Made by a program: the position numbers and the translations under genes
Notes under the pieces: generated by a model
Database searches by the model: none
Seen by the model: only the letters and a program-made list of their open reading frames with translations
Told to the model about the DNA's origin: nothing
NCBI RefSeq assembly: GCF_900103485.1
Contig: NZ_FNHW01000001.1
Location: 1,337,418 to 1,401,417 of the forward strand
Source: Fictibacillus solisalsi
Lineage (GTDB): Bacteria > Bacillota > Bacilli > Bacillales > Fictibacillaceae
Length of the DNA stretch: 64,000 nt
Reading direction: 5' to 3'
In this document: in pieces, positions 1-64,000 of the stretch
How the letters are laid out: each line of letters opens with the position of its first letter
Numbering within the stretch: the stretch's first letter is position 1

Positions 1-2
1 TG

Positions 3-191
3 GAAGGGTGCGACAAACCTGTGGCAGGGAGAGGACTTTGCCACATGCATTATAAACGGTGGGCAAGGCATGGTGATCCCGAAGTTACTATGGTAAAAAA
101 GGAATGCAAAGAAGAAGGCTGTGAACGCCGCCATTTTTGCAAGGGATATTGTGAGCCGCACTACCGGCGCATGCGGAAAAGAAAAGCGTAG
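3..191 (+). CDS. C-terminal part of tandem zinc-motif protein (cut by window edge)
   Basis: The frame is open from the left edge to a TAG at 189-191 and gives 62 residues. Two similar units are visible. The first reads GCDKPV..GLCHMHYKRW and the second ECKEEGCERR..YCEPHYRR. Each has a Cys pair followed by Cys-x2-His, the look of a treble-clef zinc module. Such modules are common in phage-like HNH and DNA-binding proteins. The C-terminus is very basic (RRMRKRKA), which suits nucleic acid binding. The start is outside the window, so the full domain set is unknown. It has no clear link to proBA, which has its own promoter. Confidence 0.6.
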   Translation, partial: EGCDKPVAGRGLCHMHYKRWARHGDPEVTMVKKECKEEGCERRHFCKGYCEPHYRRMRKRKA

Positions 192-241
192 AAAGTAGAG
201 ATCGACCAAATCAACCAGCAAAATAAAATATAAGAATTTTC

Positions 242-271
242 TTGACAATAATAGATCACGTGCAGCATAAT
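242..271 (+). promoter_or_regulatory. Sigma-A-type promoter of proBA
   Basis: TTGACA at 242-247 is followed after 18 bp by CATAAT at 266-271. Transcription would begin a few bases later, just ahead of the T-box leader. Confidence 0.6.
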
Positions 272-277
272 ATATTT

Positions 278-532
278 TAAAAATTGCTAAACGCGTTAAC
301 AGGAACCAGTAAATTGGAACGCATGCGTAAGAGAGTGGAATCCACCGGCTGAAAGATTCCATCGTCATGAACCAATTGAGCCTACTCCTCGAGCTGTCAG
401 ATGAAAAACCTGACCGTTTACCCACGTTACGGGATCAAAGAGAGCCTCATCATCAGATGATGCTAATCAAGGTGGTACCGCGGATATCAGACTCTTTCCG
501 TCCTTATTACAGGATGGGAAGGGTCTTTTTTA
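278..532 (+). promoter_or_regulatory. T-box riboswitch leader, probably tRNA-Pro responsive
   Basis: The conserved T-box stretch AAGGTGGTACCGCGG lies at 469-483. A factor-independent terminator follows at 490-531 (GACTCTTTCC.. pairing with GGGAAGGGTC, then T6). Upstream, Stem I landmarks are visible: AGAGAGTGG around 330, GGCTGAAAG near 349, then a likely specifier CCT (381-383) followed by A. CCU is a proline codon and the downstream genes make proline, so uncharged tRNA-Pro probably induces readthrough. The specifier assignment is by inspection only. Confidence 0.85.
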
Positions 533-554
533 GTTAAGGAAAGGGGCCGGGTTT

Positions 555-1679
555 ATGGGCAAAAAACGAATTGTGATCAAAATCGGAAGCAGCTCGCTTA
601 CTAACAAAAACGGCGGTCTGAGCCAAAATAAAATCTTGGAACATGCCAGTGCCATCGCTGAACTTCGCAACAAGGGGCATGAAGTGGTTTTGATTTCATC
701 AGGAGCTGTTTCGGCAGGATTCGCAGATCTGGGATATCCGTCCCGTCCGGTGACGACAGCAGGTAAACAAGCGGCAGCTGCAGTCGGCCAAGGACTGCTG
801 ATTCAGGCGTACACAGAGGTATTTAAGCAGCACGGCATAATTGCTGCACAACTGCTCTTAACACGAAATGACTTTTATAAAAATGAACAATACACGAACG
901 CTTATGCTACGTTAACCGAGCTTTTAAAGCGGTCAATATTGCCGATCATCAATGAAAATGATTCAGTATCCATTGATGAATTAACCTTTGGAGACAATGA
1001 TATGCTTTCTGCCCTTGTCAGCGGGCTCGTTCATGCAGATCATCTCATCATTTTGACCGATATCAATGGTTTGTATGACCAAAATCCCCGTACTATACCA
1101 ACAGCGCGGCGGTATGATTTTCTTGAAGAAATCACAGATAAACACCTTGGGATGACAAATAACCCGTCATCTTCAAAGTTTGGAACCGGTGGAATGAAAT
1201 CCAAGCTGTTGGCGGCAAAAACCGCTTTAGCCCTTGGGGTTCAGGTATTCGTGGGGACAGGAACCGGTAAATCCAAGCTTCTTCAAATATTGGAAGGCAG
1301 GGGTGACGGGACTTATATCGGCAGACAACTAGCTCCGGCGTTAAAAAAACAGAAGCAGTGGATTGCTTTTCACTCTCCGCTCAGTGGTGCGATTGAGGTC
1401 GATGATGGAGCAGCCCATGCTATTTTATATGAGGGAAAAAGCCTGCTTCCAGCTGGTGTTAAAAAGATTAGTGGGATGTTTGCTGCGGGTGATGTTGTTG
1501 AAATCGTTAATTCAAATGAAGAAGTGATCGGAAAAGGCCAGGTCCAATACTCATCCGATGAACTGCAAAGTATTAAAGGAATGGCGAGCCGGGATGCGAA
1601 ACTGCACACCAACAATCCACATTCGGAAGTCATTCATCGAAACAAATGGCTATCCATGGCAAAGGAGAAAACAATATGA
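555..1679 (+). CDS. proB: Glutamate 5-kinase
   Basis: It catalyses the first step of proline synthesis, ATP-dependent phosphorylation of glutamate to gamma-glutamyl phosphate, in the cytosol. The 374-residue protein has an N-terminal amino-acid kinase domain (about 1-260: [49 protein letters not shown]) and a C-terminal PUA domain (about 280-360). This is the usual two-domain form. The start follows AAGGAAAGGGG. The stop overlaps the proA start by ATGA, giving translational coupling. The T-box leader upstream makes expression respond to proline starvation. The assignment is secure. Confidence 0.97.
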
Positions 1680-2923
1680 GTGAACTGCTAATGAAAGCGA
1701 AAAAAGCAAAAGAAGCCGTAAGTGACATGCTTACAAAAACCACCGCACAAAAAGATGAAGCACTCAGGCTTATTGCCCGTCAGTTAATTCAGGAAACGCC
1801 TTTTATACTCGAGGAAAATACAAAGGACATTGAAACAGCCAGGAAAAAGGGAGTTCATGAATCGTTGGTTGACCGTCTTATGCTTAATGAAGCAAGAATT
1901 GAGGATATGGCTGGAGCGCTCAAGCAGCTCACCCACTTAACTGATCCAACTGGTAAGGTCCTGGAGCGATTTGAACGTCCCAACGGTCTTTCAGTAGAAA
2001 AAGTCGCCGTTCCTTTAGGTGTGATTGGGATGATTTATGAAGCACGGCCAAATGTAACGGTCGATGCTTCCAGCCTTTGTTTAAAAACCGGAAACGTTGT
2101 GCTTTTGAGAGGCAGCTCATCTGCCATTCATTCCAATAAAGCTCTGGTGCGTGTCATCCATCAGGCGCTAGAACAAAGCGATCTCCCAGTCGATGCTGTA
2201 CAGTTAATTGAAGATACAAGCCGGGAAACGGCGTCCCGGTTGTTCAAGCTTAACCAATACCTTGATGTTCTGATTCCAAGGGGAGGAAAGGCATTGATTC
2301 AGACGGTAATCGAAAATGCTTCAGTCCCCGTCCTGGAAACAGGCGCAGGCAACTGCCACATCTATATTGATGAAACGGCTGATCGGCAAATGGCCATCGA
2401 TATCGTTGTTAATGCCAAAACCCAGCGGCCATCAGTTTGCAACGCTATTGAAAAAGTGATTGTTCATGAGAGCTGGCCAGATGAAAATGTAAAGGAACTA
2501 GTTGAGATTCTTCTCCAGCATAACGTGGAAATTCGGGTCAATGGTGCTCTCAGCGATTCGTTTCCTTCTCTTACCTTGGCGACAGAGGAAGATTGGCACA
2601 GGGAATACCTGGATTACATTTTGGCGATAAAGAGAGTATCCAGTACGCAGGAAGCAATCGAGCATATCAATTATTATGGTTCAAAACACTCTGAAGCCAT
2701 TATCACCGAAAATGAAGAAAATGTGAGGCTTTTTTTTCAGCTTGTTGATAGTGCCGCTCTCTACCATAATGCATCTACTCGTTTTACCGACGGCTTTGAA
2801 TTTGGTTTCGGGGCAGAAATTGGTATCAGCACACAAAAGCTGCATGCCAGAGGGCCAATGGGACTGCCTGCATTAACTTCAAGCAAATATGTGATCCGGG
2901 GCAATGGGCAACTTCGTCAGTAA
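1676..2923 (+). CDS. proA: Gamma-glutamyl phosphate reductase (glutamate-5-semialdehyde dehydrogenase)
   Basis: It reduces gamma-glutamyl phosphate to glutamate semialdehyde with NADPH, the second step of proline synthesis. The 415-residue protein has the aldehyde dehydrogenase-like fold, with [19 protein letters not shown] near the NADP site and the catalytic Cys in [12 protein letters not shown] chose the ATG at 1676 ([11 protein letters not shown]) rather than the upstream in-frame ATG at 1646. It has AAAGGAGA eight bases before it and overlaps the proB stop, the usual arrangement. No proC is in the window. Confidence 0.96.
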
Positions 2924-2934
2924 TCATAATGTTA

Positions 2935-2962
2935 AAGGGGCAGCCTGACTTCCGCTGCTCCT
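2935..2962 (+). terminator. Possible weak terminator hairpin after proBA
   Basis: GGGGCAGC at about 2937 can pair with GCTGCTCC around 2955, with one mismatch. There is no T-run, so this is tentative. Confidence 0.3.
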
Positions 2963-3023
2963 GTTCGTTAAAGCGATACTTAAGGATATAATAATAGAAA
3001 CACAATTGAGAGGAATGACTGTA

Positions 3024-3320
3024 TTGGAAATCACCAGGCATACCATGGAAAAACTGCAAGACCCCACAGGGATTTTGGAGGGGGAACGTTATGAATTTAT
3101 CATACACGTTGATGTGGAGGAAGATGATGAACTTTATGTGGAAAACGGGATTTATGTCAAATTAATTTATGCCGTTTTGCCTGAGAACTCCCGAATTGTA
3201 CAATATACACTTTACGAAAACTATACTGATAATGTTCTGGATTTTGAACTGGAGGAAGAGGAAGAACAAGAGCTGGATGCGTTTTGTAAAAACATGTTAA
3301 GCACGAGAGAGAGTCATTAA
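3024..3320 (+). CDS. Small acidic conserved Bacillus protein (DUF6509-like)
   Basis: The 98-residue protein begins LEITRHTMEKLQDPTGIL and has an acidic tail (LEEEEEQELDAF). This resembles the DUF6509 family of Bacillaceae, whose function is unknown; the family link is from memory. I prefer the TTG start at 3024, because AGAGG at 3009-3013 is spaced correctly for it and too close for the ATG at 3015, and the family starts with M-L-E-I-T. It is a single-domain cytosolic protein with no signal peptide or membrane segment. It stands alone between proBA and a converging small gene. Confidence 0.7.
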   Translation: MEITRHTMEKLQDPTGILEGERYEFIIHVDVEEDDELYVENGIYVKLIYAVLPENSRIVQYTLYENYTDNVLDFELEEEEEQELDAFCKNMLSTRESH

Positions 3321-3397
3321 AATGTACAATAAGAGATGACTTAAATGGACAGGTATCGGACCAACCATAAAAGCGAAACGGGAGGGGTATTAACCAT

Positions 3398-3438
3398 AAA
3401 AAAGACCGGCTACCTTATTCAGGTAGTTGGCCTTTTTG
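3398..3438. terminator. Bidirectional intrinsic terminator
   Basis: AAAGACCGGCTACCT at 3401-3415 pairs with AGGTAGTTGGCCTTT at 3421-3435, with A-runs and T-runs on either side. It can end the plus-strand transcript from 3024 and the minus-strand gene ending at 3415. Confidence 0.75.
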
Positions 3439-3564
3439 GTTATTCAACTCTTCTTCTGCTTTATTGACCGTTACCATACGGTGAGCTTCAACAGGCGTTT
3501 CCACCGGCCCATTGATGACCGGTTTGTATTCTTCCATGTTATTGTGTCCTGTTCGTTCCGTCAT
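3415..3564 (-). CDS. Small protein of unknown function (49 aa)
   Basis: I do not recognise this gene. From the ATG at 3564 it encodes 49 residues beginning MTERTGHNNMEEYKPV and ending NNQKGQLPE. It is hydrophilic with no Cys or membrane segment. GAGGTG sits a few bases upstream, which is why I prefer this start to the longer in-frame one at 3600. A strong terminator overlaps its end. It lies just downstream of the ATP-dependent ligase gene on the same strand, 40 bp away, so the two may be cotranscribed. A small spore or stress protein is possible, but nothing in the sequence proves it. Confidence 0.55.
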   Translation of the reverse strand: MTERTGHNNMEEYKPVINGPVETPVEAHRMVTVNKAEEELNNQKGQLPE

Positions 3565-3604
3565 TGTTTTCACCTCTTCTATAGTATGAATCATTTTCAT
3601 CTTT

Positions 3605-4546
3605 CTATGTGTTTTGAAAGGTACATTCTGAAGGTGGAATATCTAGCAGAGCTTGTATACTCGGCTGCCGGAGTTTTCCAGCTTCCGTCCATTCTGCAAA
3701 ATGGATCTTGGCAGTCACCTCCGGCTTTACCCAGTAGGCATCCCGGTGCCGTTCCACAGGGTTCACAAAAGGAAGCTGGGAAGTTTCAATCTTAAGAAGC
3801 CTCATAGTTAAATTCCGCCAATCCTGAACAGTAAATTTCCCCGTACCTGTATGACCGATATAAACGAATTGTCCCTGATCATCATATAATCCAAGAAGAA
3901 CCGCATTCACCACACCGCTGTTCAATGTAAATCCACCGATCACTGCATTTACATCCAGCGTGTTTTTGATTTTCAGCCAAACCTCGTTCTTCTCTCCGAT
4001 ATAGTAGTAGCTATGCAGCTGTTTCATAATAATGCCTTCCATTTCGGAGCTTTTTACCGCTTTAAATAAAGCTTCACCATCAGGATGCGAACGGACCAGC
4101 TGCACATGATCATTCGGCGTGATGATGTCAGACAGCAGTGTGATTCTGTCTTCTAACGGCCATTTTGTTATCCACTCACCATTATAAAAAAGAACATCGA
4201 AAATCATGTAGGTAATGGGGACATGATGTTGCAGAAGACGAACACGGTCCAGGTTCCTTACCCCATCTCTCCTCATCACTTTATGAAAGCTTGGCCTTCC
4301 ATTATCTCCAAGTGCAATTACCTCGCCATCTAAGATGACAGATTCGGCCGAACAGTAAGTATGTATAGGAACGAGTTCAGGATAATTCGTTGTCCGTTCT
4401 CTTTTCTTCCGATTAAACAGACGTGTGGTTTTGCCATCGAAATAGGTTAGGACGTGTACGCCGTCCCATTTAATTTGAGAAATCCATTTTGAAGAAGAAG
4501 GAATGTCTGTCGCGCTTTTCGGTTCCATCGGAAACAGGGGATCCAT
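3605..4546 (-). CDS. ATP-dependent DNA ligase, LigD ligase-domain type
   Basis: It is predicted to seal DNA ends in non-homologous end joining (NHEJ) using ATP. The 313-residue protein carries the nucleotidyltransferase motif K-W-D-G (residues 26-29, Lys26 the predicted AMP-accepting residue), then DGEVIAL and FDVLFYNG in the adenylation domain. An OB-fold region follows (VWLKIKNTLDVNAVIGGF.., GHTGTGKF). It matches the ligase half of bacterial LigD but is a stand-alone protein, with no fused polymerase or phosphoesterase domain. It diverges from the polymerase gene at 4622, with only 75 bp between starts. A well-placed AGGTG precedes its ATG. No ku gene is visible in the window. Confidence 0.88.
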   Translation of the reverse strand: MDPLFPMEPKSATDIPSSSKWISQIKWDGVHVLTYFDGKTTRLFNRKKRERTTNYPELVPIHTYCSAESVILDGEVIALGDNGRPSFHKVMRRDGVRNLDRVRLLQHHVPITYMIFDVLFYNGEWITKWPLEDRITLLSDIITPNDHVQLVRSHPDGEALFKAVKSSEMEGIIMKQLHSYYYIGEKNEVWLKIKNTLDVNAVIGGFTLNSGVVNAVLLGLYDDQGQFVYIGHTGTGKFTVQDWRNLTMRLLKIETSQLPFVNPVERHRDAYWVKPEVTAKIHFAEWTEAGKLRQPSIQALLDIPPSECTFQNT

Positions 4547-4621
4547 ATGTTCACCTCAGGTATAGATTTATGCTTTTCGTTTACACTAGCAGCATTAGTG
4601 ATCAATAGCGGGGGAATCGTC

Positions 4622-5515
4622 ATGGAAGTACAAGTGGAAGGCAAAGTCATCCCTATTTCACATCCGGATAAAATAATATGGAATGAAGCCGGTTTTACAA
4701 AGGCTGATTATATCCGCTATTTATTAGAAGTCTCCGATTTTCTGCTTCCTTATACAAAAGACCGGATGCTGATGTACTGGCTGTATCCACATGGCATTCA
4801 CCGATCGAAAGTGGAGAAGCGTTCGAGACCGGAAAAAGCACCGGAGTGGCTGGTAAGCATTTTTTACAAAGAAAAAGAACGAATAGTACTTCATGATAAA
4901 GCGACTTTATTATGGCTTGCCAATTGGGGGGCGCTTGAGTTTCACGTACCGTTTGATCAATATACCAAACGCGATTTTCCAACAGATTTGGTGTTTGATT
5001 TGGATCATTCTCCGGAAGGATTTGGGGACGTCCTTGAAATCTCATTGGTACTGAAAAAGGTATTGGACGGGCTTGGCCTACACTGCCATGTGAAAACATC
5101 CGGAAAAACCGGTTTACATCTTATTGTCCCGATAGAACCTCTGTTTTCGTTCGAAATGACGAGAAGAATAAATCATTTTATCGCACAGTATATTCATGAA
5201 AAATATCCAGATAAAGTAACCTTAGAGAGGGTAAAAGAAAGAAGGGGAAACAAACTTTATTTTGACTATCTCCAATTATGGAAAGGAAGGACAATCGCTG
5301 TTCCTTATGGTCTGCGGGCTATAGAGAAGGCAATGGTATCGACCCCGGTCACATGGGAAGAAGTAAGTTCAGGTTTTCACCCGAGTGATTTTACTCCATC
5401 TGTTGTTCTTCAGAGGATTCGAGAAAAGGGGGACCTGTTTGCAACGACGCAGAAGATTAAAGAAGAGAACACTTCACGTGTATACGAGATATTATCCTTC
5501 ACAAAAAAACCTTAG
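4622..5515 (+). CDS. LigD-type NHEJ DNA polymerase (primase-polymerase domain)
   Basis: This is a stand-alone archaeo-eukaryotic primase-type polymerase, like the POL domain of LigD, expected to fill gaps at double-strand breaks. Of the 297 residues, ISHPDKIIW at the N-terminus is typical. VFDLDHSP (about 122-129) carries the Asp-x-Asp metal site, and HCHVKTSGKTGLHL the basic nucleotide-binding segment. RRGNKLYFDYLQ..GRTIAVPYGLRA is the conserved C-terminal part. The ATG at 4622 follows GGGGGAATCGTC; an in-frame ATG at 4547 would overlap the promoter of the divergent ligase. The shared 75-bp region suggests coordinated expression with the ligase. Confidence 0.88.
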   Translation: MEVQVEGKVIPISHPDKIIWNEAGFTKADYIRYLLEVSDFLLPYTKDRMLMYWLYPHGIHRSKVEKRSRPEKAPEWLVSIFYKEKERIVLHDKATLLWLANWGALEFHVPFDQYTKRDFPTDLVFDLDHSPEGFGDVLEISLVLKKVLDGLGLHCHVKTSGKTGLHLIVPIEPLFSFEMTRRINHFIAQYIHEKYPDKVTLERVKERRGNKLYFDYLQLWKGRTIAVPYGLRAIEKAMVSTPVTWEEVSSGFHPSDFTPSVVLQRIREKGDLFATTQKIKEENTSRVYEILSFTKKP

Positions 5516-5796
5516 ACTACATTTCAAAATGAGTAGTATAAGCCTTTTTTGCTTCAAGGGTTATATAGCCAATTCAAAAAAATCCATTAGAATTTACTCC
5601 CATAATAGTACATTGAGCCTGCATCTCTAATGTGTTTTTTATTTTTTTAAGGTATAGCTTATTAAATTCATAAGTGATAAAATATCTTGTTGTGTTTAAC
5701 CGAAAATACTTAAATTTACCATCCCACTAGAGGGTGTGGCAGTAATTCATTCACCAGGGCAGAATAGAAAAACCAGGTGAATCAGGGGGAAAAGAC

Positions 5797-7269
5797 ATGA
5801 GAAATAAAATAATGGGAGCATTGCTGCTGGTGACGGTTCTTGCTGCGATGGAAGGAACCATCGTCAGTACAGCTGTACCGCGGATCACCAGTGATTTGTC
5901 GGGAATTGAGCTGGTGAGTTGGGTATATGCCATCTATATGCTGGCAACGGCAGTGTCCGCACCGATTTATGGGAAGCTTGCGGATTTGTTCGGACGTAAA
6001 AAAGTGATGCTGACAGGGATTGTTATTTTCCTTGCGGGTTCTGCACTGTGCGGACTAGCCCAGTCGATGGGGCAGTTGATTCTTTTTCGCGCCATTCAGG
6101 GTCTGGGGGCAGGAGCTGTTATGCCAGTCACGATGACCATTATCGGCGACCTGTACACCGAAACCAAAGACCGGGCAAAAGCACAAGGCTGGATTAGCGC
6201 GGTTTGGGGTGTAGCCGGGGTTCTCGGTCCGCTGATGGGTGGTTTTTTGGTGGATACTCTGTCCTGGCGCTATATCTTCTTTTTAAACATTCCGTTTGGA
6301 TTGGTTGCATTTATTATGCTCGCAGCGAACTATAAGGAAGATATCGAAAAGGTAAAGCCGTACATCGATTACAAAGGAGCGGCTATTTTTTCCGTAGGAA
6401 CCATCGCCTTCTTGTATGCCCTGTTGCAGGGAAGCCAGTCGCAGGAGTGGGGAAGCCCGGTCATCATCGGCTTGTTCCTCTTTACATTAATCGCTTATAT
6501 CGGATTTTATGGAGTTGAACGAAGATCGCCTGAGCCTTTGATCCCGCTTCATCTCTTTTCCAACCGGAACATTTCACTGATCAACCTTTTAACCCTGCTC
6601 GTTGGCGGAGTCGTTATCAGCATTACGGTTTATCTTCCGATCTGGAGCCAGGGGGTTATGAGCAAAAGCGCGACGGAGGCAGGATTTGTATTGATGCCGA
6701 TGCCAGTTTGCTGGACATTGGGGGCTATTCTTTCTGGCCAGCTTGTCGAGCGTATGAAGCCTAACTGGATCATTACGTTGGGAACGGGAATCGTAACTGC
6801 CGCTTCATTGTTCATGTTCTCGCTGACGGCCGATTCTCCTTCTGCCTTTATTTACATGGCAACAGGAATGGTTGGACTGGGCATGGGGCTCATTACCCCG
6901 ATTTTTATGCTTACGATCCAATCGTCTGTCCAGCAAAAAGAACGTGGAGTTGCAGTGGCACTGAACACCTTTACTAACACGTTCAGCCAGACATTGGGAT
7001 CGGCGATCTTTGGTACCATTTTCAACCTGACTCTGCTTTCTGAAGCAAAGAAAAAAGGCGAGGGAGACCTGAATTTCAACGCCTCGTTCAGCGAAGGTCA
7101 TGTACCAGCGGACAAGCTGTCAGAGATGCACGGAATCCTTGCTTCTGCCGTTCATGCCATTCATGGCGGAATGCTTCTGGCTGCAGGCTTGAGCTTTGCT
7201 GTATCATTTGCTTTAATCAAACGAAGAAAATCTAAGAGCCAGGAGTATCAATATTTAAAGCATGGATAA
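5797..7269 (+). CDS. MFS drug efflux transporter, DHA2 (14-TM) family
   Basis: It is predicted to be a proton-coupled multidrug exporter in the cytoplasmic membrane. The 490-residue length and alternating hydrophobic segments fit the 14-helix DHA2 family. Visible motifs are AAMEGTIVSTAVPRI in TM1 (motif D1-like), GKLADLFGRKKV in the loop after TM2 (motif A), and VMPVTMTIIGDLYTETKDRAKAQGWISAVWGVAGVLGPLMGG across TM4-5 (motifs B and C), given here as separate parts of one run. The start follows AGGGGGAAAAGAC. The gene is monocistronic, ending at a strong terminator. The substrate cannot be told from sequence. Confidence 0.9.
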   Translation: MRNKIMGALLLVTVLAAMEGTIVSTAVPRITSDLSGIELVSWVYAIYMLATAVSAPIYGKLADLFGRKKVMLTGIVIFLAGSALCGLAQSMGQLILFRAIQGLGAGAVMPVTMTIIGDLYTETKDRAKAQGWISAVWGVAGVLGPLMGGFLVDTLSWRYIFFLNIPFGLVAFIMLAANYKEDIEKVKPYIDYKGAAIFSVGTIAFLYALLQGSQSQEWGSPVIIGLFLFTLIAYIGFYGVERRSPEPLIPLHLFSNRNISLINLLTLLVGGVVISITVYLPIWSQGVMSKSATEAGFVLMPMPVCWTLGAILSGQLVERMKPNWIITLGTGIVTAASLFMFSLTADSPSAFIYMATGMVGLGMGLITPIFMLTIQSSVQQKERGVAVALNTFTNTFSQTLGSAIFGTIFNLTLLSEAKKKGEGDLNFNASFSEGHVPADKLSEMHGILASAVHAIHGGMLLAAGLSFAVSFALIKRRKSKSQEYQYLKHG

Positions 7270-7287
7270 ATCGTCCATGCTTTTTTT
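7257..7287 (+). terminator. Intrinsic terminator after the MFS gene
   Basis: AAAGCATGGA pairs with TCCATGCTTT across a 7-nt loop, followed by a T-run. The stem overlaps the last codons of the transporter gene. Confidence 0.85.
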
Positions 7288-7386
7288 ATGACAAATTTTC
7301 TCATAAAAGGGTCAAAGGGCGTAAAGAATAGATAAAGAATCTAACTAAGACACTCGCATAGAGTGTGGACGGAAATGGGTGCAAAC

Positions 7387-8007
7387 ATGAGAGAAGATTG
7401 TGATAGCTCCTCGATGAAAGAGCAAATAGTGAACCATCTCCAGCAGGTTAATCAGAGGATTCAGCATTTTTTACACTCGCTGGAAACAGAGAGTCATTGT
7501 TTATTGGGAGATCTTGAGGAACTAAAAGGAGAAATTGAACAAACCCAAACCGTTGCAGCCTCCTTTTATTTGAATTGTTATCTTTCCCCTTACACGGAAA
7601 AATTTCTGGAGATCTCTACTTGTATTCAGCATCTCTCCAGTCAAAGACATGGCGCTTTAATCGTAATTGAACGGGAAGAGCCTCTTGAAGCATTGATCAA
7701 TGCAGGAAACAAAATTGGAGCGGATCTTACGTTTCCCCTGCTGGAATCCATTTTTTATCCCGGCAATCCCCTGCATGATGGAGCGGTATTGGTTAGGGGA
7801 GAGACCATTGTTTCTGCTTCAAATGTGCTGCCGGTATCCGGCATAGAAGCAGGAAATAAAAAATTAGGGACCCGTCACCGGGCTGCTATGGGTTTAACAG
7901 AAGTGTGCGATGCACTTGTTCTCGTAGTCTCTGAAGAAACAGGAAGAGTCTCGTTTGCGGTGGGAGGTAAGCTATATCCTATTAGTACTTCCAGTTCTAT
8001 TGTTTAG
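7387..8007 (+). CDS. cdaS: Sporulation-type diadenylate cyclase CdaS
   Basis: It makes the second messenger c-di-AMP from two ATP. The 206-residue protein has two parts. An N-terminal helical region (about 1-75) would be the autoinhibitory YojJ-type domain. A C-terminal DAC domain carries Asp-Gly-Ala at 131-133 (PLHDGAVLVRG) and Arg-His-Arg at 163-165 (GTRHRAAMG), the two catalytic motifs. There is no membrane segment, unlike CdaA, and no DisA helix-hairpin-helix part. Length and layout match B. subtilis CdaS, which acts in the forespore and affects germination. I chose the ATG at 7387, preceded by GGTG; upstream starts give an extra nine residues and poorer spacing. Confidence 0.9.
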   Translation: MREDCDSSSMKEQIVNHLQQVNQRIQHFLHSLETESHCLLGDLEELKGEIEQTQTVAASFYLNCYLSPYTEKFLEISTCIQHLSSQRHGALIVIEREEPLEALINAGNKIGADLTFPLLESIFYPGNPLHDGAVLVRGETIVSASNVLPVSGIEAGNKKLGTRHRAAMGLTEVCDALVLVVSEETGRVSFAVGGKLYPISTSSSIV

Positions 8008-8075
8008 TTCTATTATACGTGGGGATGAATATACTCCTAAGGATTTCCTATTTCCTTATGAAAGGAAGGCTGGAC

Positions 8076-8399
8076 ATGCTGAAAAGCTGTAAAACCTGTA
8101 ACAATGGATTGGTTTTGCCTATGATTGATATTATCTCTGTTTATCATAAGGGAGCAAGTCTTTACATCCATAATGTGCCTTATACTGTTTGCACCCACTG
8201 CAATACCCATGAATTTGTGGATCATTTATCCGAAATCAAACAGGTGGCCAAGAATTTGAATGATGAACACGGAAACCGCACGTTTAAATATGAAACTGTT
8301 GAGATCAAGGAAAAGGGGGACAAGCCATCCGTATTTTTATTGGGGGCGCTGGTTGGTGAATCGGGTGCACTATGGTATGCGAGTAAGGATATAAAATAA
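8076..8399 (+). CDS. YgiT/MqsA-type zinc-finger protein (YokU-like)
   Basis: The 107-residue protein begins MLKSCKTCNNG and has a second pair in VCTHCNTHEF. The two CxxC pairs about 38 residues apart form the zinc ribbon seen in YgiT/MqsA N-terminal domains. The C-terminal part lacks an obvious helix-turn-helix, so an antitoxin role is not supported. The ATG at 8076 follows AAAGGAAGG. Other in-frame ATGs upstream (8019, 8025) lack such a site. It lies 68 bp after cdaS and ends at a bidirectional terminator, so it may share the cdaS transcript. Function unknown. Confidence 0.7.
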   Translation: MLKSCKTCNNGLVLPMIDIISVYHKGASLYIHNVPYTVCTHCNTHEFVDHLSEIKQVAKNLNDEHGNRTFKYETVEIKEKGDKPSVFLLGALVGESGALWYASKDIK

Positions 8400-8402
8400 A
8401 TG

Positions 8403-8448
8403 TTAAGAGATAAATACTTGGGTAGCAAACCTTGGATTTATCTCTTAA
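8403..8448. terminator. Bidirectional terminator between zinc-finger gene and lysR
   Basis: TTAAGAGATAAAT at 8403-8415 is exactly complementary to ATTTATCTCTTAA at 8436-8448. It separates two converging genes. Confidence 0.7.
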
Positions 8449-8458
8449 AAGTTGTTAA

Positions 8459-9349
8459 TCATAACTTTTGCACATAATAGCCGATGATCCTTTGAAAAAA
8501 AGCATTAATGGCCGGTGATAAATATCGGTTCTTTAAACGAGTTACGTATACCGTGCGTTGTAATAATGAGGAAGGGATTTTTTTACAAACAATGGAAGGT
8601 TCGTTTTGGCGAACTAAGTAATTTTCAGGAATCAAAGTAAGTCCCAAATTCTCTCTAACCAATGTTAATGCAGTTTCAAATCGTTCGATTTCAAATTTAA
8701 TTGAGGGAGATACTTGTTCATATTCAAACACCTTCAAGATATCATCCCTGGTTTGAAACCCTTCAGTACTAATAATAAAAGGTTCGTTTTCTAATTCTTT
8801 AATGGATAGTTCATCTCTTTGTGATAAAGGATGATCCTGATGAATTAGCAGCACTAAATTCTCTTCATATAACGAGACGGATTCTATGTCTGCTTCATTG
8901 ATGAATTGGTTTGTAATAATAATATGTGTATCATATTTTCTTAACGAATCGATTACATCTTGTTTGCTTAGAACTTCGATTAATTTCACCCGCATGGTCG
9001 GAAAACAATTACAATATTCACGTATAACTTCTGGTAACCAATGTTTCACCGACTCTATCATTCCTATCACAAGTTCTCCGTTCCCCAACTCCTTTACTTC
9101 CTTCATTTCTTTTTCCAAAATATCCAATTGAGAAAGCAAGGGCATAGTTTTTTTATATAGTATAGCTCCTGCATCCGTAAGACTGATTTTACGAGTATTC
9201 CTCTCAAAAAGTGGTGAATCAACAATCCTTTCAAGATTTTTAATTGCAGTACTTAAAGAAGGCTGTGTAATGTGTAATTTTTCTGCTGCTTTTGAATAAC
9301 TAAGTTGTTCGGCAACAGTCACAAAATAATACAAGTGTTTGATATTCAT
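8459..9349 (-). CDS. LysR-family transcriptional regulator of hutG-gltS
   Basis: The 296-residue protein has an N-terminal winged helix-turn-helix (MNIKHLYYFVTVAEQLSYSK, ITQPSLSTAIKNLER) and a substrate-binding-like effector domain from about residue 90. It is transcribed divergently from hutG-gltS, the classical arrangement for a LysR regulator controlling its neighbours. The likely effector is related to histidine breakdown or glutamate (inference). The ATG at 9349 follows AAAGGGATCTTA; an in-frame upstream codon at 9394 would place the start inside the operator region. Palindromic AAACTA..TAGTTT elements lie between the two genes. Confidence 0.9.
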   Translation of the reverse strand: MNIKHLYYFVTVAEQLSYSKAAEKLHITQPSLSTAIKNLERIVDSPLFERNTRKISLTDAGAILYKKTMPLLSQLDILEKEMKEVKELGNGELVIGMIESVKHWLPEVIREYCNCFPTMRVKLIEVLSKQDVIDSLRKYDTHIIITNQFINEADIESVSLYEENLVLLIHQDHPLSQRDELSIKELENEPFIISTEGFQTRDDILKVFEYEQVSPSIKFEIERFETALTLVRENLGLTLIPENYLVRQNEPSIVCKKIPSSLLQRTVYVTRLKNRYLSPAINAFFQRIIGYYVQKL

Positions 9350-9375
9350 TAAGATCCCTTTCAATTTATAAATTA

Positions 9376-9438
9376 AAACTATAAATATATTCAAATTATA
9401 TATTAGTTTTTATAAATACAAAACTATATAATTGGTTT
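9376..9438. promoter_or_regulatory. Candidate LysR operators in the divergent region
   Basis: Two inverted repeats with the same half-site are present. AAACTA at 9376-9381 faces TAGTTT at 9404-9409. AAACTATATAATTGGTTT spans 9421-9438. Spaced paired sites in a divergent promoter region are typical for LysR regulators. Confidence 0.5.
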
Positions 9439-9481
9439 ATATACGAATATTTTAAAATGTTCAGAAAGGGATGGGGTTGAT

Positions 9482-10447
9482 TTGCAAAGAAAATCAGTGA
9501 CTAATTGCTGGAGTGGAAGAATTGACCATAAAGAACGAAAAAGCAGCTTCCGTTACCACCAGATGGTCGAAGTAGTAGACTCGAGAGAGCTGGTTAAAAA
9601 AGTGGATGATACGTGTGTCTTAATCGGTTTTGAATGTGAAGAAGGCGTAAAAAGAAATCAGGGCAGATTGGGGTCTGCAAAAGCACCAGATGAAATTCGA
9701 AAAGAACTTGCCAAACTTCCTTGGAGATTTAAAGAGGATGTACGTTTATTGGATATTGGCAATGTAACTTGTACTAATGGAAAACTTGAAACAGCTCAAA
9801 AGGATCTGGGTGAAAAAGTTTACCATGTTCTTAGCAAGTCTTTGGTTCCCATCATCATTGGAGGGGGTCATGAAACATTGTATGGGCATTATCTGGGTGT
9901 TCGTCAATGTATAGGACAGGAAGCAGACTTAGGTATCATAAATTTAGACGCACATTTCGATTTGCGTTCGTATGAAACCTCATCTTCATCAGGTACAATG
10001 TTCCGTCAGATCCTTGAACAAGATCAGAATTGCAATTATTTTGTGTTGGGTATTCAGCCATTTGGTAACACTCAGGAATTATTTGATACAGCGAAAAAGT
10101 TGGATGTGCGTTACATGATTGAAGAAGATGTCACGATGAATAACATCAGTAATATTGAGGAATCAATCCATGCATTTATAAAGCAACACGATTATGTTAT
10201 TTTGACACTTTGTACAGATGTATTGAATGCTGCATTCGCTCCTGGTGTCAGTGCCCCTTCACCATTTGGATTAACCCCTGATATGGTTAGAATGTTAATT
10301 CGCAAAATAGCCTCTCATCCTAAAGTACGGTCATTTGATCTTTGTGAAGTGAATCCCGAGCTGGATGAGGGCGGAAGAACCGTTAAGTTAGGGGCTTATT
10401 TTGTAAATGAAGCCATTGTAGCAAATACGGAGGAACATACTTTATGA
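9482..10447 (+). CDS. hutG: Formimidoylglutamase
   Basis: It hydrolyses N-formimidoyl-L-glutamate to glutamate and formamide, the last step of one histidine degradation route. The 321-residue protein has the ureohydrolase (arginase-like) fold. Its Mn-binding motifs are GGGHETLYGHY, NLDAHFDLR and the degenerate third motif LTLCTDVLNAAFAPGVSAP, typical of HutG. Conserved ECEEGVKRNQGRLGS near the N-terminus also fits. The TTG start at 9482 has AAAGGGATGGGG upstream. The N-terminal 20 residues are less typical, so an internal start is possible. No hutH, hutU or hutI is adjacent. The stop overlaps the gltS start (ATGA). Confidence 0.88.
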   Translation: MQRKSVTNCWSGRIDHKERKSSFRYHQMVEVVDSRELVKKVDDTCVLIGFECEEGVKRNQGRLGSAKAPDEIRKELAKLPWRFKEDVRLLDIGNVTCTNGKLETAQKDLGEKVYHVLSKSLVPIIIGGGHETLYGHYLGVRQCIGQEADLGIINLDAHFDLRSYETSSSSGTMFRQILEQDQNCNYFVLGIQPFGNTQELFDTAKKLDVRYMIEEDVTMNNISNIEESIHAFIKQHDYVILTLCTDVLNAAFAPGVSAPSPFGLTPDMVRMLIRKIASHPKVRSFDLCEVNPELDEGGRTVKLGAYFVNEAIVANTEEHTL

Positions 10448-11631
10448 CAATAACCATGAATCAAGTGAATACAATCTTTTTGGCTGTAGGATTATTGGTA
10501 TTAGGTACATATATGGTGGCTAAAATTAAAATGCTAAAAAAGTTTTGCATACCTGCTCCTGTAGTTGGAGGGTTAATATTTGCTGTCATTACTACGATTC
10601 TCAAAGCAACCGGGCTTCTTGAGGTCACCTTAGATACATCTCTTCAAAGTCTTTTTATGTTAACTTTCTTTACTACAGTTGGTTTGGGTGCTAGTTTTTC
10701 CCTTATTAAATTAGGCGGTAAATTGCTGGTTATTTATTGGCTTGCCTGTGGATTTTTAGCTCTTGCACAAAATTTAATAGGCATTTCACTGGCATCTTTA
10801 TTCAACATTCATCCTCTAATAGGAATGATGGCTGGTGCAGTTTCAATGGAAGGGGGGCATGGATCTGCTGGTGCATTCGGCCAGACCCTTCAAGATATGG
10901 GAATTGAGTCTGCTTTATCCATTGGTATTGCAGCAGCAACATTTGGATTAATATCTGGCGGTTTGGTTGGAGGACCAACAGTAAAGTACTTAATTGGTAA
11001 ATATAATCTTACGCCTACTGAATTGAATGAAAAGCAATCTTCTAAAGAAGAAAAGGTTGAATCAATTACTACAAATACCTTTTTTATTCAGTTATTAGTC
11101 ATTACTTTTTGTATGGCATTGGGGACTCATTTAGGGGAATTATTCTCTTCAGCAACAGGGTTTGTACTTCCAAACTATGTAGGTGCCATGTTTGTAGCAG
11201 TTATTGTCCGAAATCTTATTGATATAAAAATGCCAGAAATTATTGATATGAAAAGCATTAATTTAATTAGTGATATCACTCTTGGCATCTTTCTATCAAT
11301 GGCCCTTATGAGTATAAAGCTATGGGAAGTCGCTAATCTTGCCTTGCCAATGCTTATTATTGTACTTGTTCAAGTGATATTTATCGTAGTATTTGGTGTA
11401 TTTGTCTTGTTCCGATTGTTAGGCAAAAATTATGATGCCGCTGTGATGGTTGCAGGATTCACTGGTCATGGCCTTGGTGCGACTCCGAATGCAATGGCAA
11501 ACATGGCTGCAGTTACCGATCGATTTGGTCCTTCACGTAAGGCTTACTTAGTTGTTCCTATTGTAGGAGCTTTTCTCATTGATGTTTTTGCGATGCCTAT
11601 CATTATAACTACAATTAATCTTTTGAAATAA
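10444..11631 (+). CDS. gltS: Sodium/glutamate symporter
   Basis: The protein is a 395-residue ESS-family membrane carrier expected to move glutamate with sodium. Multiple hydrophobic helices run through it. Two inverted-topology reentrant motifs are visible: SMEGGHGSAGAFG in the first half and GFTGHGLGATPNAMANM in the second, the GltS signatures. Its overlap with hutG links glutamate release from formimidoylglutamate to glutamate transport. The direction in vivo is expected to be uptake, although export of surplus glutamate would also fit the context. Confidence 0.92.
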   Translation: MTITMNQVNTIFLAVGLLVLGTYMVAKIKMLKKFCIPAPVVGGLIFAVITTILKATGLLEVTLDTSLQSLFMLTFFTTVGLGASFSLIKLGGKLLVIYWLACGFLALAQNLIGISLASLFNIHPLIGMMAGAVSMEGGHGSAGAFGQTLQDMGIESALSIGIAAATFGLISGGLVGGPTVKYLIGKYNLTPTELNEKQSSKEEKVESITTNTFFIQLLVITFCMALGTHLGELFSSATGFVLPNYVGAMFVAVIVRNLIDIKMPEIIDMKSINLISDITLGIFLSMALMSIKLWEVANLALPMLIIVLVQVIFIVVFGVFVLFRLLGKNYDAAVMVAGFTGHGLGATPNAMANMAAVTDRFGPSRKAYLVVPIVGAFLIDVFAMPIIITTINLLK

Positions 11632-11681
11632 ACGCAAAGAGAAAAGTCTTATGTTAATTGGTCATTGATCCAACAGGATGA

Positions 11682-11936
11682 ATGGCCTTCTTTGTTTCTT
11701 TTATTATTAGGACAGAGGAATATGTACTTTCAAATCAACTGCAATTTGGCTCGGAGTTATAACCATACGTGCTGTTGAGGGATATGGATTTCTGTAGTTA
11801 GTGGTACGTCCATAAGAAAAGCACTATAAACCAAATTTAGGCATTAATAGTTGAAGACGGGCAGGTATACTTTTTTATTTTTAATAGCATTTTCCTTGCA
11901 GGCATTTTTAAAGGAACGGGTGTCTGTGGATTTTAA
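11682..11936 (+). pseudogene. Remnant of a sugar ABC transporter permease C-terminus
   Basis: This covers most of the gene-poor stretch 11632-12066. One frame reads through several stops: FFVSFIIRTEEYVLSNQLQFGSEL, then later FFIFNSIFLAGIFKGTGV. These pieces resemble the end of MalG-type permeases, where a sequence near 'LPVGLQQFGSEYG' is followed by a last helix and G-x-x-x-G-x-V-K-G. At least three in-frame stops interrupt it. I see no upstream part, so this is a decayed fragment. The similarity is judged by eye and is the weak point of the call. Confidence 0.4.
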
Positions 11937-12066
11937 AAAAGAAGGAAAGAGCTTATATAACGGATTCTGCTAGGTAATTCTTTATTTCCATGGACGCGTT
12001 AAAATGCTTTATGAATTCGGTGTTATTGTAAAATGTTAAAAAGCTGAAAGAAATATTATAAACAAG

Positions 12067-12109
12067 CAAAAACCCTGTAATTTAGTCGAACGGACTATAT
12101 TACAGGGTT
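12067..12109 (-). terminator. Intrinsic terminator of nagZ
   Basis: AACCCTGTAAT and ATTACAGGGTT form the stem. On the minus strand the hairpin is followed by a T-run (A-run at 12066-12070 on the plus strand). Confidence 0.8.
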
Positions 12110-12127
12110 ATTACAAGTAAGCTCTAC

Positions 12128-13885
12128 TTAATAAGTCAAACCCCTGCCATACGGGTACAGGCCTTCAATTGAAACGGGCAGCTTTCCTCCTGGCTGGGTT
12201 CCAAAAATCACATCAACAGCTGCTTTCCATGAAGTTGGAACAGGTGAACCCCAACGCTCAACCGAGTATGTCGAAATGTAAGCGCCGACTTCAGGATAAT
12301 CTTTTACATCATAAGGGAGGCCGAGGGAAACCGCGGCAACAGGCTTGCCTGTTTTTTGCAGTTCTTTTACCAGCTTTGCCTGTCCGGCAGGGAGCTCACT
12401 TGGAGAAAACGTTGGAACGATGATTTGGTCCGCTTGTTCAGCCAGCTTCACTGCCTGTTGAATTTCTGTTGTTGTTGAATCTTCCGAAGTGGTAAAGCTT
12501 TTTACATTTCCTGCCGATTTTTCATCGACCATGCTGGCAATACTGTTGATGAAATTGGTGGATCCGTAGATTTCCGGTCCTGTTACGAGTGTTAATTTTT
12601 TCTCGGTTGGATTAAAAGGGAGGACATTTTCATTCTTAACGAGCGTGATAGACTTTCTTGCAACTTCGGCAGCCGTTTCTTTATGTGCCGGTTGATTGAC
12701 GGCTGTAACAGCCTCTTCAAGATCAACATAACGGTGGTCAAAAAGCTTATACTTGATCTTTAAAGCCAGAACTCTTTTTACCGATTCATTGACTCTTCTT
12801 TCGGATAATTGGCCGGATTTCATCGCATCACTTAAAGCATTAAAGGTTTCGAGTTGTTCATCCAGATTTCCAGTAGCCATCACAATATCCGCTCCGGCGT
12901 TTACCGCCATCACAGCCGCTTGTCCCGCACCCCATTCCTTGGCGATGGCATGCATGCTCATAGCATCCGTAACGATCAGTCCTTTAAATCCCATCTCATT
13001 TCTGAGTAACCCTGTTAACACCCTTTTAGAAAGCGTGGCAGGAAGGTCCTTGTCAATCGCGTTAATAATCACATGGGCTGTCATGATGGAATCGACTCCT
13101 GCATCAATGGCTGCCTGAAATGGAGGGAGATGTACGGTTTCGAGCGTTTCGCGGTCATATGTAACAGCAGCTAAGCCCAGGTGTGAATCCACACTCGTAT
13201 CCCCATGACCTGGGAAGTGCTTAGCTGTTGCGACAACACCATTCTCCTGGTAACCCTTAATTTGTGCGGCGGTCATACTGGAGACGAGACTCGTTTTTTC
13301 ACCAAAGGACCGTACACCGATAACAGGATTGGCAGGGTTCGTATTGACGTCAGCAACCGGTGAGTAGTTCCAATTAAATCCCGTTGCTTTTGCTTCGAGT
13401 GCCGTTATTTTGGCCACATCCTTCGCCGCTTTTGCTTGTCGTGTGGCACCAATACCCATTTGTCGAGGAAAAGGTGTTGCATCGGTGACATGTTGTTTTG
13501 TCCCAAATTCCAAATCAGCGGAAACCAACAGTGGGAGTTTTGGAGAGGTGTTGGCAGCCCATTTTTGCAGCTGGTTATTATATTGAGCTGTTGTACGGGC
13601 ATCACGGGCACCATAAACGATAACAGAACCCGCTTTGTAATTTTGTATAAGCTTGCGGGTATCCTCATTCGGCATTTTACTTTCAGTGTCATGTGTCGAA
13701 GGCATGACAAGCTGTCCGATCTTTTCCTTATCTGTCATTTTAGTTATGATTTGCTCAATAACCTTATCTTTGGGAGACTTCACTGGACCGGTATTTCCAT
13801 TTGATTGGTCGGCACTTGCACTAAGAGGTAATAAGAGAGTGGAACCCATAAGTACAGAACTGATAAAAGCACTCATCTTCTTCAT
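12128..13885 (-). CDS. nagZ: Exported beta-N-acetylglucosaminidase, GH3
   Basis: It is predicted to remove N-acetylglucosamine from muropeptides during cell wall turnover. The 585-residue protein has a signal peptide (MKKMSAFISSVLMGSTLLLP..ASA). The GH3 barrel carries KHFPGHGDTSVDSH, whose Asp/His pair is the acid-base dyad of NagZ enzymes. VTDAMSM carries the catalytic Asp nucleophile. A C-terminal GH3 alpha/beta domain follows, as in B. subtilis NagZ (YbbD). The ATG at 13885 has AAGGAGGG at good spacing. It lacks a lipobox Cys, so it is likely secreted or wall-associated. A perfect cre site upstream suggests CcpA control. It stands alone, away from murQ/murE-type genes. Confidence 0.88.
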   Translation of the reverse strand: MKKMSAFISSVLMGSTLLLPLSASADQSNGNTGPVKSPKDKVIEQIITKMTDKEKIGQLVMPSTHDTESKMPNEDTRKLIQNYKAGSVIVYGARDARTTAQYNNQLQKWAANTSPKLPLLVSADLEFGTKQHVTDATPFPRQMGIGATRQAKAAKDVAKITALEAKATGFNWNYSPVADVNTNPANPVIGVRSFGEKTSLVSSMTAAQIKGYQENGVVATAKHFPGHGDTSVDSHLGLAAVTYDRETLETVHLPPFQAAIDAGVDSIMTAHVIINAIDKDLPATLSKRVLTGLLRNEMGFKGLIVTDAMSMHAIAKEWGAGQAAVMAVNAGADIVMATGNLDEQLETFNALSDAMKSGQLSERRVNESVKRVLALKIKYKLFDHRYVDLEEAVTAVNQPAHKETAAEVARKSITLVKNENVLPFNPTEKKLTLVTGPEIYGSTNFINSIASMVDEKSAGNVKSFTTSEDSTTTEIQQAVKLAEQADQIIVPTFSPSELPAGQAKLVKELQKTGKPVAAVSLGLPYDVKDYPEVGAYISTYSVERWGSPVPTSWKAAVDVIFGTQPGGKLPVSIEGLYPYGRGLTY

Positions 13886-13910
13886 TGCACTTTCCCTCCT
13901 TAGCATTAAA

Positions 13911-13924
13911 TGTAATCGTTTTCA
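13911..13924. promoter_or_regulatory. cre site upstream of nagZ
   Basis: TGTAATCGTTTTCA matches the catabolite-responsive consensus TGWAANCGNTNWCA at every position. It lies 26 bp upstream of the nagZ start, consistent with CcpA repression. Confidence 0.6.
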
Positions 13925-13984
13925 ATGAAAGGGTAGCACCCTTGAACAAGAGGGGTCAATTGCCATTTACATAAAATAGAAAAA

Positions 13985-14152
13985 ATGAATCGTTTTACAT
14001 ATTCATACAGGTGGATATCGGAAGATTATGGTAGATTGGTAGCGTGTATCAAAACGTTTTTGGATAAAAAGCATGAGGAAGGTCTGCCTAGTGATTTAAA
14101 AGAGGTTTTCACGTCTTTCACGAGGAATATAAAGCTTGGACGAATCTACTAA
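13985..14152 (+). CDS. Possible small protein (55 aa) ahead of the DinB gene
   Basis: An uninterrupted frame runs from ATG 13985 to TAA 14150-14152. It begins MNRFTYSYRWISEDY and ends SFTRNIKLGRIY. Composition is protein-like, with charged helical segments and no low complexity. Its stop is two bases before the ribosome binding site of the DinB gene, which suits cotranscription. Against it, I see no Shine-Dalgarno before the ATG. I do not recognise the product. Confidence 0.35.
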   Translation: MNRFTYSYRWISEDYGRLVACIKTFLDKKHEEGLPSDLKEVFTSFTRNIKLGRIY

Positions 14153-14168
14153 AAAGGAGAGTGGGAAA

Positions 14169-14651
14169 ATGGATGTGTTCGTAAGCCAGTATGAGTGGAT
14201 AAGGCGCACAAGGGAAACATTATTTCGTTATTGCGAAACGTTAGCCTATGAAGATTATGTAAGAGAGTTAGAAACATTTGGCGGTGACTCCATCCGAAAC
14301 CTGCATGCTCATGTAGCAGATTGTTATCAAACATGGCTTGGAAATCGGGCTCTTGGGCATAAGCTGCCAGAAATTAAACCACAGACCATTAACTGTGTAC
14401 AGGATATGCGCCAGATTTTTGCGAAAACAGATGATTTGGTTCTTGAATTTCTCCAAGAATATAAAGGGAATTGGGAAAGAAGCATTCAAATCACCAGGAA
14501 TGGGGAGTGCTGGAAGATCACAGCATTGTGGCTGTTTACGCACACGGCTACCCATGAGTTTCATCATAAAGGACAGATTGTAAAAATCGGCAGGCAGCTC
14601 GGATATATTCCGCCAGATACGGACCTCATAGAAGAATTCATTCCTAATTGA
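14169..14651 (+). CDS. DinB/YfiT-family metalloprotein
   Basis: The 160-residue protein has the four-helix DinB pattern. A first helix bundle holds LHAHVADCYQTWLGNRALG, and the C-terminal signature is HTATHEFHHKGQIVKIGRQLGY. Its histidines, with one from the LHAHV segment, make the usual three-His metal site. Members act as thiol-dependent transferases or stress-linked proteins; the precise reaction is unknown. The ATG at 14169 has AAGGAGAG seven bases upstream, so the longer start at 14136 is disfavoured. It overlaps no gene but lies 26 bp before the methyltransferase gene, so the two probably form an operon. Confidence 0.82.
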   Translation: MDVFVSQYEWIRRTRETLFRYCETLAYEDYVRELETFGGDSIRNLHAHVADCYQTWLGNRALGHKLPEIKPQTINCVQDMRQIFAKTDDLVLEFLQEYKGNWERSIQITRNGECWKITALWLFTHTATHEFHHKGQIVKIGRQLGYIPPDTDLIEEFIPN

Positions 14652-14677
14652 CAAGTTATTGGAAAGGAATGTCTAGT

Positions 14678-15289
14678 GTGAATAAAAAGCTGATTAAAAA
14701 GTTTAACCGTCAGGCTCAAACTTACGACCGAATGAGGGAAAACCAATTCCAACGAAAATGGAGGGAAAAATTAATTGGAGAGGCTAAAGGACATGTACTG
14801 GAACTGGCAGTGGGCGCAGGAGGGAACTTTCCGTTTTACAAGATCGAAAAGATCGATACCATTACTGCGGTAGATTTCAGCCCGGAGATGCTCGGGAAAG
14901 CAAAAAAAGCGGCCCGGCAATATCATCTTCCGGCAGCGTTTATTGAAAGCGATATTGACGAGCTGTTCTTTGAAAACCAACAGTTTGATTCGATCGTTTC
15001 TACTCTTTCATTTTGTGGATATTCCTCTCCTGCGCGAATCCTGGAAAATGTAAGTAAATGGTGTAAGCCAAATGGACAAGTATTGCTGCTCGAGCACGGA
15101 ATCAGTTCTAATTTCCTTATCTCGACTTTACAAAGAGCCCTGGACCCCTTGGCTGTTAAAACCGTGGGTTGCCATCAAAATCGAAACATTATGAAGCTGG
15201 TTAATCACTCGCCATTGGATATTCAAAAAGCAGAACATCATTGGCTGAATGTTTTTCATCTTATTTGGGCCAAACCACGAAAAGAATAA
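14678..15289 (+). CDS. Class I SAM-dependent methyltransferase (UbiE/PmtA-like)
   Basis: The 203-residue enzyme has a Rossmann methyltransferase core. VLELAVGAGGNFPFY is motif I (SAM-binding), ITAVDFSPEMLGKAK the ribose-binding acidic loop, and FDSIVSTLSFCGYSSP and GQVLLLEHGISS are motifs III-IV. The core and the C-terminal half (RALDPLAVKTVGCHQNR, NVFHLIWAKP) resemble phospholipid or menaquinone-type methyltransferases of Firmicutes. The substrate is not known. I use the GTG at 14678, nine bases after AAAGGA; an ATG at 14669 sits too close to it. Likely cotranscribed with the DinB gene. Confidence 0.8.
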   Translation: MNKKLIKKFNRQAQTYDRMRENQFQRKWREKLIGEAKGHVLELAVGAGGNFPFYKIEKIDTITAVDFSPEMLGKAKKAARQYHLPAAFIESDIDELFFENQQFDSIVSTLSFCGYSSPARILENVSKWCKPNGQVLLLEHGISSNFLISTLQRALDPLAVKTVGCHQNRNIMKLVNHSPLDIQKAEHHWLNVFHLIWAKPRKE

Positions 15290-15397
15290 GGAGTGCTCCA
15301 GATGAAGATGGCAGCAGGCTGACAGATACCTGCATTTATTCCATCATTACATAAAAAGCAAATATTATATGACAAAATTTTTAAAGGAGAGTTCAAA

Positions 15398-15904
15398 ATG
15401 GGAATGTCAGACTACTATAAAAAACTAAGAGATCAAGTGGGTAATGAACTGATTTTTGTTCCGAGTGTGGCAGGAATTGTTCGAAATAAAGCCGGAGAGA
15501 TTCTGTTTCAAAACAAAGGTACAGGAGAAAACTGGAGTCTTCCTGCCGGAGCGATCGAACCTGGTGAAGCGCCAGCAGAAGCATTGGTTCGTGAAGTTTG
15601 GGAGGAAACCGGCTTGCATGTTATACCAAAAAAACTATTAGGTGTCTTTGGTGGCAATGACTTCCGTTATCAATACCCGGATGGAAATAAAGTAGAGTAC
15701 AACGTGGTTGTATTCGAATGTGAAGTTCAGTGTGGCGACTTAAAACCGATTGATCCTGAAACCTTCGAATTGCGCTACTTCAAATTGAACGAGACGCCGG
15801 AACTTGCTTTGCCATATCCTTCATCCATTTTTGAAAAATCATCTGATGGTGTATCCTTCCAGTGGAACAAAGAGTGGTTGGATAATTTGAAGATTCTTAA
15901 ATAA
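15398..15904 (+). CDS. NUDIX hydrolase
   Basis: The 168-residue enzyme contains a complete Nudix box, G-AIEPG-E-APAEALV-RE-VW-EE-TGL (about 50-72), which binds the catalytic metal and hydrolyses a nucleoside diphosphate linked to another moiety. VAGIVRNKAGEILFQNKG before it forms the first beta strands. The substrate is unknown; small NUDIX enzymes of this type usually act on damaged or surplus nucleotides. The ATG follows AAAGGAGAGTTCAAA. It stands about 110 bp after the methyltransferase gene. Confidence 0.88.
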   Translation: MGMSDYYKKLRDQVGNELIFVPSVAGIVRNKAGEILFQNKGTGENWSLPAGAIEPGEAPAEALVREVWEETGLHVIPKKLLGVFGGNDFRYQYPDGNKVEYNVVVFECEVQCGDLKPIDPETFELRYFKLNETPELALPYPSSIFEKSSDGVSFQWNKEWLDNLKILK

Positions 15905-15933
15905 TTCTGCTTAAACAAGAAGAGATAATTATT

Positions 15934-16254
15934 ATGCTCTTTATGGTGATCGTCAAAGCCTCGAAGAATTCCGAAGCCGGAGAATTGGTCGCCGGCTTCA
16001 TTCTGATTGATGTGAAGTCTAGGGAAGAAGCCATCGAGTGGGCCATGCGGATGCCGGAACCGCAAGGACATGGGGAAGGCCAGATTGCATTACGTCAAGT
16101 ATTAGATGCACCGGAGCTGACCGAGAATGCGGAAATGTTGGCCAAGGAAGCGGAATTACGTGAGCTATTGTTTCAAAACGACCGGATGCTTCAGTTGAAG
16201 AAGAACTGCGATTTTTGCTTTTTTATATGCCATTTAAGATGTCAGAAGAATTGA
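15934..16254 (+). pseudogene. YCII-domain protein with internal deletion
   Basis: The reading starts MLFMVIVKASKNSEAGE, the normal N-terminus of DGPF/YCII family proteins. It then jumps directly to LVAGFILIDVKSREEAIEW, which in the family follows some 55 residues later, after the conserved DGPF segment. The deletion keeps the frame. The end (KNCDFCFFICHLRCQKN) does not look like family sequence and suggests a second lesion. No good Shine-Dalgarno precedes the ATG. Family members are ferredoxin-like fold enzymes of uncertain function. The DGPF core is missing, so activity is unlikely. Confidence 0.6.
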
Positions 16255-16285
16255 TTTGCAGCTGGTCTACGTTTATCTTGGCTAG

Positions 16286-17020
16286 TTACAAATAATTATA
16301 ATATCTCTCCATAACAAACTTTGAACGATCTCCTCGTACAACGCTGGAAGAAAATTCGATTGGCAATTCCTTTGCGGAATAAGTAATGGATTCCAGTAAA
16401 AAAGACGGGGAGCCTGCTGGGATGTTCAACAGTTCGCTCATGGCTTCATTGGTTAGAATGGGCTCGATGGATTCAACTGATCGGTGGATTTCGATCTCAA
16501 ATTTGCCTCTTAACAATTGAAACAAAGACCCCGAGCAATCTTCCCGCTTCAAACCTGGTGCAACCTTCCAAGGGATAAAAGAGGTGGAATGCTGAAGAGG
16601 TTCTGTGCCTCCGTGACGCAAGCGTACCAGCTTGATGACTGGATCCTCTTCATCTATCTCAAGGGCCTGTGCCAAAGAATAATAAGCAGGGATGACTTCA
16701 AATGCAAGAACTTTTGAAAAAGACACAAGGCCGGCATCTTTCATCTGCTCTGAAAAGCTCTTCATACTTTGAGAAAGTGCCTCATTGATTTTCGGCTTTG
16801 AAACAAAAGTACCTTTTCCCTGAACGCGATGAATTTTGCCGTCCAATTCAAGTTGTTGCAATGCCAGGCGGATTGTTGTTCGGCTGACATCAAACATCCG
16901 GCATAATTCGGATTCAGTGGGAAGCTGGCTCCCAATCTGATACGTCTCATTTTTAATAAGCTCTAAAAGTTTTTCTTTAATTAAATAATATAAGGCAGTT
17001 CCCGGGCTTCTATTTATCAT
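16286..17020 (-). CDS. GntR/HutC-family regulator of the sugar cluster
   Basis: The 244-residue protein has an N-terminal winged helix-turn-helix (SQLPTESELCRMFDVSRTTIRLALQQLE, with the wing HRVQGKGTFVSKP) and a C-terminal UTRA ligand domain (about 90-240: SKVLAF, DPVIKLVRLR, LLESITYSAKELPIEFSSSVVRGD). UTRA regulators usually release DNA on binding a sugar phosphate. It is divergent from the nine-kilobase sugar operon that starts at 17312, so it is very likely its repressor. The probable inducer is a phosphorylated form of the imported sugar. Confidence 0.9.
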   Translation of the reverse strand: MINRSPGTALYYLIKEKLLELIKNETYQIGSQLPTESELCRMFDVSRTTIRLALQQLELDGKIHRVQGKGTFVSKPKINEALSQSMKSFSEQMKDAGLVSFSKVLAFEVIPAYYSLAQALEIDEEDPVIKLVRLRHGGTEPLQHSTSFIPWKVAPGLKREDCSGSLFQLLRGKFEIEIHRSVESIEPILTNEAMSELLNIPAGSPSFLLESITYSAKELPIEFSSSVVRGDRSKFVMERYYNYL

Positions 17021-17050
17021 AATCTCACTCCGATTTATCTCTCCTACCTG

Positions 17051-17067
17051 AATGGTATATACATATG
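17051..17067. promoter_or_regulatory. Possible GntR/HutC operator near the regulator gene
   Basis: AATGGTATATACATATG contains the palindrome GTATATAC with flanking T-G-G, similar in shape to HutC/NagR-type sites. It is 31 bp upstream of the regulator start, suitable for autoregulation. Judged by eye only. Confidence 0.3.
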
Positions 17068-17240
17068 TTACAACAAATTTATGGATTTATACAAATTTAT
17101 TGAATACTAGAACTATTACAGAAGAATTCTTTTATCCTAACTACTGTCGTTTTTATTGCAATTACTACCCTAAATTCCTTATTAATTGCTGGGATTCATA
17201 GTAAATAGCGGAGATCGATCTAAATATTTAGAAAATTCAG

Positions 17241-17290
17241 TTGACAAGAGGTTGGAAATCCAATAGATTTGTAATAACAACATAACAAAT
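17241..17290 (+). promoter_or_regulatory. Promoter and operator of the sugar operon
   Basis: TTGACA at 17241-17246 and TAGATT at 17264-17269 are 17 bp apart. Overlapping and just downstream, ATTTGT (17267-17272) faces ACAAAT (17285-17290), with AT dinucleotides also symmetric inside. This is an imperfect palindrome where a repressor would block transcription. Confidence 0.5.
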
Positions 17291-17311
17291 AAAAGGAAGG
17301 AGGAAAATGTT

Positions 17312-18223
17312 ATGACCTATGATGTATTGGTAGAAGGCATCATTTCCACGGATGTTATTTTTTCATCTATTCCTAAAATGCCAAATCCTGGAGAAGAGGT
17401 CTATTGCGGGTCGTTTGATTTTACCTGCGGTGCAGCCTATAACACAGCAGTATCTCTTTCAAGACTGGGGCTGAAGGTGGCAGTGATCGGCCCAATTGGC
17501 AATGACTTTCTCAGTCAGTTTATGAAAGAGAGTTTGGAGGCGGAAGGCGTTTCCACCTCTCTCATGTTACAAGTTGATCAACCTCTGCGTTGTTTATCTG
17601 TTTGCATCAATTATGGCGGAGACCGATCGTTTCTCTCTTTTCAGGACAGCGTTGAAAAACTAAACCTTGCTGATTATGCATGTTCTGTAATTGAAAAGAC
17701 AGAAGCAAAGGTCTTACATACTTCGGCAGGAAGAGGTAAAAAAGGGGTCATTGAAAGGGCCAAAACCAAAGGAATGTTAATCTCTTTGGATGTCGGCTGG
17801 GATGAGGAATGGCTGAAGGACGACCAATTGAGTGAGTTCCTGAAAATGGCAGACATCTTTACACCAAACCAAAAAGAGGCAGAAACCATAACAGGAATAA
17901 TGAATCCTTATGAAGCCATTGAAAAGCTGGGTAAGCATAACACCTCCGTCGTTATTAAACTGGGAGAGCACGGTGCATTGATGCGACAAAATCATACCAT
18001 CAAAAAAATAGCGGGTTATCAATGCGAGGCCATTGATACAACAGGGGCTGGAGATGTTTTCTCTGCTGGCCTGTTGGCAGGGATACTAAAGGGATGGTCT
18101 TTAGAGGATTCGGTAAAATTGGGCAATTACTGCGGCAGCTGCTCTGTGCAAAGTTTGGGAGGAGCAACCAGCAGTCCAAGCTGGCAACAAGTACAAAAGG
18201 TTTTTTTGGAACCTATAAAATAA
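17312..18223 (+). CDS. PfkB-family sugar kinase
   Basis: The 303-residue ribokinase-fold enzyme has FDFTCGAAYNTAVSLSRLG near the N-terminus (signature 1) and IDTTGAGDVFSAGLLAG near the C-terminus (signature 2, anion hole and catalytic Asp). It should phosphorylate a monosaccharide or sugar derivative with ATP. It is first in the operon, with GGAGG eight bases before the ATG, and 16 bp from the first GH4 gene. The substrate cannot be read from sequence. A hexose or amino-sugar intermediate released by the GH4 enzymes is likely. Confidence 0.87.
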   Translation: MTYDVLVEGIISTDVIFSSIPKMPNPGEEVYCGSFDFTCGAAYNTAVSLSRLGLKVAVIGPIGNDFLSQFMKESLEAEGVSTSLMLQVDQPLRCLSVCINYGGDRSFLSFQDSVEKLNLADYACSVIEKTEAKVLHTSAGRGKKGVIERAKTKGMLISLDVGWDEEWLKDDQLSEFLKMADIFTPNQKEAETITGIMNPYEAIEKLGKHNTSVVIKLGEHGALMRQNHTIKKIAGYQCEAIDTTGAGDVFSAGLLAGILKGWSLEDSVKLGNYCGSCSVQSLGGATSSPSWQQVQKVFLEPIK

Positions 18224-18239
18224 AACAGGAGGATGAATC

Positions 18240-19634
18240 ATGAAACTGACCATATTAGGCGGAGCCGGGATGAGGACTCCCTTATTAATTGAAGGCTTGT
18301 TTAAACAAAATGATCTTTATTTTAAAGAAGTTACCCTCTTTGATGTTGATGAGGAAAGGTTGTCTGTTATGGGAAGCATTTCTCAATTTCTCGTGGACAA
18401 ATACCACGGAGATTTTACTCTTTCATTTACCACGAATATTAGAGAAGCGGTACGAGGTGCGGATTTTATTTTTTCCGCTATTCGTGTGGGTCAGGAAGAA
18501 GGACGCGTTCTTGATGAACAAATTGCTCTAAAGTATCGAGTGCTCGGTCAGGAAACCACAGGACCAGGGGGATTTGCCATGGGACTGCGGACGATTCCCG
18601 TCATGCTGGACTACTCCAGAATTATCAACGAGGAAGCACCGGAAGCATGGCTTCTGAATTTTACCAACCCGGCTGGTTTGATGGCCCAAGCCCTCACTAC
18701 ATATGGAAAACATAAAAAAGTAATCGGAATTTGCGATGCGCATGCCGGGATTAAAAATTCGCTGTGCAAGTTTTTAAAGGTGCCTCACACTGACTTGCAA
18801 GTTACTTATTTTGGATTAAACCACCTGGGCTGGGTTCCTTCTGTCTATGAGAAAGGTGTGGACCGGCTTCCTGAAATCCTTGATCGTTATGAACACCTAT
18901 CCCGTATTTCGCACACTTTCCGTTTCTTTGAACCGGAACTGATCCGTAACATGGGGATGCTGCCCAACGAATATTTGTATTACTTTTATTATGCAGATCA
19001 GGCAGTAACGAACATTTTGCAATCGAATCAAACGAGAGGCGAGCAAATTGTTCAGTTAAACCGCCCGCTTCTTGAAAGAGTGTCCGAACTTGTCCAGCAG
19101 GGCCGCGTGGAAGAAGCCTGGGCTGATTATAAAGGAACACTTGATGCGCGGGGCAGCACGTACATGTCGAGGGAAACGACCGGTCAAATCCATGATGTCC
19201 ACGAAGATGAAGAAACCGTTGATCTCTCCTTTGAAGAAGAAGGCTATGAAGGTTTGGCCCTCAACATCATCCGCAGTATTGCAAACAACAAACAGCAAAT
19301 CTTAACGCTAAACGTGCCAAACAATGGGACAATCAGTCAGCTGCATGACGATGACGTGGTGGAAGTTCCTTGTCTTGTAAATAAAAATGGGTATTTTCCA
19401 ATTACTATTGGCGATGTTCCTGATTTTGCTCTTTCATTAATCCATCCGGTAAAAACGTACGAGCGATTCGCCGTGGAATGTGCAGTAAAGGGAGATTATC
19501 AAGCGGGGGTAAATGCCTTGACTGTTCATCCTCTTGTCCCTTCATTTACCTCAGCAAAGGCAATGATGGATGATTATCTGGCGGCTCACCAAGAGCATCT
19601 GCCTCAATTCAGGGATAAGAATATTAACGTTTAA
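18240..19634 (+). CDS. GH4 glycosidase (NAD- and Mn-dependent), first copy
   Basis: The 464-residue enzyme has the GH4 layout: an N-terminal NAD-binding loop (TILGGAGMRTPLLIEG), then GQETTGPGGFAMGLRTIPV and LLNFTNPAGLM. Predicted metal ligands are Cys165 (GICDAH) and His195 (GLNHLGW). GH4 enzymes open the glycosidic bond by NAD-dependent oxidation at C3 and elimination. Most act on 6-phosphosugars, but some act on unphosphorylated galactosides or glucuronides. GICDAHAG differs from the GLCN form of the second copy, so the two probably differ in specificity. AGGAGGATGAATC precedes the ATG. Confidence 0.87.
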   Translation: MKLTILGGAGMRTPLLIEGLFKQNDLYFKEVTLFDVDEERLSVMGSISQFLVDKYHGDFTLSFTTNIREAVRGADFIFSAIRVGQEEGRVLDEQIALKYRVLGQETTGPGGFAMGLRTIPVMLDYSRIINEEAPEAWLLNFTNPAGLMAQALTTYGKHKKVIGICDAHAGIKNSLCKFLKVPHTDLQVTYFGLNHLGWVPSVYEKGVDRLPEILDRYEHLSRISHTFRFFEPELIRNMGMLPNEYLYYFYYADQAVTNILQSNQTRGEQIVQLNRPLLERVSELVQQGRVEEAWADYKGTLDARGSTYMSRETTGQIHDVHEDEETVDLSFEEEGYEGLALNIIRSIANNKQQILTLNVPNNGTISQLHDDDVVEVPCLVNKNGYFPITIGDVPDFALSLIHPVKTYERFAVECAVKGDYQAGVNALTVHPLVPSFTSAKAMMDDYLAAHQEHLPQFRDKNINV

Positions 19635-19693
19635 TATGAGCTTACGAGTTTTCCAGCAAGAATCCAAAAAAAGTTTAAAGGGAGGGTCTGCAT

Positions 19694-21019
19694 TTGAAAA
19701 AAGGGAAGGTGCTTTTTCTTTTAATCTTGATTTTTTCTTTATTGGCCGGTTGTAATGCTGCTCCGACAACAAGCGGAAAGAAAAACGAGGCAAAGAGTGA
19801 AAAGTTGAGCTGGAATAACAAAAAAGACCTCAAAGGAGAAGAAATCACCTTATTGTGGGTGAATACAGACGGTGCTAATGGGCCGAGAGGAAAAATATTA
19901 AAAGAGTTTACCAAAGACACAGGAATCAAAGTGAAGGAAATAGCGGTGGATTACAACTCTCTTTACAACAAGATCACTACCGCTGTTCTCTCCAATTCGG
20001 CCGACATCGATTTGGCAGAAATGGATACGATTTGGGCCGGTCAGTTCATGGAAGGTGGGATTGCCTATGATCTGGCGGATGCTGTACCGAAAGACGTTCA
20101 GAAAAAATATACGCAATCGTCCCTGAGCTCTGTCATGTACAAAGATCATCTGGTCGCTGTTCCATTTTTTTCCAGCACAAAGCATTTCTACTGGAATAAA
20201 GAGCTTCTTGCAAAAGCGGGATATAATGCTCCTCCAAAAACGTGGGAGGAATTTCGGGAAATGTCTAAAAAACTGACGAAGAATGGTGTATATGGTTCTG
20301 CCTGGTCATGGAAACAAGCGGAGGGATTAAACTGTGACTTTGTCAGCCTCGTATATGGGTTTGGCGGTAAATTTTTTGATGAAAATGGAGCACCTGTTTT
20401 TAATAAAGGCGGTGGTTTGAAAGCGCTTCAATTTATGGTGGATCTCACTCAAAAGGATAATACCGTTGATCCGGCAAGCTTGCAATGGAGTGAGGATGAT
20501 GTAAAAAATGCATTTTCCACAGGAAAGATCGCCATGATGACGAACTGGGAAGGTATGTATCCCGATTTAAATGATCCATCCAAATCCAAAGTAGTTGATA
20601 AAACCGATGTGGGACTAATGCCGGGAAATGGGGACGTGAAATCGGCTGCAGTTACAGGTTCTGAGGGCATTTCTTTAATGAAAGACAGTAAACATAAGCA
20701 AGCTGCCCTGGAATTCTTAAAATGGATGAGCACCAAGAAGTTTCAACTCCCATTGTTTAAGAATGACGGAATGTATCCCACAACGGAAGGGTTATATGAC
20801 GATCCAGACTTAAAGGCGGCGGACAAAACAAAAACTGTGGACAAAGTCATGAAGCAGTTTGAATATGGACAAAACCGTCCAAATGCACCTGGTTACGTGG
20901 AGTGGGCGGATATATTATCCGCTGAAATCCATGAAGCACTGTTAGGGAAAAAATCTCCGAAAGAAGCATTGGATACCGCAGCAAAAAAAATTGAGAAAGC
21001 GATTGAAGAGTCGAAATAA
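19694..21019 (+). CDS. Sugar ABC transporter substrate-binding lipoprotein
   Basis: The 441-residue extracellular solute-binding protein belongs to family 1 (MalE-like). MKKGKVLFLLILIFSLLAGCNAAP is split here as a signal peptide plus the lipobox LLAGC; Cys20 would be lipidated and anchor the protein outside the membrane. Motifs typical of the family include YNAPPKTWEEFREMSKKL, FSTGKIAMMTNWEG and a C-terminal helix-rich region with ALDTAAKKIEKAI. It starts with TTG after AAAGGGAGGG. It precedes two permease genes with no ATPase gene, so it probably uses a shared MsmX-type ATPase. A hairpin after the stop may raise its expression over the permeases. Confidence 0.9.
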   Translation: MKKGKVLFLLILIFSLLAGCNAAPTTSGKKNEAKSEKLSWNNKKDLKGEEITLLWVNTDGANGPRGKILKEFTKDTGIKVKEIAVDYNSLYNKITTAVLSNSADIDLAEMDTIWAGQFMEGGIAYDLADAVPKDVQKKYTQSSLSSVMYKDHLVAVPFFSSTKHFYWNKELLAKAGYNAPPKTWEEFREMSKKLTKNGVYGSAWSWKQAEGLNCDFVSLVYGFGGKFFDENGAPVFNKGGGLKALQFMVDLTQKDNTVDPASLQWSEDDVKNAFSTGKIAMMTNWEGMYPDLNDPSKSKVVDKTDVGLMPGNGDVKSAAVTGSEGISLMKDSKHKQAALEFLKWMSTKKFQLPLFKNDGMYPTTEGLYDDPDLKAADKTKTVDKVMKQFEYGQNRPNAPGYVEWADILSAEIHEALLGKKSPKEALDTAAKKIEKAIEESK

Positions 21020-21026
21020 TGATCAG

Positions 21027-21051
21027 GAAGCGGTTAGGCACTAACCGCTTC
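21027..21051 (+). promoter_or_regulatory. Intra-operon hairpin after the binding-protein gene
   Basis: An 11-bp perfect stem (GAAGCGGTTAG with CTAACCGCTTC, 3-nt loop), followed by a short pyrimidine stretch, lies 8 bp after the stop. It resembles the mRNA-stabilising or partial-terminator hairpins found between solute-binding and permease genes. Confidence 0.55.
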
Positions 21052-21072
21052 TTCTTTCGAAGGAGGATCGAG

Positions 21073-21996
21073 ATGGAAAAACCGGCTGGTAAGTCAGCGA
21101 AATTCAGGCTTATGGGTAAAAAACAGAGTAAAGATCTATTTTTTGCTGTAATACTGTTGTTACCCACCTTCTACATACTCTTTAAAACCTTTCTATTTCC
21201 CATCTATCAATCGCTGGTCTGGAGTATGTATAAGTATCACATGCTGGATGGTTCCGATGTGGTATTTGTGGGTTTTAGTAATTTTACAGCATTGTTCAAG
21301 AACCATGATTTCTGGACGGCAACATATTTTACCGGTTACTTTACTGTCCTCTCCACTGCAGCGGAATTGGTACTTGGCTTGTTTAGTGCCTTGCTGCTCA
21401 ATCAAATGTTCAGGGGAAGAGTATTTTTCCGGATGATTATCATCATTCCCTGGGCGATGCTGACCCTCGTAAACGGTTTGCTGTGGAAATGGATTTTTCA
21501 GCCGGGGAACGGGTCGTTTACGATTATTCTAAAGAAAATTCATGTACTTAGCGCAAGTGAAAACCCATTATGGCTGGCTGACGCCCATCATATTATTAAT
21601 TCCGTGGTGGTTGCCGATGTCTGGAAAATGACCCCGTTTATGACCTTATTACTGTTGGCCGGACTTCAGGCAATCCCTTCGACACTTTATGAAGCCGCAA
21701 TGATGGATGGCGCTGGATTCTGGAAAAAACTTCGGTATGTGACCATTCCACAGTTGTTTCCCATCCTGATGATTGCTGTTGTGCTTCGTACCATTGCGGC
21801 ATTTCGCGTTTATGACATCCTGACCGTTTTCACAGGAGACCCAACCACTTCTATTTCCTACCTGACCTTCAACAAGGCATTCCGTTACTTTTATCTGGGT
21901 GAAGCTTCTGCCATGGCATGGGTTTCAACGGCTATCATTCTCGTATTTATTGTCTTGTATATTCGCATGTTAAAGAAAAATTCCCATGAGGTATAA
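21073..21996 (+). CDS. Sugar ABC transporter permease, MalF-type
   Basis: The 307-residue integral membrane protein has about six helices. The coupling-loop EAA motif is visible as YEAAMMDGAGFWKKLRYVTIPQLFP, written here as one region near residue 215, which contacts the ATPase. I chose ATG 21073, preceded by AAGGAGG, rather than the in-frame ATG at 21019 that overlaps the previous stop and would read through the hairpin. It pairs with the MalG-type permease that follows. Confidence 0.9.
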   Translation: MEKPAGKSAKFRLMGKKQSKDLFFAVILLLPTFYILFKTFLFPIYQSLVWSMYKYHMLDGSDVVFVGFSNFTALFKNHDFWTATYFTGYFTVLSTAAELVLGLFSALLLNQMFRGRVFFRMIIIIPWAMLTLVNGLLWKWIFQPGNGSFTIILKKIHVLSASENPLWLADAHHIINSVVVADVWKMTPFMTLLLLAGLQAIPSTLYEAAMMDGAGFWKKLRYVTIPQLFPILMIAVVLRTIAAFRVYDILTVFTGDPTTSISYLTFNKAFRYFYLGEASAMAWVSTAIILVFIVLYIRMLKKNSHEV

Positions 21997-22010
21997 AAGG
22001 AGGGATACCC

Positions 22011-22973
22011 ATGTTTGAACCAACGATTGAACAGAGAACCGTCAAAAATGAGGTGGCAACGGTCAAAGGAAAATCCAGGTTGTTTAAGGTGAAAAGCACT
22101 GATCTGATTCCTCCCTTTTATTTGTGGTGCGGCTTAATCCTGCTTGCACTATTTACTTTGGCTCCTTTTGTCTATTTGTTTACGTCTTCCATCAGTAAGA
22201 CCGAAGAGCTGCTTAGCGGTCATTTGGTTCCTCACTCTCCCACACTGGAAAACTATTATCGCCTTTTTACTGGTAATGGGGCTGCCGAATTTATTGCAGC
22301 CATGAAAAACAGTATCATAGTTTCCCTTGGCACCACTGTGTTTACACTAGCTTTGGCCATTTTTGCATCGTATGCCTTTTCCAAAGTGGTATTTCCGTTT
22401 CGAAATTCTGCTTTATTTACAGTGCTGGCGATGCAGCTGTTGCCGTCCATCTCGATCATCGCTCCGCTCTATGTCATGATGAGAAATGGAATTACTGTTG
22501 CCATACCATTCACCAATGTTATTTTGCTTCATACGCCTCCTCTCCTGGATACGGTTTGGTCGTTAATTATTTCCTATACGACCTTTTCACTGCCGTTTGC
22601 CATCTGGATCATGACCGGCTACTTTCAAACCATCCCTAAAGCATTGGAGGAAGCTGCGATTATCGATGGGTGTTCACGTATGGGAAGCTTGTTCCGGATC
22701 ATCATTCCCCTTGCCATGCCCGGGATTGCGGCAACCGCTATTTTTACGCTGCTGTTGGCTTGGGATGAATTTATGTTTGCGAGTGCGTTCACTCAATCCT
22801 TTGCTTCCAAAACATTGCCGATCGCTATCCGTGAGTTTATTGGAAAGCACAACATTGATTGGGGACTTATGACGGCTGGGGGTTTTATCGCCTCGCTGCC
22901 GCCGGTTCTGGTATCCGTATTTCTTTATAAGTATATTGTCGGTGGCCTTGCAGGTGGAGGTGTGAAGGAATAA
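22011..22973 (+). CDS. Sugar ABC transporter permease, MalG-type
   Basis: The 320-residue membrane protein has a basic, soluble N-terminus of about 35 residues and six predicted helices. Its EAA loop is LEEAAIIDGCSRMGSLFR followed by IIIPLAMPG, and the C-terminal GLAGGGVKE matches the common G-x-x-x-G-x-V-K-G end of this family. AAGGAGGG precedes the ATG by five bases. Its TAA overlaps the ATG of the kinase gene. Confidence 0.92.
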   Translation: MFEPTIEQRTVKNEVATVKGKSRLFKVKSTDLIPPFYLWCGLILLALFTLAPFVYLFTSSISKTEELLSGHLVPHSPTLENYYRLFTGNGAAEFIAAMKNSIIVSLGTTVFTLALAIFASYAFSKVVFPFRNSALFTVLAMQLLPSISIIAPLYVMMRNGITVAIPFTNVILLHTPPLLDTVWSLIISYTTFSLPFAIWIMTGYFQTIPKALEEAAIIDGCSRMGSLFRIIIPLAMPGIAATAIFTLLLAWDEFMFASAFTQSFASKTLPIAIREFIGKHNIDWGLMTAGGFIASLPPVLVSVFLYKYIVGGLAGGGVKE

Positions 22974-23965
22974 TGACACACATTTTGATGGGGATTGATG
23001 GAGGCGGAAGCAAAACACATGCGGTTATAGCCGATCAGTCCGGTAACCTTCTTGGGAAGGGATTTTCAGGATGCTCCAACTACCAGGTGAACGGGATTGA
23101 GCAAGCGTTCGCCAATATTCAGGAAGCGGTTACAACCGCGATGCAGGAGGCCCGGCTTTCAAGCACTGATCTTTCTTTTGTGCAGTACGGGCTGGCAGGC
23201 GCTGATCGTGAAATAGATATCCGAACGTTGAAATCAAAGCTTGCAACCCTGCCTTTTAACAAATGGGACCTGGTATGTGACACCATGGAAGGCTTGCGGC
23301 TCGGGAGTCATTCCAATACCGGAGTCGTTTTAGTAGCAGGGAGCGGTACAAATGCAGCTGGAAGAAATGAGGAAGGGAATGTGGTCCAAACTGGAGGTTT
23401 TGGATATCTCTATGGTGATGGACAGATAGGGGGGAATGCACTCGCGGCAGAAGCATTCAGATCTGCGGTGCGTTCCTGGGAACTTCGGGACATTCCCTCA
23501 AGCTTAACCGATCGGATCCCCCGCTATCTCGGATTTCATACGATGGAAGAAATGTGGAATCAATTCTTGGATGACGGGGTAACGAGAGTCGACGGCAGAC
23601 TGGCGATTGTTCTACATCAGGCCGCAATGGACGGGGATCTGCTTTCGATCCGGATATTACAAAACGCCGGCATCGAGTTGGGCATAGCAGCAAACTCCGT
23701 GATCAAGAGACTCGGGAACTTGCCTGTCCCTATTCCCATCGTTCTAACAGGCAGTGTGCTGCAAAAGGGGAAGAATCCTGTAGTGTTGGACGCATTAAGA
23801 AAGACGATCGAGAATGAGGGGCACGAAATCGAATTGATTATTCCACATAAGGATCCGGTTTTTGGAGCGGTTTTACTGGCATTTGACCACCTTCATTTGC
23901 CGGTTAGCATTGAAATTTTAAACCGATTGGAAGAAGGGTGGATACGTCATGAAAAATGGGCTTAA
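22973..23965 (+). CDS. BadF/BadG-type sugar kinase (N-acetylglucosamine kinase-like)
   Basis: The 330-residue ASKHA-fold ATPase opens with GIDGGGSKTHAVIAD (phosphate 1 loop) and has VLVAGSGTNAAGRN (phosphate 2) and GDGQIGGNALA. Eukaryotic and bacterial N-acetylglucosamine kinases share this fold. It starts within the previous gene's stop (taATGa), so translation is coupled. Because the importer is an ABC system and not a phosphotransferase system, this kinase may supply the phosphosugar that a GH4 enzyme requires, or phosphorylate a released amino sugar. That role is inference. Confidence 0.83.
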   Translation: MTHILMGIDGGGSKTHAVIADQSGNLLGKGFSGCSNYQVNGIEQAFANIQEAVTTAMQEARLSSTDLSFVQYGLAGADREIDIRTLKSKLATLPFNKWDLVCDTMEGLRLGSHSNTGVVLVAGSGTNAAGRNEEGNVVQTGGFGYLYGDGQIGGNALAAEAFRSAVRSWELRDIPSSLTDRIPRYLGFHTMEEMWNQFLDDGVTRVDGRLAIVLHQAAMDGDLLSIRILQNAGIELGIAANSVIKRLGNLPVPIPIVLTGSVLQKGKNPVVLDALRKTIENEGHEIELIIPHKDPVFGAVLLAFDHLHLPVSIEILNRLEEGWIRHEKWA

Positions 23966-25277
23966 AGTAGCGGTGATCGGCGGTGGGTCTTCGTATACGC
24001 CTGAATTAATTGAAGGCTTTATCGAACGGCATGAAGAGTTTCCTGTACAGGAACTTTTTCTGGTGGATATCAATGAGGGAAAAGAAAAACTTGAAACTAT
24101 AGGAGAATTAGCACGGAGGATGATTCAAAAAGGCGGCGTTCCCATTCATCTTACGTTAACGTTTGATAGGGAGGAAGCAATCAAAGGAGCTGACTTTGTC
24201 ATCACACAGCTCCGCATAGGAATGCTCGAGGCAAGATCGAGGGATGAGAGAATTCCCCTCCGTTATCAATGCATTGGCCAGGAAACCACCGGGGCCGGAG
24301 GTTTTGCTAAAGCCCTGCGGACCATTCCGGTGATCCTTGATATCTGTCGGGATATTGCAAAATATGCTCCCGAAGCTTTTTTGATTAACTTTACAAACCC
24401 AGCAGGTGTTGTAACAGAAGCGGTAAATAAATATTCAACAGTAAAAGTGATCGGGCTTTGCAACCTGCCGATCAACACCAGAAAACAGCTTGCTGAATAC
24501 TTTAATGTGGAATCCGGCGAAATTGAGATAGAAATGGCAGGAATTAATCATTTAAATTGGACGACAAAAATTCGGGTAAAAAACAAAGATGTTACTGACA
24601 GTTTCCTGAATGGAGAAGCAGACCTGAAAGGCTTTAACATGAATAATATTCCTGATCTCGAATGGAATCGTGATTTTTTGCGGGCACTGGGAGCCCTTCC
24701 TTGCGGTTATCATCGCTATTATTATAAAGAAGATGAGGTTTTGAAACATCAATTAGAGCAATTGCAGGAGACTGGAACCAGAGCGGATGAGGTAAAAAAG
24801 GTGGAGGCCGCTTTGTTTAAACGCTATCAGGATCCCAATCTGTCCATCAAACCGCCGGAACTCGCTCAAAGAGGAGGCGCATTCTATTCCGAAGCGGCGG
24901 TTAATATCATGTCCTCCATCTATAACAATAAGAAAGATATTCAGACCGTAAATGTGCAGAATAATGGGATCCTATCCTGTCTTCCTGAGACCGCTTCTAT
25001 TGAAGTCAATTGCATGATTGACCGGCAGGGTGCTCATCCCATTCAACTTACTACCAAAATCGATGCAAGAATCCGCGGATTGCTGCAAATGGTAAAAGCT
25101 TACGAAGAATTAACCATTGAAGCTGCAGTTCACGGAGACTATTCCATGGGACTGCTCGCCTTGACTACGCATCCGCTGGTGAAGAGTGCTTCTGTTGCTG
25201 AAAAAATACTTCAAGACATTTTGGATGAAAATAAGACCTTTTTGCCGCAGTTTTTTTCAAAAAGCAAAACGGTATAA
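23949..25277 (+). CDS. GH4 6-phospho-beta-glucosidase-type enzyme, second copy
   Basis: The 442-residue enzyme is a more canonical GH4 6-phospho-beta-glucosidase (LicH/CelF-like) than the first copy. It has VAVIGGGSSYTPELIEG for NAD, QETTGAGGFAKALRTIPV, INFTNPAGVVTEAV, and predicted metal ligands Cys171 (GLCNLPIN) and His201 (GINHLNW). It overlaps the kinase gene by 17 bases, so kinase and glycosidase are translationally coupled. This supports a kinase-then-cleavage route. Specificity within 6-phospho-beta-glycosides is not certain. Confidence 0.88.
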   Translation: MKNGLKVAVIGGGSSYTPELIEGFIERHEEFPVQELFLVDINEGKEKLETIGELARRMIQKGGVPIHLTLTFDREEAIKGADFVITQLRIGMLEARSRDERIPLRYQCIGQETTGAGGFAKALRTIPVILDICRDIAKYAPEAFLINFTNPAGVVTEAVNKYSTVKVIGLCNLPINTRKQLAEYFNVESGEIEIEMAGINHLNWTTKIRVKNKDVTDSFLNGEADLKGFNMNNIPDLEWNRDFLRALGALPCGYHRYYYKEDEVLKHQLEQLQETGTRADEVKKVEAALFKRYQDPNLSIKPPELAQRGGAFYSEAAVNIMSSIYNNKKDIQTVNVQNNGILSCLPETASIEVNCMIDRQGAHPIQLTTKIDARIRGLLQMVKAYEELTIEAAVHGDYSMGLLALTTHPLVKSASVAEKILQDILDENKTFLPQFFSKSKTV

Positions 25278-25280
25278 GCA

Positions 25281-25325
25281 ACCACTAAAGGAACTGGGAG
25301 AAACCTCTCAGTTCCTTTGTTGCAT
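25281..25325 (+). terminator. Terminator of the sugar operon
   Basis: AAAGGAACTGGGAG pairs with CTCTCAGTTCCTTT (25287-25318), with one mismatch, and GCAAC/GTTGC flank it. The T-run is short (TTTGTTG). Confidence 0.6.
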
Positions 25326-25471
25326 GTGAAGAAGTAACCATGTATCGGTAAAAACCTAAATTTTAAAGTATTTTAAATTTTTCGATAAATTTATTGAAAA
25401 GTAAGATTTGGAATGGTTTAATAAAGCTATATATTTCAGTTAATATTTTTTTAAGCTATAGATGAAACGGC

Positions 25472-25488
25472 GTTTCTTATTACGAAAC
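25472..25488 (-). promoter_or_regulatory. Shared 17-bp palindromic operator, copy 1 (glycolate oxidase operon)
   Basis: On the minus strand the site reads GTTTCGTAATAAGAAAC. It differs at two positions from the identical copies at 29730 and 35227. It lies 19 bp before the TTG start of glcE. The likely binder is the IclR protein encoded at 34128. Confidence 0.6.
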
Positions 25489-25506
25489 AATTGGAGGTGG
25501 AGTGAA

Positions 25507-26838
25507 TTGCTCGAGACAGTATCTCTGTCGGATTTAACCTCGATTTTATCCCAAGAGCAAATCATGATTGAGGAAGAGAATAACCATCCCCATCCCTTGG
25601 GTAATGGTGGGTACATCACCGTTTTTCCTGAAACCGAAGAAGAAATTCAGGGCATTTTACAATATGCCGGTGACCATGGAAAAAAGATAACGATTCAGGG
25701 TGGAGGAACAAAAAGGGGATTTGGAGGACAAACTGAAAAAGCTGATATTTTGCTTTCGTTATCGAAATACAAAGGGATTGTTGAACATACGGTTGGCAAT
25801 ATGACAATCACGGTGAAAGCAGGAACTACTTTTCAGGAGTTGCAAACGTACCTGGCTGCGCACCGGCAGCGTGTTTCCCTTGATCCGGCTTGGCCTGAAT
25901 ATGCCACGATTGGCGGAATTATCAACTCGAATGAAAGCGGTCCCAAACGGCTTGGTTATGGTTCCTCACGCGATGTAGTCATTGGATTGCGTGTCGTTTA
26001 CCCTGAGGGCTCGATCATACGGTTGGGGGGAAAGGTCGTAAAAAATGTGGCCGGTTATGATATGAACAAACTGTTTATTGGATCCATGGGTACGCTGGCC
26101 GTTATGTCTGAAGTGATTCTCAAACTGCGTCCGCTTGCGAAGTATGAAAGCTTAATGCTCTTGTCCTTCCCGGATGGAAATTTAGAGGCGGTTCGGCTGT
26201 TTGCCACGACTCTTTTGGAATCCATGATGGAACCTGTCACTCTCGAGCTGTTAACACCAGCTCTCTCGGAAAAACTGACCGGTCAACGGGTTTATACGTT
26301 GGCGATGAGTTTCGAGGATGTAGAGAGCGCGGTGCATTATCAGGAGGAATTCGTCAAAAGCATTTCTCCTGCACAAGTTCAATTGGACATCTTGCCCCAA
26401 GAAAAAGCACAAGCATTTTGGGATCACTTTTATATTCTCAAACCGAATGGAGCCTTACTTTCCACCGACACTAAAACAGCAGCAACTGTCAAAATCGGCG
26501 TGACCAACCTTGACGTGCTTCATGTTTTAAAGGAAAGCACCCTCTTGCAGGACAGCCACAATCTGGTGGTTCAGGGGCACGGCGGACTAGGGCATGGCTT
26601 GTGTCAAGTGACATTGAAAGGAGCAAGCGATGATATCCTGAGTGCTATTGCTTATTTGCGGCAATTTGTAGAACAGTTTAACGGTTATCTTATCGTGACA
26701 CATTTACCTTACGTTCTCCGGCAGCAGGTCAGTGTGTGGGGCAATCCACCTTCCTATTTTTATCTGCTGGAAGGAATTAAAGCCAAAGTAGACCCTAAGA
26801 GAATTCTCAATGACAAACGTTTTGTGGGAGGGATCTAA
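25507..26838 (+). CDS. glcE: Glycolate oxidase subunit GlcE-like (FAD-binding)
   Basis: The 443-residue protein has an FAD-binding type 4 (PCMH) domain: ITIQGGGTKRGFGGQ, then SLDPAWPEYATIGGIINSNESGPKRLGYGSSRD, summarised as one FAD-contact region around 105-145, and GGKVVKNVAGYDM. It is shorter than GlcD and matches GlcE of the three-subunit membrane-associated glycolate oxidase. I chose the TTG at 25507 with GGAGGTGG six bases upstream; the in-frame ATG at 25462 lies in the operator. It is first in glcE-glcF-glcD, an operon that turns glycolate into glyoxylate and passes electrons to quinones. Confidence 0.85.
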   Translation: MLETVSLSDLTSILSQEQIMIEEENNHPHPLGNGGYITVFPETEEEIQGILQYAGDHGKKITIQGGGTKRGFGGQTEKADILLSLSKYKGIVEHTVGNMTITVKAGTTFQELQTYLAAHRQRVSLDPAWPEYATIGGIINSNESGPKRLGYGSSRDVVIGLRVVYPEGSIIRLGGKVVKNVAGYDMNKLFIGSMGTLAVMSEVILKLRPLAKYESLMLLSFPDGNLEAVRLFATTLLESMMEPVTLELLTPALSEKLTGQRVYTLAMSFEDVESAVHYQEEFVKSISPAQVQLDILPQEKAQAFWDHFYILKPNGALLSTDTKTAATVKIGVTNLDVLHVLKESTLLQDSHNLVVQGHGGLGHGLCQVTLKGASDDILSAIAYLRQFVEQFNGYLIVTHLPYVLRQQVSVWGNPPSYFYLLEGIKAKVDPKRILNDKRFVGGI

Positions 26839-26840
26839 GC

Positions 26841-28199
26841 GTGGGCACAAGGGAAAGCGATGTGAAGGAACACCAGGCATGTACTACCATAAGTCTGAGC
26901 AATTATCATTGGAGTGATCCCCCTGACGAAAATAAATGGGCGGATTGTGTGCATTGCGGGATGTGTCTGGAATCATGTCCCACTTATGAACTCACCGGCC
27001 AGGAGCAACATTCTCCCCGAGGGCGGGTTCATCTCATCAAATCTGTCGCCGAAGGAAAAATTGAGGTCAATGAGCAGTTTATGGATCCTGTTTTTGCCTG
27101 CCTGGACTGCCGTGCATGTACAACCGCCTGTCCGGCGGATGTGGATGTCGGGGGACTGATCGAAGAGGCACGGGGACAAATTCGCCAAGCTATACCATTA
27201 ACAGGGTACAGAAAAACTGTCAGCAATTTCTTCCTGCATCGTCTGTTTCCCCATCAGAACCGTTTGAACACCGTTGGCGGGTTATTAAAATTTTATCAAA
27301 AGAGCGGGATGCAAAAAGTCGTCCGGAAAACTGGACTGTTAAAGATAATGCCTGACCATCTGGCAGAGATGGAAGGAATCATGCCGGAACTGACACAACC
27401 CGTACGAAAAAAATACAAGAATCAAAATGTGATTAAGGCAAAAGGCAAAACCAAGCATGAGGTTGCCTTGTTAACGGGGTGTGTTATGGATGTGATGTTC
27501 AGTGACATTAATGAGGCTACAATTAACGTTCTTACCCGAAACGGTAATGATGTGGTCATTCCTCAAAACCAAACATGCTGTGGCGCTCTGCATGTTCACG
27601 CGGGTGACCGGGAAATGGGAAGAAAGCTTGCCAAACAGAATATCGAAGCGTTTAACGATGCAAAAAAAATCATTGTTAACGCTGCGGGATGTGGCTGCAT
27701 GATGAAGGAATATGCAGAATTGTTCCGTGAAGAGCCCGAATGGCACGAAAAAGCGCTGTCGTTTTCCGCCAAGGTGGAAGACGTATCAAAATATCTTCAT
27801 GACACGGGGTATGAACAGCCACAGGCTGAAATAAAAACCCGTATCACCTATCATGATGCCTGCCATTTAGCACATGGGCAAGGAGTGCGTCAGGAGCCTC
27901 GAAACATTTTGCTTGATATCCCTGGCGTTGAAATGGTCCATATGCCAAACGCAGACCGCTGCTGCGGAAGTGCTGGAATCTATAATATTACCAATCCGGA
28001 AATGGCGGGAGCTGTGCTGGAAAGCAAGATGGAGAATGTACCGGATGACGTGGAGATGATTTCGATGGGAAACCCCGGCTGCATGCTTCAAATGGCGATG
28101 GGCGTCCAAAAATATGGACGTAATCAAAAAATTGTTCACACCGTTCAACTGCTCGACTGGGCCTACAAGAAAGAAGATGGCTTAAGGGGGCAGGAATAA
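26841..28199 (+). CDS. glcF: Glycolate oxidase iron-sulfur subunit
   Basis: The 452-residue electron-transfer subunit has two 4Fe-4S ferredoxin motifs, CVHCGMCLESCPTY and CLDCRACTTACPADVD. Two Cys-rich CCG domains follow in the C-terminal half (TCCGALHVHAG, NAAGCGCMMKEY; DACHLAHGQG, CCGSAGIYN). These are the marks of GlcF. The GTG start at 26841 follows GGGAGGGATC, 3 bp after the glcE stop, and the stop overlaps the glcD start. The operon order is unusual compared with the familiar D-E-F order. Confidence 0.9.
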   Translation: MGTRESDVKEHQACTTISLSNYHWSDPPDENKWADCVHCGMCLESCPTYELTGQEQHSPRGRVHLIKSVAEGKIEVNEQFMDPVFACLDCRACTTACPADVDVGGLIEEARGQIRQAIPLTGYRKTVSNFFLHRLFPHQNRLNTVGGLLKFYQKSGMQKVVRKTGLLKIMPDHLAEMEGIMPELTQPVRKKYKNQNVIKAKGKTKHEVALLTGCVMDVMFSDINEATINVLTRNGNDVVIPQNQTCCGALHVHAGDREMGRKLAKQNIEAFNDAKKIIVNAAGCGCMMKEYAELFREEPEWHEKALSFSAKVEDVSKYLHDTGYEQPQAEIKTRITYHDACHLAHGQGVRQEPRNILLDIPGVEMVHMPNADRCCGSAGIYNITNPEMAGAVLESKMENVPDDVEMISMGNPGCMLQMAMGVQKYGRNQKIVHTVQLLDWAYKKEDGLRGQE

Positions 28200-29650
28200 T
28201 GGGACTAAAGGGACTGAAAACAAAAGATAAACACATTAAGAATCTGGCAAAAATCGTGGGCGACCGTTCAATTCTACACCATAAAGAGGATTTGCTGGCA
28301 TATGACTGCGACGGATTTACAATCCACAAGTATTTGCCAAAAGCAGTTGTTTTTCCTAAAGACACACTTGAAGTTTCCCGTCTTGTCAGCTATTGCTCAG
28401 ACAACCGGCTGCCTTTTCTAGCTCGCGGCGCAGGCACAGGTTTGAGCGGCGGAGCCATCCCGGTCAACGGAGAAGTGGTCATCAGTCTGGTCAAAATGAA
28501 AAAGCTGCTGAGTGTAGATTACGAGAATAAAAGAGCGGTGGTCGAACCCGGTTTTGTCAACCTGAAGCTAACCAACTCTATCTCAGATAAAGGGTATTAC
28601 TATGCACCTGATCCATCCAGCCAGTATTGCTGTACGATTGGCGGGAATGTGGCAGAAAATGCGGGAGGCGCTCATTGTCTAAAATATGGGGTGACCACAA
28701 ATCATATTTTGGGACTGGAAGTGGTTTTGCCAAACGGCGAAATCATTGAAATCGGCAATAACGGGATTCCTGATTCACCTGGGTATGATCTCCTCGGATT
28801 GATTACAGGCTCGGAAGGAACGCTCGGGATCGTGACAAAAATCACCGTCAGGATTCTGAAAAACCCCGAAGCCAAACAGACCGTGCTTGCCTATTTTGAT
28901 GACGTTTCAGACGGTAGTCATGCGGTATCGGACATCATCTCTGCCGGTATTGTTCCTGCTGCGCTTGAAATGATGGATAAAACAGCCATTGAAGGGGTGG
29001 AGTCCGCAGCCTTTCCTGTGGGACACCCGAGAGATATTAAGGCGCTGCTGCTCATTGAAGTAGATGGCATTGCTGCAGGGATTGATGAGCAAATCAGCCA
29101 GATTCTCGACGTCTGTAAAAACCGGAATGTCCGTGAAGTAAAAGTCGCCCAAGATGAAGCAGAACGGGCAAGATGGTGGGCGAACCGCAAGACAGGATTC
29201 GGGGCTATGGGTGCCATCTCCCCCGACTATTTGGTACAAGACGGGGTCATCCCTCGCAGCCGGCTGCCGGAAGTGTTAAACAGAATTAACCAGATCAGTG
29301 AAGAATCCGGTCTCCGCATCGCCAATATTTTTCATGCAGGGGACGGAAATCTGCATCCGCTCGTTCTTTTTGATGCAAGAATTCCGGGGCAAACGGAATT
29401 GGCCCTTTCAGCCGGCAGTGCGTGTTTGCAAGCTTGTGCAGATGTGGGTGGAACCATTACAGGAGAGCACGGCGTGGGAATTGAGAAGAGAGAAGAAATG
29501 CGTTTCGTGTTTACTGATGAAGAAATACAGGCCCAGACTGATATTCGAGAGGTGTTTAATCCAGAGAACTTGTTAAACGCCGGCAAGTTATTTCCGAGTC
29601 CTGGACGGTGTGCTGAAGTCAAAAAAGAGAGAAAAGAGGCAGCACTTTAA
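28199..29650 (+). CDS. glcD: Glycolate oxidase FAD subunit
   Basis: The 483-residue FAD-linked oxidase is homologous to GlcD, the catalytic subunit. The FAD domain holds PFLARGAGTGLSGGAIP, PDPSSQYCCTIGGNVAENAGG and PGYDLLGLITGSEGTLGIVTKI. The C-terminal oxidase domain holds NIFHAGDGNLHP and TGEHGVGIEKREEM. D-lactate dehydrogenases share the fold, but a separate GlcE and GlcF plus adjacent malate synthase G make glycolate the most likely substrate. Its ATG overlaps the glcF stop (taATG). Confidence 0.9.
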   Translation: MGLKGLKTKDKHIKNLAKIVGDRSILHHKEDLLAYDCDGFTIHKYLPKAVVFPKDTLEVSRLVSYCSDNRLPFLARGAGTGLSGGAIPVNGEVVISLVKMKKLLSVDYENKRAVVEPGFVNLKLTNSISDKGYYYAPDPSSQYCCTIGGNVAENAGGAHCLKYGVTTNHILGLEVVLPNGEIIEIGNNGIPDSPGYDLLGLITGSEGTLGIVTKITVRILKNPEAKQTVLAYFDDVSDGSHAVSDIISAGIVPAALEMMDKTAIEGVESAAFPVGHPRDIKALLLIEVDGIAAGIDEQISQILDVCKNRNVREVKVAQDEAERARWWANRKTGFGAMGAISPDYLVQDGVIPRSRLPEVLNRINQISEESGLRIANIFHAGDGNLHPLVLFDARIPGQTELALSAGSACLQACADVGGTITGEHGVGIEKREEMRFVFTDEEIQAQTDIREVFNPENLLNAGKLFPSPGRCAEVKKERKEAAL

Positions 29651-29675
29651 AATTGTGTAAATTTTTCAAAAACAA

Positions 29676-29705
29676 TTGAAAGCGGTTTATATTTTGTGCT
29701 ATTAT
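29676..29705 (+). promoter_or_regulatory. Malate synthase promoter with overlapping cre-like site
   Basis: TTGAAA at 29676-29681, an extended -10 TGC-TATTAT (29697-29705) and 18-bp spacing form a promoter. TGAAAGCGGTTTAT at 29677-29690 matches the left part of a cre site but lacks the final CA. CcpA control is plausible but weaker than at 35032. Confidence 0.5.
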
Positions 29706-29729
29706 TTTTTCAACATCATACAAAACAGC

Positions 29730-29746
29730 GTTTTGTAATAACAAAC
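29730..29746 (+). promoter_or_regulatory. Shared 17-bp palindromic operator, copy 2 (malate synthase)
   Basis: GTTTTGTAATAACAAAC is identical to the site at 35227-35243. It starts 24 bp after the -10 element, so a bound protein would block elongation or initial transcription. Confidence 0.65.
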
Positions 29747-29772
29747 AGAAATAGTAAAAGGAGGAACAAGCG

Positions 29773-31950
29773 ATGGAAAATTATGTTCAAAAAGGCGATT
29801 TGCAAGTTGCTCAAGAACTTTATGAGTTCATTCAATCTGAGGCGTTACCTGGAACTGGGTTGAATCCTGACACGTTCTGGTCGGAATTTGAAGGACTGAT
29901 TCTGGACCTCACACCAAAAAACAGGGAATTATTAGCGCGCCGCGATGAAATTCAGGACCAGATTAATGGATGGCATCTGGACCATAAGGACCGGTTCGAT
30001 TTTGAAGCGTATAAGGCCTTTTTACAGGAAATTGGTTATCTTGAACCCGAAGCAGAGGAGTTTGAAATTACAACTCAAGGAGTGGATGATGAGATTGCGA
30101 TTCAAGCGGGACCGCAACTGGTGGTTCCAGTGAACAATGCCCGTTATGCAATCAACGCGGCCAATGCCCGATGGGGAAGCCTGTATGATGCGCTTTATGG
30201 AACGGATGCCATCAGTGAAGAAAACGGGGCGGAGCGAGGCGCCAGTTATAATCAGATACGAGGTGAAAAGGTCATTGCCTTTGGGAGAGAGTTTCTTAAC
30301 CAAACCATTCCTTTAAAGGATGCTTCTCACGAAGATGCGGTTCAATATCGTGTGGTCGACGGGGAGTTATCCGTTACGCTACATACCGGGAATACCACAG
30401 GACTAATTGATTCATCGAAGTTTGCAGGTGTTCAGGGGACTTTAGAAAACCCAAGCTCCCTTTTGTTCAAGAACAACGATCTTCATTTTGAAATCCAGAT
30501 TGACCGCAATCATCCTATAGGTAAAACCGATGACGCCGGCGTAAAAGACATCCTGATGGAAGCAGCTATTACCACGATTATGGATTGTGAAGATTCAGTT
30601 ACCGCAGTTGATGCAGAGGATAAAGTGATTGTTTACCGAAACTGGCTCGGTCTTATGAAGGGAGATTTATCGGCTACCTTCCAAAAAGGAAGCAAATCCA
30701 TGACACGTACCCTTAACGCTGACCGCCAATATACAACTCCTGCTGGAGAAGAATTCTCCTTGTCAGGGCGATCATTAATGTTTGTCCGCAATGTCGGCCA
30801 CTTGATGACGAATAATGCCATTTTGGTTAACGGAGAGGAAATTCAGGAAGGGATTCTTGATGGAGTGATTACGAGCCTCTTGGCCAAACATTCTCTTCTC
30901 GGCAATGGCACCTATCAAAACTCTTCCAAAGGATCTGTCTACATTGTTAAGCCGAAAATGCATGGATCAGAGGAAGTCCGTTTTGCCAATGAGCTTCTCG
31001 ATCGTGTGGAAAACATGCTGGGGCTCGAACGCAATACCATTAAAATCGGTGTAATGGATGAGGAACGCCGAACGTCCCTTAACCTAAAGGCATGCATCCG
31101 TGAAGTCAAAGACCGGATCGCTTTTATTAATACAGGATTTCTTGACCGAACCGGGGATGAAATCCATACATCAATGGAAGCCGGTCCAATGATCCGTAAA
31201 AGTGACATGAAATCATCTGCCTGGCTGCAAGGATATGAAAAGTCCAACGTCTATACAGGTCTGGAGACAGGCTTCCAGGGTAAGGCCCAGATAGGTAAAG
31301 GAATGTGGGCGATGCCTGACCTGATGGCAAATATGTTGAAGCAGAAGATTGGCCACCCAAAGGCAGGAGCAAATACAGCTTGGGTTCCGTCGCCTACGGC
31401 CGCTACTCTGCATGCCCTTCATTACCATCAAGTGGATGTTTCCAAGGTACAGGATGAATTAAAAAAAGTATCCGAAAATTTACGGGATGATATTTTGGAA
31501 ATTCCGGTCGTGAACCATGCAGATTGGAGCGCTGAAGATATACAACAGGAATTAGACAACAATGCCCAAGGAATATTAGGCTATGTTGTCCGCTGGGTGG
31601 AACAGGGCGTGGGCTGTTCCAAAGTGCCCGATTACTACAATGTGGGGCTGATGGAAGACAGAGCGACTCTCAGAATCTCGAGCCAGCATATGGCGAACTG
31701 GCTGCACCACGGTATATGCACTAAAGAACAAGTAAGGGCGACGTTAGAGCGGATGGCCAAAGTGGTAGATGAACAAAACGCCGGAGATCCATCCTATCTC
31801 AGAATGTCCGATAACTATGACCATTCAGTTGCGTTTCAGGCAGCCTGCGATCTGGTCTTTAAAGGGTTTGAACAGCCAAATGGTTACACAGAACCTATCC
31901 TGCACAGCCGCCGTATTGAAGCAAAAGCCAAATATGCCATCAAGCAGTAG
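29773..31950 (+). CDS. glcB: Malate synthase G
   Basis: It condenses glyoxylate with acetyl-CoA to give malate. The 725-residue length and sequence fit isoform G rather than the shorter isoform [29 protein letters not shown], described here as the region holding the Mg-binding Glu and Asp, then [53 protein letters not shown], and [27 protein letters not shown] precedes the ATG. It works directly downstream of glycolate oxidase and has its own regulated promoter. Confidence 0.96.
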
Positions 31951-31996
31951 CAGATTACCTGCTCCCATCGGCTTTTTTAGAACGTAAAACTGGTAA

Positions 31997-32034
31997 AACA
32001 GTACTCTCACGGGTACGATCGTGAGAGTACTGTT
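31997..32034 (+). terminator. Long perfect hairpin between malate synthase and malic enzyme genes
   Basis: AACAGTACTCTCAC and GTGAGAGTACTGTT form a 14-bp perfect stem with a 10-nt loop. No T-run follows, so it may act as an RNA-stability element or a partial terminator rather than a classical one. Confidence 0.5.
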
Positions 32035-32059
32035 CAACATTTCGTGAGGAGTTGAGAAT

Positions 32060-33265
32060 ATGCAAAACCTTAAGGAAAAATCGCTTGAACTTCACAAACA
32101 GTCCAAAGGAAAACTCAGTGTGGAGGTGAAGGTTTCCATTGAAAATGCAGATGACCTGAGTTTGGCTTATTCTCCGGGAGTTGCAGAGCCGTGTAAAGCC
32201 ATTTACCAGGATCCGCAAAAAATTTACGATTATACGATCAAAGGAAATGTGGTTGCGGTCGTGTCGGATGGTTCAGCCGTATTGGGATTAGGGAACATCG
32301 GCGCACGTGCATCGATGCCGGTTATGGAAGGAAAAGCGGCGTTATTTAAGGCTTTTGCAGGAATAGATGCCTTTCCGATCTGTTTAAATACACAGGATGC
32401 AAACGAGATTATTCAAATTGTGAAATCATTAGAGCCGACATTCGGCGGGATTAATTTGGAGGATATTTCAGCTCCTAACTGTTTCATTATTGAAGAACGG
32501 CTGAAAAAAGAAATGGATATCCCTGTTTTTCATGATGACCAGCATGGAACAGCCATTGTTACGGCAGCCGGCTTAATAAATGCGCTGAAGGTCGTCAACA
32601 AACGGATTGAGGATACAAAAATCGTTGTAAATGGAGCCGGGGCAGCAGGAATTGCTGTAACGAAGCTGCTAATCAATATGGGTGTGAAAGATATTATTCT
32701 TTGTGATTCCAAAGGGGCGATTTATGAAGGGCGAGCCTATGGGATGAATACCATGAAAGATTGCATTTCTGTACTTACCAACAAAGAGAACGCAGAAGGA
32801 AGATTACAAGACGTCATTAAAGACGCCGACGTCTTTATCGGGGTTTCAGTGGCCGAGGCCGTAACGCAGGATATGGTAGAATCTATGGGCAAAGATCCAA
32901 TTATTTTTGCCATGGCTAATCCTATTCCCGAAATTATGCCTGTGCTTGCCAAGGGAGCTGGTGCGGCGGTTGTTGGAACCGGACGTTCCGATCTCCCCAA
33001 CCAGGTGAATAATGTACTGGCGTTTCCTGGTATTTTTAAAGGTGCCTTACAGGTCCTTGCTTCTGAAATTAATGAAGAAATGAAAATTGCAGCTGTTTAT
33101 GCCATTGCCAACTTAATTACAACCGAAGAACTAAGCTATGACTATGTCGTTCCGCATGCCTTTGATAAGAGAGTCGTAGAAGCGGTTGCCAAAGCTGTAG
33201 CGGATGCTGCCATTTCTACAGGGGTAGCCCGGATCATTAATATGAAACAACCTTCCAATTACTGA
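32060..33265 (+). CDS. NAD(P)-dependent malic enzyme
   Basis: The 401-residue enzyme decarboxylates malate to pyruvate. It has LAYSPGVAEPCKAI, a substrate region FHDDQHGTAIVTAAGL with the metal-binding Asp residues, and a Rossmann motif VVNGAGAAGIAVTKLL. The length equals that of the short bacterial malic enzymes such as B. subtilis YtsJ, with no phosphotransacetylase extension. GTGAGGAGTTGAGAAT precedes the ATG. It follows malate synthase, so it would drain the malate made from glyoxylate. Cofactor preference is not certain from sequence. Confidence 0.92.
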   Translation: MQNLKEKSLELHKQSKGKLSVEVKVSIENADDLSLAYSPGVAEPCKAIYQDPQKIYDYTIKGNVVAVVSDGSAVLGLGNIGARASMPVMEGKAALFKAFAGIDAFPICLNTQDANEIIQIVKSLEPTFGGINLEDISAPNCFIIEERLKKEMDIPVFHDDQHGTAIVTAAGLINALKVVNKRIEDTKIVVNGAGAAGIAVTKLLINMGVKDIILCDSKGAIYEGRAYGMNTMKDCISVLTNKENAEGRLQDVIKDADVFIGVSVAEAVTQDMVESMGKDPIIFAMANPIPEIMPVLAKGAGAAVVGTGRSDLPNQVNNVLAFPGIFKGALQVLASEINEEMKIAAVYAIANLITTEELSYDYVVPHAFDKRVVEAVAKAVADAAISTGVARIINMKQPSNY

Positions 33266-33278
33266 GAGGAGTACCAGA

Positions 33279-34058
33279 ATGCAATATACTAGATTTAAGG
33301 TTCAATCTTCTGTTTTAACAGGGGTTTTAACGGAAGACCATACCATCAAAGAAATCAAAGGTGATCTGTTTGGTGAATGGAAATATACAGGACAAACGTT
33401 TTCCGAAAAGGATGTTAAGTTTCTTGCTCCACTATCGCCAAACCAAGTCATTGGGATCGGCGCCAACTATGTGTCCAAGACAGACGAACTGCCAAGTGAG
33501 CTTCCGGAAATTCCGGTTTTCTTCTTTAAGCCAACCTCTTCGGTCATCGGACCTGAAGAAGATATCATCATACCGGACAATATTGAGCAGGTTAAGTTTG
33601 AATCAGAGCTTGCGATTGTCATTGGGAAAGAAGCAAAGAATGTCCCTGAAGAAGAGGTGCTTGAATATGTTTTCGGGTATACGGTGGGCAATGATGTGAC
33701 CGCACCTCAATATTTCCATGAAGCCGGCCATTGGACCATTGGCAAATCATTTGATACCTTTACTCCACTAGGACCGGTCATTGAAACAGAACTTGATCCT
33801 TTCAATGTTACTGTAAAAGCAAAGCTAAACGATGTAGAAAAACAAAACAGTCACACGAATTTAATGATCATTCCCATTCGTAAAATGATTTCCTATCTTA
33901 CCGGAGTCATGACGCTGAAACCGGGAGATGTGATCTTAACGGGCAGCCCTGTCGGCGCAGAATTTGTGGGAGCAGGCGATGTGATTGAATGCGAGATCAA
34001 GGGAATTGGCAAGCTTCGCAACACGTTCGTTGCCGCCAGAGAACGCATTAAAGCTTAA
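33279..34058 (+). CDS. Fumarylacetoacetate hydrolase-family protein
   Basis: The 259-residue protein has the FAH C-terminal domain with metal ligands in VKFESELAIVIGK (Glu-x-Glu), the segment NDVTAPQYFHEAGHWTIGKSFDTFTPLGPVI, named as a region, and TGVMTLKPGDVILTGSPVG. Family members include acylpyruvases, hydratases and oxaloacetate tautomerase/decarboxylases. It lies 13 bp after the malic enzyme gene and probably in the same transcript, so action on oxaloacetate or a related keto acid is the most economical idea (inference). No aromatic catabolic genes surround it. Confidence 0.82.
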   Translation: MQYTRFKVQSSVLTGVLTEDHTIKEIKGDLFGEWKYTGQTFSEKDVKFLAPLSPNQVIGIGANYVSKTDELPSELPEIPVFFFKPTSSVIGPEEDIIIPDNIEQVKFESELAIVIGKEAKNVPEEEVLEYVFGYTVGNDVTAPQYFHEAGHWTIGKSFDTFTPLGPVIETELDPFNVTVKAKLNDVEKQNSHTNLMIIPIRKMISYLTGVMTLKPGDVILTGSPVGAEFVGAGDVIECEIKGIGKLRNTFVAARERIKA

Positions 34059-34127
34059 GTAGACCATCCGTGGCCCGGCGGCAGATATGCTATAATTTTC
34101 TTATACTTACAGATGAGGTGAAGGGTT

Positions 34128-34925
34128 TTGGAAAGAGAGAATATGGTGAAGTCCGTCAGCCGGGCACTGGATATCATTACTCTGGTTAGTTTGAAAAAAG
34201 GCGGAATGGGTGTTACTGAAATCGCAAAACAAATTGATATAAATAAAAGCTCTGTTTATCGAATCCTGTCCACTTTGGTGCTGTATGGCTATATTGAACA
34301 AGATCAAGAAACCGGGCGTTATAAGCTCGGATATAAATTTTTGGAAGTTAGTTCGAAGCTGCTTGAATCCATCGACCTTAGAGCGGAAGCAAAACCGTTT
34401 CTGCAAGAGCTGGAAGATGAAACAAATGAAGTCGTCCATCTTGTTGTCTTTGATCAAGGTGAGGTGGTCTATATTGAAAAATTGGACGGCAATGAAACTC
34501 TCCGTATGCATTCCAAGGTGGGAAAACGTGCCCCCATGCATTGTACTTCAGTAGGGAAAGCCATTCTTGCTTCACTGCCGGCCAGTGAGGTCGTGGAAAT
34601 TCTCCAGCGTAAAGGAATGCCTCGTCATACAGACAAAACCATAACAGACAAAGATCTGTTTCTTGAAGAATTAAATCAAGTAAGACAGAGGGGCTATGCG
34701 CTTGATTTGGAAGAAAATGAAACGGGCATCACGTGTATTGCAGTCCCCATCTACGATCATTTGGGTATGGTCGTTGGTGCCGTCAGCATCTCTGGGCCGA
34801 CCCTCCGTATGACCAATGAACGGCTGGAACAGCTTAAGCCCCGCATGCAGAAAATCAGCAAGCAGCTCTCTGCTCGGCTTGGGTATACGAACGAAGATTT
34901 TGTCCAGATGGAAAAGGGAAGTTAG
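34128..34925 (+). CDS. IclR-family transcriptional regulator of the glycolate/glyoxylate island
   Basis: The 265-residue protein has an IclR winged helix-turn-helix (SVSRALDIITLV, GVTEIAKQIDINKSSVYRILSTLVLYGYIEQ) and the effector domain from about 80 (KVGKRAPMHCTSVGKAILASLP, GYALDLEENETGITCIAVPI). IclR proteins often sense glyoxylate, pyruvate or similar acids. I use the TTG at 34128 after GAGGTGAAGGGTT; the ATG at 34143 is an alternative. It sits inside the cluster carrying three near-identical palindromes, so it is the best candidate for their binder. No such palindrome lies before its own gene. Confidence 0.88.
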   Translation: MERENMVKSVSRALDIITLVSLKKGGMGVTEIAKQIDINKSSVYRILSTLVLYGYIEQDQETGRYKLGYKFLEVSSKLLESIDLRAEAKPFLQELEDETNEVVHLVVFDQGEVVYIEKLDGNETLRMHSKVGKRAPMHCTSVGKAILASLPASEVVEILQRKGMPRHTDKTITDKDLFLEELNQVRQRGYALDLEENETGITCIAVPIYDHLGMVVGAVSISGPTLRMTNERLEQLKPRMQKISKQLSARLGYTNEDFVQMEKGS

Positions 34926-34952
34926 TATTTTGATTGAGAATAAGGAAAAAAA

Positions 34953-34981
34953 GAAGGACGGGTTTTGATCAATCCGTCCTG
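34953..34981 (+). terminator. Probable hairpin terminator after iclR
   Basis: AGGACGG and CCGTCCT form the core of a stem around a GATC loop. The following T-rich stretch is weak (TGTTATG). Confidence 0.4.
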
Positions 34982-35017
34982 TTATGTGCCTAATTTTTTA
35001 AATATACAGAAAATAAA

Positions 35018-35047
35018 TTGACGTGATTTAATGAAAGCGGTTACAAT
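35018..35047 (+). promoter_or_regulatory. Permease promoter overlapped by a perfect cre site
   Basis: TTGACG (35018-35023) and TACAAT (35042-35047) are 18 bp apart. TGAAAGCGGTTACA at 35032-35045 matches the CcpA site consensus exactly and covers the spacer and part of the -10. Strong glucose repression is expected. Confidence 0.7.
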
Positions 35048-35177
35048 AAATTTTGAAACTCATCTATTACGGCAGGAAAGGAGTATAAATAAACTACATT
35101 AAAACACTACTCTATTTTTATCCATCTCTCTATCATCGATGACCCCACCATTAGCCATTCCTTCAGTTTATGAATCA

Positions 35178-35207
35178 ACTAAGTCGTTCCTTAGTGTTTT
35201 TTTATTT
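35178..35207 (+). terminator. Weak terminator or attenuator in the permease leader
   Basis: ACTAAG and CTTAGT form a 6-bp stem with a 6-nt loop, followed by GTTTTTTTATTT. It lies between the promoter at 35018 and the permease gene, about 130 nt into the leader. The rest of the gene-free stretch 34982-35262 shows nothing else I can name. Confidence 0.45.
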
Positions 35208-35226
35208 AAGAATTTCGAGAAACGTT

Positions 35227-35243
35227 GTTTTGTAATAACAAAC
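35227..35243 (+). promoter_or_regulatory. Shared 17-bp palindromic operator, copy 3 (permease)
   Basis: GTTTTGTAATAACAAAC is identical to the copy at 29730. It is 19 bp before the permease ATG, the same kind of position as at glcE and malate synthase. Confidence 0.65.
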
Positions 35244-35262
35244 AAAAAGAGGAGGTTTTTTG

Positions 35263-36972
35263 ATGTCATGGAAACAAATCTATGATCCAATTGGAGATAG
35301 TATTGGCCTCTCTGCTCTCGTTGCTCTTATCCCTATTTTGTATTTATTGTGGGCGCTGGCAATAAAACGCATGAAAGGATACATAGCAGGATTGACTACA
35401 TTGATTGTGGCTCTGCTTGTAGCTGTGCTGGTCTATGGCATGCCCGCAGGAATGGCCGCCATGTCCATTTTGCAGGGTGCTGTCTATGGACTGCTTCCCA
35501 TTGGCTGGATTATCGTTGCATCGGTCTTTTTGTATAAGCTGTCGGTAAAAACGGGGCAGTTTGATATTATTCGAGACTCCATTGTTTCCATAACAGAGGA
35601 CAGACGTTTGCAGGCACTATTAATCGCCTTTTCCTTTGGTGCCTTCCTGGAAGGGGCTGCGGGGTTTGGTGCACCGGTTGCAATTTCTGCCGCTCTGCTT
35701 GTAGGATTGGGTTTTAACCCTCTCTATGCAGCAGGTCTTTGTTTGCTTGCTAATACCGCTCCTGTAGCCTTTGGAGCCATTGGATCGCCAGTTATCGCGA
35801 TTGAAGGACCAACGGGAATGTCGGCTATTGAGGTTTCGAAAGTGGTCGGCCGTCAGCTGCCTTTTTTATCGCTTTTCGTGCCGTTTTACCTCATCGTTAT
35901 GATGGCAGGCTTCAAAAAGGCATTTGAAGTAATTCCTGCTATTCTCGTATCGGGGATCTCGTTTGCGGTCACACAGTTCCTTGTTTCCAATTATCTAGGA
36001 CCGGAGCTTCCGGATATCATCTCAGCATTGGTATCCATTATCGCCTTAACCTTGTTCCTGAAAGTTTGGCAGCCCAAGACATCATTCCGTTTTAAGTCTG
36101 AAATGGGGCAGGCAGAAATGGCGGCAGGTAACGCGGAATCCATTCACGTGATTAAATCGGATGGTAAAAAAACCTACACCTTCCCGCAAATTTTAAAAGC
36201 CTGGTCACCGTTCATTGTATTAACAATCATCATTTCTGTTTGGGGCATACCGACCATAAAAAAGGCACTAATTGGGCAGTATGAAGGAACAAATACTCTG
36301 CTTCAGGGGTTGAATTCTCTTGGGCATTATCTCAGTTTTCATCCAGCCGTCCCCGGATTGAACAATTTAATCATCGACGGAAACGGCCAGCCCATTACGG
36401 CCATGTTTAAGTTAGAGCTATTGGCGGCAGCAGGAACGGCCATTTTAATCTCGGCCATTATTTCGAAGTTCATTCTAAAAATCGATTGGAAAAGCTGGTT
36501 TTCAACTTTTATTGAAACGCTGAACGAATTAAAGTTCGCCTTGGTAACCATTGCATCGGTTGTAGGGTTTGCCTATGTGGCCAATGCCTCGGGTATGAGT
36601 ATTACGCTCGGCATGACACTAGCCGCTACAGGTTCTTTGTTCCCGTTTGTTTCTCCGATTCTTGGATGGTTAGGGGTATTTCTGACCGGTTCGGATACGT
36701 CCGCTAATTTATTATTTTCAAGTCTTCAAAAGATTACGGCAAACCAAGTGGGGATGGACCCCATCTTAGCGATTGCGGCAAACAGCAGCGGTGGGGTAAC
36801 CGGGAAAATGATTTCACCTCAATCCATAGCGGTGGCGTGTGCGGCCGTGGGACTGGGAGGAAAAGAATCCGATCTGCTTCGCTTCACTATAAAACATAGC
36901 ATCATCCTGCTTTTCATCATTTGCTGCATCACGTATTTGCAATCAACGGTATTTTCATGGATGCTGCCGTAG
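35263..36972 (+). CDS. LctP/LldP-family permease, probably for glycolate (GlcA-like)
   Basis: The 569-residue membrane protein has 12 or more hydrophobic helices. Family motifs include FGAFLEGAAGFGAPVAISAALLVGLGF, named as the conserved pore region near 125-150, CLLANTAPVAFGAIGSPV, and GVFLTGSDTSANLLFSSLQ with AANSSGGVTGKMISPQSIAVA near the end. The family carries lactate and glycolate with protons. Because it shares an operator with glycolate oxidase and malate synthase, glycolate is the likely substrate. GAGGAGG is eight bases before the ATG at 35263; a TTG directly before it is less likely. Confidence 0.88.
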   Translation: MSWKQIYDPIGDSIGLSALVALIPILYLLWALAIKRMKGYIAGLTTLIVALLVAVLVYGMPAGMAAMSILQGAVYGLLPIGWIIVASVFLYKLSVKTGQFDIIRDSIVSITEDRRLQALLIAFSFGAFLEGAAGFGAPVAISAALLVGLGFNPLYAAGLCLLANTAPVAFGAIGSPVIAIEGPTGMSAIEVSKVVGRQLPFLSLFVPFYLIVMMAGFKKAFEVIPAILVSGISFAVTQFLVSNYLGPELPDIISALVSIIALTLFLKVWQPKTSFRFKSEMGQAEMAAGNAESIHVIKSDGKKTYTFPQILKAWSPFIVLTIIISVWGIPTIKKALIGQYEGTNTLLQGLNSLGHYLSFHPAVPGLNNLIIDGNGQPITAMFKLELLAAAGTAILISAIISKFILKIDWKSWFSTFIETLNELKFALVTIASVVGFAYVANASGMSITLGMTLAATGSLFPFVSPILGWLGVFLTGSDTSANLLFSSLQKITANQVGMDPILAIAANSSGGVTGKMISPQSIAVACAAVGLGGKESDLLRFTIKHSIILLFIICCITYLQSTVFSWMLP

Positions 36973-36984
36973 ATTGACTCAATG

Positions 36985-37037
36985 AAAACAAACAGAAGCA
37001 GTGATCCAGATCGTAAATCACTGCTTTTGTTTGTTTT
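36985..37037 (+). terminator. Strong intrinsic terminator after the permease gene
   Basis: AACAAACAGAAGCAGTGAT pairs with the complementary stretch ending in TTTTGTTTGTTTTC, with a short loop at 37006-37015. Confidence 0.85.
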
Positions 37038-37040
37038 CCT

Positions 37041-37336
37041 TTATTGTTGTATTTCGTTTTGCAGTTTCCTTTTTACAGCTTCTTCAATAACTTCCTCCCA
37101 CTGCTTAGCATATAAATCCATGTTGAAGTTTTCTTTCCCCTTTTTAATCGCTTTTTTTCCCATTTTAATGGCTTCTTTTTTGTTTTCAAACATCCAGATC
37201 ATTTTTTCTGCCAGCGCTTATGTCTTATATCCAAGTAGGCAAACGTATTTGCCTGCATCAAAGAGGCATTTGTCAAACCATCACGCTGCAAGTCCAAGGA
37301 ATTTAGAAGACAGAACATCGTTATTTGATCTTTCAT
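37041..37336 (-). pseudogene. C-terminal remnant of a glycosyltransferase
   Basis: On the minus strand the first part reads MKDQITMFCLLNS.. LQRDGLTNASLMQANTFAYLD and stops. In another frame it continues ALAEKMIWMFENKKEAIKMGKKA, then ENFNMDLYAKQWEEVIEEA, ending at the TAA 37041-37043. That second part is the typical C-terminal helix pair of GT4-type glycosyltransferases. A frameshift near 37215 separates the pieces, and most of the enzyme is missing. The rest of the gap to 37597 (37337 onward) shows only a candidate TTGACA (37507-37512) for the next operon. Confidence 0.6.
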
Positions 37337-37597
37337 AAAATTCCCTTCTCAATACTTACTGATACGACAAAAAATCCCACATCATTTTTAATTCTATATT
37401 ACTACAAAAGTTAACGTAAATATAAGAAAAGCTATAATTTGTAAGCATATTCATGGTGAATTACGTTGGATTGCAATGACTATTGTCTGAATTGACTGTG
37501 AATTCATTGACAAGCACTTAGAGGTAGGATAAGCTTTGTCGAAAATGAAAGATAAACGTTTGGGTCTATTCAACTACAACAAATATAGGAGGAAATT

Positions 37598-38686
37598 ATG
37601 GATACACCGGTACTCGTGATCGAAAGAAAAAAATTGGAAGCAAATATTCAAAAGATGGCAGACATAGCCCGAACACAAAAGGTTCATTTAAGACCCCATA
37701 CGAAAACTCATAAGAATCCCCAGATTGCGAAGCTTCAGCTGAAAGCTGGCGCCGCTGGCATTACAGTGGCAAAAGTGTCAGAAGCTGAGGTAATGGCGGA
37801 GCATGGTATTAATGATATTTTCATCGCTTATCCCCTGGTCTCAAAAACAAAGATTCAAAAAGCCATTGATTTAAGTAGAAAAATAAGGTTGATTACTGCG
37901 TTTGACAGTCTCGAAGGGGTACAAAGACTGTCCCAGTCAGCAGAGACAGCTGGCGTTGTGCTCGAAGTGCGGATGGAGATTGATTCCGGTCTTCGCAGAA
38001 CAGGAGTCCTTTATGATGAGGCGGTTGAACTCGCCAGGAAGGCAAAGGAGCTGCCCGGAATAAAGTTAACCGGGATCTACACCTTCCGGGGACCCATTGT
38101 GGATGGAAAGCCAACTTTGGATATTGAGGAAGCAGGAAGACAGGAAGGACAGCTGATGGCGGATTTGGCAGAAAGGCTTAGAGCAAAAGGCGTACCAATC
38201 ATCGATGTCAGCGTAGGATCCACTTCCACCTCTGCATCCGCTGCAGCAGTAGAAGGGATAACAGAAATCCGTCCCGGTACTTATGTTTTTTATGACAGGA
38301 TGCAGGAAAAGTATCATTGCTGTTCGCAGGAGGAATGCGCGGCTGCCATTCATGTCACCGTTGTCAGCAAACCGTCCGATTCTCTTTTGATTGTGGACGG
38401 CGGAAGCAAAACGTTCGCTACCGATGTGCAGCCAGTTCAGCCCCCTATATTTCTGAATGGATTTGGGGAGATCAAAGGACACCCGGAAATGCTGCTTGAA
38501 CGGCTGACTGAAGAACACGGAATGGTTGAGGTTCATGGAGAAACGGATGTTCAAATCGGGGATGTACTCCAGATCATACCTAATCACATATGCAGCACAG
38601 TGAATCTTCATAATGACGTCTTTTTGAAAAATGAGGATGGGACTCTGGAGAAGCAGGCAGTTCTTGGGAGAGGAAAACTTCAGTAA
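37598..38686 (+). CDS. D-threonine aldolase/D-serine dehydratase-like PLP enzyme
   Basis: The 362-residue protein belongs to the alanine racemase-like fold type III. LRPHTKTHK (residues 31-39) holds the predicted PLP lysine, probably Lys36. VEMRMEIDSGLRRTGV-type sequence near 125-140, GSTSTSAS.. and ITEIRPGTYVFYDRMQ complete the PLP pocket. The metal-dependent C-terminal domain is present (DVLQIIPNHICSTVNLHNDVF), with the His and Cys that bind the divalent metal in DTA and DSD enzymes. It would split D-threonine-type beta-hydroxy amino acids or dehydrate D-serine. AGGAGGAAATT precedes the ATG. It is first in the D-amino-acid operon. Confidence 0.85.
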   Translation: MDTPVLVIERKKLEANIQKMADIARTQKVHLRPHTKTHKNPQIAKLQLKAGAAGITVAKVSEAEVMAEHGINDIFIAYPLVSKTKIQKAIDLSRKIRLITAFDSLEGVQRLSQSAETAGVVLEVRMEIDSGLRRTGVLYDEAVELARKAKELPGIKLTGIYTFRGPIVDGKPTLDIEEAGRQEGQLMADLAERLRAKGVPIIDVSVGSTSTSASAAAVEGITEIRPGTYVFYDRMQEKYHCCSQEECAAAIHVTVVSKPSDSLLIVDGGSKTFATDVQPVQPPIFLNGFGEIKGHPEMLLERLTEEHGMVEVHGETDVQIGDVLQIIPNHICSTVNLHNDVFLKNEDGTLEKQAVLGRGKLQ

Positions 38687-38700
38687 AGGAGATGTAGGCA

Positions 38701-40335
38701 ATGCTGGATTTAGTCATTCAAAACGGCAGAATTGCGGATGGATCGGGAAATCCCTGGTTTTTTGGAAGCGTTGGCATTAAGGATGGGATCATTGTTGAGG
38801 TCGGTGCCGTGAATAGTGAGAGCAAGGAAACAATTGATGCAAAGCGGAATATCATATCGCCAGGATTTATTGATGGCCACTCTCATTCGGACCTGCTTGT
38901 TCTTAACCGTCCGATGATGGATATGAAGCTGCAGCAGGGGGTGACAACAGAAGTCGTCGGAAACTGCGGTCTTGCTCCCGCTCCTTTTGTCCCCAAGTAT
39001 GGATCGTTATTGAAAGAATACATACAGCCTGTCATCGGTGAGACGCAGTGGGAATGGCCATGGCATACTGTATCGGACTATATTAGAGAATTGGATGGAA
39101 AAGGAATCTCTGAAAACGTATCAACCTATGTGGCTCATGGCGCCCTCCGGATTGCTGTCATGGGGTTTGCAGGTCGTCCCGCTGAAAAGCAAGAATTGAA
39201 CATGATGAAGGAAATGCTTGAAGAAGGGATGAAAGCAGGTGCGATTGGCTTGTCGATCGGCCTTTTATATTCTCCAGGAAGGTATGCCTCCAAGGAAGAA
39301 CTGGCGGAACTATGCCAGGTCCTTCCCAAATTCAACGGAATTTTATCGACCCATATTCGCGGAGAAGGTAACAATCTTATACCTTCCATAAAAGAAGTCA
39401 TCTGGATTGCAGAAAAAGCAGGTGTTCCTCTACAGGTAAGCCACTTGAAAGCGGCCGGCAGGCGGAACTGGGGCAAGGTGCTTGAAGCAATGGAGCTGCT
39501 TGAGGAAGCAAGTGCCAGAGGGCTGGATGTGACTTGTGATGTTTATCCGTATGATGCGGGATCTACATCACTTACCACGCTTCTCCCTCCATGGAGCCTG
39601 GAAGGCGGAATTCCCGCTTGTCTGGATCGGCTCAGAGAACCAGCTGCCCGCCAAAGGATAATGGGGGAACTTGGAGAAGAGCAGGAGGAGTGGGACAACC
39701 TGGTTGTTTCAACCGGTTGGGATAGTGTTGTCGTTTCTTCTCTTTCCTGCCACATGGAATGGGAAGGAAAGAGCATTGAAGCCATCAGCAATGAAACCGG
39801 AAAGAGTCCTGTGGAAGCGGCATTGGATCTGCTGCTAGAAGAGGAAGGAATGGTTTCTATTATTTACTATCACATGTCCAATAAGGAAGTCGAACAGGTG
39901 GTGAAATGGGATCGTTCGCTCGTTATTTCTGACAGCCTGGGATGCGAGACAGGTAAACCGCACCCTCGGTCATTCGGAACCTTTCCCCGCCTTTTTTCTA
40001 AATATGTACGTGAAGACAAGTCGCTTTCACTAGAACAAGCGATCCGTAAAGTGACATCATTTCCGGCACAGCGGTTTTCCCTGGGTAAACGGGGATTGAT
40101 TGTTCCTGGCTACCATGCGGATGTAACGATATTTGATGAGAAAAAGATCAGTGACACAGCGACCTATCAGGATCCGATCCAGCATCCCGAAGGAATATCA
40201 CATGTGATTGTCAACGGGACAATTACCATCAAAAACAAAGAAAACCTCAGACAGAGCGGCGGAATGGCAATTAAAGCCGCTGCGGTAAAGTGTCTGTGCC
40301 AACACCACACAAAACAGGAGGCAGCTCATGGCTGA
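38701..40335 (+). CDS. N-acyl-D-amino-acid deacylase (D-aminoacylase family)
   Basis: The 544-residue amidohydrolase-fold enzyme has GRIADGSGNPWFFGSVGIKDG at the start and the metal motif GFIDGHSHSD. VVGNCGLAPAP holds the Cys that ligates zinc in D-aminoacylase. LQVSHLKAAG and the late D-x-x-x segment (ISDSLGCETGKPHPRSFGTF) complete the family pattern. It should release D-amino acids from N-acyl-D-amino acids, or act on a related N-acyl-D substrate. It lies 14 bp after the PLP enzyme and overlaps the RidA gene by eight bases. Confidence 0.88.
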   Translation: MLDLVIQNGRIADGSGNPWFFGSVGIKDGIIVEVGAVNSESKETIDAKRNIISPGFIDGHSHSDLLVLNRPMMDMKLQQGVTTEVVGNCGLAPAPFVPKYGSLLKEYIQPVIGETQWEWPWHTVSDYIRELDGKGISENVSTYVAHGALRIAVMGFAGRPAEKQELNMMKEMLEEGMKAGAIGLSIGLLYSPGRYASKEELAELCQVLPKFNGILSTHIRGEGNNLIPSIKEVIWIAEKAGVPLQVSHLKAAGRRNWGKVLEAMELLEEASARGLDVTCDVYPYDAGSTSLTTLLPPWSLEGGIPACLDRLREPAARQRIMGELGEEQEEWDNLVVSTGWDSVVVSSLSCHMEWEGKSIEAISNETGKSPVEAALDLLLEEEGMVSIIYYHMSNKEVEQVVKWDRSLVISDSLGCETGKPHPRSFGTFPRLFSKYVREDKSLSLEQAIRKVTSFPAQRFSLGKRGLIVPGYHADVTIFDEKKISDTATYQDPIQHPEGISHVIVNGTITIKNKENLRQSGGMAIKAAAVKCLCQHHTKQEAAHG

Positions 40336-40789
40336 CATTGAACTAAGGCTTAAAGAACTTGGAATTGAATTACAAAAAGCTCCACCCCCAGGGGCAGTGT
40401 ATGTACCGGCAAAAACCGTAGGAAACCTGGTCTATACATCTGGTGCTGATTGCAGGATCAATGGAGAATTAATGTACAAAGGCAAAGTGGGAAGCGATTT
40501 GACCGTGGAGCAAGGATATCAGGCAGCAAGGCAAACCATGATTAACCTCCTGGCTGTATTAAAGGAGCATATCGGAGACCTTGATCGGATCAAACAAGTC
40601 GTGAAATTGCTCGCATTTGTAAATTCGGCCGACGGTTTCGTGGAGCAGCCCTATGTCATCAATGGGGCGTCAGAACTGCTTGAAGAAGTATTTGGAGAAG
40701 AAGGAAAGCATGCCAGATCGGCTATTTCCTCCAATGAACTGCCGTTTAATACCCCAGTAGAAATCGAGATGATCGTCGAGATTGAGTAG
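40328..40789 (+). CDS. RidA-family protein
   Basis: The 153-residue protein has the YjgF/RidA trimer fold: YVPAKTVGNLVYTSGADCRINGE, then QGYQAARQTMINLLAVLKEHIGDLDRIKQVVKLLAFVNSADGF, cited as the central helix-strand region, and VEIEMIVEIE at the end. This longer subfamily starts with a helical extension (LRLKELGIELQKAPPP). RidA hydrolyses reactive enamine/imine intermediates made by PLP enzymes. Its place after a DTA/DSD-type enzyme, which yields such intermediates from D-serine or D-threonine, makes biological sense. Confidence 0.9.
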   Translation: MADIELRLKELGIELQKAPPPGAVYVPAKTVGNLVYTSGADCRINGELMYKGKVGSDLTVEQGYQAARQTMINLLAVLKEHIGDLDRIKQVVKLLAFVNSADGFVEQPYVINGASELLEEVFGEEGKHARSAISSNELPFNTPVEIEMIVEIE

Positions 40790-40840
40790 AACCGAAAAAG
40801 GTTTAAGAAAGGCATAATTCAAGCAAAGGGGAGTAGTACG

Positions 40841-42334
40841 ATGGAAAATAACCAGGGGATTTATTTAGGTGTTTTTATAGCGTTTACAATCCTTATGATA
40901 ATGGTTGGCTTATGGGTATCAAAAAAGGTCAAAAGCGGGGAAGACTTTCTGATGGGGGGCAGGAGTTTAAGCCTGCCGCTGCTCATCGGAACGACCATTG
41001 CTACACTTGTCGGAACCGGTTCCAGTATGGGTGCGGTCGGTTTTGCTTATACAAACGGATGGGCGGGAGCGCTCTACGGCATCGGGGGCTCTATTGGGAT
41101 GTTTGTTCTTTTGCTCCTGTTTGCTGATGTTCGAAAGTATAACTTTATGACGTATTCCGAGGAATTAAGCTTTTATTTCGGCGGAAACAAATTGATTAAA
41201 GGGTTGACCTCAATTATTCTCTATATCGCCTCTATCGGCTGGCTTGGCGCCCACATCATGGGAGGAAGCTTATATCTGTCTTGGATTACAGGCATGGATC
41301 CCTTACTGGCCAAAATTATTACCGCTCTTGGTTTTGCTGTTTATACCTTTATTGGCGGATATCTCGCCGTCGTTTATACAGACACCATCCAGGGCGTCAT
41401 TCTCTTCCTAGGATTTATTCTTCTCACCGTACTTACGCTTATGAAAATTGGCGGATACAGCCATATATCAAGTGAAGCTCCCGCTGAAATGGTATCGTTC
41501 CTCGGCGTGGATCAAATGGGAATAATCCCGGCTATATCCCTGGCCGTTGTAATCGCAGTCGGTGTACTGGCCACACCGTCTTACAGACATAGGATTTATT
41601 CGAGTGATAGTACAGCAACCGTAAAAAGGGGTTTTTTCGTTTCAGGTATCCTTTTTGTTCTATTCTCGCTTTTCCCTTCTATCATTGGAATGGCCGCGCA
41701 TATTATGAATCCAGATATCGAAGCGGGATATGCCTTTCCATATCTCGCAACAGAGGTATTTCCCGTCTGGATCGGCGCTATTGTTCTGACTGCCGGTTTA
41801 AGTGCGACCATGTCATCAGGAAGTTCGGATTTCATTGCCGCAGTGACTATCCTCCTAGGGGATGTCTACCAGGTTTTCACAGGAACAAATCCAGAAAAGG
41901 GAAAGATGATTATGTATTCAAGAATGGCCCTTGTGGCAACTCTTGTTCTTGCTTTCATCTTCACCCTTGGATCAAACAGTATCATCGGATACATATCCAA
42001 CTTTGTTTCAACTGTTATGTCAGGGCTTCTCGTCGCATCCATACTTGGGAAGTTTTGGCCGCGAGTGACTTGGCAGGGAGGACTGGCAAGTCTGCTTTGC
42101 GGTTCGATTACTTCTTTTATTCTATTACAAAGCCCGAAATTACTGGCTTATTGGGGCAATCCTATCCTTCCATCACTGGCCGTAGCCTTTATTGGGGGAG
42201 TAGTGATCAGTCTGTTAACCCCACAAAATACCATGTCCAAAGAAGACATTCTAAAGAAACTGGCAAAGGACCGGGAGATGATCAATTCTTCCTCGGCAAA
42301 AGAAGTTCTCAGCAATAAGCAGGTAACGCCATAA
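40841..42334 (+). CDS. Sodium:solute symporter (SSS family)
   Basis: The 497-residue membrane protein has about 13 helices of the LeuT-like SSS fold. FLMGGRSLSLPLLIGTTIATLVGTGSSMGAVGFAYTNG, cited as the TM1-TM2 region, and VLTAGLSATMSSGSSDFIAAVTI in the second repeat hold sodium-site Ser and Thr residues. It probably imports the N-acyl-D-amino acid or D-amino acid used by the operon. The spacing from RidA is 51 bp with an AAGGGGAG site. A terminator follows. Confidence 0.88.
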   Translation: MENNQGIYLGVFIAFTILMIMVGLWVSKKVKSGEDFLMGGRSLSLPLLIGTTIATLVGTGSSMGAVGFAYTNGWAGALYGIGGSIGMFVLLLLFADVRKYNFMTYSEELSFYFGGNKLIKGLTSIILYIASIGWLGAHIMGGSLYLSWITGMDPLLAKIITALGFAVYTFIGGYLAVVYTDTIQGVILFLGFILLTVLTLMKIGGYSHISSEAPAEMVSFLGVDQMGIIPAISLAVVIAVGVLATPSYRHRIYSSDSTATVKRGFFVSGILFVLFSLFPSIIGMAAHIMNPDIEAGYAFPYLATEVFPVWIGAIVLTAGLSATMSSGSSDFIAAVTILLGDVYQVFTGTNPEKGKMIMYSRMALVATLVLAFIFTLGSNSIIGYISNFVSTVMSGLLVASILGKFWPRVTWQGGLASLLCGSITSFILLQSPKLLAYWGNPILPSLAVAFIGGVVISLLTPQNTMSKEDILKKLAKDREMINSSSAKEVLSNKQVTP

Positions 42335-42337
42335 GAT

Positions 42338-42380
42338 AAAAAGCAGTGTTCCCAGTAAAGCGGGGAAACACTGCTTTTTT
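42338..42380 (+). terminator. Strong terminator of the D-amino-acid operon
   Basis: AAAAAGCAGTGTTCCC pairs with GGGAAACACTGCTTTTTT, followed by T-run. Nothing else was recognised between 42381 and 42705, an AT-rich stretch. Confidence 0.85.
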
Positions 42381-42705
42381 GGTTATTCTAACATTTTTCT
42401 AGCATTTTCATTTAATGATTGACTAATATCATATAAGAATTTAAGTTCAATAATAGACAAAACGAGATTCAAAGAATCTTCTCTTTTAATGATTATACAG
42501 CATTTAGCATAGAAAACATGGGATAATTTAGAAATCATCTCGTAAAAGAGGATATACGGAGGTAAAAGTGATAAAAATACGGGGTGACGAACGTTTGTTC
42601 CGTTTTGATTTTTTATATAATATTAAGACTTTCCCTACACTATAATTTCTAATAAATTACATTTATTGATATAATCGGAATGATTAAAAAGTAAAGAGGA
42701 GCAAC

Positions 42706-42891
42706 ATGAGAAAAAACTACCTTTGGTTTTAATTCCGATTATTGTCATTATGATGTTAACTGGCATCCAGTTGATGGCTCCATTCGACATAGGACAAGTT
42801 ATAGCTGTGATTGGTCTTCTCAATTATTTCAGGCAGCACAATAGGTTTTATTTTATGGGTTGTTAATAAGTTTCTTTATAAAAGCAAGTGA
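42706..42891 (+). pseudogene. Small membrane protein gene broken by two frameshifts
   Basis: AGAGGAGCAAC precedes the ATG at 42706, but the first frame stops after MRKNYLWF. The next frame gives LPLVLIPIIVIMMLTGIQ then LMAPFDIGQVIAVIGLL, a membrane segment, and a third frame gives ISGSTIGFILWVVNKFLYKSK to a TGA at 42889-42891. Together they would make a two-helix membrane protein of about 60 residues. The first shift is in an A-run (42711-42716), so a sequencing indel is a real alternative. The product is not recognised. Confidence 0.5.
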
Positions 42892-43094
42892 AGTTAACAG
42901 AAAGGGCTTAGGTGTATAAGCCTTTGGCACATATCACAACATCTTTCTACATATAATTAATGGTTTTAAGCGCAAATTATTGAAGCAATTAAAATCAAAT
43001 TGAATTACATATGTAACAGTACAGCCAGGCTGCCTCTGAATAAAGCGGCTAAGTAAGTTAAATAAAGCTTCTATATAAAAAAGGAGGCTAATAA

Positions 43095-43953
43095 ATGAAA
43101 AAGCTTTTAGTTGTTTGGGTAGTTATTCTTGGATTAGTTCTTTCTGGATGTAGTAAGGTGACTAGTAAATCTACCGAAAATTCCCCACAAAATTCGGAGC
43201 AAAACAAAAAAACAACAGAAACGGAATTACCAAGTTCCGAACAAAAAACAAAACCTACAGAAAAGACACCACTGTCTAAAAGCTCATCATCTTCAAAAGT
43301 AACACAAGCAAGTGAGAATATTACTGGTGTTTGGATGGCAAAAGGAAAACAGGATGGTGTAACTAGCTCTTGGTCCTTCAATAATGGGCAATTAACCGTC
43401 AATTACGTGTACCATTTTTCTTATGTAATCGCGAAAAATAAAGGTGGATATATTGTTGTAACGATAAGAAATAGTAAAGGCAAGAACCAGCATGCTTTGT
43501 TATTGAAAAGAATGGCAGTCATCTTGAAGGTTTGACTGTTGAAGGAGCGGCTTACAACAAATATTTAGCTGATGGTACAGTTCCCAAAGGACAAATTATC
43601 GATTTTACATCCCAAAAAATGCCTGGGGAAGTATGAAAGAAGCTATTGATTTTTATGAAAACACGTATAAGAATACGAATAATGAGATCTCTAAAGAAAT
43701 AATCTGGGATAATTACCGAAGGGATTTGTGGAATTTGGTTAAGGTAGGAACTTCAGGCAACACGATAACGTTACACTGGACGAATATCGGCGGGGCTGGG
43801 GGAAGCTATGATCAATTTGTTAAAAAGGATGGAATCACAGAGGTCACGTTCTTCGATGGAAATGCACAATATCCCGGTCATCCTAGCATGAGATATACGG
43901 TTCGAAATTCAGACTATAAAGTGATTAAGACAGAAGAATTGTGGAAGCAATAG
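43095..43953 (+). pseudogene. Lipoprotein gene broken by two frameshifts
   Basis: The reading begins with a lipoprotein signal (MKKLLVVWVVILGLVLSGC) and a Ser/Thr/Glu/Lys-rich linker to about residue 75, then a globular part. Near 43495 the frame shifts into FVIEKNGSHLEGLTVEGAAYNKYLA and stops. Near 43610, in an A6 run, it shifts again into WGSMKEAIDFYENTYKN and runs to TAG 43951-43953. The last part contains DNYRRDLWNLVKVG and YPGHPSMRYTVRNSDYK, similar to the Firmicutes lipoprotein domain DUF4767 as I remember it. Both lesions lie at or near short repeats. AAAGGAGG precedes the ATG. Not functional as read. Confidence 0.65.
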
Positions 43954-44193
43954 TTTCCAAAATAGGTGTTTGTTTCTTTATCGGAAATATGATACGTTAA
44001 CCCATTTTTTAGTTACAATTAGCGCCGAGCGTTGCTAAAAAATATTCAAAGTCTTTAATAGGAATAACTTCAAAATTGAATTTGCATAAGCGGTTTATTT
44101 AATTGATTAAAGAGCCGGAATTTTATTTTAATGTAAGGGGTATTCTTCTAAATACGGATAAAATATTGGTATGTGGGAAATGGAGGGGCTTTT

Positions 44194-44940
44194 ATGACCA
44201 TAGGATCCCAAAACGATATTGAGGGTCTGAAGCATATTGGCAAAATTGTTGCTATGACGATTAGGGAAATGAAACGTCACACACGTGTCGGAATTACAAC
44301 AAAGGAACTTGATGATATTGGAGGTAGGTTTTTGGAAAGGCATGGTGCTGTACCTGCTCCAAAAGCAACTTACAATTTCCCCGGGAACACATGTATTAGC
44401 ATTAACCATGATGTTGCCCACGGAATACCGGGAAATCGAATTATCCAACCTGGCGATTTAATAAACATCGATGTTTCGGCTGAACTAGGAGGCTATTATG
44501 CGGATTCGGGACATTCTTTTCCGATACCTCCATACAATCCATTTTTATTACGTCTATGCGAATACACACACAATACGATGATGAAAGTCATCTCTTCACT
44601 TAAACATGGAGTTAAATTGAACGAAATTGGAAGGATTATTGAAATCGAAGCTACAAAAGGCGGCTATAATGTTATTAGGAATTTGTGTAGTCACGGTATT
44701 GGGAAATCTCTGCACGAAACACCTACAGAAATTCTCCCTATTTATAACAAACATGATAAACGTGTATTAACAGAGGGTTTGGTAATTACAATTGAGCCAT
44801 TTTTAACTACCGGTGCAGAGCATGTCGTTGAGCAAACTGATGGGTGGACTTTATCTGTGCCTGACAACAGCTATGCGGCACAACACGAGCATACCATAAT
44901 AATTACAAAGAATCAGCCTGTCATAGTTACTGTTGCATAA
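44194..44940 (+). CDS. map: Methionine aminopeptidase, type I
   Basis: It removes the N-terminal Met from nascent proteins. The 248-residue pita-bread enzyme shows all five metal ligands in order: the two Asp in NIDVSAELGGYYADSGH, His in CSHGIGKSLHE, Glu in VITIEPF and Glu in AAQHEHTI. CISINHDVAHGIPG is the substrate region. The ATG at 44194 has GGAGGGG in front and follows an in-frame upstream Met at 44173 that lacks a site. The gene stands alone, away from ribosomal genes, so it is likely the second, non-housekeeping Map of Bacilli (MapB-like). Confidence 0.92.
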   Translation: MTIGSQNDIEGLKHIGKIVAMTIREMKRHTRVGITTKELDDIGGRFLERHGAVPAPKATYNFPGNTCISINHDVAHGIPGNRIIQPGDLINIDVSAELGGYYADSGHSFPIPPYNPFLLRLCEYTHNTMMKVISSLKHGVKLNEIGRIIEIEATKGGYNVIRNLCSHGIGKSLHETPTEILPIYNKHDKRVLTEGLVITIEPFLTTGAEHVVEQTDGWTLSVPDNSYAAQHEHTIIITKNQPVIVTVA

Positions 44941-45406
44941 CCACCCAGACTATTATCCAAAACACCGCTGTTTGCAGCAACTTCCATTTGGTGATAACAG
45001 TGAGTAATTGACCATGATTAATCATGATTAATCATGAACAAATAATGTGGTTCTGACTGCAGATATATAAAGAAGTAATCTTACTCTCCAGTAAGATTAC
45101 TTTTTTATATGGTTTGTAAGAATAAACTATATATAATAATTGGTAAAACCAAATTTTTTGCAAGTTATAAGCGACGAAGATTCGTATAAATAAGGAGCAA
45201 CTTCGTAAGGAAGTTGGAACCAGTTTGGATCACATACTAGAACGGGATAGGAGTAATATAAATTGTTTTGAAAAATGGACAAAGTGTAATACATTCAAAA
45301 ACACCAGTTAACAAAAGTACCCTAAAAAAGTCCATTTTCTGGAATTCGATGATAAAATAGTCACAAGTGCAACATCTACTAAAATAAACATTGGGGTTGA
45401 AAAAAG
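44941..45406. other. Gene-free stretch with a palindrome and a terminator
   Basis: At 45013-45036 two and a half copies of CATGATTAAT make a perfect 24-nt palindrome. A terminator lies at 45073-45107. AACTTCGTAAGGAAGTT near 45197 can form a short hairpin. I see no gene. Confidence 0.5.
45073..45107. terminator. Intrinsic terminator
   Basis: AGTAATCTTACT and AGTAAGATTACT form a 12-bp stem with a short loop, followed by TTTTTT. It probably ends the map transcript. Confidence 0.75.
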
Positions 45407-45904
45407 ATGAAACAATTGGGGACGCTATACTTTTTTTGTGGAAAAATGGGCGCAGGAAAATCAACAAGATCAAAACAATTGGCGATAGATAAACATGCGG
45501 TATTGTTGTCTGAGGATGAATGGCTTTCATCTCTTTATCCCAATCAGATCACATCATTTGAGGACTATCTAAAATTTTCACCGCAGCTCAAGCCGTTGGT
45601 GAAAAAGCTTGTCCAAAACATATTAAGTGTCGGTACAGATGTAGTGATGGATTTTCCAGCTAACACTCTAAAACTGCGAAAGTGGTTTTTGGATATGACG
45701 GCAGAGGTCAATGCAAGCCATCAACTAATTTTCCTTAATCTAAATAACGAGCAATGCTTACGCCAAATTGCACAAAGACGTAACGAACAACCCGAACGAG
45801 CAGCTTTTGATACGGAAGCGGTGTTTATTCATGTAACTAGTTTTTTTGAAGCACCAGACGCATCTGAGGGTTTAAATATTTTAGAGTTTAGTGGAAAAGA
45901 ATAA
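45407..45904 (+). CDS. P-loop ATPase/kinase (AAA_33-like)
   Basis: The 165-residue protein opens with a Walker A loop, FFCGKMGAGKSTRSKQLA. SEDEWLSSLYP sits at the substrate position, VVMDFPANT is the Walker B-like strand, and a lid of charged residues includes RQIAQRRNEQPER. The layout fits small kinases of the AAA_33/zeta-toxin-like group, which phosphorylate small molecules or sugars, including antibiotics. The substrate is unknown. A GTTGAAAAAAG leader gives a weak ribosome site before the ATG. There is no partner antitoxin gene next to it. Confidence 0.75.
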   Translation: MKQLGTLYFFCGKMGAGKSTRSKQLAIDKHAVLLSEDEWLSSLYPNQITSFEDYLKFSPQLKPLVKKLVQNILSVGTDVVMDFPANTLKLRKWFLDMTAEVNASHQLIFLNLNNEQCLRQIAQRRNEQPERAAFDTEAVFIHVTSFFEAPDASEGLNILEFSGKE

Positions 45905-45981
45905 CAAGGAGTTCAACGAAGAAGATAATCTGAGGAGAGGTTTTCTTGTAAGGAGGTACAACTGTTGGACCATCTGATTTT

Positions 45982-46080
45982 ATGACTCAATATGGTCCTA
46001 TAACTATCGTTTTAATTTCAGCTTTAGTGATGGCATTTGTCGTATCGATCCTTATCAGATTAACAAACAGATTTAAGTAA
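45982..46080 (+). CDS. Small membrane peptide (32 aa)
   Basis: MTQYGPITIVLISALVMAFV followed by VSILIRLTNRFK is a single hydrophobic helix with a positive C-terminus, the shape of small membrane peptides and some type I toxins. TAAGGAGGT at 45951-45959 lies 23 bases before this ATG. A tiny frame, TTG 45964 to TGA, sits between them and overlaps the ATG by four bases, so translation may be coupled. I do not recognise the sequence. The gene may equally be the result of a lost start. Confidence 0.45.
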   Translation: MTQYGPITIVLISALVMAFVVSILIRLTNRFK

Positions 46081-46261
46081 CCCATAAGATTTATCCTTAA
46101 TTGAATTAATGTTTCATAAGGTGTATTGGAAGGAGTCAAAATGGAGAAAAAGAATTTTAAGTGAGGTACATACAAGCCCCTCCTGTTTTTCCCTGTAAAA
46201 GATTTTACGGTATTTTACATTTATTCTAGTATAATAGTTTTATGATTTAGGGGTGATTAAT

Positions 46262-47167
46262 TTGTATAAGAGTAAGATTGAAATAGAGATTATTGATTTT
46301 AATGGCGAACAGGTAGAGGCAAAATCATGTAAGGAATGCGAGGAAATAAAACCATTAACAGATTTCTTTAAACAAAAAGGCGGATTAGGTGGGGTACGTG
46401 CTCGTTGCAAAGTCTGCTGGTATTCCAGGCATAAAGAAAAACTTAATCAGAGGTCGAGAGAATGGCAGCAAAAAAATAAAGAAAAAGTTAAAGAATATAA
46501 CCGTGAATGGACAAAAGCAAATAGAGAAAGAATTAATGAACGTGAGCGTAACAGGTACAAGGAAAATCCAGATTTATTTAAGGAAAGAAGACAGATTAAA
46601 TATCAAAGAGACCCCGAGGCACACAAACAATACCAATATACATATAGGGAGCGGCACAAAGAAAAACATTTAACCTATCAAAGAGCATATTATAAAGGAA
46701 ATAAAGAAATTTTTCTTGAATCTAATAAAAAATACATGAAGGTAAATAGGGAAGTTGTAAGGGCTCGTACACTACGAAGGAGAGCCAGAAAGAAAAGTCT
46801 TCCGGATGATCTTACAGCACAACAGTACAAGTTCATTTTAGAAAGATTTGATTATAAGTGTGCTTTATCAGGACAAAAGTTAGAAGTCCTTGACCTGGAT
46901 CACTTTATTCCACTAGCAACTGGTTGGGGAGGAACCACACTTGGAAACATGATCCCACTTTCCCCCAGTCTTAATTCATCTAAACAGGATAGAAATCCTT
47001 TCGAATGGATAAAACGGAAAGACATTCAGGAGGTCGTTTCTCTTGAGAAATTTCAGGAAGTTGTTGAGTATTTGGCTGAAATTAATGATATGACACCAGA
47101 TGAATACAAAGAGTATGTGGATGATTGCTTTGCAAATCCAATTTTTATTACAGAAAACAACCTATAA
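46262..47167 (+). CDS. HNH endonuclease-like protein with N-terminal zinc knuckle
   Basis: The 301-residue protein has an N-terminal Cys-x2-Cys pair (SCKECEEIKP) matched by CKVC, a zinc ribbon found in phage HNH proteins. A long basic helical region (about 55-180) repeats the Y-x-x-x-N-x-E/R pattern. A C-terminal HNH fold follows, with LDLDHFIPLATGWGGTT and GNMIPLSPSLNSSKQDRNP. The TTG at 46262 has AGGGGTGA five bases upstream, better than the GTG at 46253. TATAAT at 46230-46235 supports a promoter. It could be a homing-type or mobile-element endonuclease. A truncated recombinase follows on the other strand. Confidence 0.78.
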   Translation: MYKSKIEIEIIDFNGEQVEAKSCKECEEIKPLTDFFKQKGGLGGVRARCKVCWYSRHKEKLNQRSREWQQKNKEKVKEYNREWTKANRERINERERNRYKENPDLFKERRQIKYQRDPEAHKQYQYTYRERHKEKHLTYQRAYYKGNKEIFLESNKKYMKVNREVVRARTLRRRARKKSLPDDLTAQQYKFILERFDYKCALSGQKLEVLDLDHFIPLATGWGGTTLGNMIPLSPSLNSSKQDRNPFEWIKRKDIQEVVSLEKFQEVVEYLAEINDMTPDEYKEYVDDCFANPIFITENNL

Positions 47168-47681
47168 AATGGGTTGTTTTTTTATTTGTATTATTTACAA
47201 CTCTTGATGGACTGCTTATCGCAAATTTACTGGTATCGTTCTCTAAATACGTAAACAGTTGCCTAAGTTCTTGAAGTGTCATATAAACCGGCAGTTTTTT
47301 ATCGGATTTGGGTGCTTGTACACCAATCATGAAGTTATGTTCCATGTATTTTTCCTTGATGCAGTAATCACAGAATGATTTTAAAGCGGAAATGCGTCGC
47401 TGCAGCGTTCTGGGCTTAATGTGATACTGAATGACTTGTTCCTGGATAAAACGCCGCGTCGTGGCGGGTGTTAAGTCACAAAGCTCAACGGAACGGGCAT
47501 GTTTGATCAAAAACTCCGCATAGAGCTTGAGATCAAATGGTAGCTTTTTAACGTATTGCGGTGAGTAATTTTTCTCCACGTGCAAATACACCGCGTGAGT
47601 TATCGGACGTCCATGAGAGTTATCAGGTCGACACACAATATTATCGTAAACTTTGGCGGCGTAAGTACCGGATATGAGATG
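47148..47681 (-). pseudogene. Tyrosine recombinase, N-terminal half only
   Basis: Translation on the minus strand gives an open frame from about 47681, without ATG, GTG or TTG at its proper beginning, reading ISGTYAAKVYDNIVCRPDNS. It holds the core-binding (SAM-like) domain of an XerC/D-type integrase: RFIQEQVIQYHIKPRTLQRR, ISALKSFCDYCIKEKYMEHN, MTLQELRQLFTYLE. Homology ends near 47215, and the frame runs on without family sequence to 47148. The whole catalytic domain (Arg-His-x-x-Arg-Tyr) is absent. It is a remnant of a mobile element. Confidence 0.75.
47156..47184 (+). terminator. Terminator of the HNH gene
   Basis: AACAACC pairs with GGTTGTT, followed by a T-run. The stem includes the gene's last codons. 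Confidence 0.7.
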
Positions 47682-47965
47682 TTATAGGAACGTGAGGGAA
47701 GGAACTTATGGTACGTTTGTGTTTTATGTTAGTTAACATAATATATATTCTAGGAAGCTATGTAGCGGAAGTTATTTTTTGTATCAATTGATAAGTTTTC
47801 TAAGGATATTGAGATGAAATATAAAAAAATGAAACAGCAACCATTCTTTATAACTTTTTGCACATTGCACATGGCATTGAAATCGAATTCGAAGTTTACA
47901 CACAACCAAAAAAGATTTCTTCCTATCTTTTTTAAGCTGAGTTTTTCAATCTTAACTTAAATGGT

Positions 47966-48105
47966 TCAATGAGAAATTGGCTTGCGTTTTTTATACTGCC
48001 TGATGAGACTATCAATATTCTGTCTGATCAGCAATGTTTTTTCATCCTCGGCTGTTGTAAGATTTAACAGCAAGCCAGGATCACCGATTACGTGAATTTT
48101 GTATC
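47966..48105 (-). pseudogene. C-terminal remnant of an unrecognised protein
   Basis: The minus strand reads KIHVIGDPGLLLNLTTAEDE then LLIRQNIDSLIRQYKKRKPISH before a stop at 47966-47968, with a stop just upstream too. It looks like the genuine tail of a helical protein but has no start. The rest of 47682-48220 is AT-rich. A frame from ATG 47708 gives MVRLCFMLVNIIYILGSYVA.. (27 residues) with AGGGAAGGAAC before it. I cannot judge whether it is real. Confidence 0.35.
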
Positions 48106-48224
48106 ACTCTCAGAAAGATTCATGCGTCATGCTGCCGTTTCCCCTGCTACAAATTTGATCCATTTGCTCTTCTTAGGGTTTATTATTATACGTAAAAAGG
48201 TTTCATTTCAAATTTTTTATAAAT

Positions 48225-48259
48225 AAAAACCGGATTCTGTTTAACAGAATCCGGTTTTT
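48225..48259. terminator. Strong hairpin terminator of the ArsR-type gene
   Basis: AAAAACCGGATTCTGT is complementary to ACAGAATCCGGTTTTT, with a short T-rich loop. It is a perfect stem and works in both directions. Confidence 0.85.
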
Positions 48260-48262
48260 CAT

Positions 48263-49171
48263 TTATGAGTATTTGATTTTCATGAGTAAATCCTGTTCAT
48301 AATTGCCGAATTTGGAGCCGAAAATGTTGAGACCCCCTACTTTCTCGGCATCCCGCTTGACACCAAAGGTTACTGAAACATAGGGTCTTTCTTCAAGTTG
48401 AAGGGTTTGAACGGTATGATCTGAAATGTACAAACTATCTACGAAACTGCCGCTCTCATTCACCTTCCATTGTTTTAGCATTCCATATTGTGTATTATAG
48501 TCTTCCCACCAGGAAGGTGTTAGAAATCCCCGTTCCCCGCCAAAATCTGATGGGCTTGTCCATGTACCGATTTCAATTCCATTGATCCAGCATGTGATAT
48601 CAGAAGGCCAATCCAGCTTGTGATAAGGAGCTTCTGAACACATTTCCACACTCAGGCTGATTTCTTCCACTTTTGAACCATAGGGTACACGATTTGGAAA
48701 GTGATATTCCAAAAATCCTGCCCTGAACCAGATGATTTGCGCATCCTTGCGATCCGGTTCAAAAAAGGAGCGCTGATCATCGATAATGCTGATAATCCCA
48801 TTCTCGCTTGCAAGACCACAGGTAGGCTCTACTTCGCATTGAACATAATTACCTATCGGCATTTCGAGTGTAATAAACTTCTCAGGCGCTTCTTTTTTAC
48901 TGGCCAAATCAATTACGATGCGGTCAAATCGTTTGGAACTCATCTTCTGGCTGCCGCGTCCAGGCACGATTTCGGTTGCAATTAAACCCGCTTCTTCCAG
49001 CTTTTTAATGTTCACCGCAGCGGTAGAAAAGGGAATTTCCAGCCGTTCGGCTATGTCATTCACATTTTTTGGCCCTTCGGTCAGTACACTCAGCATTTCC
49101 ATCCGCTGCTGATTACCAAGCGCTTTGCTTACCGCTAATGCTTCTTCTAGTGTTAAATGCAATACTCTCAC
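48263..49171 (-). CDS. ArsR-type transcriptional regulator with large C-terminal domain
   Basis: The 302-residue protein has an N-terminal winged helix-turn-helix (SKALGNQQRMEMLSVLTEGPKN, IPFSTAAVNIKKLEEAGLI). A long beta-rich C-terminal domain follows (about 100-302: FRAGFLEYHFPNRVPYGSKVE, GIEIGTWTSPSDFGGERG, VTFGVKRDAEKVGGLNIFG). The usual metal-binding Cys-x-Cys or His sites of ArsR are not visible. The C-terminal part would bind an unknown ligand, perhaps a sugar. It is divergent from the DUF2690 gene pair, which it may control. There is 230 bp between starts. Confidence 0.82.
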   Translation of the reverse strand: MRVLHLTLEEALAVSKALGNQQRMEMLSVLTEGPKNVNDIAERLEIPFSTAAVNIKKLEEAGLIATEIVPGRGSQKMSSKRFDRIVIDLASKKEAPEKFITLEMPIGNYVQCEVEPTCGLASENGIISIIDDQRSFFEPDRKDAQIIWFRAGFLEYHFPNRVPYGSKVEEISLSVEMCSEAPYHKLDWPSDITCWINGIEIGTWTSPSDFGGERGFLTPSWWEDYNTQYGMLKQWKVNESGSFVDSLYISDHTVQTLQLEERPYVSVTFGVKRDAEKVGGLNIFGSKFGNYEQDLLMKIKYS

Positions 49172-49403
49172 ATAGACCTCCGTTTTATTACAAAAAATGA
49201 TGTTATAAAAAGATATAATGCATCGGGTACTTATTTGTCAAGGGTTGATCCCCATGGATACTGACAGTCCCTCCTTTTTAACTAGGCCATTTGTATTCGA
49301 CTAAAGCTTGATTTCACTGGAAAAGTTAGGAAAAAATACACTTAACATATTATTCCAACCGCGTTACGCTTTGTTCGATAAAGTTAAAGGAGGAATGGAA
49401 AGA

Positions 49404-49877
49404 ATGAAGATGTTCAAAAAAGGAATCACTGGATTGTTCATTACCCTTTTGACGTTTTCCTTGCTGATCTTACCTGGAGGCTTTAGCAGCAAAGTTCTTG
49501 CGGAAACCCATGCGTATGACGGAAAAGCGCCAAGCTACAACAACTGCGATGAAAGTGCCGTTACAAAGAAAAAGTTAAAAATCACAAATGATGATGGATC
49601 CTACGCTAATCTTGAACTCAGATTCAGTACTACATGCAAAACAGCTTGGGCCAAAATCACCCTGAGCCGGCCTGCGAAGTCGGATGGTGAGGCAACAGCT
49701 TTAGTTGTCCGCAGCACCGACAATAAACAATACGGATGCCATAATACCGGTGGTAACGGGGAGGTCAACAAGGGACAAACTTCCTGCTATACGCCAATGG
49801 TATATGACCTTGATCCCAGAAAAGCAAAGGCTGTTGGCTTTTGGCCATACACCCGTGGTGAAACGGACTGGTACTAA
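49404..49877 (+). CDS. Secreted DUF2690 protein, copy 1 (YjfA-like)
   Basis: The 157-residue exported protein has a signal peptide (MKMFKKGITGLFITLLTFSL ... VLAETHAYDG). The mature domain has four conserved Cys (YNNCDES, STTCKTAW, YGCHNT, TSCYTPM), which probably form two disulfides. B. subtilis YjfA belongs to the same family, of unknown function. The ATG at 49404 has AAAGGAGGAATGGAAAGA before it; the longer frame starts with a Met too close to this site. The paralogue follows 20 bp later, so the pair arose by duplication. Confidence 0.83.
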   Translation: MKMFKKGITGLFITLLTFSLLILPGGFSSKVLAETHAYDGKAPSYNNCDESAVTKKKLKITNDDGSYANLELRFSTTCKTAWAKITLSRPAKSDGEATALVVRSTDNKQYGCHNTGGNGEVNKGQTSCYTPMVYDLDPRKAKAVGFWPYTRGETDWY

Positions 49878-49897
49878 CCTTAAGGAGGCGCTGATGA

Positions 49898-50368
49898 ATG
49901 AAAAAGGTCAAGAGACTACTTATGGTTCTTTCGGTTGTTTTAACTGCCATTCTGGTATCCCTTCATCCTGCGAATTCAACACTAGCTGAAACCCATACGT
50001 ACGACGGTAAAAGCCCCTATTACAATAATTGCGCGGACAGCGCAGTAACCAAAGACAAGGTGTGGATTGATTCTGTTTCTTACGTTGAATTAAAATACAG
50101 TACCTCGTGTAAAACGGCTTGGGCCAAAGTATCGCTCACTAGAAGTGCTACCTCCAACTATGAAGCAGATGCCAGAATTGTCCGCAGTACGGATGGAAAA
50201 GCTTATACGTGTGACAGTGCAGGCGGAAACGGAGCTGTTAATAAAGGCCAGACTTCCTGTTACACAGCGATGGTTTATGATTACAATCCCAGAAAAGCAC
50301 AAGGTCAAGGGAAACATGCCATTGCCAACAGTGATGCGTATAATCAAGAAGAAACCATTTGGTATTAA
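49898..50368 (+). CDS. Secreted DUF2690 protein, copy 2
   Basis: This paralogue of the preceding protein has 156 residues with its own signal peptide (MKKVKRLLMVLSVVLTAILV..LAETHTYDG). It has the same four Cys (YNNCADS, STSCKTAW, YTCDSA, TSCYTAM) and the shared VVRSTD/IVRSTDGK region. It differs mainly in the tail (GKHAIANSDAYNQEETIWY). AAGGAGGCGCTGATGA precedes the ATG. The two probably have related but not identical roles outside the cell. Confidence 0.83.
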   Translation: MKKVKRLLMVLSVVLTAILVSLHPANSTLAETHTYDGKSPYYNNCADSAVTKDKVWIDSVSYVELKYSTSCKTAWAKVSLTRSATSNYEADARIVRSTDGKAYTCDSAGGNGAVNKGQTSCYTAMVYDYNPRKAQGQGKHAIANSDAYNQEETIWY

Positions 50369-50461
50369 GTATAATAAAATAATGATATTTTTCTCCTCAC
50401 CTGAGTATATTTCAATGTGGATAACCATTCACATCATGAAAATGCGTAAGGAGATGAGGAA

Positions 50462-50851
50462 ATGAAAAAGTTTCAAAGTATCTATTGGATTTTCACAGGA
50501 TTATTGGCGGTGCTAATGCTCGTCGGCTCTATTCCGGATATCGCCAAAGTCGAATCAGCGGTTGACTTGTTTAATCATCTTGGATACCCGGAATACTTGC
50601 TTCCATTCCTTGGTGTGGCCAAATTGCTCGGAGTGATCGTTCTTCTATTGCCTGGCTTCACACGTTTAAAAGAATGGGTATACGCAGGATTTGTATATGA
50701 TCTGGCAGGAGCCACCTATTCCACGATCGCAGTTGGCGATCCCTTCAGCTCCTGGTGGGTAATGATTGTTGGTCTGATTCTTGCTGCCGGGTCCTATGTG
50801 TACCACCACAAAAGACTGCAAGCAAAAACAGCGGGAAGTACGGGTTCCTGA
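50462..50851 (+). CDS. DoxX-like membrane protein
   Basis: The 129-residue membrane protein has four hydrophobic segments (YWIFTGLLAVLMLVGSI, LLPFLGVAKLLGVIVLLLPG, WVYAGFVYDLAGATYST, WWVMIVGLILAAGSYVY), the DoxX_2 pattern. Members link to redox or thiol stress, but this subgroup is not characterised. GGAGATGAGGAA precedes the ATG. It is 93 bp after the second DUF2690 gene and may be in one transcript with it. A terminator follows. Confidence 0.8.
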   Translation: MKKFQSIYWIFTGLLAVLMLVGSIPDIAKVESAVDLFNHLGYPEYLLPFLGVAKLLGVIVLLLPGFTRLKEWVYAGFVYDLAGATYSTIAVGDPFSSWWVMIVGLILAAGSYVYHHKRLQAKTAGSTGS

Positions 50852-50855
50852 TGCT

Positions 50856-50891
50856 AAAAAGGCAGGCTCACATAAAGTGAACCTGCCTTTC
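50856..50891. terminator. Terminator between converging doxX and calY genes
   Basis: AAAGGCAGGCTCAC pairs with GTGAACCTGCCTTT, with one mismatch and a 5-nt loop. A-run and T-run flank it. Confidence 0.8.
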
Positions 50892-50902
50892 CTATTTCTT
50901 CA

Positions 50903-51502
50903 TTACTTTTCTTGTCCTCTTGTCTGTTCGGCATTAAAGGTCCATTTCAGGTTTAGAGAATCACCCTGGAACACGTTTTGATCCTTTCCATTATCGACGA
51001 ATTCGAATTCTACACCTAACATGTCTTTAGAGCCAGGAACAAGTCCTCTTGTACCCCATTCATCACCAAAAATAGATTCGAATTTATTTCTCACTGCTTT
51101 TGGATCCATGTTTTTGAGATCTTTAAGTGTAGTTGTCCAAACGACTTCGTCCATTTTATCGATGTTTAATAGGAAATTCACACGGATATGCTCTCCGAAG
51201 TCAGCACTTCCGTTGTCACCTTTTGCATCAATCACCGTATAGTCGGTGTTAAGAAAAACACGTTTAATTGGAAGTGTTCCATCATTTTTCAGCTCAAATC
51301 CGCGGAACATCTTGTCTCCGGGTTTAAGGTTGCTAAGGTCAACCACCGTTGAAGGATCAACTGATAAATCAAGCGTACCGGCTGCAAATGTGCTGCTCGC
51401 CTCCGCTGAATCACTAAAGTATGCGTATGTACCTCCACCGATTAATGATAATCCAAGAGCTGCAGAAGCAACCCCTAACCCCAATTTCTTTTTCAAACTC
51501 AT
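50903..51502 (-). CDS. TasA/CalY-family biofilm matrix protein (camelysin family)
   Basis: The 199-residue secreted protein has a SipW-type signal (MSLKKKLGLGVASAALGLSL..GTYAYFSDSAEA), where AYFSDSA is typical of TasA/CalY precursors. TFAAGTLDLSVDP and LKPGDKMFRGFELKNDGTLP form the beta-sandwich core. TasA/CalY proteins assemble amyloid-like fibres. Some are annotated as metalloprotease (M73), but I see no clear protease motif. GGAGATGAG precedes the ATG. GTTCTTT-type boxes upstream suggest SinR repression. No sipW or tapA gene lies next to it. Confidence 0.9.
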   Translation of the reverse strand: MSLKKKLGLGVASAALGLSLIGGGTYAYFSDSAEASSTFAAGTLDLSVDPSTVVDLSNLKPGDKMFRGFELKNDGTLPIKRVFLNTDYTVIDAKGDNGSADFGEHIRVNFLLNIDKMDEVVWTTTLKDLKNMDPKAVRNKFESIFGDEWGTRGLVPGSKDMLGVEFEFVDNGKDQNVFQGDSLNLKWTFNAEQTRGQEK

Positions 51503-51569
51503 GTAACACTCATCTCCTTTTCTCCGCTAACAATTTATATTGAACTTGCTCAGGAGCGTTTCCTGACGC

Positions 51570-51750
51570 AAAGAACAACCATCTCACTTTAATGTTCTTT
51601 TTTAAGAACAACATGTCTTTATCATAGTGTGTATGATCGGATAAAAAAACTCCGAAAATTGTCTGAATTCGGATTGATACTTTAATATTAATACCAATAT
51701 CTTACTTTATTACCTTATTTCGTACATTTTCATAGTTCTATATAAAGAAC
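51570..51750 (-). promoter_or_regulatory. SinR-like boxes upstream of calY
   Basis: Seven-base boxes related to the SinR site GTTCTYT occur as AAAGAAC (51570-51576), GTTCTTT (51594-51600), TAAGAAC (51603-51609), GTTCTAT (51735-51741) and AAAGAAC (51744-51750). The middle and distal pairs are inverted repeats. The first three lie 70-110 bp upstream of the calY start. Confidence 0.5.
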
Positions 51751-51779
51751 GAAAAAATGAAAGAAAAAGAGAGTAATAG

Positions 51780-52163
51780 TTACTCTCGGCTCTCTTTCTC
51801 TTTTAAAGATGAAATAACATGATCAAGTGCTTTGGAATCAACGTTTAACTTTTTTCCTAATGCTTTTTGTTTCTCAAACACTTGTAAATACTCCTTGCTG
51901 AGTTTCGCCCTTTTCGCTGATGTTTTCTCTCCATCTTTTTCAGCATTGAGCTTTTTCATTTGGGAATTCAAGGATTCCAGTTGCTTGCGCAGCACTTTTG
52001 CTTCTTCCTGATCTTTTTTTGTGGTAACAGTGACCGCTTTCTTCTCTGCTTGAACGTTCTGTTTTTCGACTTTCGTTTTTTCACCAGCCCAAACGTGAGA
52101 AGCACCAATGGCCCCTGCCAGGACAATAAGTCCTGCCAAAACAAATACACTCCATTTTTTCAT
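51780..52163 (-). CDS. Secreted coiled-coil protein of unknown function
   Basis: The 127-residue protein has a signal peptide (MKKWSVFVLAGLIVLAGAIG..VWA) and a Lys/Glu-rich helical body with probable coiled coils (EEAKVLRKQLESLNSQMKKL, KEYLQVFEKQKALGKKL). I do not recognise it. The start at 52163 has GGAGGTATGACT before it; the codon at 52169 is too near the site. It lies between calY and the bacillolysin gene on the same strand, 80 bp from the latter. It might share an upstream transcript, or be an envelope-associated helper. Confidence 0.65.
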   Translation of the reverse strand: MKKWSVFVLAGLIVLAGAIGASHVWAGEKTKVEKQNVQAEKKAVTVTTKKDQEEAKVLRKQLESLNSQMKKLNAEKDGEKTSAKRAKLSKEYLQVFEKQKALGKKLNVDSKALDHVISSLKEKESRE

Positions 52164-52243
52164 AGTCATACCTCCATATTAGTGATGAAGATAGCTTATG
52201 AGAGATAGCCGTCTTTCTTGAATTAAAAGACGGCTTTCCTTGG

Positions 52244-53920
52244 TTATTCTGTAATTCCTACCTGGTCATAAGCTGAGATAACAGCTGCTTGTTCGGCACT
52301 TCCTTCTCCATACAAGTCAACCGCAGACTGGATAAGCGCATGGCGTGAATCAAGAAACGTGGAATTTGGCGTCAAATAGGTAGTTAATGCACGGTAATAA
52401 ATTTGCGCAAGCTTCGGTTTTCCAATTTTAATACCGGTTAAATAAGCGGCATGGTTGATGATCGACGAATTGATGTGCACGCCGCCGTTATCCAGGTTAA
52501 GCGGCAAGTTGTAATATTCATCCATGTTTTTTGGGTACATACCTTTTCCGTTGCCGTACGGTACATAATCCTCTTTAACAGGATACTTGTCCGGCTTGCT
52601 TAAGCTGCGGAGTGAAGGACGTCCGTCAAAAATAGCTGCAGGAGCCATCGCATCTTCTCCCACTTCCCAATCGTCCTTATCAATTAACGTTCCAAAAATA
52701 TCGGAGAACGCTTCGTTCAATGCTCCTGATTGATTTCGGTAAATCAGCCCTGCTGTGTTCGTTGTTACGCCATGTGTCATTTCATGAGCAGCAACATCCA
52801 ATGCCGCCGATAACGGGATGAAGAAAATGTTGTCACCGTCACCATACGTCATCTGTCTGCCGTTCCAAAACGCATTGTTATAATTCTCACCATAGTGGAC
52901 CGTAGAAATGATTTCTCCGCCTTTTCCGTCAATGGAGTTTCGGCCTAGTTCATCCTTGTAGAAATGATAAACCTGTTCGGAGTTGTAATGCGCATCTACC
53001 GCAGCAGCATCATATTTATCCCTGAATGAAGCATCATTTCCGGAATATAACGTACCCGGAAGCGGAACAGTTCTTGAATCCCACTGGTTTTTAAAATCAT
53101 ACGTAGAAATTGCCTTGAGCCCAGGGTGGGAAATGTCTTTCAGGAAGAATTGCTGTCCATTCTCTCCGCTTGTATGAGAGATATGTAATTGTTTGCGCAG
53201 GATACCCTTTATTCCAATCCCATTGCCGGTGCTTGGTGTGAGTTCACCCGCATCCATAATTCCATTATACTGATCAATGACTTTTCCGGTGCTGGCATCC
53301 ACAAATACAAACCAGTTGCCAGGCTGCTTTCCAAGGAAGTTCACATTAACCTTATAGGCTGTGTAGTGTTTTCCGTTAAAAGGATAAACAACCAGATCAC
53401 CAGTAGGATCATACTCCAGAACGTCTGGTGCATTTACCGCATTTTTTGCAGTTTTTACTGCCGCATCTTTGGAGACGTAAGGAACCGTATCAAGGGGAGC
53501 GGATTCCAATTGATCATTATAGTAGCCCGTTACTCCTTGAACTTCACCCGCTTTGGAATAGTGAACGGTAACCTCTGCTCCTTCAACAGGTACTCCGTTT
53601 TTGGTTTGCTGAAGGCGTACGTGTGTCATGCCCAGCTTATCGGTTTCGATTCGCTTTTGTTTGAATGAACTTTCAGGATCTTTCATACCGAGTTTCATCT
53701 TATTTGTTTGTAAATAAGAAATGGCATTTGCTTTGTTCTTTGCTTTGAATTTCTGCGACTTAAGCCCTGTCGCAAAAATAGACTCCGCTTTGCCTGCCTT
53801 TACTTGCGTCGACAAGACATCTTTGGTTTTAGATTGTGCTGCGGCGGTTGGAGAAGAAACAAATGGCGCGGTAAGGAGTGTAGCAGATAAAAGCATAGGA
53901 ATAACAACTTTTTTCTTCAA
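52244..53920 (-). CDS. Bacillolysin-type neutral metalloprotease (M4)
   Basis: This secreted thermolysin-family protease has a prepro form of 558 residues. A signal peptide (MKKKVVIPMLLSATLLTAPF..AAA) and a FTP/PepSY propeptide (about 20-220) come first. The mature enzyme follows, with the zinc site HEMTH (379-383) and the third ligand Glu in NEAFSDIFG (near 403), and GGVHINSSIINHAAYLTG with the catalytic His. The TTG start at 53920 has AGGAGGGATTTTA seven bases before it; the longer frame from 53953 is unlikely. Products of this family (NprE/NprB) degrade extracellular protein. Confidence 0.93.
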   Translation of the reverse strand: MKKKVVIPMLLSATLLTAPFVSSPTAAAQSKTKDVLSTQVKAGKAESIFATGLKSQKFKAKNKANAISYLQTNKMKLGMKDPESSFKQKRIETDKLGMTHVRLQQTKNGVPVEGAEVTVHYSKAGEVQGVTGYYNDQLESAPLDTVPYVSKDAAVKTAKNAVNAPDVLEYDPTGDLVVYPFNGKHYTAYKVNVNFLGKQPGNWFVFVDASTGKVIDQYNGIMDAGELTPSTGNGIGIKGILRKQLHISHTSGENGQQFFLKDISHPGLKAISTYDFKNQWDSRTVPLPGTLYSGNDASFRDKYDAAAVDAHYNSEQVYHFYKDELGRNSIDGKGGEIISTVHYGENYNNAFWNGRQMTYGDGDNIFFIPLSAALDVAAHEMTHGVTTNTAGLIYRNQSGALNEAFSDIFGTLIDKDDWEVGEDAMAPAAIFDGRPSLRSLSKPDKYPVKEDYVPYGNGKGMYPKNMDEYYNLPLNLDNGGVHINSSIINHAAYLTGIKIGKPKLAQIYYRALTTYLTPNSTFLDSRHALIQSAVDLYGEGSAEQAAVISAYDQVGITE

Positions 53921-54066
53921 TAAAATCCCTCCTGCAAAATGTTGTATTACCATTTTAGTATAGTAGAGTAAAAGAGAAGAAAAAATAGACTGATATTCCT
54001 ATTTTGTATATTTATTCCATTTTATCGTCTTTTAAAATTTAAGCTATTAAAACTTTATTTCCATAA

Positions 54067-54099
54067 CAAAAAAGAGCCAAATCCACAAAGGACTTGGCT
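54067..54099 (-). terminator. Terminator pointing toward bacillolysin, end of upstream minus-strand remnants
   Basis: AGCCAA (54075) pairs with TTGGCT (54094), with TCC/GGA inside, and on the minus strand it is followed by a T-run. It ends whatever minus-strand transcript came from the remnants above it. The stretch 54100-54249 shows nothing recognisable. Confidence 0.6.
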
Positions 54100-54249
54100 A
54101 CTCAATGAGGGTATTTCATTAGGGGGTGTGTCAAAATCTTGTTCCCAACGATTATAGATTTATCTTACCATAGCACATTAATAAGTCAACGCTTTTATGC
54201 ACTAAAAGAAAAAATGGTAAGAACGTCTCGGTTGTCCATCTATTTACCG

Positions 54250-54549
54250 TTAAAATTTTACTAAAGCATAGTCATATTTACGCTTCAAATATTCTGTACT
54301 TTCCATGATAAAAGACTCCTTTGTCCCGCTCTCTGCTCAAACGAAAAAGAGTTCCATAGTTTAATACCTTTCCCGGCTTCAACAATCTTCAGTTTATTAT
54401 CTTCTACACTAAAAATCTTTAGCATGGGATTACAATCCCGTCACTAAATATGGAGTTTCTAGTTGGCGCCCCGCCTCAATTCCTATGATCACATCAATCA
54501 AATTTCTCCGTTTCTGTACAAGCTCCCTCACACTCTCTACAATGTCCAT
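54250..54549 (-). pseudogene. Broken gene of unknown product
   Basis: From ATG 54549 the first frame gives 39 residues (MDIVESVRELVQKRRNLIDV.. RQLETPYLVTGL) and stops. Another frame gives LKIFSVEDNKLKIVEAGKGI, then SFEQRAGQRSLL. A third gives MESTEYLKRKYDYALVKF to a stop at 54250-54252. Each part looks like coding sequence, so I read a protein of about 95 residues broken by two or more frameshifts. Function unknown. Confidence 0.45.
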
Positions 54550-54594
54550 TATCTTGGTGCTTAAAAATTTTTAAAAAAGTCGTACGTAAAATAA

Positions 54595-54863
54595 ACAAAA
54601 AAGGTCTGTATCGTTTGGAATTATTACCTTATGGGCCCCTTTATTAAAGCAGGAGATTATTTGGGCAAGTGCATGCAGGAATATAAAATGATTTGTTACT
54701 AGCGGCTTTTTGTATTTTTTCCAGGTTTAGTAGTCCCACGAATTGTTAAGTCTCCTGTAATTTCATACTCACCTGGGCTTTTTGAAAATTATCCCTAGTT
54801 CCATATTCCCAATTGTGCAAATGAAGTTCAACAATAATTACAATGTGATTTATTATATCAACA
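54595..54863. pseudogene. YceI-type remnant and other fragments
   Basis: On the minus strand (54699-54790), SPGEYEITGDLTIRGTTKPG resembles the conserved strand pair of YceI-family proteins (G-D-L-T-I-R-G-x-T-K-P). It is bounded by stops and has a shifted upstream reading. On the plus strand at about 54595-54702, KGLYRLELLPYGP continues in another frame as FIKAGDYLGKCMQEYKMIC. It is not recognised. Both are decayed. No intact gene lies here. Confidence 0.4.
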
Positions 54864-55118
54864 TTAAATAATCAGGATCCACAAGGCTCCCAAGCTAAAT
54901 CCATGTTGTTCAAGATACAATAGAGCTCTTTTGTATATCGGGATTTTTTTAATTATGGGATTTCCTTGGTCATCCTGTTTAATCCTTTTATTGCAAACCT
55001 CGCAGTACAGAAGATACTTCACTACTTTTTCTGTACCCACATAATTAACAACCCTTACGCCTTTTTCGGGTACAGTGTGCAATCCTTTCTTGCACTGCTT
55101 AAGTTTGTCAACACTCAT
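54864..55118 (-). CDS. Small Cys-containing protein of unknown function
   Basis: The 84-residue protein starts MSVDKLKQCKKGLHTV and contains YCEVCNKRIKQDDQGNPI, a Cys-x2-Cys pair that with the first Cys and His could make a zinc ribbon. The C-terminus is hydrophobic (LEQHGFSLGALWILII) and may touch the membrane. AAGGAGACTGGT precedes ATG 55118; longer starts at 55136 and 55211 lack this. I do not recognise it. It is an isolated gene among remnants. Confidence 0.55.
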   Translation of the reverse strand: MSVDKLKQCKKGLHTVPEKGVRVVNYVGTEKVVKYLLYCEVCNKRIKQDDQGNPIIKKIPIYKRALLYLEQHGFSLGALWILII

Positions 55119-55307
55119 ACCAGTCTCCTTATCCATGCAGGTATTTGTAATTTTTTCTATAATTATAAAATAAAAACAATTACAATAGAGAGGTAATTTT
55201 AATGGGCCCAATAACTTTTTATAAAACAGTAAATAGCGAGGAATACGGGTTTACCGTCTTTGAGCGAAAATCCACTCAACACTAAATAAATGAAAGGTAA
55301 ATTAAAT

Positions 55308-55781
55308 ATGCCTATAATTAAACATGATATTTTTATTAATGCACCTATCAATGTTTGTTTTGACCTTGCGAGAAACGTAGATGTACACATAGAAACAACA
55401 AGTAAAACAAAGGAAAGAGCGATTGATGGTGTTACAGTTGGACTGATGGAAAATGGCGATACAGTTACTTGGGAAGCCATCCATCTTGGAGTAAAACAAA
55501 AATTAACCGCTAAGATAATAGAGATGGAAAAACCATATAAATTTAAAGATGCTATGGTAAAGGGAGCATTCCACTCATTTACACATACACACGAATTTAT
55601 AGAAAGTGGCACAGGGACTATTATGAAAGATACCTTTTCTTATAAATCTCCTTTTGGCATTCTTGGAGTAATAGCAGATAGATTATTTTTAGAAAAATAT
55701 ATGAGAAATTTCATTGTAAATCGTGCTAAAGAGTTAAAAAGGATAGCTGAAAAAAGTAATGGAACCACTTCATTAAGTTAA
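55308..55781 (+). CDS. SRPBCC-fold protein
   Basis: The 157-residue protein matches the START/SRPBCC helix-grip family: FINAPINVCFDLARNVDVHIETT, WEAIHLGVKQKLTAKIIEMEKPYKF and GTIMKDTFSYKSPFGILGVI. The last is followed by a long C-terminal helix (FLEKYMRNFIVNRAKELKRIA), in the order expected. Such proteins bind hydrophobic ligands. The ligand is unknown. The ATG at 55308 has AAAGGT nine bases before it; the in-frame ATG at 55290 overlaps the site. Confidence 0.78.
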   Translation: MPIIKHDIFINAPINVCFDLARNVDVHIETTSKTKERAIDGVTVGLMENGDTVTWEAIHLGVKQKLTAKIIEMEKPYKFKDAMVKGAFHSFTHTHEFIESGTGTIMKDTFSYKSPFGILGVIADRLFLEKYMRNFIVNRAKELKRIAEKSNGTTSLS

Positions 55782-56144
55782 AATTTAACAGAGCTTATCC
55801 ATTAAAAAGGAGCAATATGAAAAATTAATATAATAAACTATCATTAGACAAAAAGCGGCAGCGATTAGTTTTTAAAGCCATGGAGTCAAAAGTTAAAAGA
55901 ACAATTTCAACAGTTCTTAAAAGAAAAACAAAAAGAATTAATGAAGAAAAAGGATTTCCCGAAAAAAAAAGTATAAATTTAATCGAGGTATGATGGTGAC
56001 GTGATAGAGAGGATTTTTATTTTGGCGAGGTGCCAGGATAGATATCCTCTCTTTACATTTTATGTACAAAAACAACATTCTTTTAGATGTTCAAAAGTCT
56101 ACCTCCGAAGAGATAGACTTTACTAACATTCGATTTTCAAACCA
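55782..56144. other. Gene-poor stretch with a small remnant and hairpins
   Basis: Around 55878-55975 the plus strand reads LKPWSQKLKEQFQQFLKEKQ, then ELMKKKDFPKKKV, after a stop, suggesting a decayed Lys/Glu-rich tail. A stem AGAGAGGAT..ATCCTCTCT spans 56006-56053. A hairpin with TTCG loop (56093-56121) lies after the minus-strand small gene at 56145 and may terminate it. Confidence 0.35.
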
Positions 56145-56294
56145 TTAGTTATGATGCTGACGACGCTTTTTCTTTCTTTTACAAATGAAACTAGAAGATG
56201 AGCTTGAAGATGAGCTTGAAGATGAACGTCGACGTTTACATTTACATTTGCAATTGAATTTACATTTATTTCTCTTTTTATGAGAAGATGACAT
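56145..56294 (-). CDS. Cys/Ser/Lys/Arg-rich small protein, probable spore coat or crust component (49 aa)
   Basis: From the ATG at 56294 the gene encodes MSSSHKKRNKCKFNCKCKCK, then three Arg, a run of twelve Ser, and FICKRKKKRRQHHN. The Cys-Lys alternation and Ser run are typical of low-complexity spore coat proteins in Bacilli, but I know no exact family. A 12-base direct repeat (GATGAGCTTGAA on the plus strand) underlies the Ser tract, so its length may vary between strains. AGGAGGTGAAATATA gives an excellent ribosome site. A sigma-K-like promoter lies about 60 bp upstream. The leader holds a long hairpin (56321-56353). Confidence 0.7.
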   Translation of the reverse strand: MSSSHKKRNKCKFNCKCKCKRRRSSSSSSSSSSSSFICKRKKKRRQHHN

Positions 56295-56353
56295 TATATT
56301 TCACCTCCTCGCCTATCAAATTGAGAATAAGAGAGCATCTCTTATTCTCTCAA

Positions 56354-56381
56354 TATAATATGTAGAAAATAGTAGATTGTG
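56354..56381 (-). promoter_or_regulatory. Candidate sigma-K (mother-cell) promoter
   Basis: On the minus strand, CAC (56381-56379), a 16-bp gap and CATATTATA (56362-56354) match the sigma-K pattern of AC at -35 and CATANNNTA at -10. Sigma-E recognises a similar -10. Confidence 0.5.
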
Positions 56382-56496
56382 AAAAAAAAACTTAAAAATG
56401 TGCGAATAGTACAGTTAGTGTTCATTAAAAATTCAGTTGTTTAATTTTTTTGAGATAAATCAACATTCAAATTTAACAGAGCTTATAATAAAAAAG

Positions 56497-56520
56497 ACCG
56501 CGGGCATATAGCCTGCGGCA
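56497..56520 (-). terminator. Terminator on the minus strand
   Basis: CCGCAGGC pairs with GCCCGCGG across a short loop, followed on the minus strand by T-run. It would end the RNase H-like remnant's transcript. Confidence 0.65.
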
Positions 56521-56551
56521 ACAACAATGTTCTAGGGGGTGTTACTTTCAT

Positions 56552-56941
56552 CTACCCAGAAATGTAGCTCTGAAACCTTACATCTGCGAGCTTATCTTTT
56601 AAATGTTGAAAAACGTGATCCTTGTCCTGTGTTTTCTCATAGGAATGAAAATGAAGGTGATGCTCTCCTTCTCTTGCAGCTTCAACCAGTTTCTGACCAC
56701 AGTCTAATTCCTCCAAGATTCCTTATGCAACTTCTTTCTTCCCACTGCGTTTTTAGAATGAAGATGAATTTTACAGGGCTCCTTTACTTTCTTTATGGCA
56801 TACGCCATAAGCAGTAACATGGTTCGGTTTGTCGTTCTTTCGATAATCCCCTTTACCATTTCTTGCTTGGTTTTCCCGCCATATTCCCAGGTGATAAATC
56901 CATCCCCACCCGTGCACAAAATAAATGTTGACCTCCTTCAT
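56552..56941 (-). pseudogene. RNase H-like gene, frameshifted
   Basis: It begins MKEVNIYFVHGWGWIYH from ATG 56941 after AGGAGGTGTGTAT. The frame then shifts to GGDGFITWEYGGKTKQEMVK, ERTTNRTMLLLMAYAIKKVK, and EPCKIHLHSKNAV, which follows the RNase H fold order (first strands, then TTNR-x-x-L-L helix, then the S-D/S-K strand). A third frame gives LDCGQKLVEAAREGEHHLHF up to 56552. The catalytic DGG of the first strand and the later Asp appear lost or altered. At least two frameshifts make it inactive as read. Confidence 0.55.
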
Positions 56942-57074
56942 ATACACACCTCCTATTCTCGTGTTTATCCTACAATATTTGTCGAACGAAACATGTGGTA
57001 TTTGGGCATTGGGGATTTTACACTATTCTTAACAAACAGGTTAACCAGCCTGTTAACAATGAGGAGGGATTCAA

Positions 57075-57323
57075 ATGGTTGCACATGAATTATTGAAAAA
57101 AGCACTTGAGGAAATCAGTCATTTGCATGAAGATGAAGAGTTCCTTGTGAAAGACCTATTTAAGGGATACGAATGGAAAAGGATCCCTTTAAACGAGCGG
57201 CTTCGCTTAGGCGTATTGTTTTTAAATGAAGTCATGACCCGTTATGAACCATCCATTGAAATCTTAGAAAAGAGCCCTTCCAATCAACAGATATACAAAA
57301 TAAAGCAGAGTGTAAAGATTTAA
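57075..57323 (+). CDS. Small DUF1413-like protein
   Basis: The 82-residue protein reads KKALEEISHLHEDEEFLVKD, LFKGYEWKRIPLNERLRLGV, and ends with NQQIYKIKQSVKI. This matches the small DUF1413 family (F-L-V-K-D-L-F-K-G-Y-E-W), often found in mobile or phage-associated loci, with unknown role. AGGAGGGATTCAA precedes the ATG. The next gene follows 20 bp later, so they may be coupled. Confidence 0.65.
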   Translation: MVAHELLKKALEEISHLHEDEEFLVKDLFKGYEWKRIPLNERLRLGVLFLNEVMTRYEPSIEILEKSPSNQQIYKIKQSVKI

Positions 57324-57343
57324 TAAAGGGGCTGGATTTAAAA

Positions 57344-57876
57344 TTGGGGGCCAAAAAAGGTAAAAGCAAGAATACCATTTACAAAACCTATATTTCTTGG
57401 AAGATAATACCCAACGGAATAATTATTATTGGAGGCATACTGGTTTGCATTGCATGGACTGGTGAAAAGGTAAGCTTAGAATGTGCTTCTTTAACAGGGG
57501 TATTTGCCCTGCTTGCCGATTACGTCAGTTCTTGGTCCGAATCTGGAGAAGCAAGTCAAAACTTTATTAAACGGCACAAGAAAAACAAATCGCTTATCAG
57601 GGAAATAAAGAAGCGTGATCCTTCCTATCTAAACAAAATGGCTCAAGATCGCAAAATCAAAATCTTCAACATCCTAGCAACCACTTTTACCCTTATTTTT
57701 TACATGAGTGTTGTTGTTACGATACTCACTTTTCTGATGCCGAGTGTATATGTTTATTCGAAAATGAAAAATTCAGCAAATTTAACGATGCATTCACGCC
57801 CATTGCACTAGGGTTTGCTGTAGCTTTAATGGGTCTTAGAAGAAAAACACATGTAAAAAACAATGTAAAAGTATAA
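57344..57876 (+). pseudogene. Small membrane protein with 3' frameshift
   Basis: The frame from 57344 gives a 155-residue product with membrane segments at about 25-40 (IIPNGIIIIGGILVCIAW), 45-60 and 110-135 (IFNILATTFTLIFYMSVVVT). It ends in SKMKNSANLTMHSRPLH. Immediately after, in another frame, KFSKFNDAFTPIALGFAVAL and MGLRRKTHVKNNVKV continue to a TAA at 57874-57876, with a further membrane helix. The shift falls near the A-run at about 57767. Either the gene is broken or the sequence has an indel. The TTG start has AAAGGGG upstream. The family is not recognised. Confidence 0.55.
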
Positions 57877-58051
57877 AAATAGACAAGATCTTGTTTGAAG
57901 TCTATACTTTTACCATCGTCAAAATTTGATCATTGAGTGCAGCATCCATTTACGGGTGCTGCCTTTTTTATGCCCTTCATTTAAAAAGCTGATTAGTTTT
58001 AATGAATCTCGTCTTTTTTATTCGGACACAATAAACTTGAGGTGAAAGTTT

Positions 58052-58183
58052 ATGTTGTTTCCTACCTATTTCCCGAAACTGCCAATGGGGTTTTGGTTCG
58101 TATCATTTTTCCTTTTGATTTTCGTTTATGGTTTGATTCGAGCATTTGTATTAAGAGCCAGGGATAAAAAGAGAAATGGATAG
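58052..58183 (+). CDS. Small single-helix membrane protein (43 aa)
   Basis: From ATG 58052, MLFPTYFPKLPMGFWFVSFF then LLIFVYGLIRAFVLRARDKKRNG forms one transmembrane helix with a positively charged tail. GAGGTGAAAGTTT gives a good ribosome site. I do not recognise it. Such peptides are common in spore formers and usually lie in the membrane with the basic end inside. It sits alone between two broken genes. Confidence 0.6.
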   Translation: MLFPTYFPKLPMGFWFVSFFLLIFVYGLIRAFVLRARDKKRNG

Positions 58184-58241
58184 TTTCTTTACTTACCTTT
58201 GTAGAATCAGCTTTGAAAAATGTGTGTCTTTATGTAAAAAA

Positions 58242-58261
58242 GGGAGAGCTACGCCCTCTCC
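58242..58261 (-). terminator. Terminator on the minus strand after the nrdJ remnant
   Basis: GGAGAG pairs with CTCTCC across an 8-nt loop, and on the minus strand CCTTTTTTAC follows. Confidence 0.65.
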
Positions 58262-58268
58262 TTCGTTT

Positions 58269-59236
58269 CTATGCAATCAGAACCTTCTCGGCCCGGTAGC
58301 ATTTGTCTAACGACTTTACAGGCTCCCCTGTCTCTTTGTCGTAAAAGGTATTCCCTTTTTTATGATTGTAGCTAATGATCCGAGCAGCGGCTGGCACTTC
58401 TCCTTTAACTGCACGGAGGGTATCAATTGCAAACGCATGAACGTTCTTCTTGTTCTCCTCATTTGATTCCATAGCTTGAGCAAGAGGGTCAGTGGCAGAT
58501 ACTCGAATACGATGAATGTAGTATGGCGCGTGAGCTGCATGCTAGCCTGAGCTTACGCCACCAGCCAACAAGGATTGTGTTCCTTCCGGTTTTACGGCTG
58601 TTACGTTCTTAGGACGCGGAACACCCATTAGGTCATAACGGTAAGATTCTTCTTTCGTCACTTTACGAAGTTCAGCAAGTAGTGCAATCTCTTCTTCTAC
58701 CGTCATGCCTACAGCTTCGTTCATATCTACCCAACCGGTTAGTGAGCAGCCGGTTAAGCGGTGCATCTTTTGAATCTCATCCCATTCCGGAAGTTCAAGA
58801 TCGATGGTTGTCATTCGAACGCCGATGCGTGCGGAAATACGAGCAGCCTGGAGCAAGGTTTCTATTAAGCTTTCCGTTTTCAACATGGTTGATTGCTGGA
58901 ATAGTAGAGAGGTTGCAGAGGCCTCGATCGTCGAGCAAAATTTCGACACATGGGTTTACTGTTTTAAACCATGGGAAGCGGCGAAGGGCTTCTTTTGCAT
59001 TGATAAACCCTGGCTCACCTTCATATTTAAGTAGGGAAACGATAAGCTTTAATTGCTCTCGGGAAGGTTTTTTGAAGTAAACAGCGGAGTTATTGGACAT
59101 CCAGCGATGCTCCAAATGGTAACGACCAGATACAAAAGGAATCTGATTCCCTTTGTCATCAACTACATTCGGATCAAATCGGAATTCCATTTCAGGGACA
59201 TTCGGATTCGTGGCTTTTAGTTCCTCATAACCGGGC
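58269..59236 (-). pseudogene. nrdJ: Class II (adenosylcobalamin) ribonucleotide reductase, C-terminal fragment
   Basis: The minus strand reads PGYEELKATNPNVPEMEFRF, then NPCVEILLDDRGLCNLST, a frameshift, GVRMTTIDLELPEWDEIQKM, GCSLTGWVDM and NVTAVKPEGTQSLLAGGVSSG. A TAG (58542-58544) follows, and the same frame goes on with HAAHAPYYIHRIRVSATDPL, then NEENKKNVHAFAIDTL and VPAAARIISYN to the end. These are landmarks of the NrdJ/RTPR catalytic core. The N-terminal third is missing, one frameshift (near 58860) and one in-frame stop break the rest, and the C-terminal Cys pair is not seen. It cannot be functional. Confidence 0.8.
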
Positions 59237-59239
59237 CAC

Positions 59240-59429
59240 CCGCAGCATCATGTACTGAATATCCTCCAGTTAAAAGTTTGTATTTCTGATTGATTGCTGA
59301 TTGACTTCTACCCAGGCGGTCCATCAAAAATTGAACACCTGCCACCCCATAAGAATCAAGTAAGAACTCTTCCTCCCATTGCGCCTATGGCTTTTTATGG
59401 TTTCGAGGCAACTCATCTTGTGATTTCAT
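59240..59429 (-). pseudogene. Helix-turn-helix fragment fused to the nrdJ remnant
   Basis: From ATG 59429 (AGAGGTG upstream) the frame gives MKSQDELPRNHKKP, a TAG at 59385-59387, and continues in frame with AQWEEEFLLDSYGVAGVQFL then MDRLGRSQSAINQKYKLL. This is a Myb/SANT-like helix-turn-helix (W-x-x-x-E-E-x-F-L, then L-G-R-S-x-x-A-I). It runs into nrdJ sequence near 59240, so a rearrangement joined two gene pieces. Not functional as read. Confidence 0.5.
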
Positions 59430-59587
59430 ACTTAAGCACCTCTATAAAGATAACCACCTTCATTAAATGAAGATGGTCAAGTGAGGTGAGGCTAAATGAA
59501 AGGGTTATTAACTATCTACCCTTCTACCTCAGCTGTAAACTTAAAAATTATTAATTTAGTAAACTATATAATTGTTTGAATATTTCA

Positions 59588-59670
59588 TGGTATAATTAAA
59601 ACACTCTAGAATAAGTAGTGGCATTACTACCACGAAGAAAGAACTCCCTCCCCTTGGGAGTTCTTTTTTA
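59588..59670 (+). ncRNA. Candidate short transcript with its own terminator
   Basis: An extended -10, TGGTATAAT (59588-59596), is followed about 45 nt later by a terminator whose stem AAAGAACTCCC..GGGAGTTCTTT ends in T6 (59637-59670). Between them GTAGTGG and CCACTAC-like arms can form another small hairpin. The -35 is poor. A product of about 65 nt with no reading frame would be a small RNA. The terminator also serves the minus-strand gene that ends at 59668. Confidence 0.35.
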
Positions 59671-59916
59671 TGCTTTGCTCTTGTCTTTAATTATAATATA
59701 GCAGATCATATACATACCAGAGACCATAAATAAAATACTTATAATATAAGGCACCCATCCTACGGAATCATTTAAAATTGTAGTCAATTTGCCTGGCGGG
59801 TCTGACCATCCATTTAACTGGGATGCGTACAAAGAAAATGCTGCATGCATAATCCCAAATATTAAGCCACTCACTGTAAACAAAACTAGGCCGAATATGA
59901 ATAGTCTGTTTCTCAT
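59668..59916 (-). CDS. Small membrane protein (82 aa)
   Basis: The protein has two clear hydrophobic segments, RLFIFGLVLFTVSGLIFGIM (5-24) and VPYIISILFMVSGMYMICYI (55-74), joined by a 30-residue loop, and ends in a basic tail (KDKSKA). AGGGGGATGAA precedes the ATG. I do not recognise the family. It sits among remnants and may be lineage-specific. Its 3' end overlaps a terminator. Confidence 0.6.
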   Translation of the reverse strand: MRNRLFIFGLVLFTVSGLIFGIMHAAFSLYASQLNGWSDPPGKLTTILNDSVGWVPYIISILFMVSGMYMICYIIIKDKSKA

Positions 59917-59957
59917 TTCATCCCCCTTAATATGTAAATATTTTCTATTTTAAGTAT

Positions 59958-59988
59958 AACAAAACCACCCCAAACAGGGTGGCTTTTT
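59958..59988. terminator. Hairpin terminator between small membrane gene and subtilase remnant
   Basis: AACCACCC pairs with GGGTGGCTT across a 6-nt loop, followed by T-run on the plus strand and with A-run on the other side. Confidence 0.65.
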
Positions 59989-59992
59989 TAGA

Positions 59993-60921
59993 TTAGCGAA
60001 GATTCTGGCCTTGAATTAATTTGTAGATGTTCACTAGACCGTTACCAAAACTGACATCCAGACCATCCTTACCAAGGTCTACGGAACGTTCCCGAATCAT
60101 CTTATAGATCATGTCAGGAGATGGTTTAACGCCTTTAGAACGGCAGTATGATTGCATAAAGGCGATGACCCCCGCTAGCCATAGATGTACCTAAAAGCTT
60201 TGCATAGCGGTTTACAGGATACGTACTGTAGATATCCACCCCAGGAGCAACGACACAAGCTCTTTCCCGTAGTTGCAGAACACTGCTCGGTCAAGTGCCT
60301 GGTCAACGGCTCCTGCGGCAATGACTTCTTCGTATACAGCTGGCCATCCCACAGGCATATTTTCATTGCCAGATGCTGCAACAATGATAATACCGGCTGC
60401 CCTTGCACGTTTAAAAGCATCATGGAACTCACGTCCGGGATCTACAGAACAGCCAAGACTCATTGAAATGATATCGACCTTTTGGGAAATCGCCCAGTCG
60501 ATGACTTTAATAATGGAACCAATATTACCGCTGCCATCGTCACCTAATACTTTAGCTACATATAGCTCTGCTTTTGGTGCGACACCGACAATCCCGAAAT
60601 TGTTGTCGCAGCCTGCAATGATCCCGGCACAATGGGTACCATGACCAACCTTATCTTTAAAGTTGCTCGCGATCGGGCTGGTGAAATCAATCCCTCTTTT
60701 AAAGTTTGGTGCGAGGTCCGGATGAGTGAAATCCATTCCTGTAATCAAGAACGGCAAACCTTAATTCCTTCCCCTTTGGTTACAGACCAAATTTCAGGGG
60801 CTTGTACTAAGCTGACACCCCAATCAATCACCTGGCTAGAAGCAGACTTTACATCAAGTACCGTTGATTCAATTCTAAAATCCATGCAATGGCCTGGTAT
60901 GAACTTTTCTCTTACTTCCAT
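59993..60921 (-). pseudogene. Subtilisin-like serine protease (S8), frameshifted
   Basis: From ATG 60921 the minus strand gives MEVREKFIPGHCMDFRIEST, then SSQVIDWGVSLVQAPEIWSV, TKGEGIKV, and shifts. Next comes a frame with ITGMDFTHPDLAPNFKRG, VGHGTHCAGIIAG (catalytic His), MSLGCSVD, and AASGNENMPVG (oxyanion Asn), then GTSMASGG. The Asp motif (DTG) is broken by extra bases near 60735-60760. The Ser motif GTSMAS is followed by a lost PHVAG and a frameshift near 60172, after which FMQSYCRSKGVKPSPDMIYK continues to the end. Its catalytic Asp and Ser regions are both hit, so no protease is made. Confidence 0.8.
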
Positions 60922-61105
60922 CATCTTCAGTAAATGTCAATTCTCTAACAATTAAGACATCGGGCTTTCCTTTTGCGTATATACTCATAGTTGCATCCCG
61001 AAAAAGCTCTAAATAAATCAAAACTTTATTAAGGAATAAATTGTAGGTTCTAGGGAAAGGCTAATTTCGTTCCTATGTTCTAATTATTGTAAGGAGGAAT
61101 ACAAA

Positions 61106-61741
61106 ATGAATGATCTCTATCGCCGTATTTCTAAAGATGATGCCGTTGTACTTTTTGTCGACCACCAAACTGGACTTATTTCTGGTCTCGTACGTGACTA
61201 TGGGGTTGATGAATTTAAGAATAACGTCCTAGCTTTGGCCAATACCGCTAAATTTTTTGATATACCTGTTATCCTGACCACGAGCTTTGAGAACGGTCCC
61301 AATGGTCCATTAATGCAGGGGCTGACTGAGCTCTTCCCGAATGCCCCAATGATCTCTCGCCCAGGTCAAATCAACGCCTGGGATAACGAAGACTTTGTCA
61401 ATGCTATTAAGGCGACTGGCAGAAAGCAGCTGATCATCGCAGGTGTGGTAACCGACGTCTGCGTGGCCTTCCCAGCACTTTCTGCTGTAAATGAGGGTTA
61501 TGAAGTATTTGCTGTTGCCGATGCCTCCGGAGCCTTTAGCGAACAGGTCGCGAATGGTGCGCTAATGCGCATGGCCCATGCTGGCGTGCAGATCATGAGC
61601 TGGTTTAGCGTGGCGAGCGAACTGCAACGTGATTGGCGTAACGACCAAGAAGGTTTTGGTAATCTACTTGCTGGACATCTGGCGGGTTACGAAAATGTGA
61701 TTGGGACTTATATGGGAGCCCAGAATGATGTTAAAAAGTAA
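61106..61741 (+). CDS. Isochorismatase-family hydrolase (YcaC-like)
   Basis: The 211-residue cysteine hydrolase has Asp in VLFVDHQTGL, Lys in the following segment and Cys in GVVTDVCVAFPAL, the catalytic triad of the family. GPLMQGLTELFPNAPMI and NAWDNEDF are typical of YcaC-type members, whose natural substrate is unknown. AAGGAGGAATACAAA precedes the ATG. It is 94 bp before the ferredoxin gene and may share a promoter. Confidence 0.88.
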   Translation: MNDLYRRISKDDAVVLFVDHQTGLISGLVRDYGVDEFKNNVLALANTAKFFDIPVILTTSFENGPNGPLMQGLTELFPNAPMISRPGQINAWDNEDFVNAIKATGRKQLIIAGVVTDVCVAFPALSAVNEGYEVFAVADASGAFSEQVANGALMRMAHAGVQIMSWFSVASELQRDWRNDQEGFGNLLAGHLAGYENVIGTYMGAQNDVKK

Positions 61742-61822
61742 AATGACCCCGTAATAAATGAAAGAGGGAAGAGCCTAAATTAACGGGAAAAACTCTAAAC
61801 CACAACTCATGGAGGAATGAAC

Positions 61823-61832
61823 GGGGGGGGGG
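61823..61832 (+). repeat. G10 homopolymer in front of the ferredoxin gene
   Basis: Ten consecutive G lie three bases before the ATG at 61836. A separate GGAGG is at 61811-61815. The tract can slip in replication and is itself complementary to the 16S anti-SD sequence. Confidence 0.7.
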
Positions 61833-61835
61833 AAA

Positions 61836-62174
61836 ATGCCCAAGATAACTGTACCTGGTCGAGGCACTTTTGAAGTGGAAAATGGAAAAAAGTTAGTATT
61901 GGCACTCGAGGATAGTGGTGTAGATATTCTTCATCGCTGCGGGGGAAGAGCAAAATGTACAACTTGCAGAGTAGAAGTACTGGCAGGTGATTACCTTGAG
62001 ATAACCAACAAAGAAAAAGTAGCCTTTGCAAATAAAGGGTTAGAGAAGGATCAGTTTATTGATGATTGTCTGCGCTTATCCTGTCAAATCTTTGTAAATG
62101 GAGATATTACTGTTCGTCCAATCATGACAGTAAAAAACACTGGTACTGCTGCAGGTCCGAGACCAGCGGACTAA
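61836..62174 (+). CDS. 2Fe-2S ferredoxin
   Basis: The 112-residue plant/adrenodoxin-type ferredoxin has CGGRAKCTTCRVEV, followed by the fourth Cys in LSCQIFVNGD, matching C-x5-C-x2-C-xn-C. TVPGRGTFEVENGKKLVLALEDSGVDILHRC, cited as the first part, holds the beta-grasp fold. The C-terminal tail (TVKNTGTAAGPRPAD) is extra. It probably gives electrons to an unidentified oxygenase or reductase. The G10 tract before the ATG is the notable feature. Confidence 0.85.
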   Translation: MPKITVPGRGTFEVENGKKLVLALEDSGVDILHRCGGRAKCTTCRVEVLAGDYLEITNKEKVAFANKGLEKDQFIDDCLRLSCQIFVNGDITVRPIMTVKNTGTAAGPRPAD

Positions 62175-62219
62175 ATGTAGACATCATAGCCCAAATCGAT
62201 ATCCACATATGAACTGCTC

Positions 62220-62249
62220 AACCACTCTATCCACTTGAGTGGTTTTTTT
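62220..62249 (+). terminator. Terminator of the ferredoxin gene
   Basis: AACCACTC pairs with GAGTGGTT across a 9-nt loop, followed by a T-run. Confidence 0.75.
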
Positions 62250-62310
62250 AATGATAATCCATAAAACAATTACATATATTTAATAAAAAATGTAGAAATG
62301 AGGGCGTTCT

Positions 62311-63570
62311 ATGTTTATTTATGTAGTTAAAACGGATGATTCCTTATTTTCCATCGCAACAAAATATCAAGTTTCTATAGATAGTATACGGATGATGAAT
62401 GGATTAAAAACAGATAGATTAGTACCAGGTCAAGATTTACTCATTCCAACGAATATGTATAATGTTCAGCCTGGTGATTCGATATATAAAATTGCACAAA
62501 TGGCTTTGATTCCAGTTGAAACTATTCGTCTATATAACGGTCTACAATCGGATATGTTAATGGTCGGAATGAGGTTGTATTTGCCTCCCCGACCTAAGTA
62601 TGAAGCAGATGGCTTTAGTTATGTAACACCATCTACCTCAGAAAGGAATCAAATGATCGTCCAGACCTTTGCACCAATTAATACTTACTTTGGAATCTTC
62701 GAGTACCATGTTCAAGAAGATGGAAGTTTGAGTACTTTAAATGATCACCAACTTATTAGGCTATCAAAAGAGAATAAGGTAGCACCCCTTGCGGTTATTA
62801 CGAATTTGACACCGACAGGATTTAGTCCCGAATTAACAAGGCGGGTATTAAATACTCCTGAAATAAGAGAGCGATTAATTAATAATATCTACAACCTAGT
62901 CAAGACCAAAAACTATGCTGGGGTAAATGTTGATTTTGAACGGCTACGTGAAAGTGAAAGGGATTTGTACAGTGGCTTCTTACGTTCGTTAAGTGAAAGG
63001 TTGAGGCCCGAAGGATATTATACATCCGTTGCGGTACCGGCTAAAACAAGTGATGATATTCCTTGGTTAAAGGGGTATGATTACGGAGGAATTGGAGCAG
63101 CTGTTGATTTTATCTTTATTATGGCCTATGACTGGCACGAAACAAGCACTCCACCTGGACCTGTTGCTCCTATTACGGAAGTAAGAAAAACAATCGAATA
63201 TGCTCTTAATCACATGCGGGGAAATAAAATTATCCTTGGTGTTCCACGCTATGGGTATGATTGGACAATGATTAATGGAACGGTAGATAGTGCCCGTGCC
63301 GTTTCTGTCTCTAGGGCAGTAGAAACGGCTATGAAATATCAAGTGCCAATTCAATACTCTACAGAATATCAGCAGCCTTTCTACCAGTATCGAGACGAAA
63401 CGGGTAAGAGACACATTGTATGGTTCGAAGATGCGAGGGCTCGTGCTCAAAAACTCCAACTGATGGTTGTCTATCGTTTAAGAGGGATTGGAGCTTGGCA
63501 ATTAGGATTACAATTTATTCAATCTGCTATTTTAGTGAATGAATTTATGATTCCCAAAAAAATCATTTGA
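62311..63570 (+). CDS. Spore cortex-lytic N-acetylglucosaminidase (YaaH/SleL-like)
   Basis: The 419-residue enzyme has two LysM repeats (about 2-47 and 50-93: YVVKTDDSLFSIATKYQVSI and YNVQPGDSIYKIAQMALIPV) and a C-terminal GH18 barrel. The GH18 motif is GVNVDFE with Asp208 and the catalytic Glu210. FIFIMAYDWHE and GVPRYGYDW are later barrel segments. SleL breaks muramic-delta-lactam cortex peptidoglycan during germination. There is no signal peptide, as in YaaH, which is made in the mother cell and put on the spore. It starts with ATG after GAGGGCGTTCT. It was probably expressed late in sporulation, though no promoter was identified. Confidence 0.9.
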   Translation: MFIYVVKTDDSLFSIATKYQVSIDSIRMMNGLKTDRLVPGQDLLIPTNMYNVQPGDSIYKIAQMALIPVETIRLYNGLQSDMLMVGMRLYLPPRPKYEADGFSYVTPSTSERNQMIVQTFAPINTYFGIFEYHVQEDGSLSTLNDHQLIRLSKENKVAPLAVITNLTPTGFSPELTRRVLNTPEIRERLINNIYNLVKTKNYAGVNVDFERLRESERDLYSGFLRSLSERLRPEGYYTSVAVPAKTSDDIPWLKGYDYGGIGAAVDFIFIMAYDWHETSTPPGPVAPITEVRKTIEYALNHMRGNKIILGVPRYGYDWTMINGTVDSARAVSVSRAVETAMKYQVPIQYSTEYQQPFYQYRDETGKRHIVWFEDARARAQKLQLMVVYRLRGIGAWQLGLQFIQSAILVNEFMIPKKII

Positions 63571-63790
63571 TAAACAAAATCTCCTATAATTAGAGATTAT
63601 GTTTAGTAAAAAGTAGATAAAACTGATCTTTTTTTGAATCCTTTGAGAAACCCTTATTTCGAAAGTAAGGATAACGGATTTACGAGGAGCTTTTTTCTTG
63701 AATCATTTACAAATAATATCTACTGACTTATCCGTAACAGTTACTAAATTTAAATTGTAAAGTACAAAATAATTGACTTCTTGAGTTCGA
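63571..63790. other. Gap with no clear gene
   Basis: AATCTC (63589) can pair with GAGATT (63602), a weak hairpin without T-run. I see nothing else. Confidence 0.3.
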
Positions 63791-63886
63791 TTAACGAAAA
63801 GTGTATATTGAGTTTACTACACGGGAAGTAAACTTGGCATCATCTTTGATACGATCCATTTGCTGCAACAATCGATTTTTTAACAA
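63791..63886 (-). CDS. Possible small protein (31 aa)
   Basis: From TTG 63886 on the minus strand, MLKNRLLQQMDRIKDDAKFT then SRVVNSIYTFR. GAGGAGGAAGAATC gives a strong ribosome site that also lies in the end of the upstream gene, so the two overlap by seven bases. It is not recognised and could be the truncated head of a longer gene. Confidence 0.45.
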   Translation of the reverse strand: MLKNRLLQQMDRIKDDAKFTSRVVNSIYTFR

Positions 63887-64000
63887 GATTCTTCCTCCTC
63901 TACACTGTCCATAAAGCGCCAATCCTCACTTCCGATTGGTCGATAGAAGAACTTGATAACGCCATTTTCATTCTTCGCTTGTTTGTATTCATGAGTTTTA
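63880..64000 (-). CDS. C-terminal part of an unrecognised protein (cut by window edge)
   Basis: The minus strand reads KTHEYKQAKNENGVIKFFYR then PIGSEDWRFMDSVEEEESC to the stop at 63880-63882. The composition is protein-like and acidic at the end. Its beginning lies outside the window, so no function can be given. It is coupled to the small gene that follows it. Confidence 0.5.
   Translation of the reverse strand, partial: KTHEYKQAKNENGVIKFFYRPIGSEDWRFMDSVEEEESC

Follow-up and report, generated by a model that had tools for sequence, protein, structure and literature searches.

The window analysed here, a stretch of 64,000 nucleotides from Fictibacillus solisalsi, very probably contains one small glycolate-use circuit of this soil Bacillus relative, run by an IclR-family gene that lies among its own targets. 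Three boxes of 25 bp stand in front of glcEFD, glcB and a permease gene, and we consider it highly likely that they are operators of the IclR protein encoded at 34128–34925, which would repress these genes until a glyoxylate-type inducer is present. A one-regulator, three-operon circuit appears by far the best reading because the box is not widespread, tracks glcE, glcB and permease genes, and tracks the IclR gene. What was computed here is where the boxes lie, how they are built, how far they are conserved and how often they occur together with the regulator.

The 25-bp box and the genes of the island

A sequence-only reading of the window had pointed to a 17-bp palindrome at three places, and rescanning reproduced its positions: GTTTTGTAATAACAAAC is exact (0 mismatches) at 29730–29746 and 35227–35243, and the minus strand of 25472–25488 carries it with 2 mismatches. 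At up to 3 mismatches the window contains 5 matches against 0.56 expected, and none of 100 shuffles reached 5. The recurrence at three sites stands, but the conserved unit is 25 bp, of which the 17-mer forms the right two-thirds, and the palindrome within the 17-mer is imperfect at glcB and lctP. The boxes and genes of the island are:

25464..25488, +: box 1, GAAACggcGTTTCttattacGAAAC, predicted leader of glcEFD; 61 of 70 testable glcE genes have a counterpart (80 named loci)
25507..26838, +: glcE-like FAD-binding subunit, predicted TTG start; below curated cut-off
26841..28199, +: glcF-like iron-sulfur subunit; below curated cut-offs
28199..29650, +: glcD-like FAD subunit; 504.5 bits, cut-off 567.9
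29722..29746, +: box 2, AAAACagcGTTTTgtaataaCAAAC, predicted leader of glcB; 70 of 77 testable glcB genes have a counterpart
29773..31950, +: glcB, malate synthase G; 1225.8 bits against a cut-off of 989.15
32060..33265, +: malic enzyme; best match 418.8 bits, below its cut-off
33279..34058, +: fumarylacetoacetate-hydrolase-family protein (PF01557)
34128..34925, +: IclR-family regulator (PF01614, PF09339), proposed from co-occurrence to bind the three boxes
35219..35243, +: box 3, GAAACgttGTTTTgtaataaCAAAC, predicted leader of the permease gene; 15 permease genes that follow iclR have a counterpart (named loci)
35263..36972, +: LctP-family permease, glycolate/lactate type (PF02652; reaches the TIGR00795 cut-off); TTG at 35260 is the start in the ORF list

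Each box has the orientation of its downstream gene and lies directly 5' of the Shine-Dalgarno sequence of glcE, glcB or the permease gene. Its grammar is RAAAC-n3-GTTTY-n7-SAAAC, a set of three half-sites in which two palindromes overlap through the middle one. In the whole genome GTTTYGTAATAASAAAC has 3 exact matches, which are the three island sites, and 2 more elsewhere at 2 mismatches (backwards control: 4 matches at ≤2 mismatches). The 25-bp pattern matches 3 times at 0 mismatches, never at 1–2 and 6 times at 3, against 9 backwards matches at ≤3 mismatches. The box is not common at unrelated genes, with only 3 matches at 0–2 mismatches; a wide spread, which would have spoken against the sequence-only reading, is not seen.

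The window regulator belongs to the IclR family, with both the helix-turn-helix domain (PF09339, 55.6 bits, cut-off 22) and the C-terminal ligand domain (PF01614, 193.5 bits, cut-off 24). Its best NCBIfam score, 242 bits for the KdgR equivalog NF011671, is below the cut-off of 275, and so are the scores for BhcR (NF045644, 222.6 bits against 350), E. coli IclR (NF008601, 166.2 against 380) and AllR (NF007548, 141.7 against 406). In a hand-mapped alignment, the pocket residues 160G, 161A, 212D, 239S and 241S of glyoxylate-responsive IclR proteins (E. coli numbering) correspond to S, V, D, S and S in the window protein; it and E. coli IclR agree at D212, S239 and S241 and differ at 160, 161, 143, 154 and 220.

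Conservation of the box and co-occurrence with the regulator

The surroundings of iclR orthologues in 80 named Bacillaceae loci contain 152 boxes (≤2 mismatches), compared with 0 for the backwards pattern. As many as 148 of the 152 are on the same strand as, and 5' of, glcE, glcB or an LctP-type permease gene, so the tracking of these genes in relatives that the sequence-only reading anticipated is present. Four of the five positions of the outer GAAAC are 95–100% conserved, even in sites chosen by the 17-mer alone. No box was assigned in 5 of the 80 loci (L166, L174, L179, L186, L190), and among testable genes it is absent at 9/70 glcE and 7/77 glcB. A chance repeat is ruled out by the window, whole-genome and 80-locus counts against their controls.

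Boxes also accompany more divergent iclR orthologues (about 54–62% identity), where they stand at genes for malate synthase (G or A), glcE, permease, transketolase/TPP-enzyme and the allantoinase cluster. An enzyme near the boxes of one locus (L043) was considered as glyoxylate carboligase without gaining support, as it scores about equally for acetolactate synthase and glyoxylate carboligase, below both cut-offs; the next enzyme, considered as hydroxypyruvate isomerase, had no NCBIfam match. Recognition helices, compared in a set with the F. enclensis protein (L036) in place of the window protein, gave no clear pattern of covariation with half-site variants among orthologues. At a single paralogue locus (L046), a GGAAC/GTTCC/GGAAC box is accompanied by His at a position occupied by Tyr or Phe in orthologues.

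A second, degenerate box (≤7 mismatches) lies upstream at 9/15 permease genes, always offset by 30–31 bp (shuffled 0/15). At glcE there are 16/61 (shuffled 5/61), with offsets scattered from 26 to 56 and mostly 26–30, while glcB shows no excess (4/72 vs 5/72 shuffled).

Across 348 order-level genomes, the box (≤1 mismatch) is present in 54 of 61 genomes with an iclR orthologue and in 5 of 287 without (control 4/348; Fisher p about 2e-49, uncorrected for shared ancestry). Moreover, none of 80 genomes that have glcB but no iclR orthologue carries the box at glcB (≤1 mismatch). The box therefore tracks the IclR regulator rather than glcB as such, and these glcB-positive, iclR-negative genomes rule out a motif that simply follows glcB. 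This survey and the genome search also rule out a motif widespread at unrelated genes. Seven of the 61 iclR-positive genomes lack the box at ≤1 mismatch, and six of these have a weaker one at glcB, under a relaxed pattern in G085, G194, G239, G251 and G305 and at 2 mismatches in G219; in G303 there is no box within 19.5 kb around iclR.

Binding of the island protein to the box is a prediction, and three further IclR-family matches exist in the genome (E ≤1e-20), which would leave room for a regulator encoded elsewhere, with iclR a passenger in the operon. We regard this as extremely unlikely, given the co-occurrence of box and island iclR orthologue over the 348 genomes, the lack of glcB boxes in the 80 genomes without iclR, and a box grammar of the IclR-family type. 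The proposal of a three-site regulon with one specific regulator gains support from a box that tracks both its targets and the iclR orthologue.

Leaders, promoters and the proposed circuit

Box 1 lies inside the longest listed glcE ORF (start 25462). In relatives, a start codon, usually TTG, follows 14–21 nt 3' of the box behind a good Shine-Dalgarno sequence at 49/61 sites (11/61 have none at the cut-off used and 1/61 a later start), and its window equivalent is 25507. Because the probable glcE start falls after the box in most relatives and in the window, all three boxes most likely lie in untranslated leaders. The sequence-only placement of the sites just upstream of glycolate/glyoxylate genes holds with glcE starting at 25507. 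Candidate elements in the leaders are:

25394..25422, +: candidate glcE promoter TTGAAA-17-TTTAAT, TG before -10; found by eye, conserved in two relatives, weak
25446..25452, +: T-tract, 12–18 bp before box 1
29676..29705, +: candidate glcB promoter TTGAAA-18-TATTAT, extended -10; 10 of 12, -10 ending 16 bp before the box
29705..29710, +: T-tract, 12–17 bp before box 2
35018..35047, +: candidate permease promoter TTGACG-18-TACAAT; score 10 of 12, also present in two relatives, located 171 bp 5' of the box
35032..35045, +: cre-like site (CcpA), TGAAAGCGGTTACA, over the permease -10 region; 0 mismatches to the cre consensus

Predicted promoters are consensus matches (24 found vs 16.3 in shuffles); the glcE candidate is graded weak because it is absent from the 9-of-12 matches, and glcE predictions in relatives are weak and scattered. 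The window contains 9 cre-like matches at ≤1 mismatch, a number attained by 10 of 100 shuffles and so not rare. In the best predicted promoter, the -10 ends 15–19 bp 5' of the box at 64/72 glcB sites and at least 65 bp 5' at 13/15 permease sites (150 bp upstream scanned). Repression relieved by an inducer is favoured because the predicted promoters lie upstream of the box. An activator classically binds upstream of -35, and boxes downstream of the best predicted promoters argue against the same regulator and sites serving activation or dual control, with the IclR protein aiding polymerase from the leader when glyoxylate is present. This alternative seems unlikely, although the IclR family is described as including activators and dual regulators, and BhcR of Paracoccus is reported as an IclR-type activator in vivo whose DNA binding glyoxylate weakens in vitro (PMC11323563).

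We infer that the protein binds the box directly, that it represses rather than activates, and which inducer it senses, as follows. The IclR protein, probably as a dimer or a pair of dimers, would occupy the box downstream of the promoter and block transcription of glcEFD, glcB and the permease gene, and also of mae, fah and iclR if these are read through from glcB. Entering glycolate would be oxidised to glyoxylate, which, or a close 2-oxo acid, would loosen IclR from the box, and its release would jointly switch on glycolate uptake, the oxidation step that yields glyoxylate and the condensation that gives malate. The inducer is probably glyoxylate, since this metabolite is common to most box-bearing gene sets.

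Most glcE and glcB boxes follow a T-tract at a distance of 12–18 bp: a run of at least 5 T occurs between -22 and -8 at 50/61 glcE sites, and a T-tract precedes the box at 58/71 distinct glcB sites; most permease boxes have the degenerate second box instead. It is very improbable that the tract is part of the device, with a DNA-bound repressor halting polymerase within the leader and the transcript then released through the U-rich hybrid at the stalled active site. This would amount to a protein-dependent terminator that needs no hairpin and that glyoxylate switches off, and roadblock terminators of eukaryotic polymerase I would be the analogue. The glcB tract is placed between the -10 and the likely start site, where it would hardly be transcribed, and most permease boxes lack it, both of which disfavour the idea.

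The repeat might instead act as RNA, with a leader hairpin near the Shine-Dalgarno sequence governing translation or termination. The boxes are probably transcribed and near this sequence in the window, keep their orientation relative to the gene in the 148 of 152 cases, could form two competing short stems and mostly follow a T-tract at glcE and glcB. We nevertheless give this reading almost no credence: as RNA, the right-hand pair of the glcB and lctP boxes does not match (GUUUU/CAAAC) while the DNA half-site is kept, the box centre is inverted between glcE and glcB, and co-occurrence with a DNA-binding protein is left unexplained. A sigma-factor reading of GAAAC-n-GTTTC was also considered and is not favoured here.

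Comparison with known systems

The sequence-only reading knew of no such site; as a kind, three-box IclR sites are already described. Suvorova and Gelfand (2021, PMC8222616) predicted three-box motifs for 32 orthologous groups, with half-sites of alternating direction (GTTYC/GRAAC). The boxes here likewise have three alternating half-sites, and by eye their pairs fit GKTYCRYW3-4RYGRAMC and TGRAACAN1-2TGTTYCA. The main text of that study differs in naming neither this regulator nor a glycolate regulon ('glycolate' 0 times), and a conserved T-tract as found here does not figure in its Results. Operators of PcaU, PobR and HmgR, as described there, share the layout of a palindrome plus an external direct half-site, PcaU binding needing the third box, but serve aromatic catabolism with another half-site sequence.

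The consensus core given for gamma-proteobacterial KdgR, GAAACGNCGTTTC, equals the left palindrome GAAAC-n3-GTTTC, but KdgR governs pectin/galacturonate use and is listed with no third box. E. coli IclR and AllR are of the same family, and are described as binding glyoxylate and controlling glyoxylate-using genes, but are listed with single A/T-rich palindromes. BhcR of Paracoccus denitrificans is likewise of the IclR type, responds to glyoxylate and regulates glycolate use; as reported, glycolate oxidase is under the GntR-type GlcR and the beta-hydroxyaspartate cycle under BhcR (PMC11323563), whereas in the window the oxidase, malate synthase and permease genes appear to share a single IclR regulator. 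The titles and abstracts searched contained no description of this regulator or site, which the PMC8222616 supplement or RegPrecise may list. Grammar and regulator match the predicted three-box IclR motifs, and within this known kind the glycolate case looks new.

The proposal amounts to a testable glycolate regulon, with regulator, operator and targets named, for a Bacillaceae branch that covers Fictibacillus, Cytobacillus, Neobacillus, Peribacillus, Anoxybacillus, Geobacillus and others. Natural three-box sites, about 150 of them plus about 20 from more distant orthologues, are available for testing whether, as has been proposed, IclR proteins use two modes of dimerisation on a single operator.

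A three-half-site box at the glycolate genes

The 17-bp palindrome that a sequence-only reading had described in front of three glycolate genes or operons was present at all three places. Aligning the sites in gene orientation revealed a longer unit, a box of 25 bp built from three half-sites, of which the 17-mer is the right two-thirds. The island runs box, glcE, glcF, glcD, box, glcB, malic enzyme, FAA-hydrolase-family protein, iclR, box and LctP-family permease, and glcB, a malate synthase G, scored far over its curated cut-off.

Boxes of the island, in gene orientation
Box 1, starting at 25464, before glcE: GAAACggcGTTTCttattacGAAAC
Box 2, starting at 29722, before glcB: AAAACagcGTTTTgtaataaCAAAC
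Box 3, starting at 35219, before the LctP-family permease gene: GAAACgttGTTTTgtaataaCAAAC

The whole-genome motif search proposed by that reading, made with the pattern RAAACNNNGTTTBKTAWTAMSAAAC in the 4.80-Mb genome, recovered only the three window boxes at up to two mismatches: they were exact matches, no match had one or two mismatches, and six had three. The pattern reversed, as a control, gave nine matches at ≤3 mismatches. Box 1 overlaps the beginning of the longest glcE ORF, but 49 of 61 box-bearing relatives have a start codon 14–21 nt downstream of the glcE box, in most cases TTG and preceded by a good Shine-Dalgarno sequence; the corresponding start in the window is at 25507. The neighbouring sugar ABC-transporter island (17312-25277), which by eye contains two GH4-like enzymes and a kinase-like gene and also has a BadF/BadG-family ATPase gene, showed no link to the boxes.

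Conservation and co-occurrence with iclR

Orthologues of the IclR-family protein at ≥59% identity were found in 9 of 60 relatives searched, with boxes close to the gene in all nine. The surroundings of closer iclR orthologues, 80 named loci totalling 1.59 Mb, contained 152 boxes at ≤2 mismatches and no match to the reversed pattern at that level. In 79 of the 80 loci iclR is preceded, on its own strand, by glc-type or malic-enzyme genes (iclR stands alone in one), and 75 loci have an assigned box, while five have none. Tracking with glycolate genes, a further check suggested by the sequence-only reading, was borne out: boxes precede 61 of 70 testable glcE genes and 70 of 77 testable glcB genes. 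Boxes also precede 15 genes that follow iclR, and four lie elsewhere. Five of these 15 genes matched as lctP homologues and the other ten begin alike; all five of the ten that were tested are PF02652 permeases (373–380 bits). Even with sites picked by the 17-mer only, the outer half-site shows roughly the same conservation as the inner pair. The box centre is inverted between glcE (61/63) and glcB (67/71), and despite this the extra half-site lies on the promoter side at both.

An iclR orthologue (E ≤1e-75) was called in 61 of 348 genomes sampled across the order. A box at ≤1 mismatch was present in 54 of these versus 5 of 287 iclR-negative genomes (G044, G087, G111, G154 and G185), a co-occurrence for which Fisher tests ignore shared ancestry; the reversed pattern matched in 4 of 348. 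At ≤2 mismatches all 61 iclR-positive genomes had a match, but so did 77 of 287 iclR-negative ones, and this level is therefore not discriminating. Malate synthase G was found in 141 genomes, including all 61 with iclR. Among the 80 glcB-positive genomes without an iclR orthologue, three had a box at ≤1 mismatch, each on a contig other than that of glcB, and none had one at glcB. Six of the seven iclR-positive genomes without a close box have a weaker one at glcB; iclR-positive G303 has no box in the 19.5 kb around iclR and weak matches elsewhere.

Box position and mode of control

The best predicted promoter per site was sought in relatives within 150 bp upstream of the box. At glcB the gap between the end of the predicted -10 and the box is 15–19 bp in 64 of 72 sites, and at permeases it is at least 65 bp in 13 of 15. 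Predicted glcE promoters are weaker and scattered, the commonest gap being 30–39 bp (22/61). The corresponding gaps in the window are 41 bp (glcE), 16 bp (glcB) and 171 bp (permease); the glcB and permease promoter-like sites are the best two of the region, and the permease one contains a perfect cre-like site. Because the boxes lie downstream of predicted promoters, their position favours repression. At glcB a repressor would block initiation; at glcE and the permease gene it would stop elongation at an early stage.

A run of at least five T stands within 8–22 bp upstream of the box at 50 of 61 glcE and 58 of 71 glcB sites (25446-25452 before box 1 and 29705-29710 before box 2), versus a mean of 5–7% in equal windows farther upstream (largest 10% and 21%). 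Such runs precede only 3 of 15 permease and 10 of 21 divergent sites. Their spacing to the glcE and glcB boxes is nearly fixed (equivalents in loci L115-L194), though the glcE promoter distance varies. The box of the permease gene after iclR has a degenerate second three-half-site box 30–31 bp (roughly three helical turns) farther upstream in 9 of 15 cases (L116, L120, L133, L145, L147, L150, L151, L155 and L175; shuffled, 0/15), with a weaker excess at glcE (16/61 versus 5 shuffled). The long permease leader of the window also holds a CTAAG/CTTAG hairpin-like repeat followed by seven T (35178-35205); its stem is not kept in F. enclensis, the region is missing from F. fluitans, and the repeat was not among terminators found by a window scan.

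Divergent orthologues, signal and known systems

Genomes with iclR orthologues at ~54–62% identity keep the box at malate synthase G (G342, G107, G239, G085 and G035), glcE (G198 and G035) or a permease (G165). The G008 boxes lie at malate synthase A, securely identified at 838.6 bits (cut-off 594.5), and before an operon of a split transketolase, a DUF1537-like protein and a TPP enzyme. The TPP enzyme may be either an acetolactate synthase (536.8, cut-off 538.35) or a glyoxylate carboligase (530.8, cut-off 791), its scores lying below both cut-offs. G361, also with a divergent orthologue, has six boxes under a relaxed pattern (locus L225, 5010-14373), which surround genes for a class II aldolase, an MFS transporter and a GntR-type regulator, an NCS1-type permease gene with an allantoinase gene next after it (625 bits, cut-off 357.85), and the transketolase operon seen in G008. 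This locus would amount to an expanded regulon. In locus L046, a box with all three half-sites altered alike (GGAACactGTTCCgcaataaGGAAC, 9629-9653, minus strand) lies downstream of an IclR paralogue (43% identity) and, by eye, before a TctC-like gene.

Glyoxylate is shared by the oxidation of glycolate, the malate synthase reaction and the degradation of allantoin, and for this reason it is the preferred candidate signal. Compared with E. coli IclR, the ligand pocket keeps only D212, S239 and S241, with the other listed positions differing, and glyoxylate is therefore proposed rather than assigned.

The sequence-only reading knew of no such described site for a Bacillaceae glycolate system, a statement that needs revision at the level of kind: in the IclR family, Suvorova and Gelfand predicted sites with three boxes for 32 groups of orthologues (PMC8222616), and the window box shares the same two half-site arrangements with the sites described there. 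The third box is needed for binding by PcaU, according to work cited in that paper. The word glycolate is absent from its main text, and the group of the window's regulator may be in the supplement. In Paracoccus, as described in PMC11323563, a GntR protein controls glycolate oxidase and the IclR protein BhcR controls the next pathway. By its half-site pattern, the window box belongs to the three-box kind already predicted for IclR proteins and, given this likeness and the Paracoccus comparison, we count the system under an already known kind.
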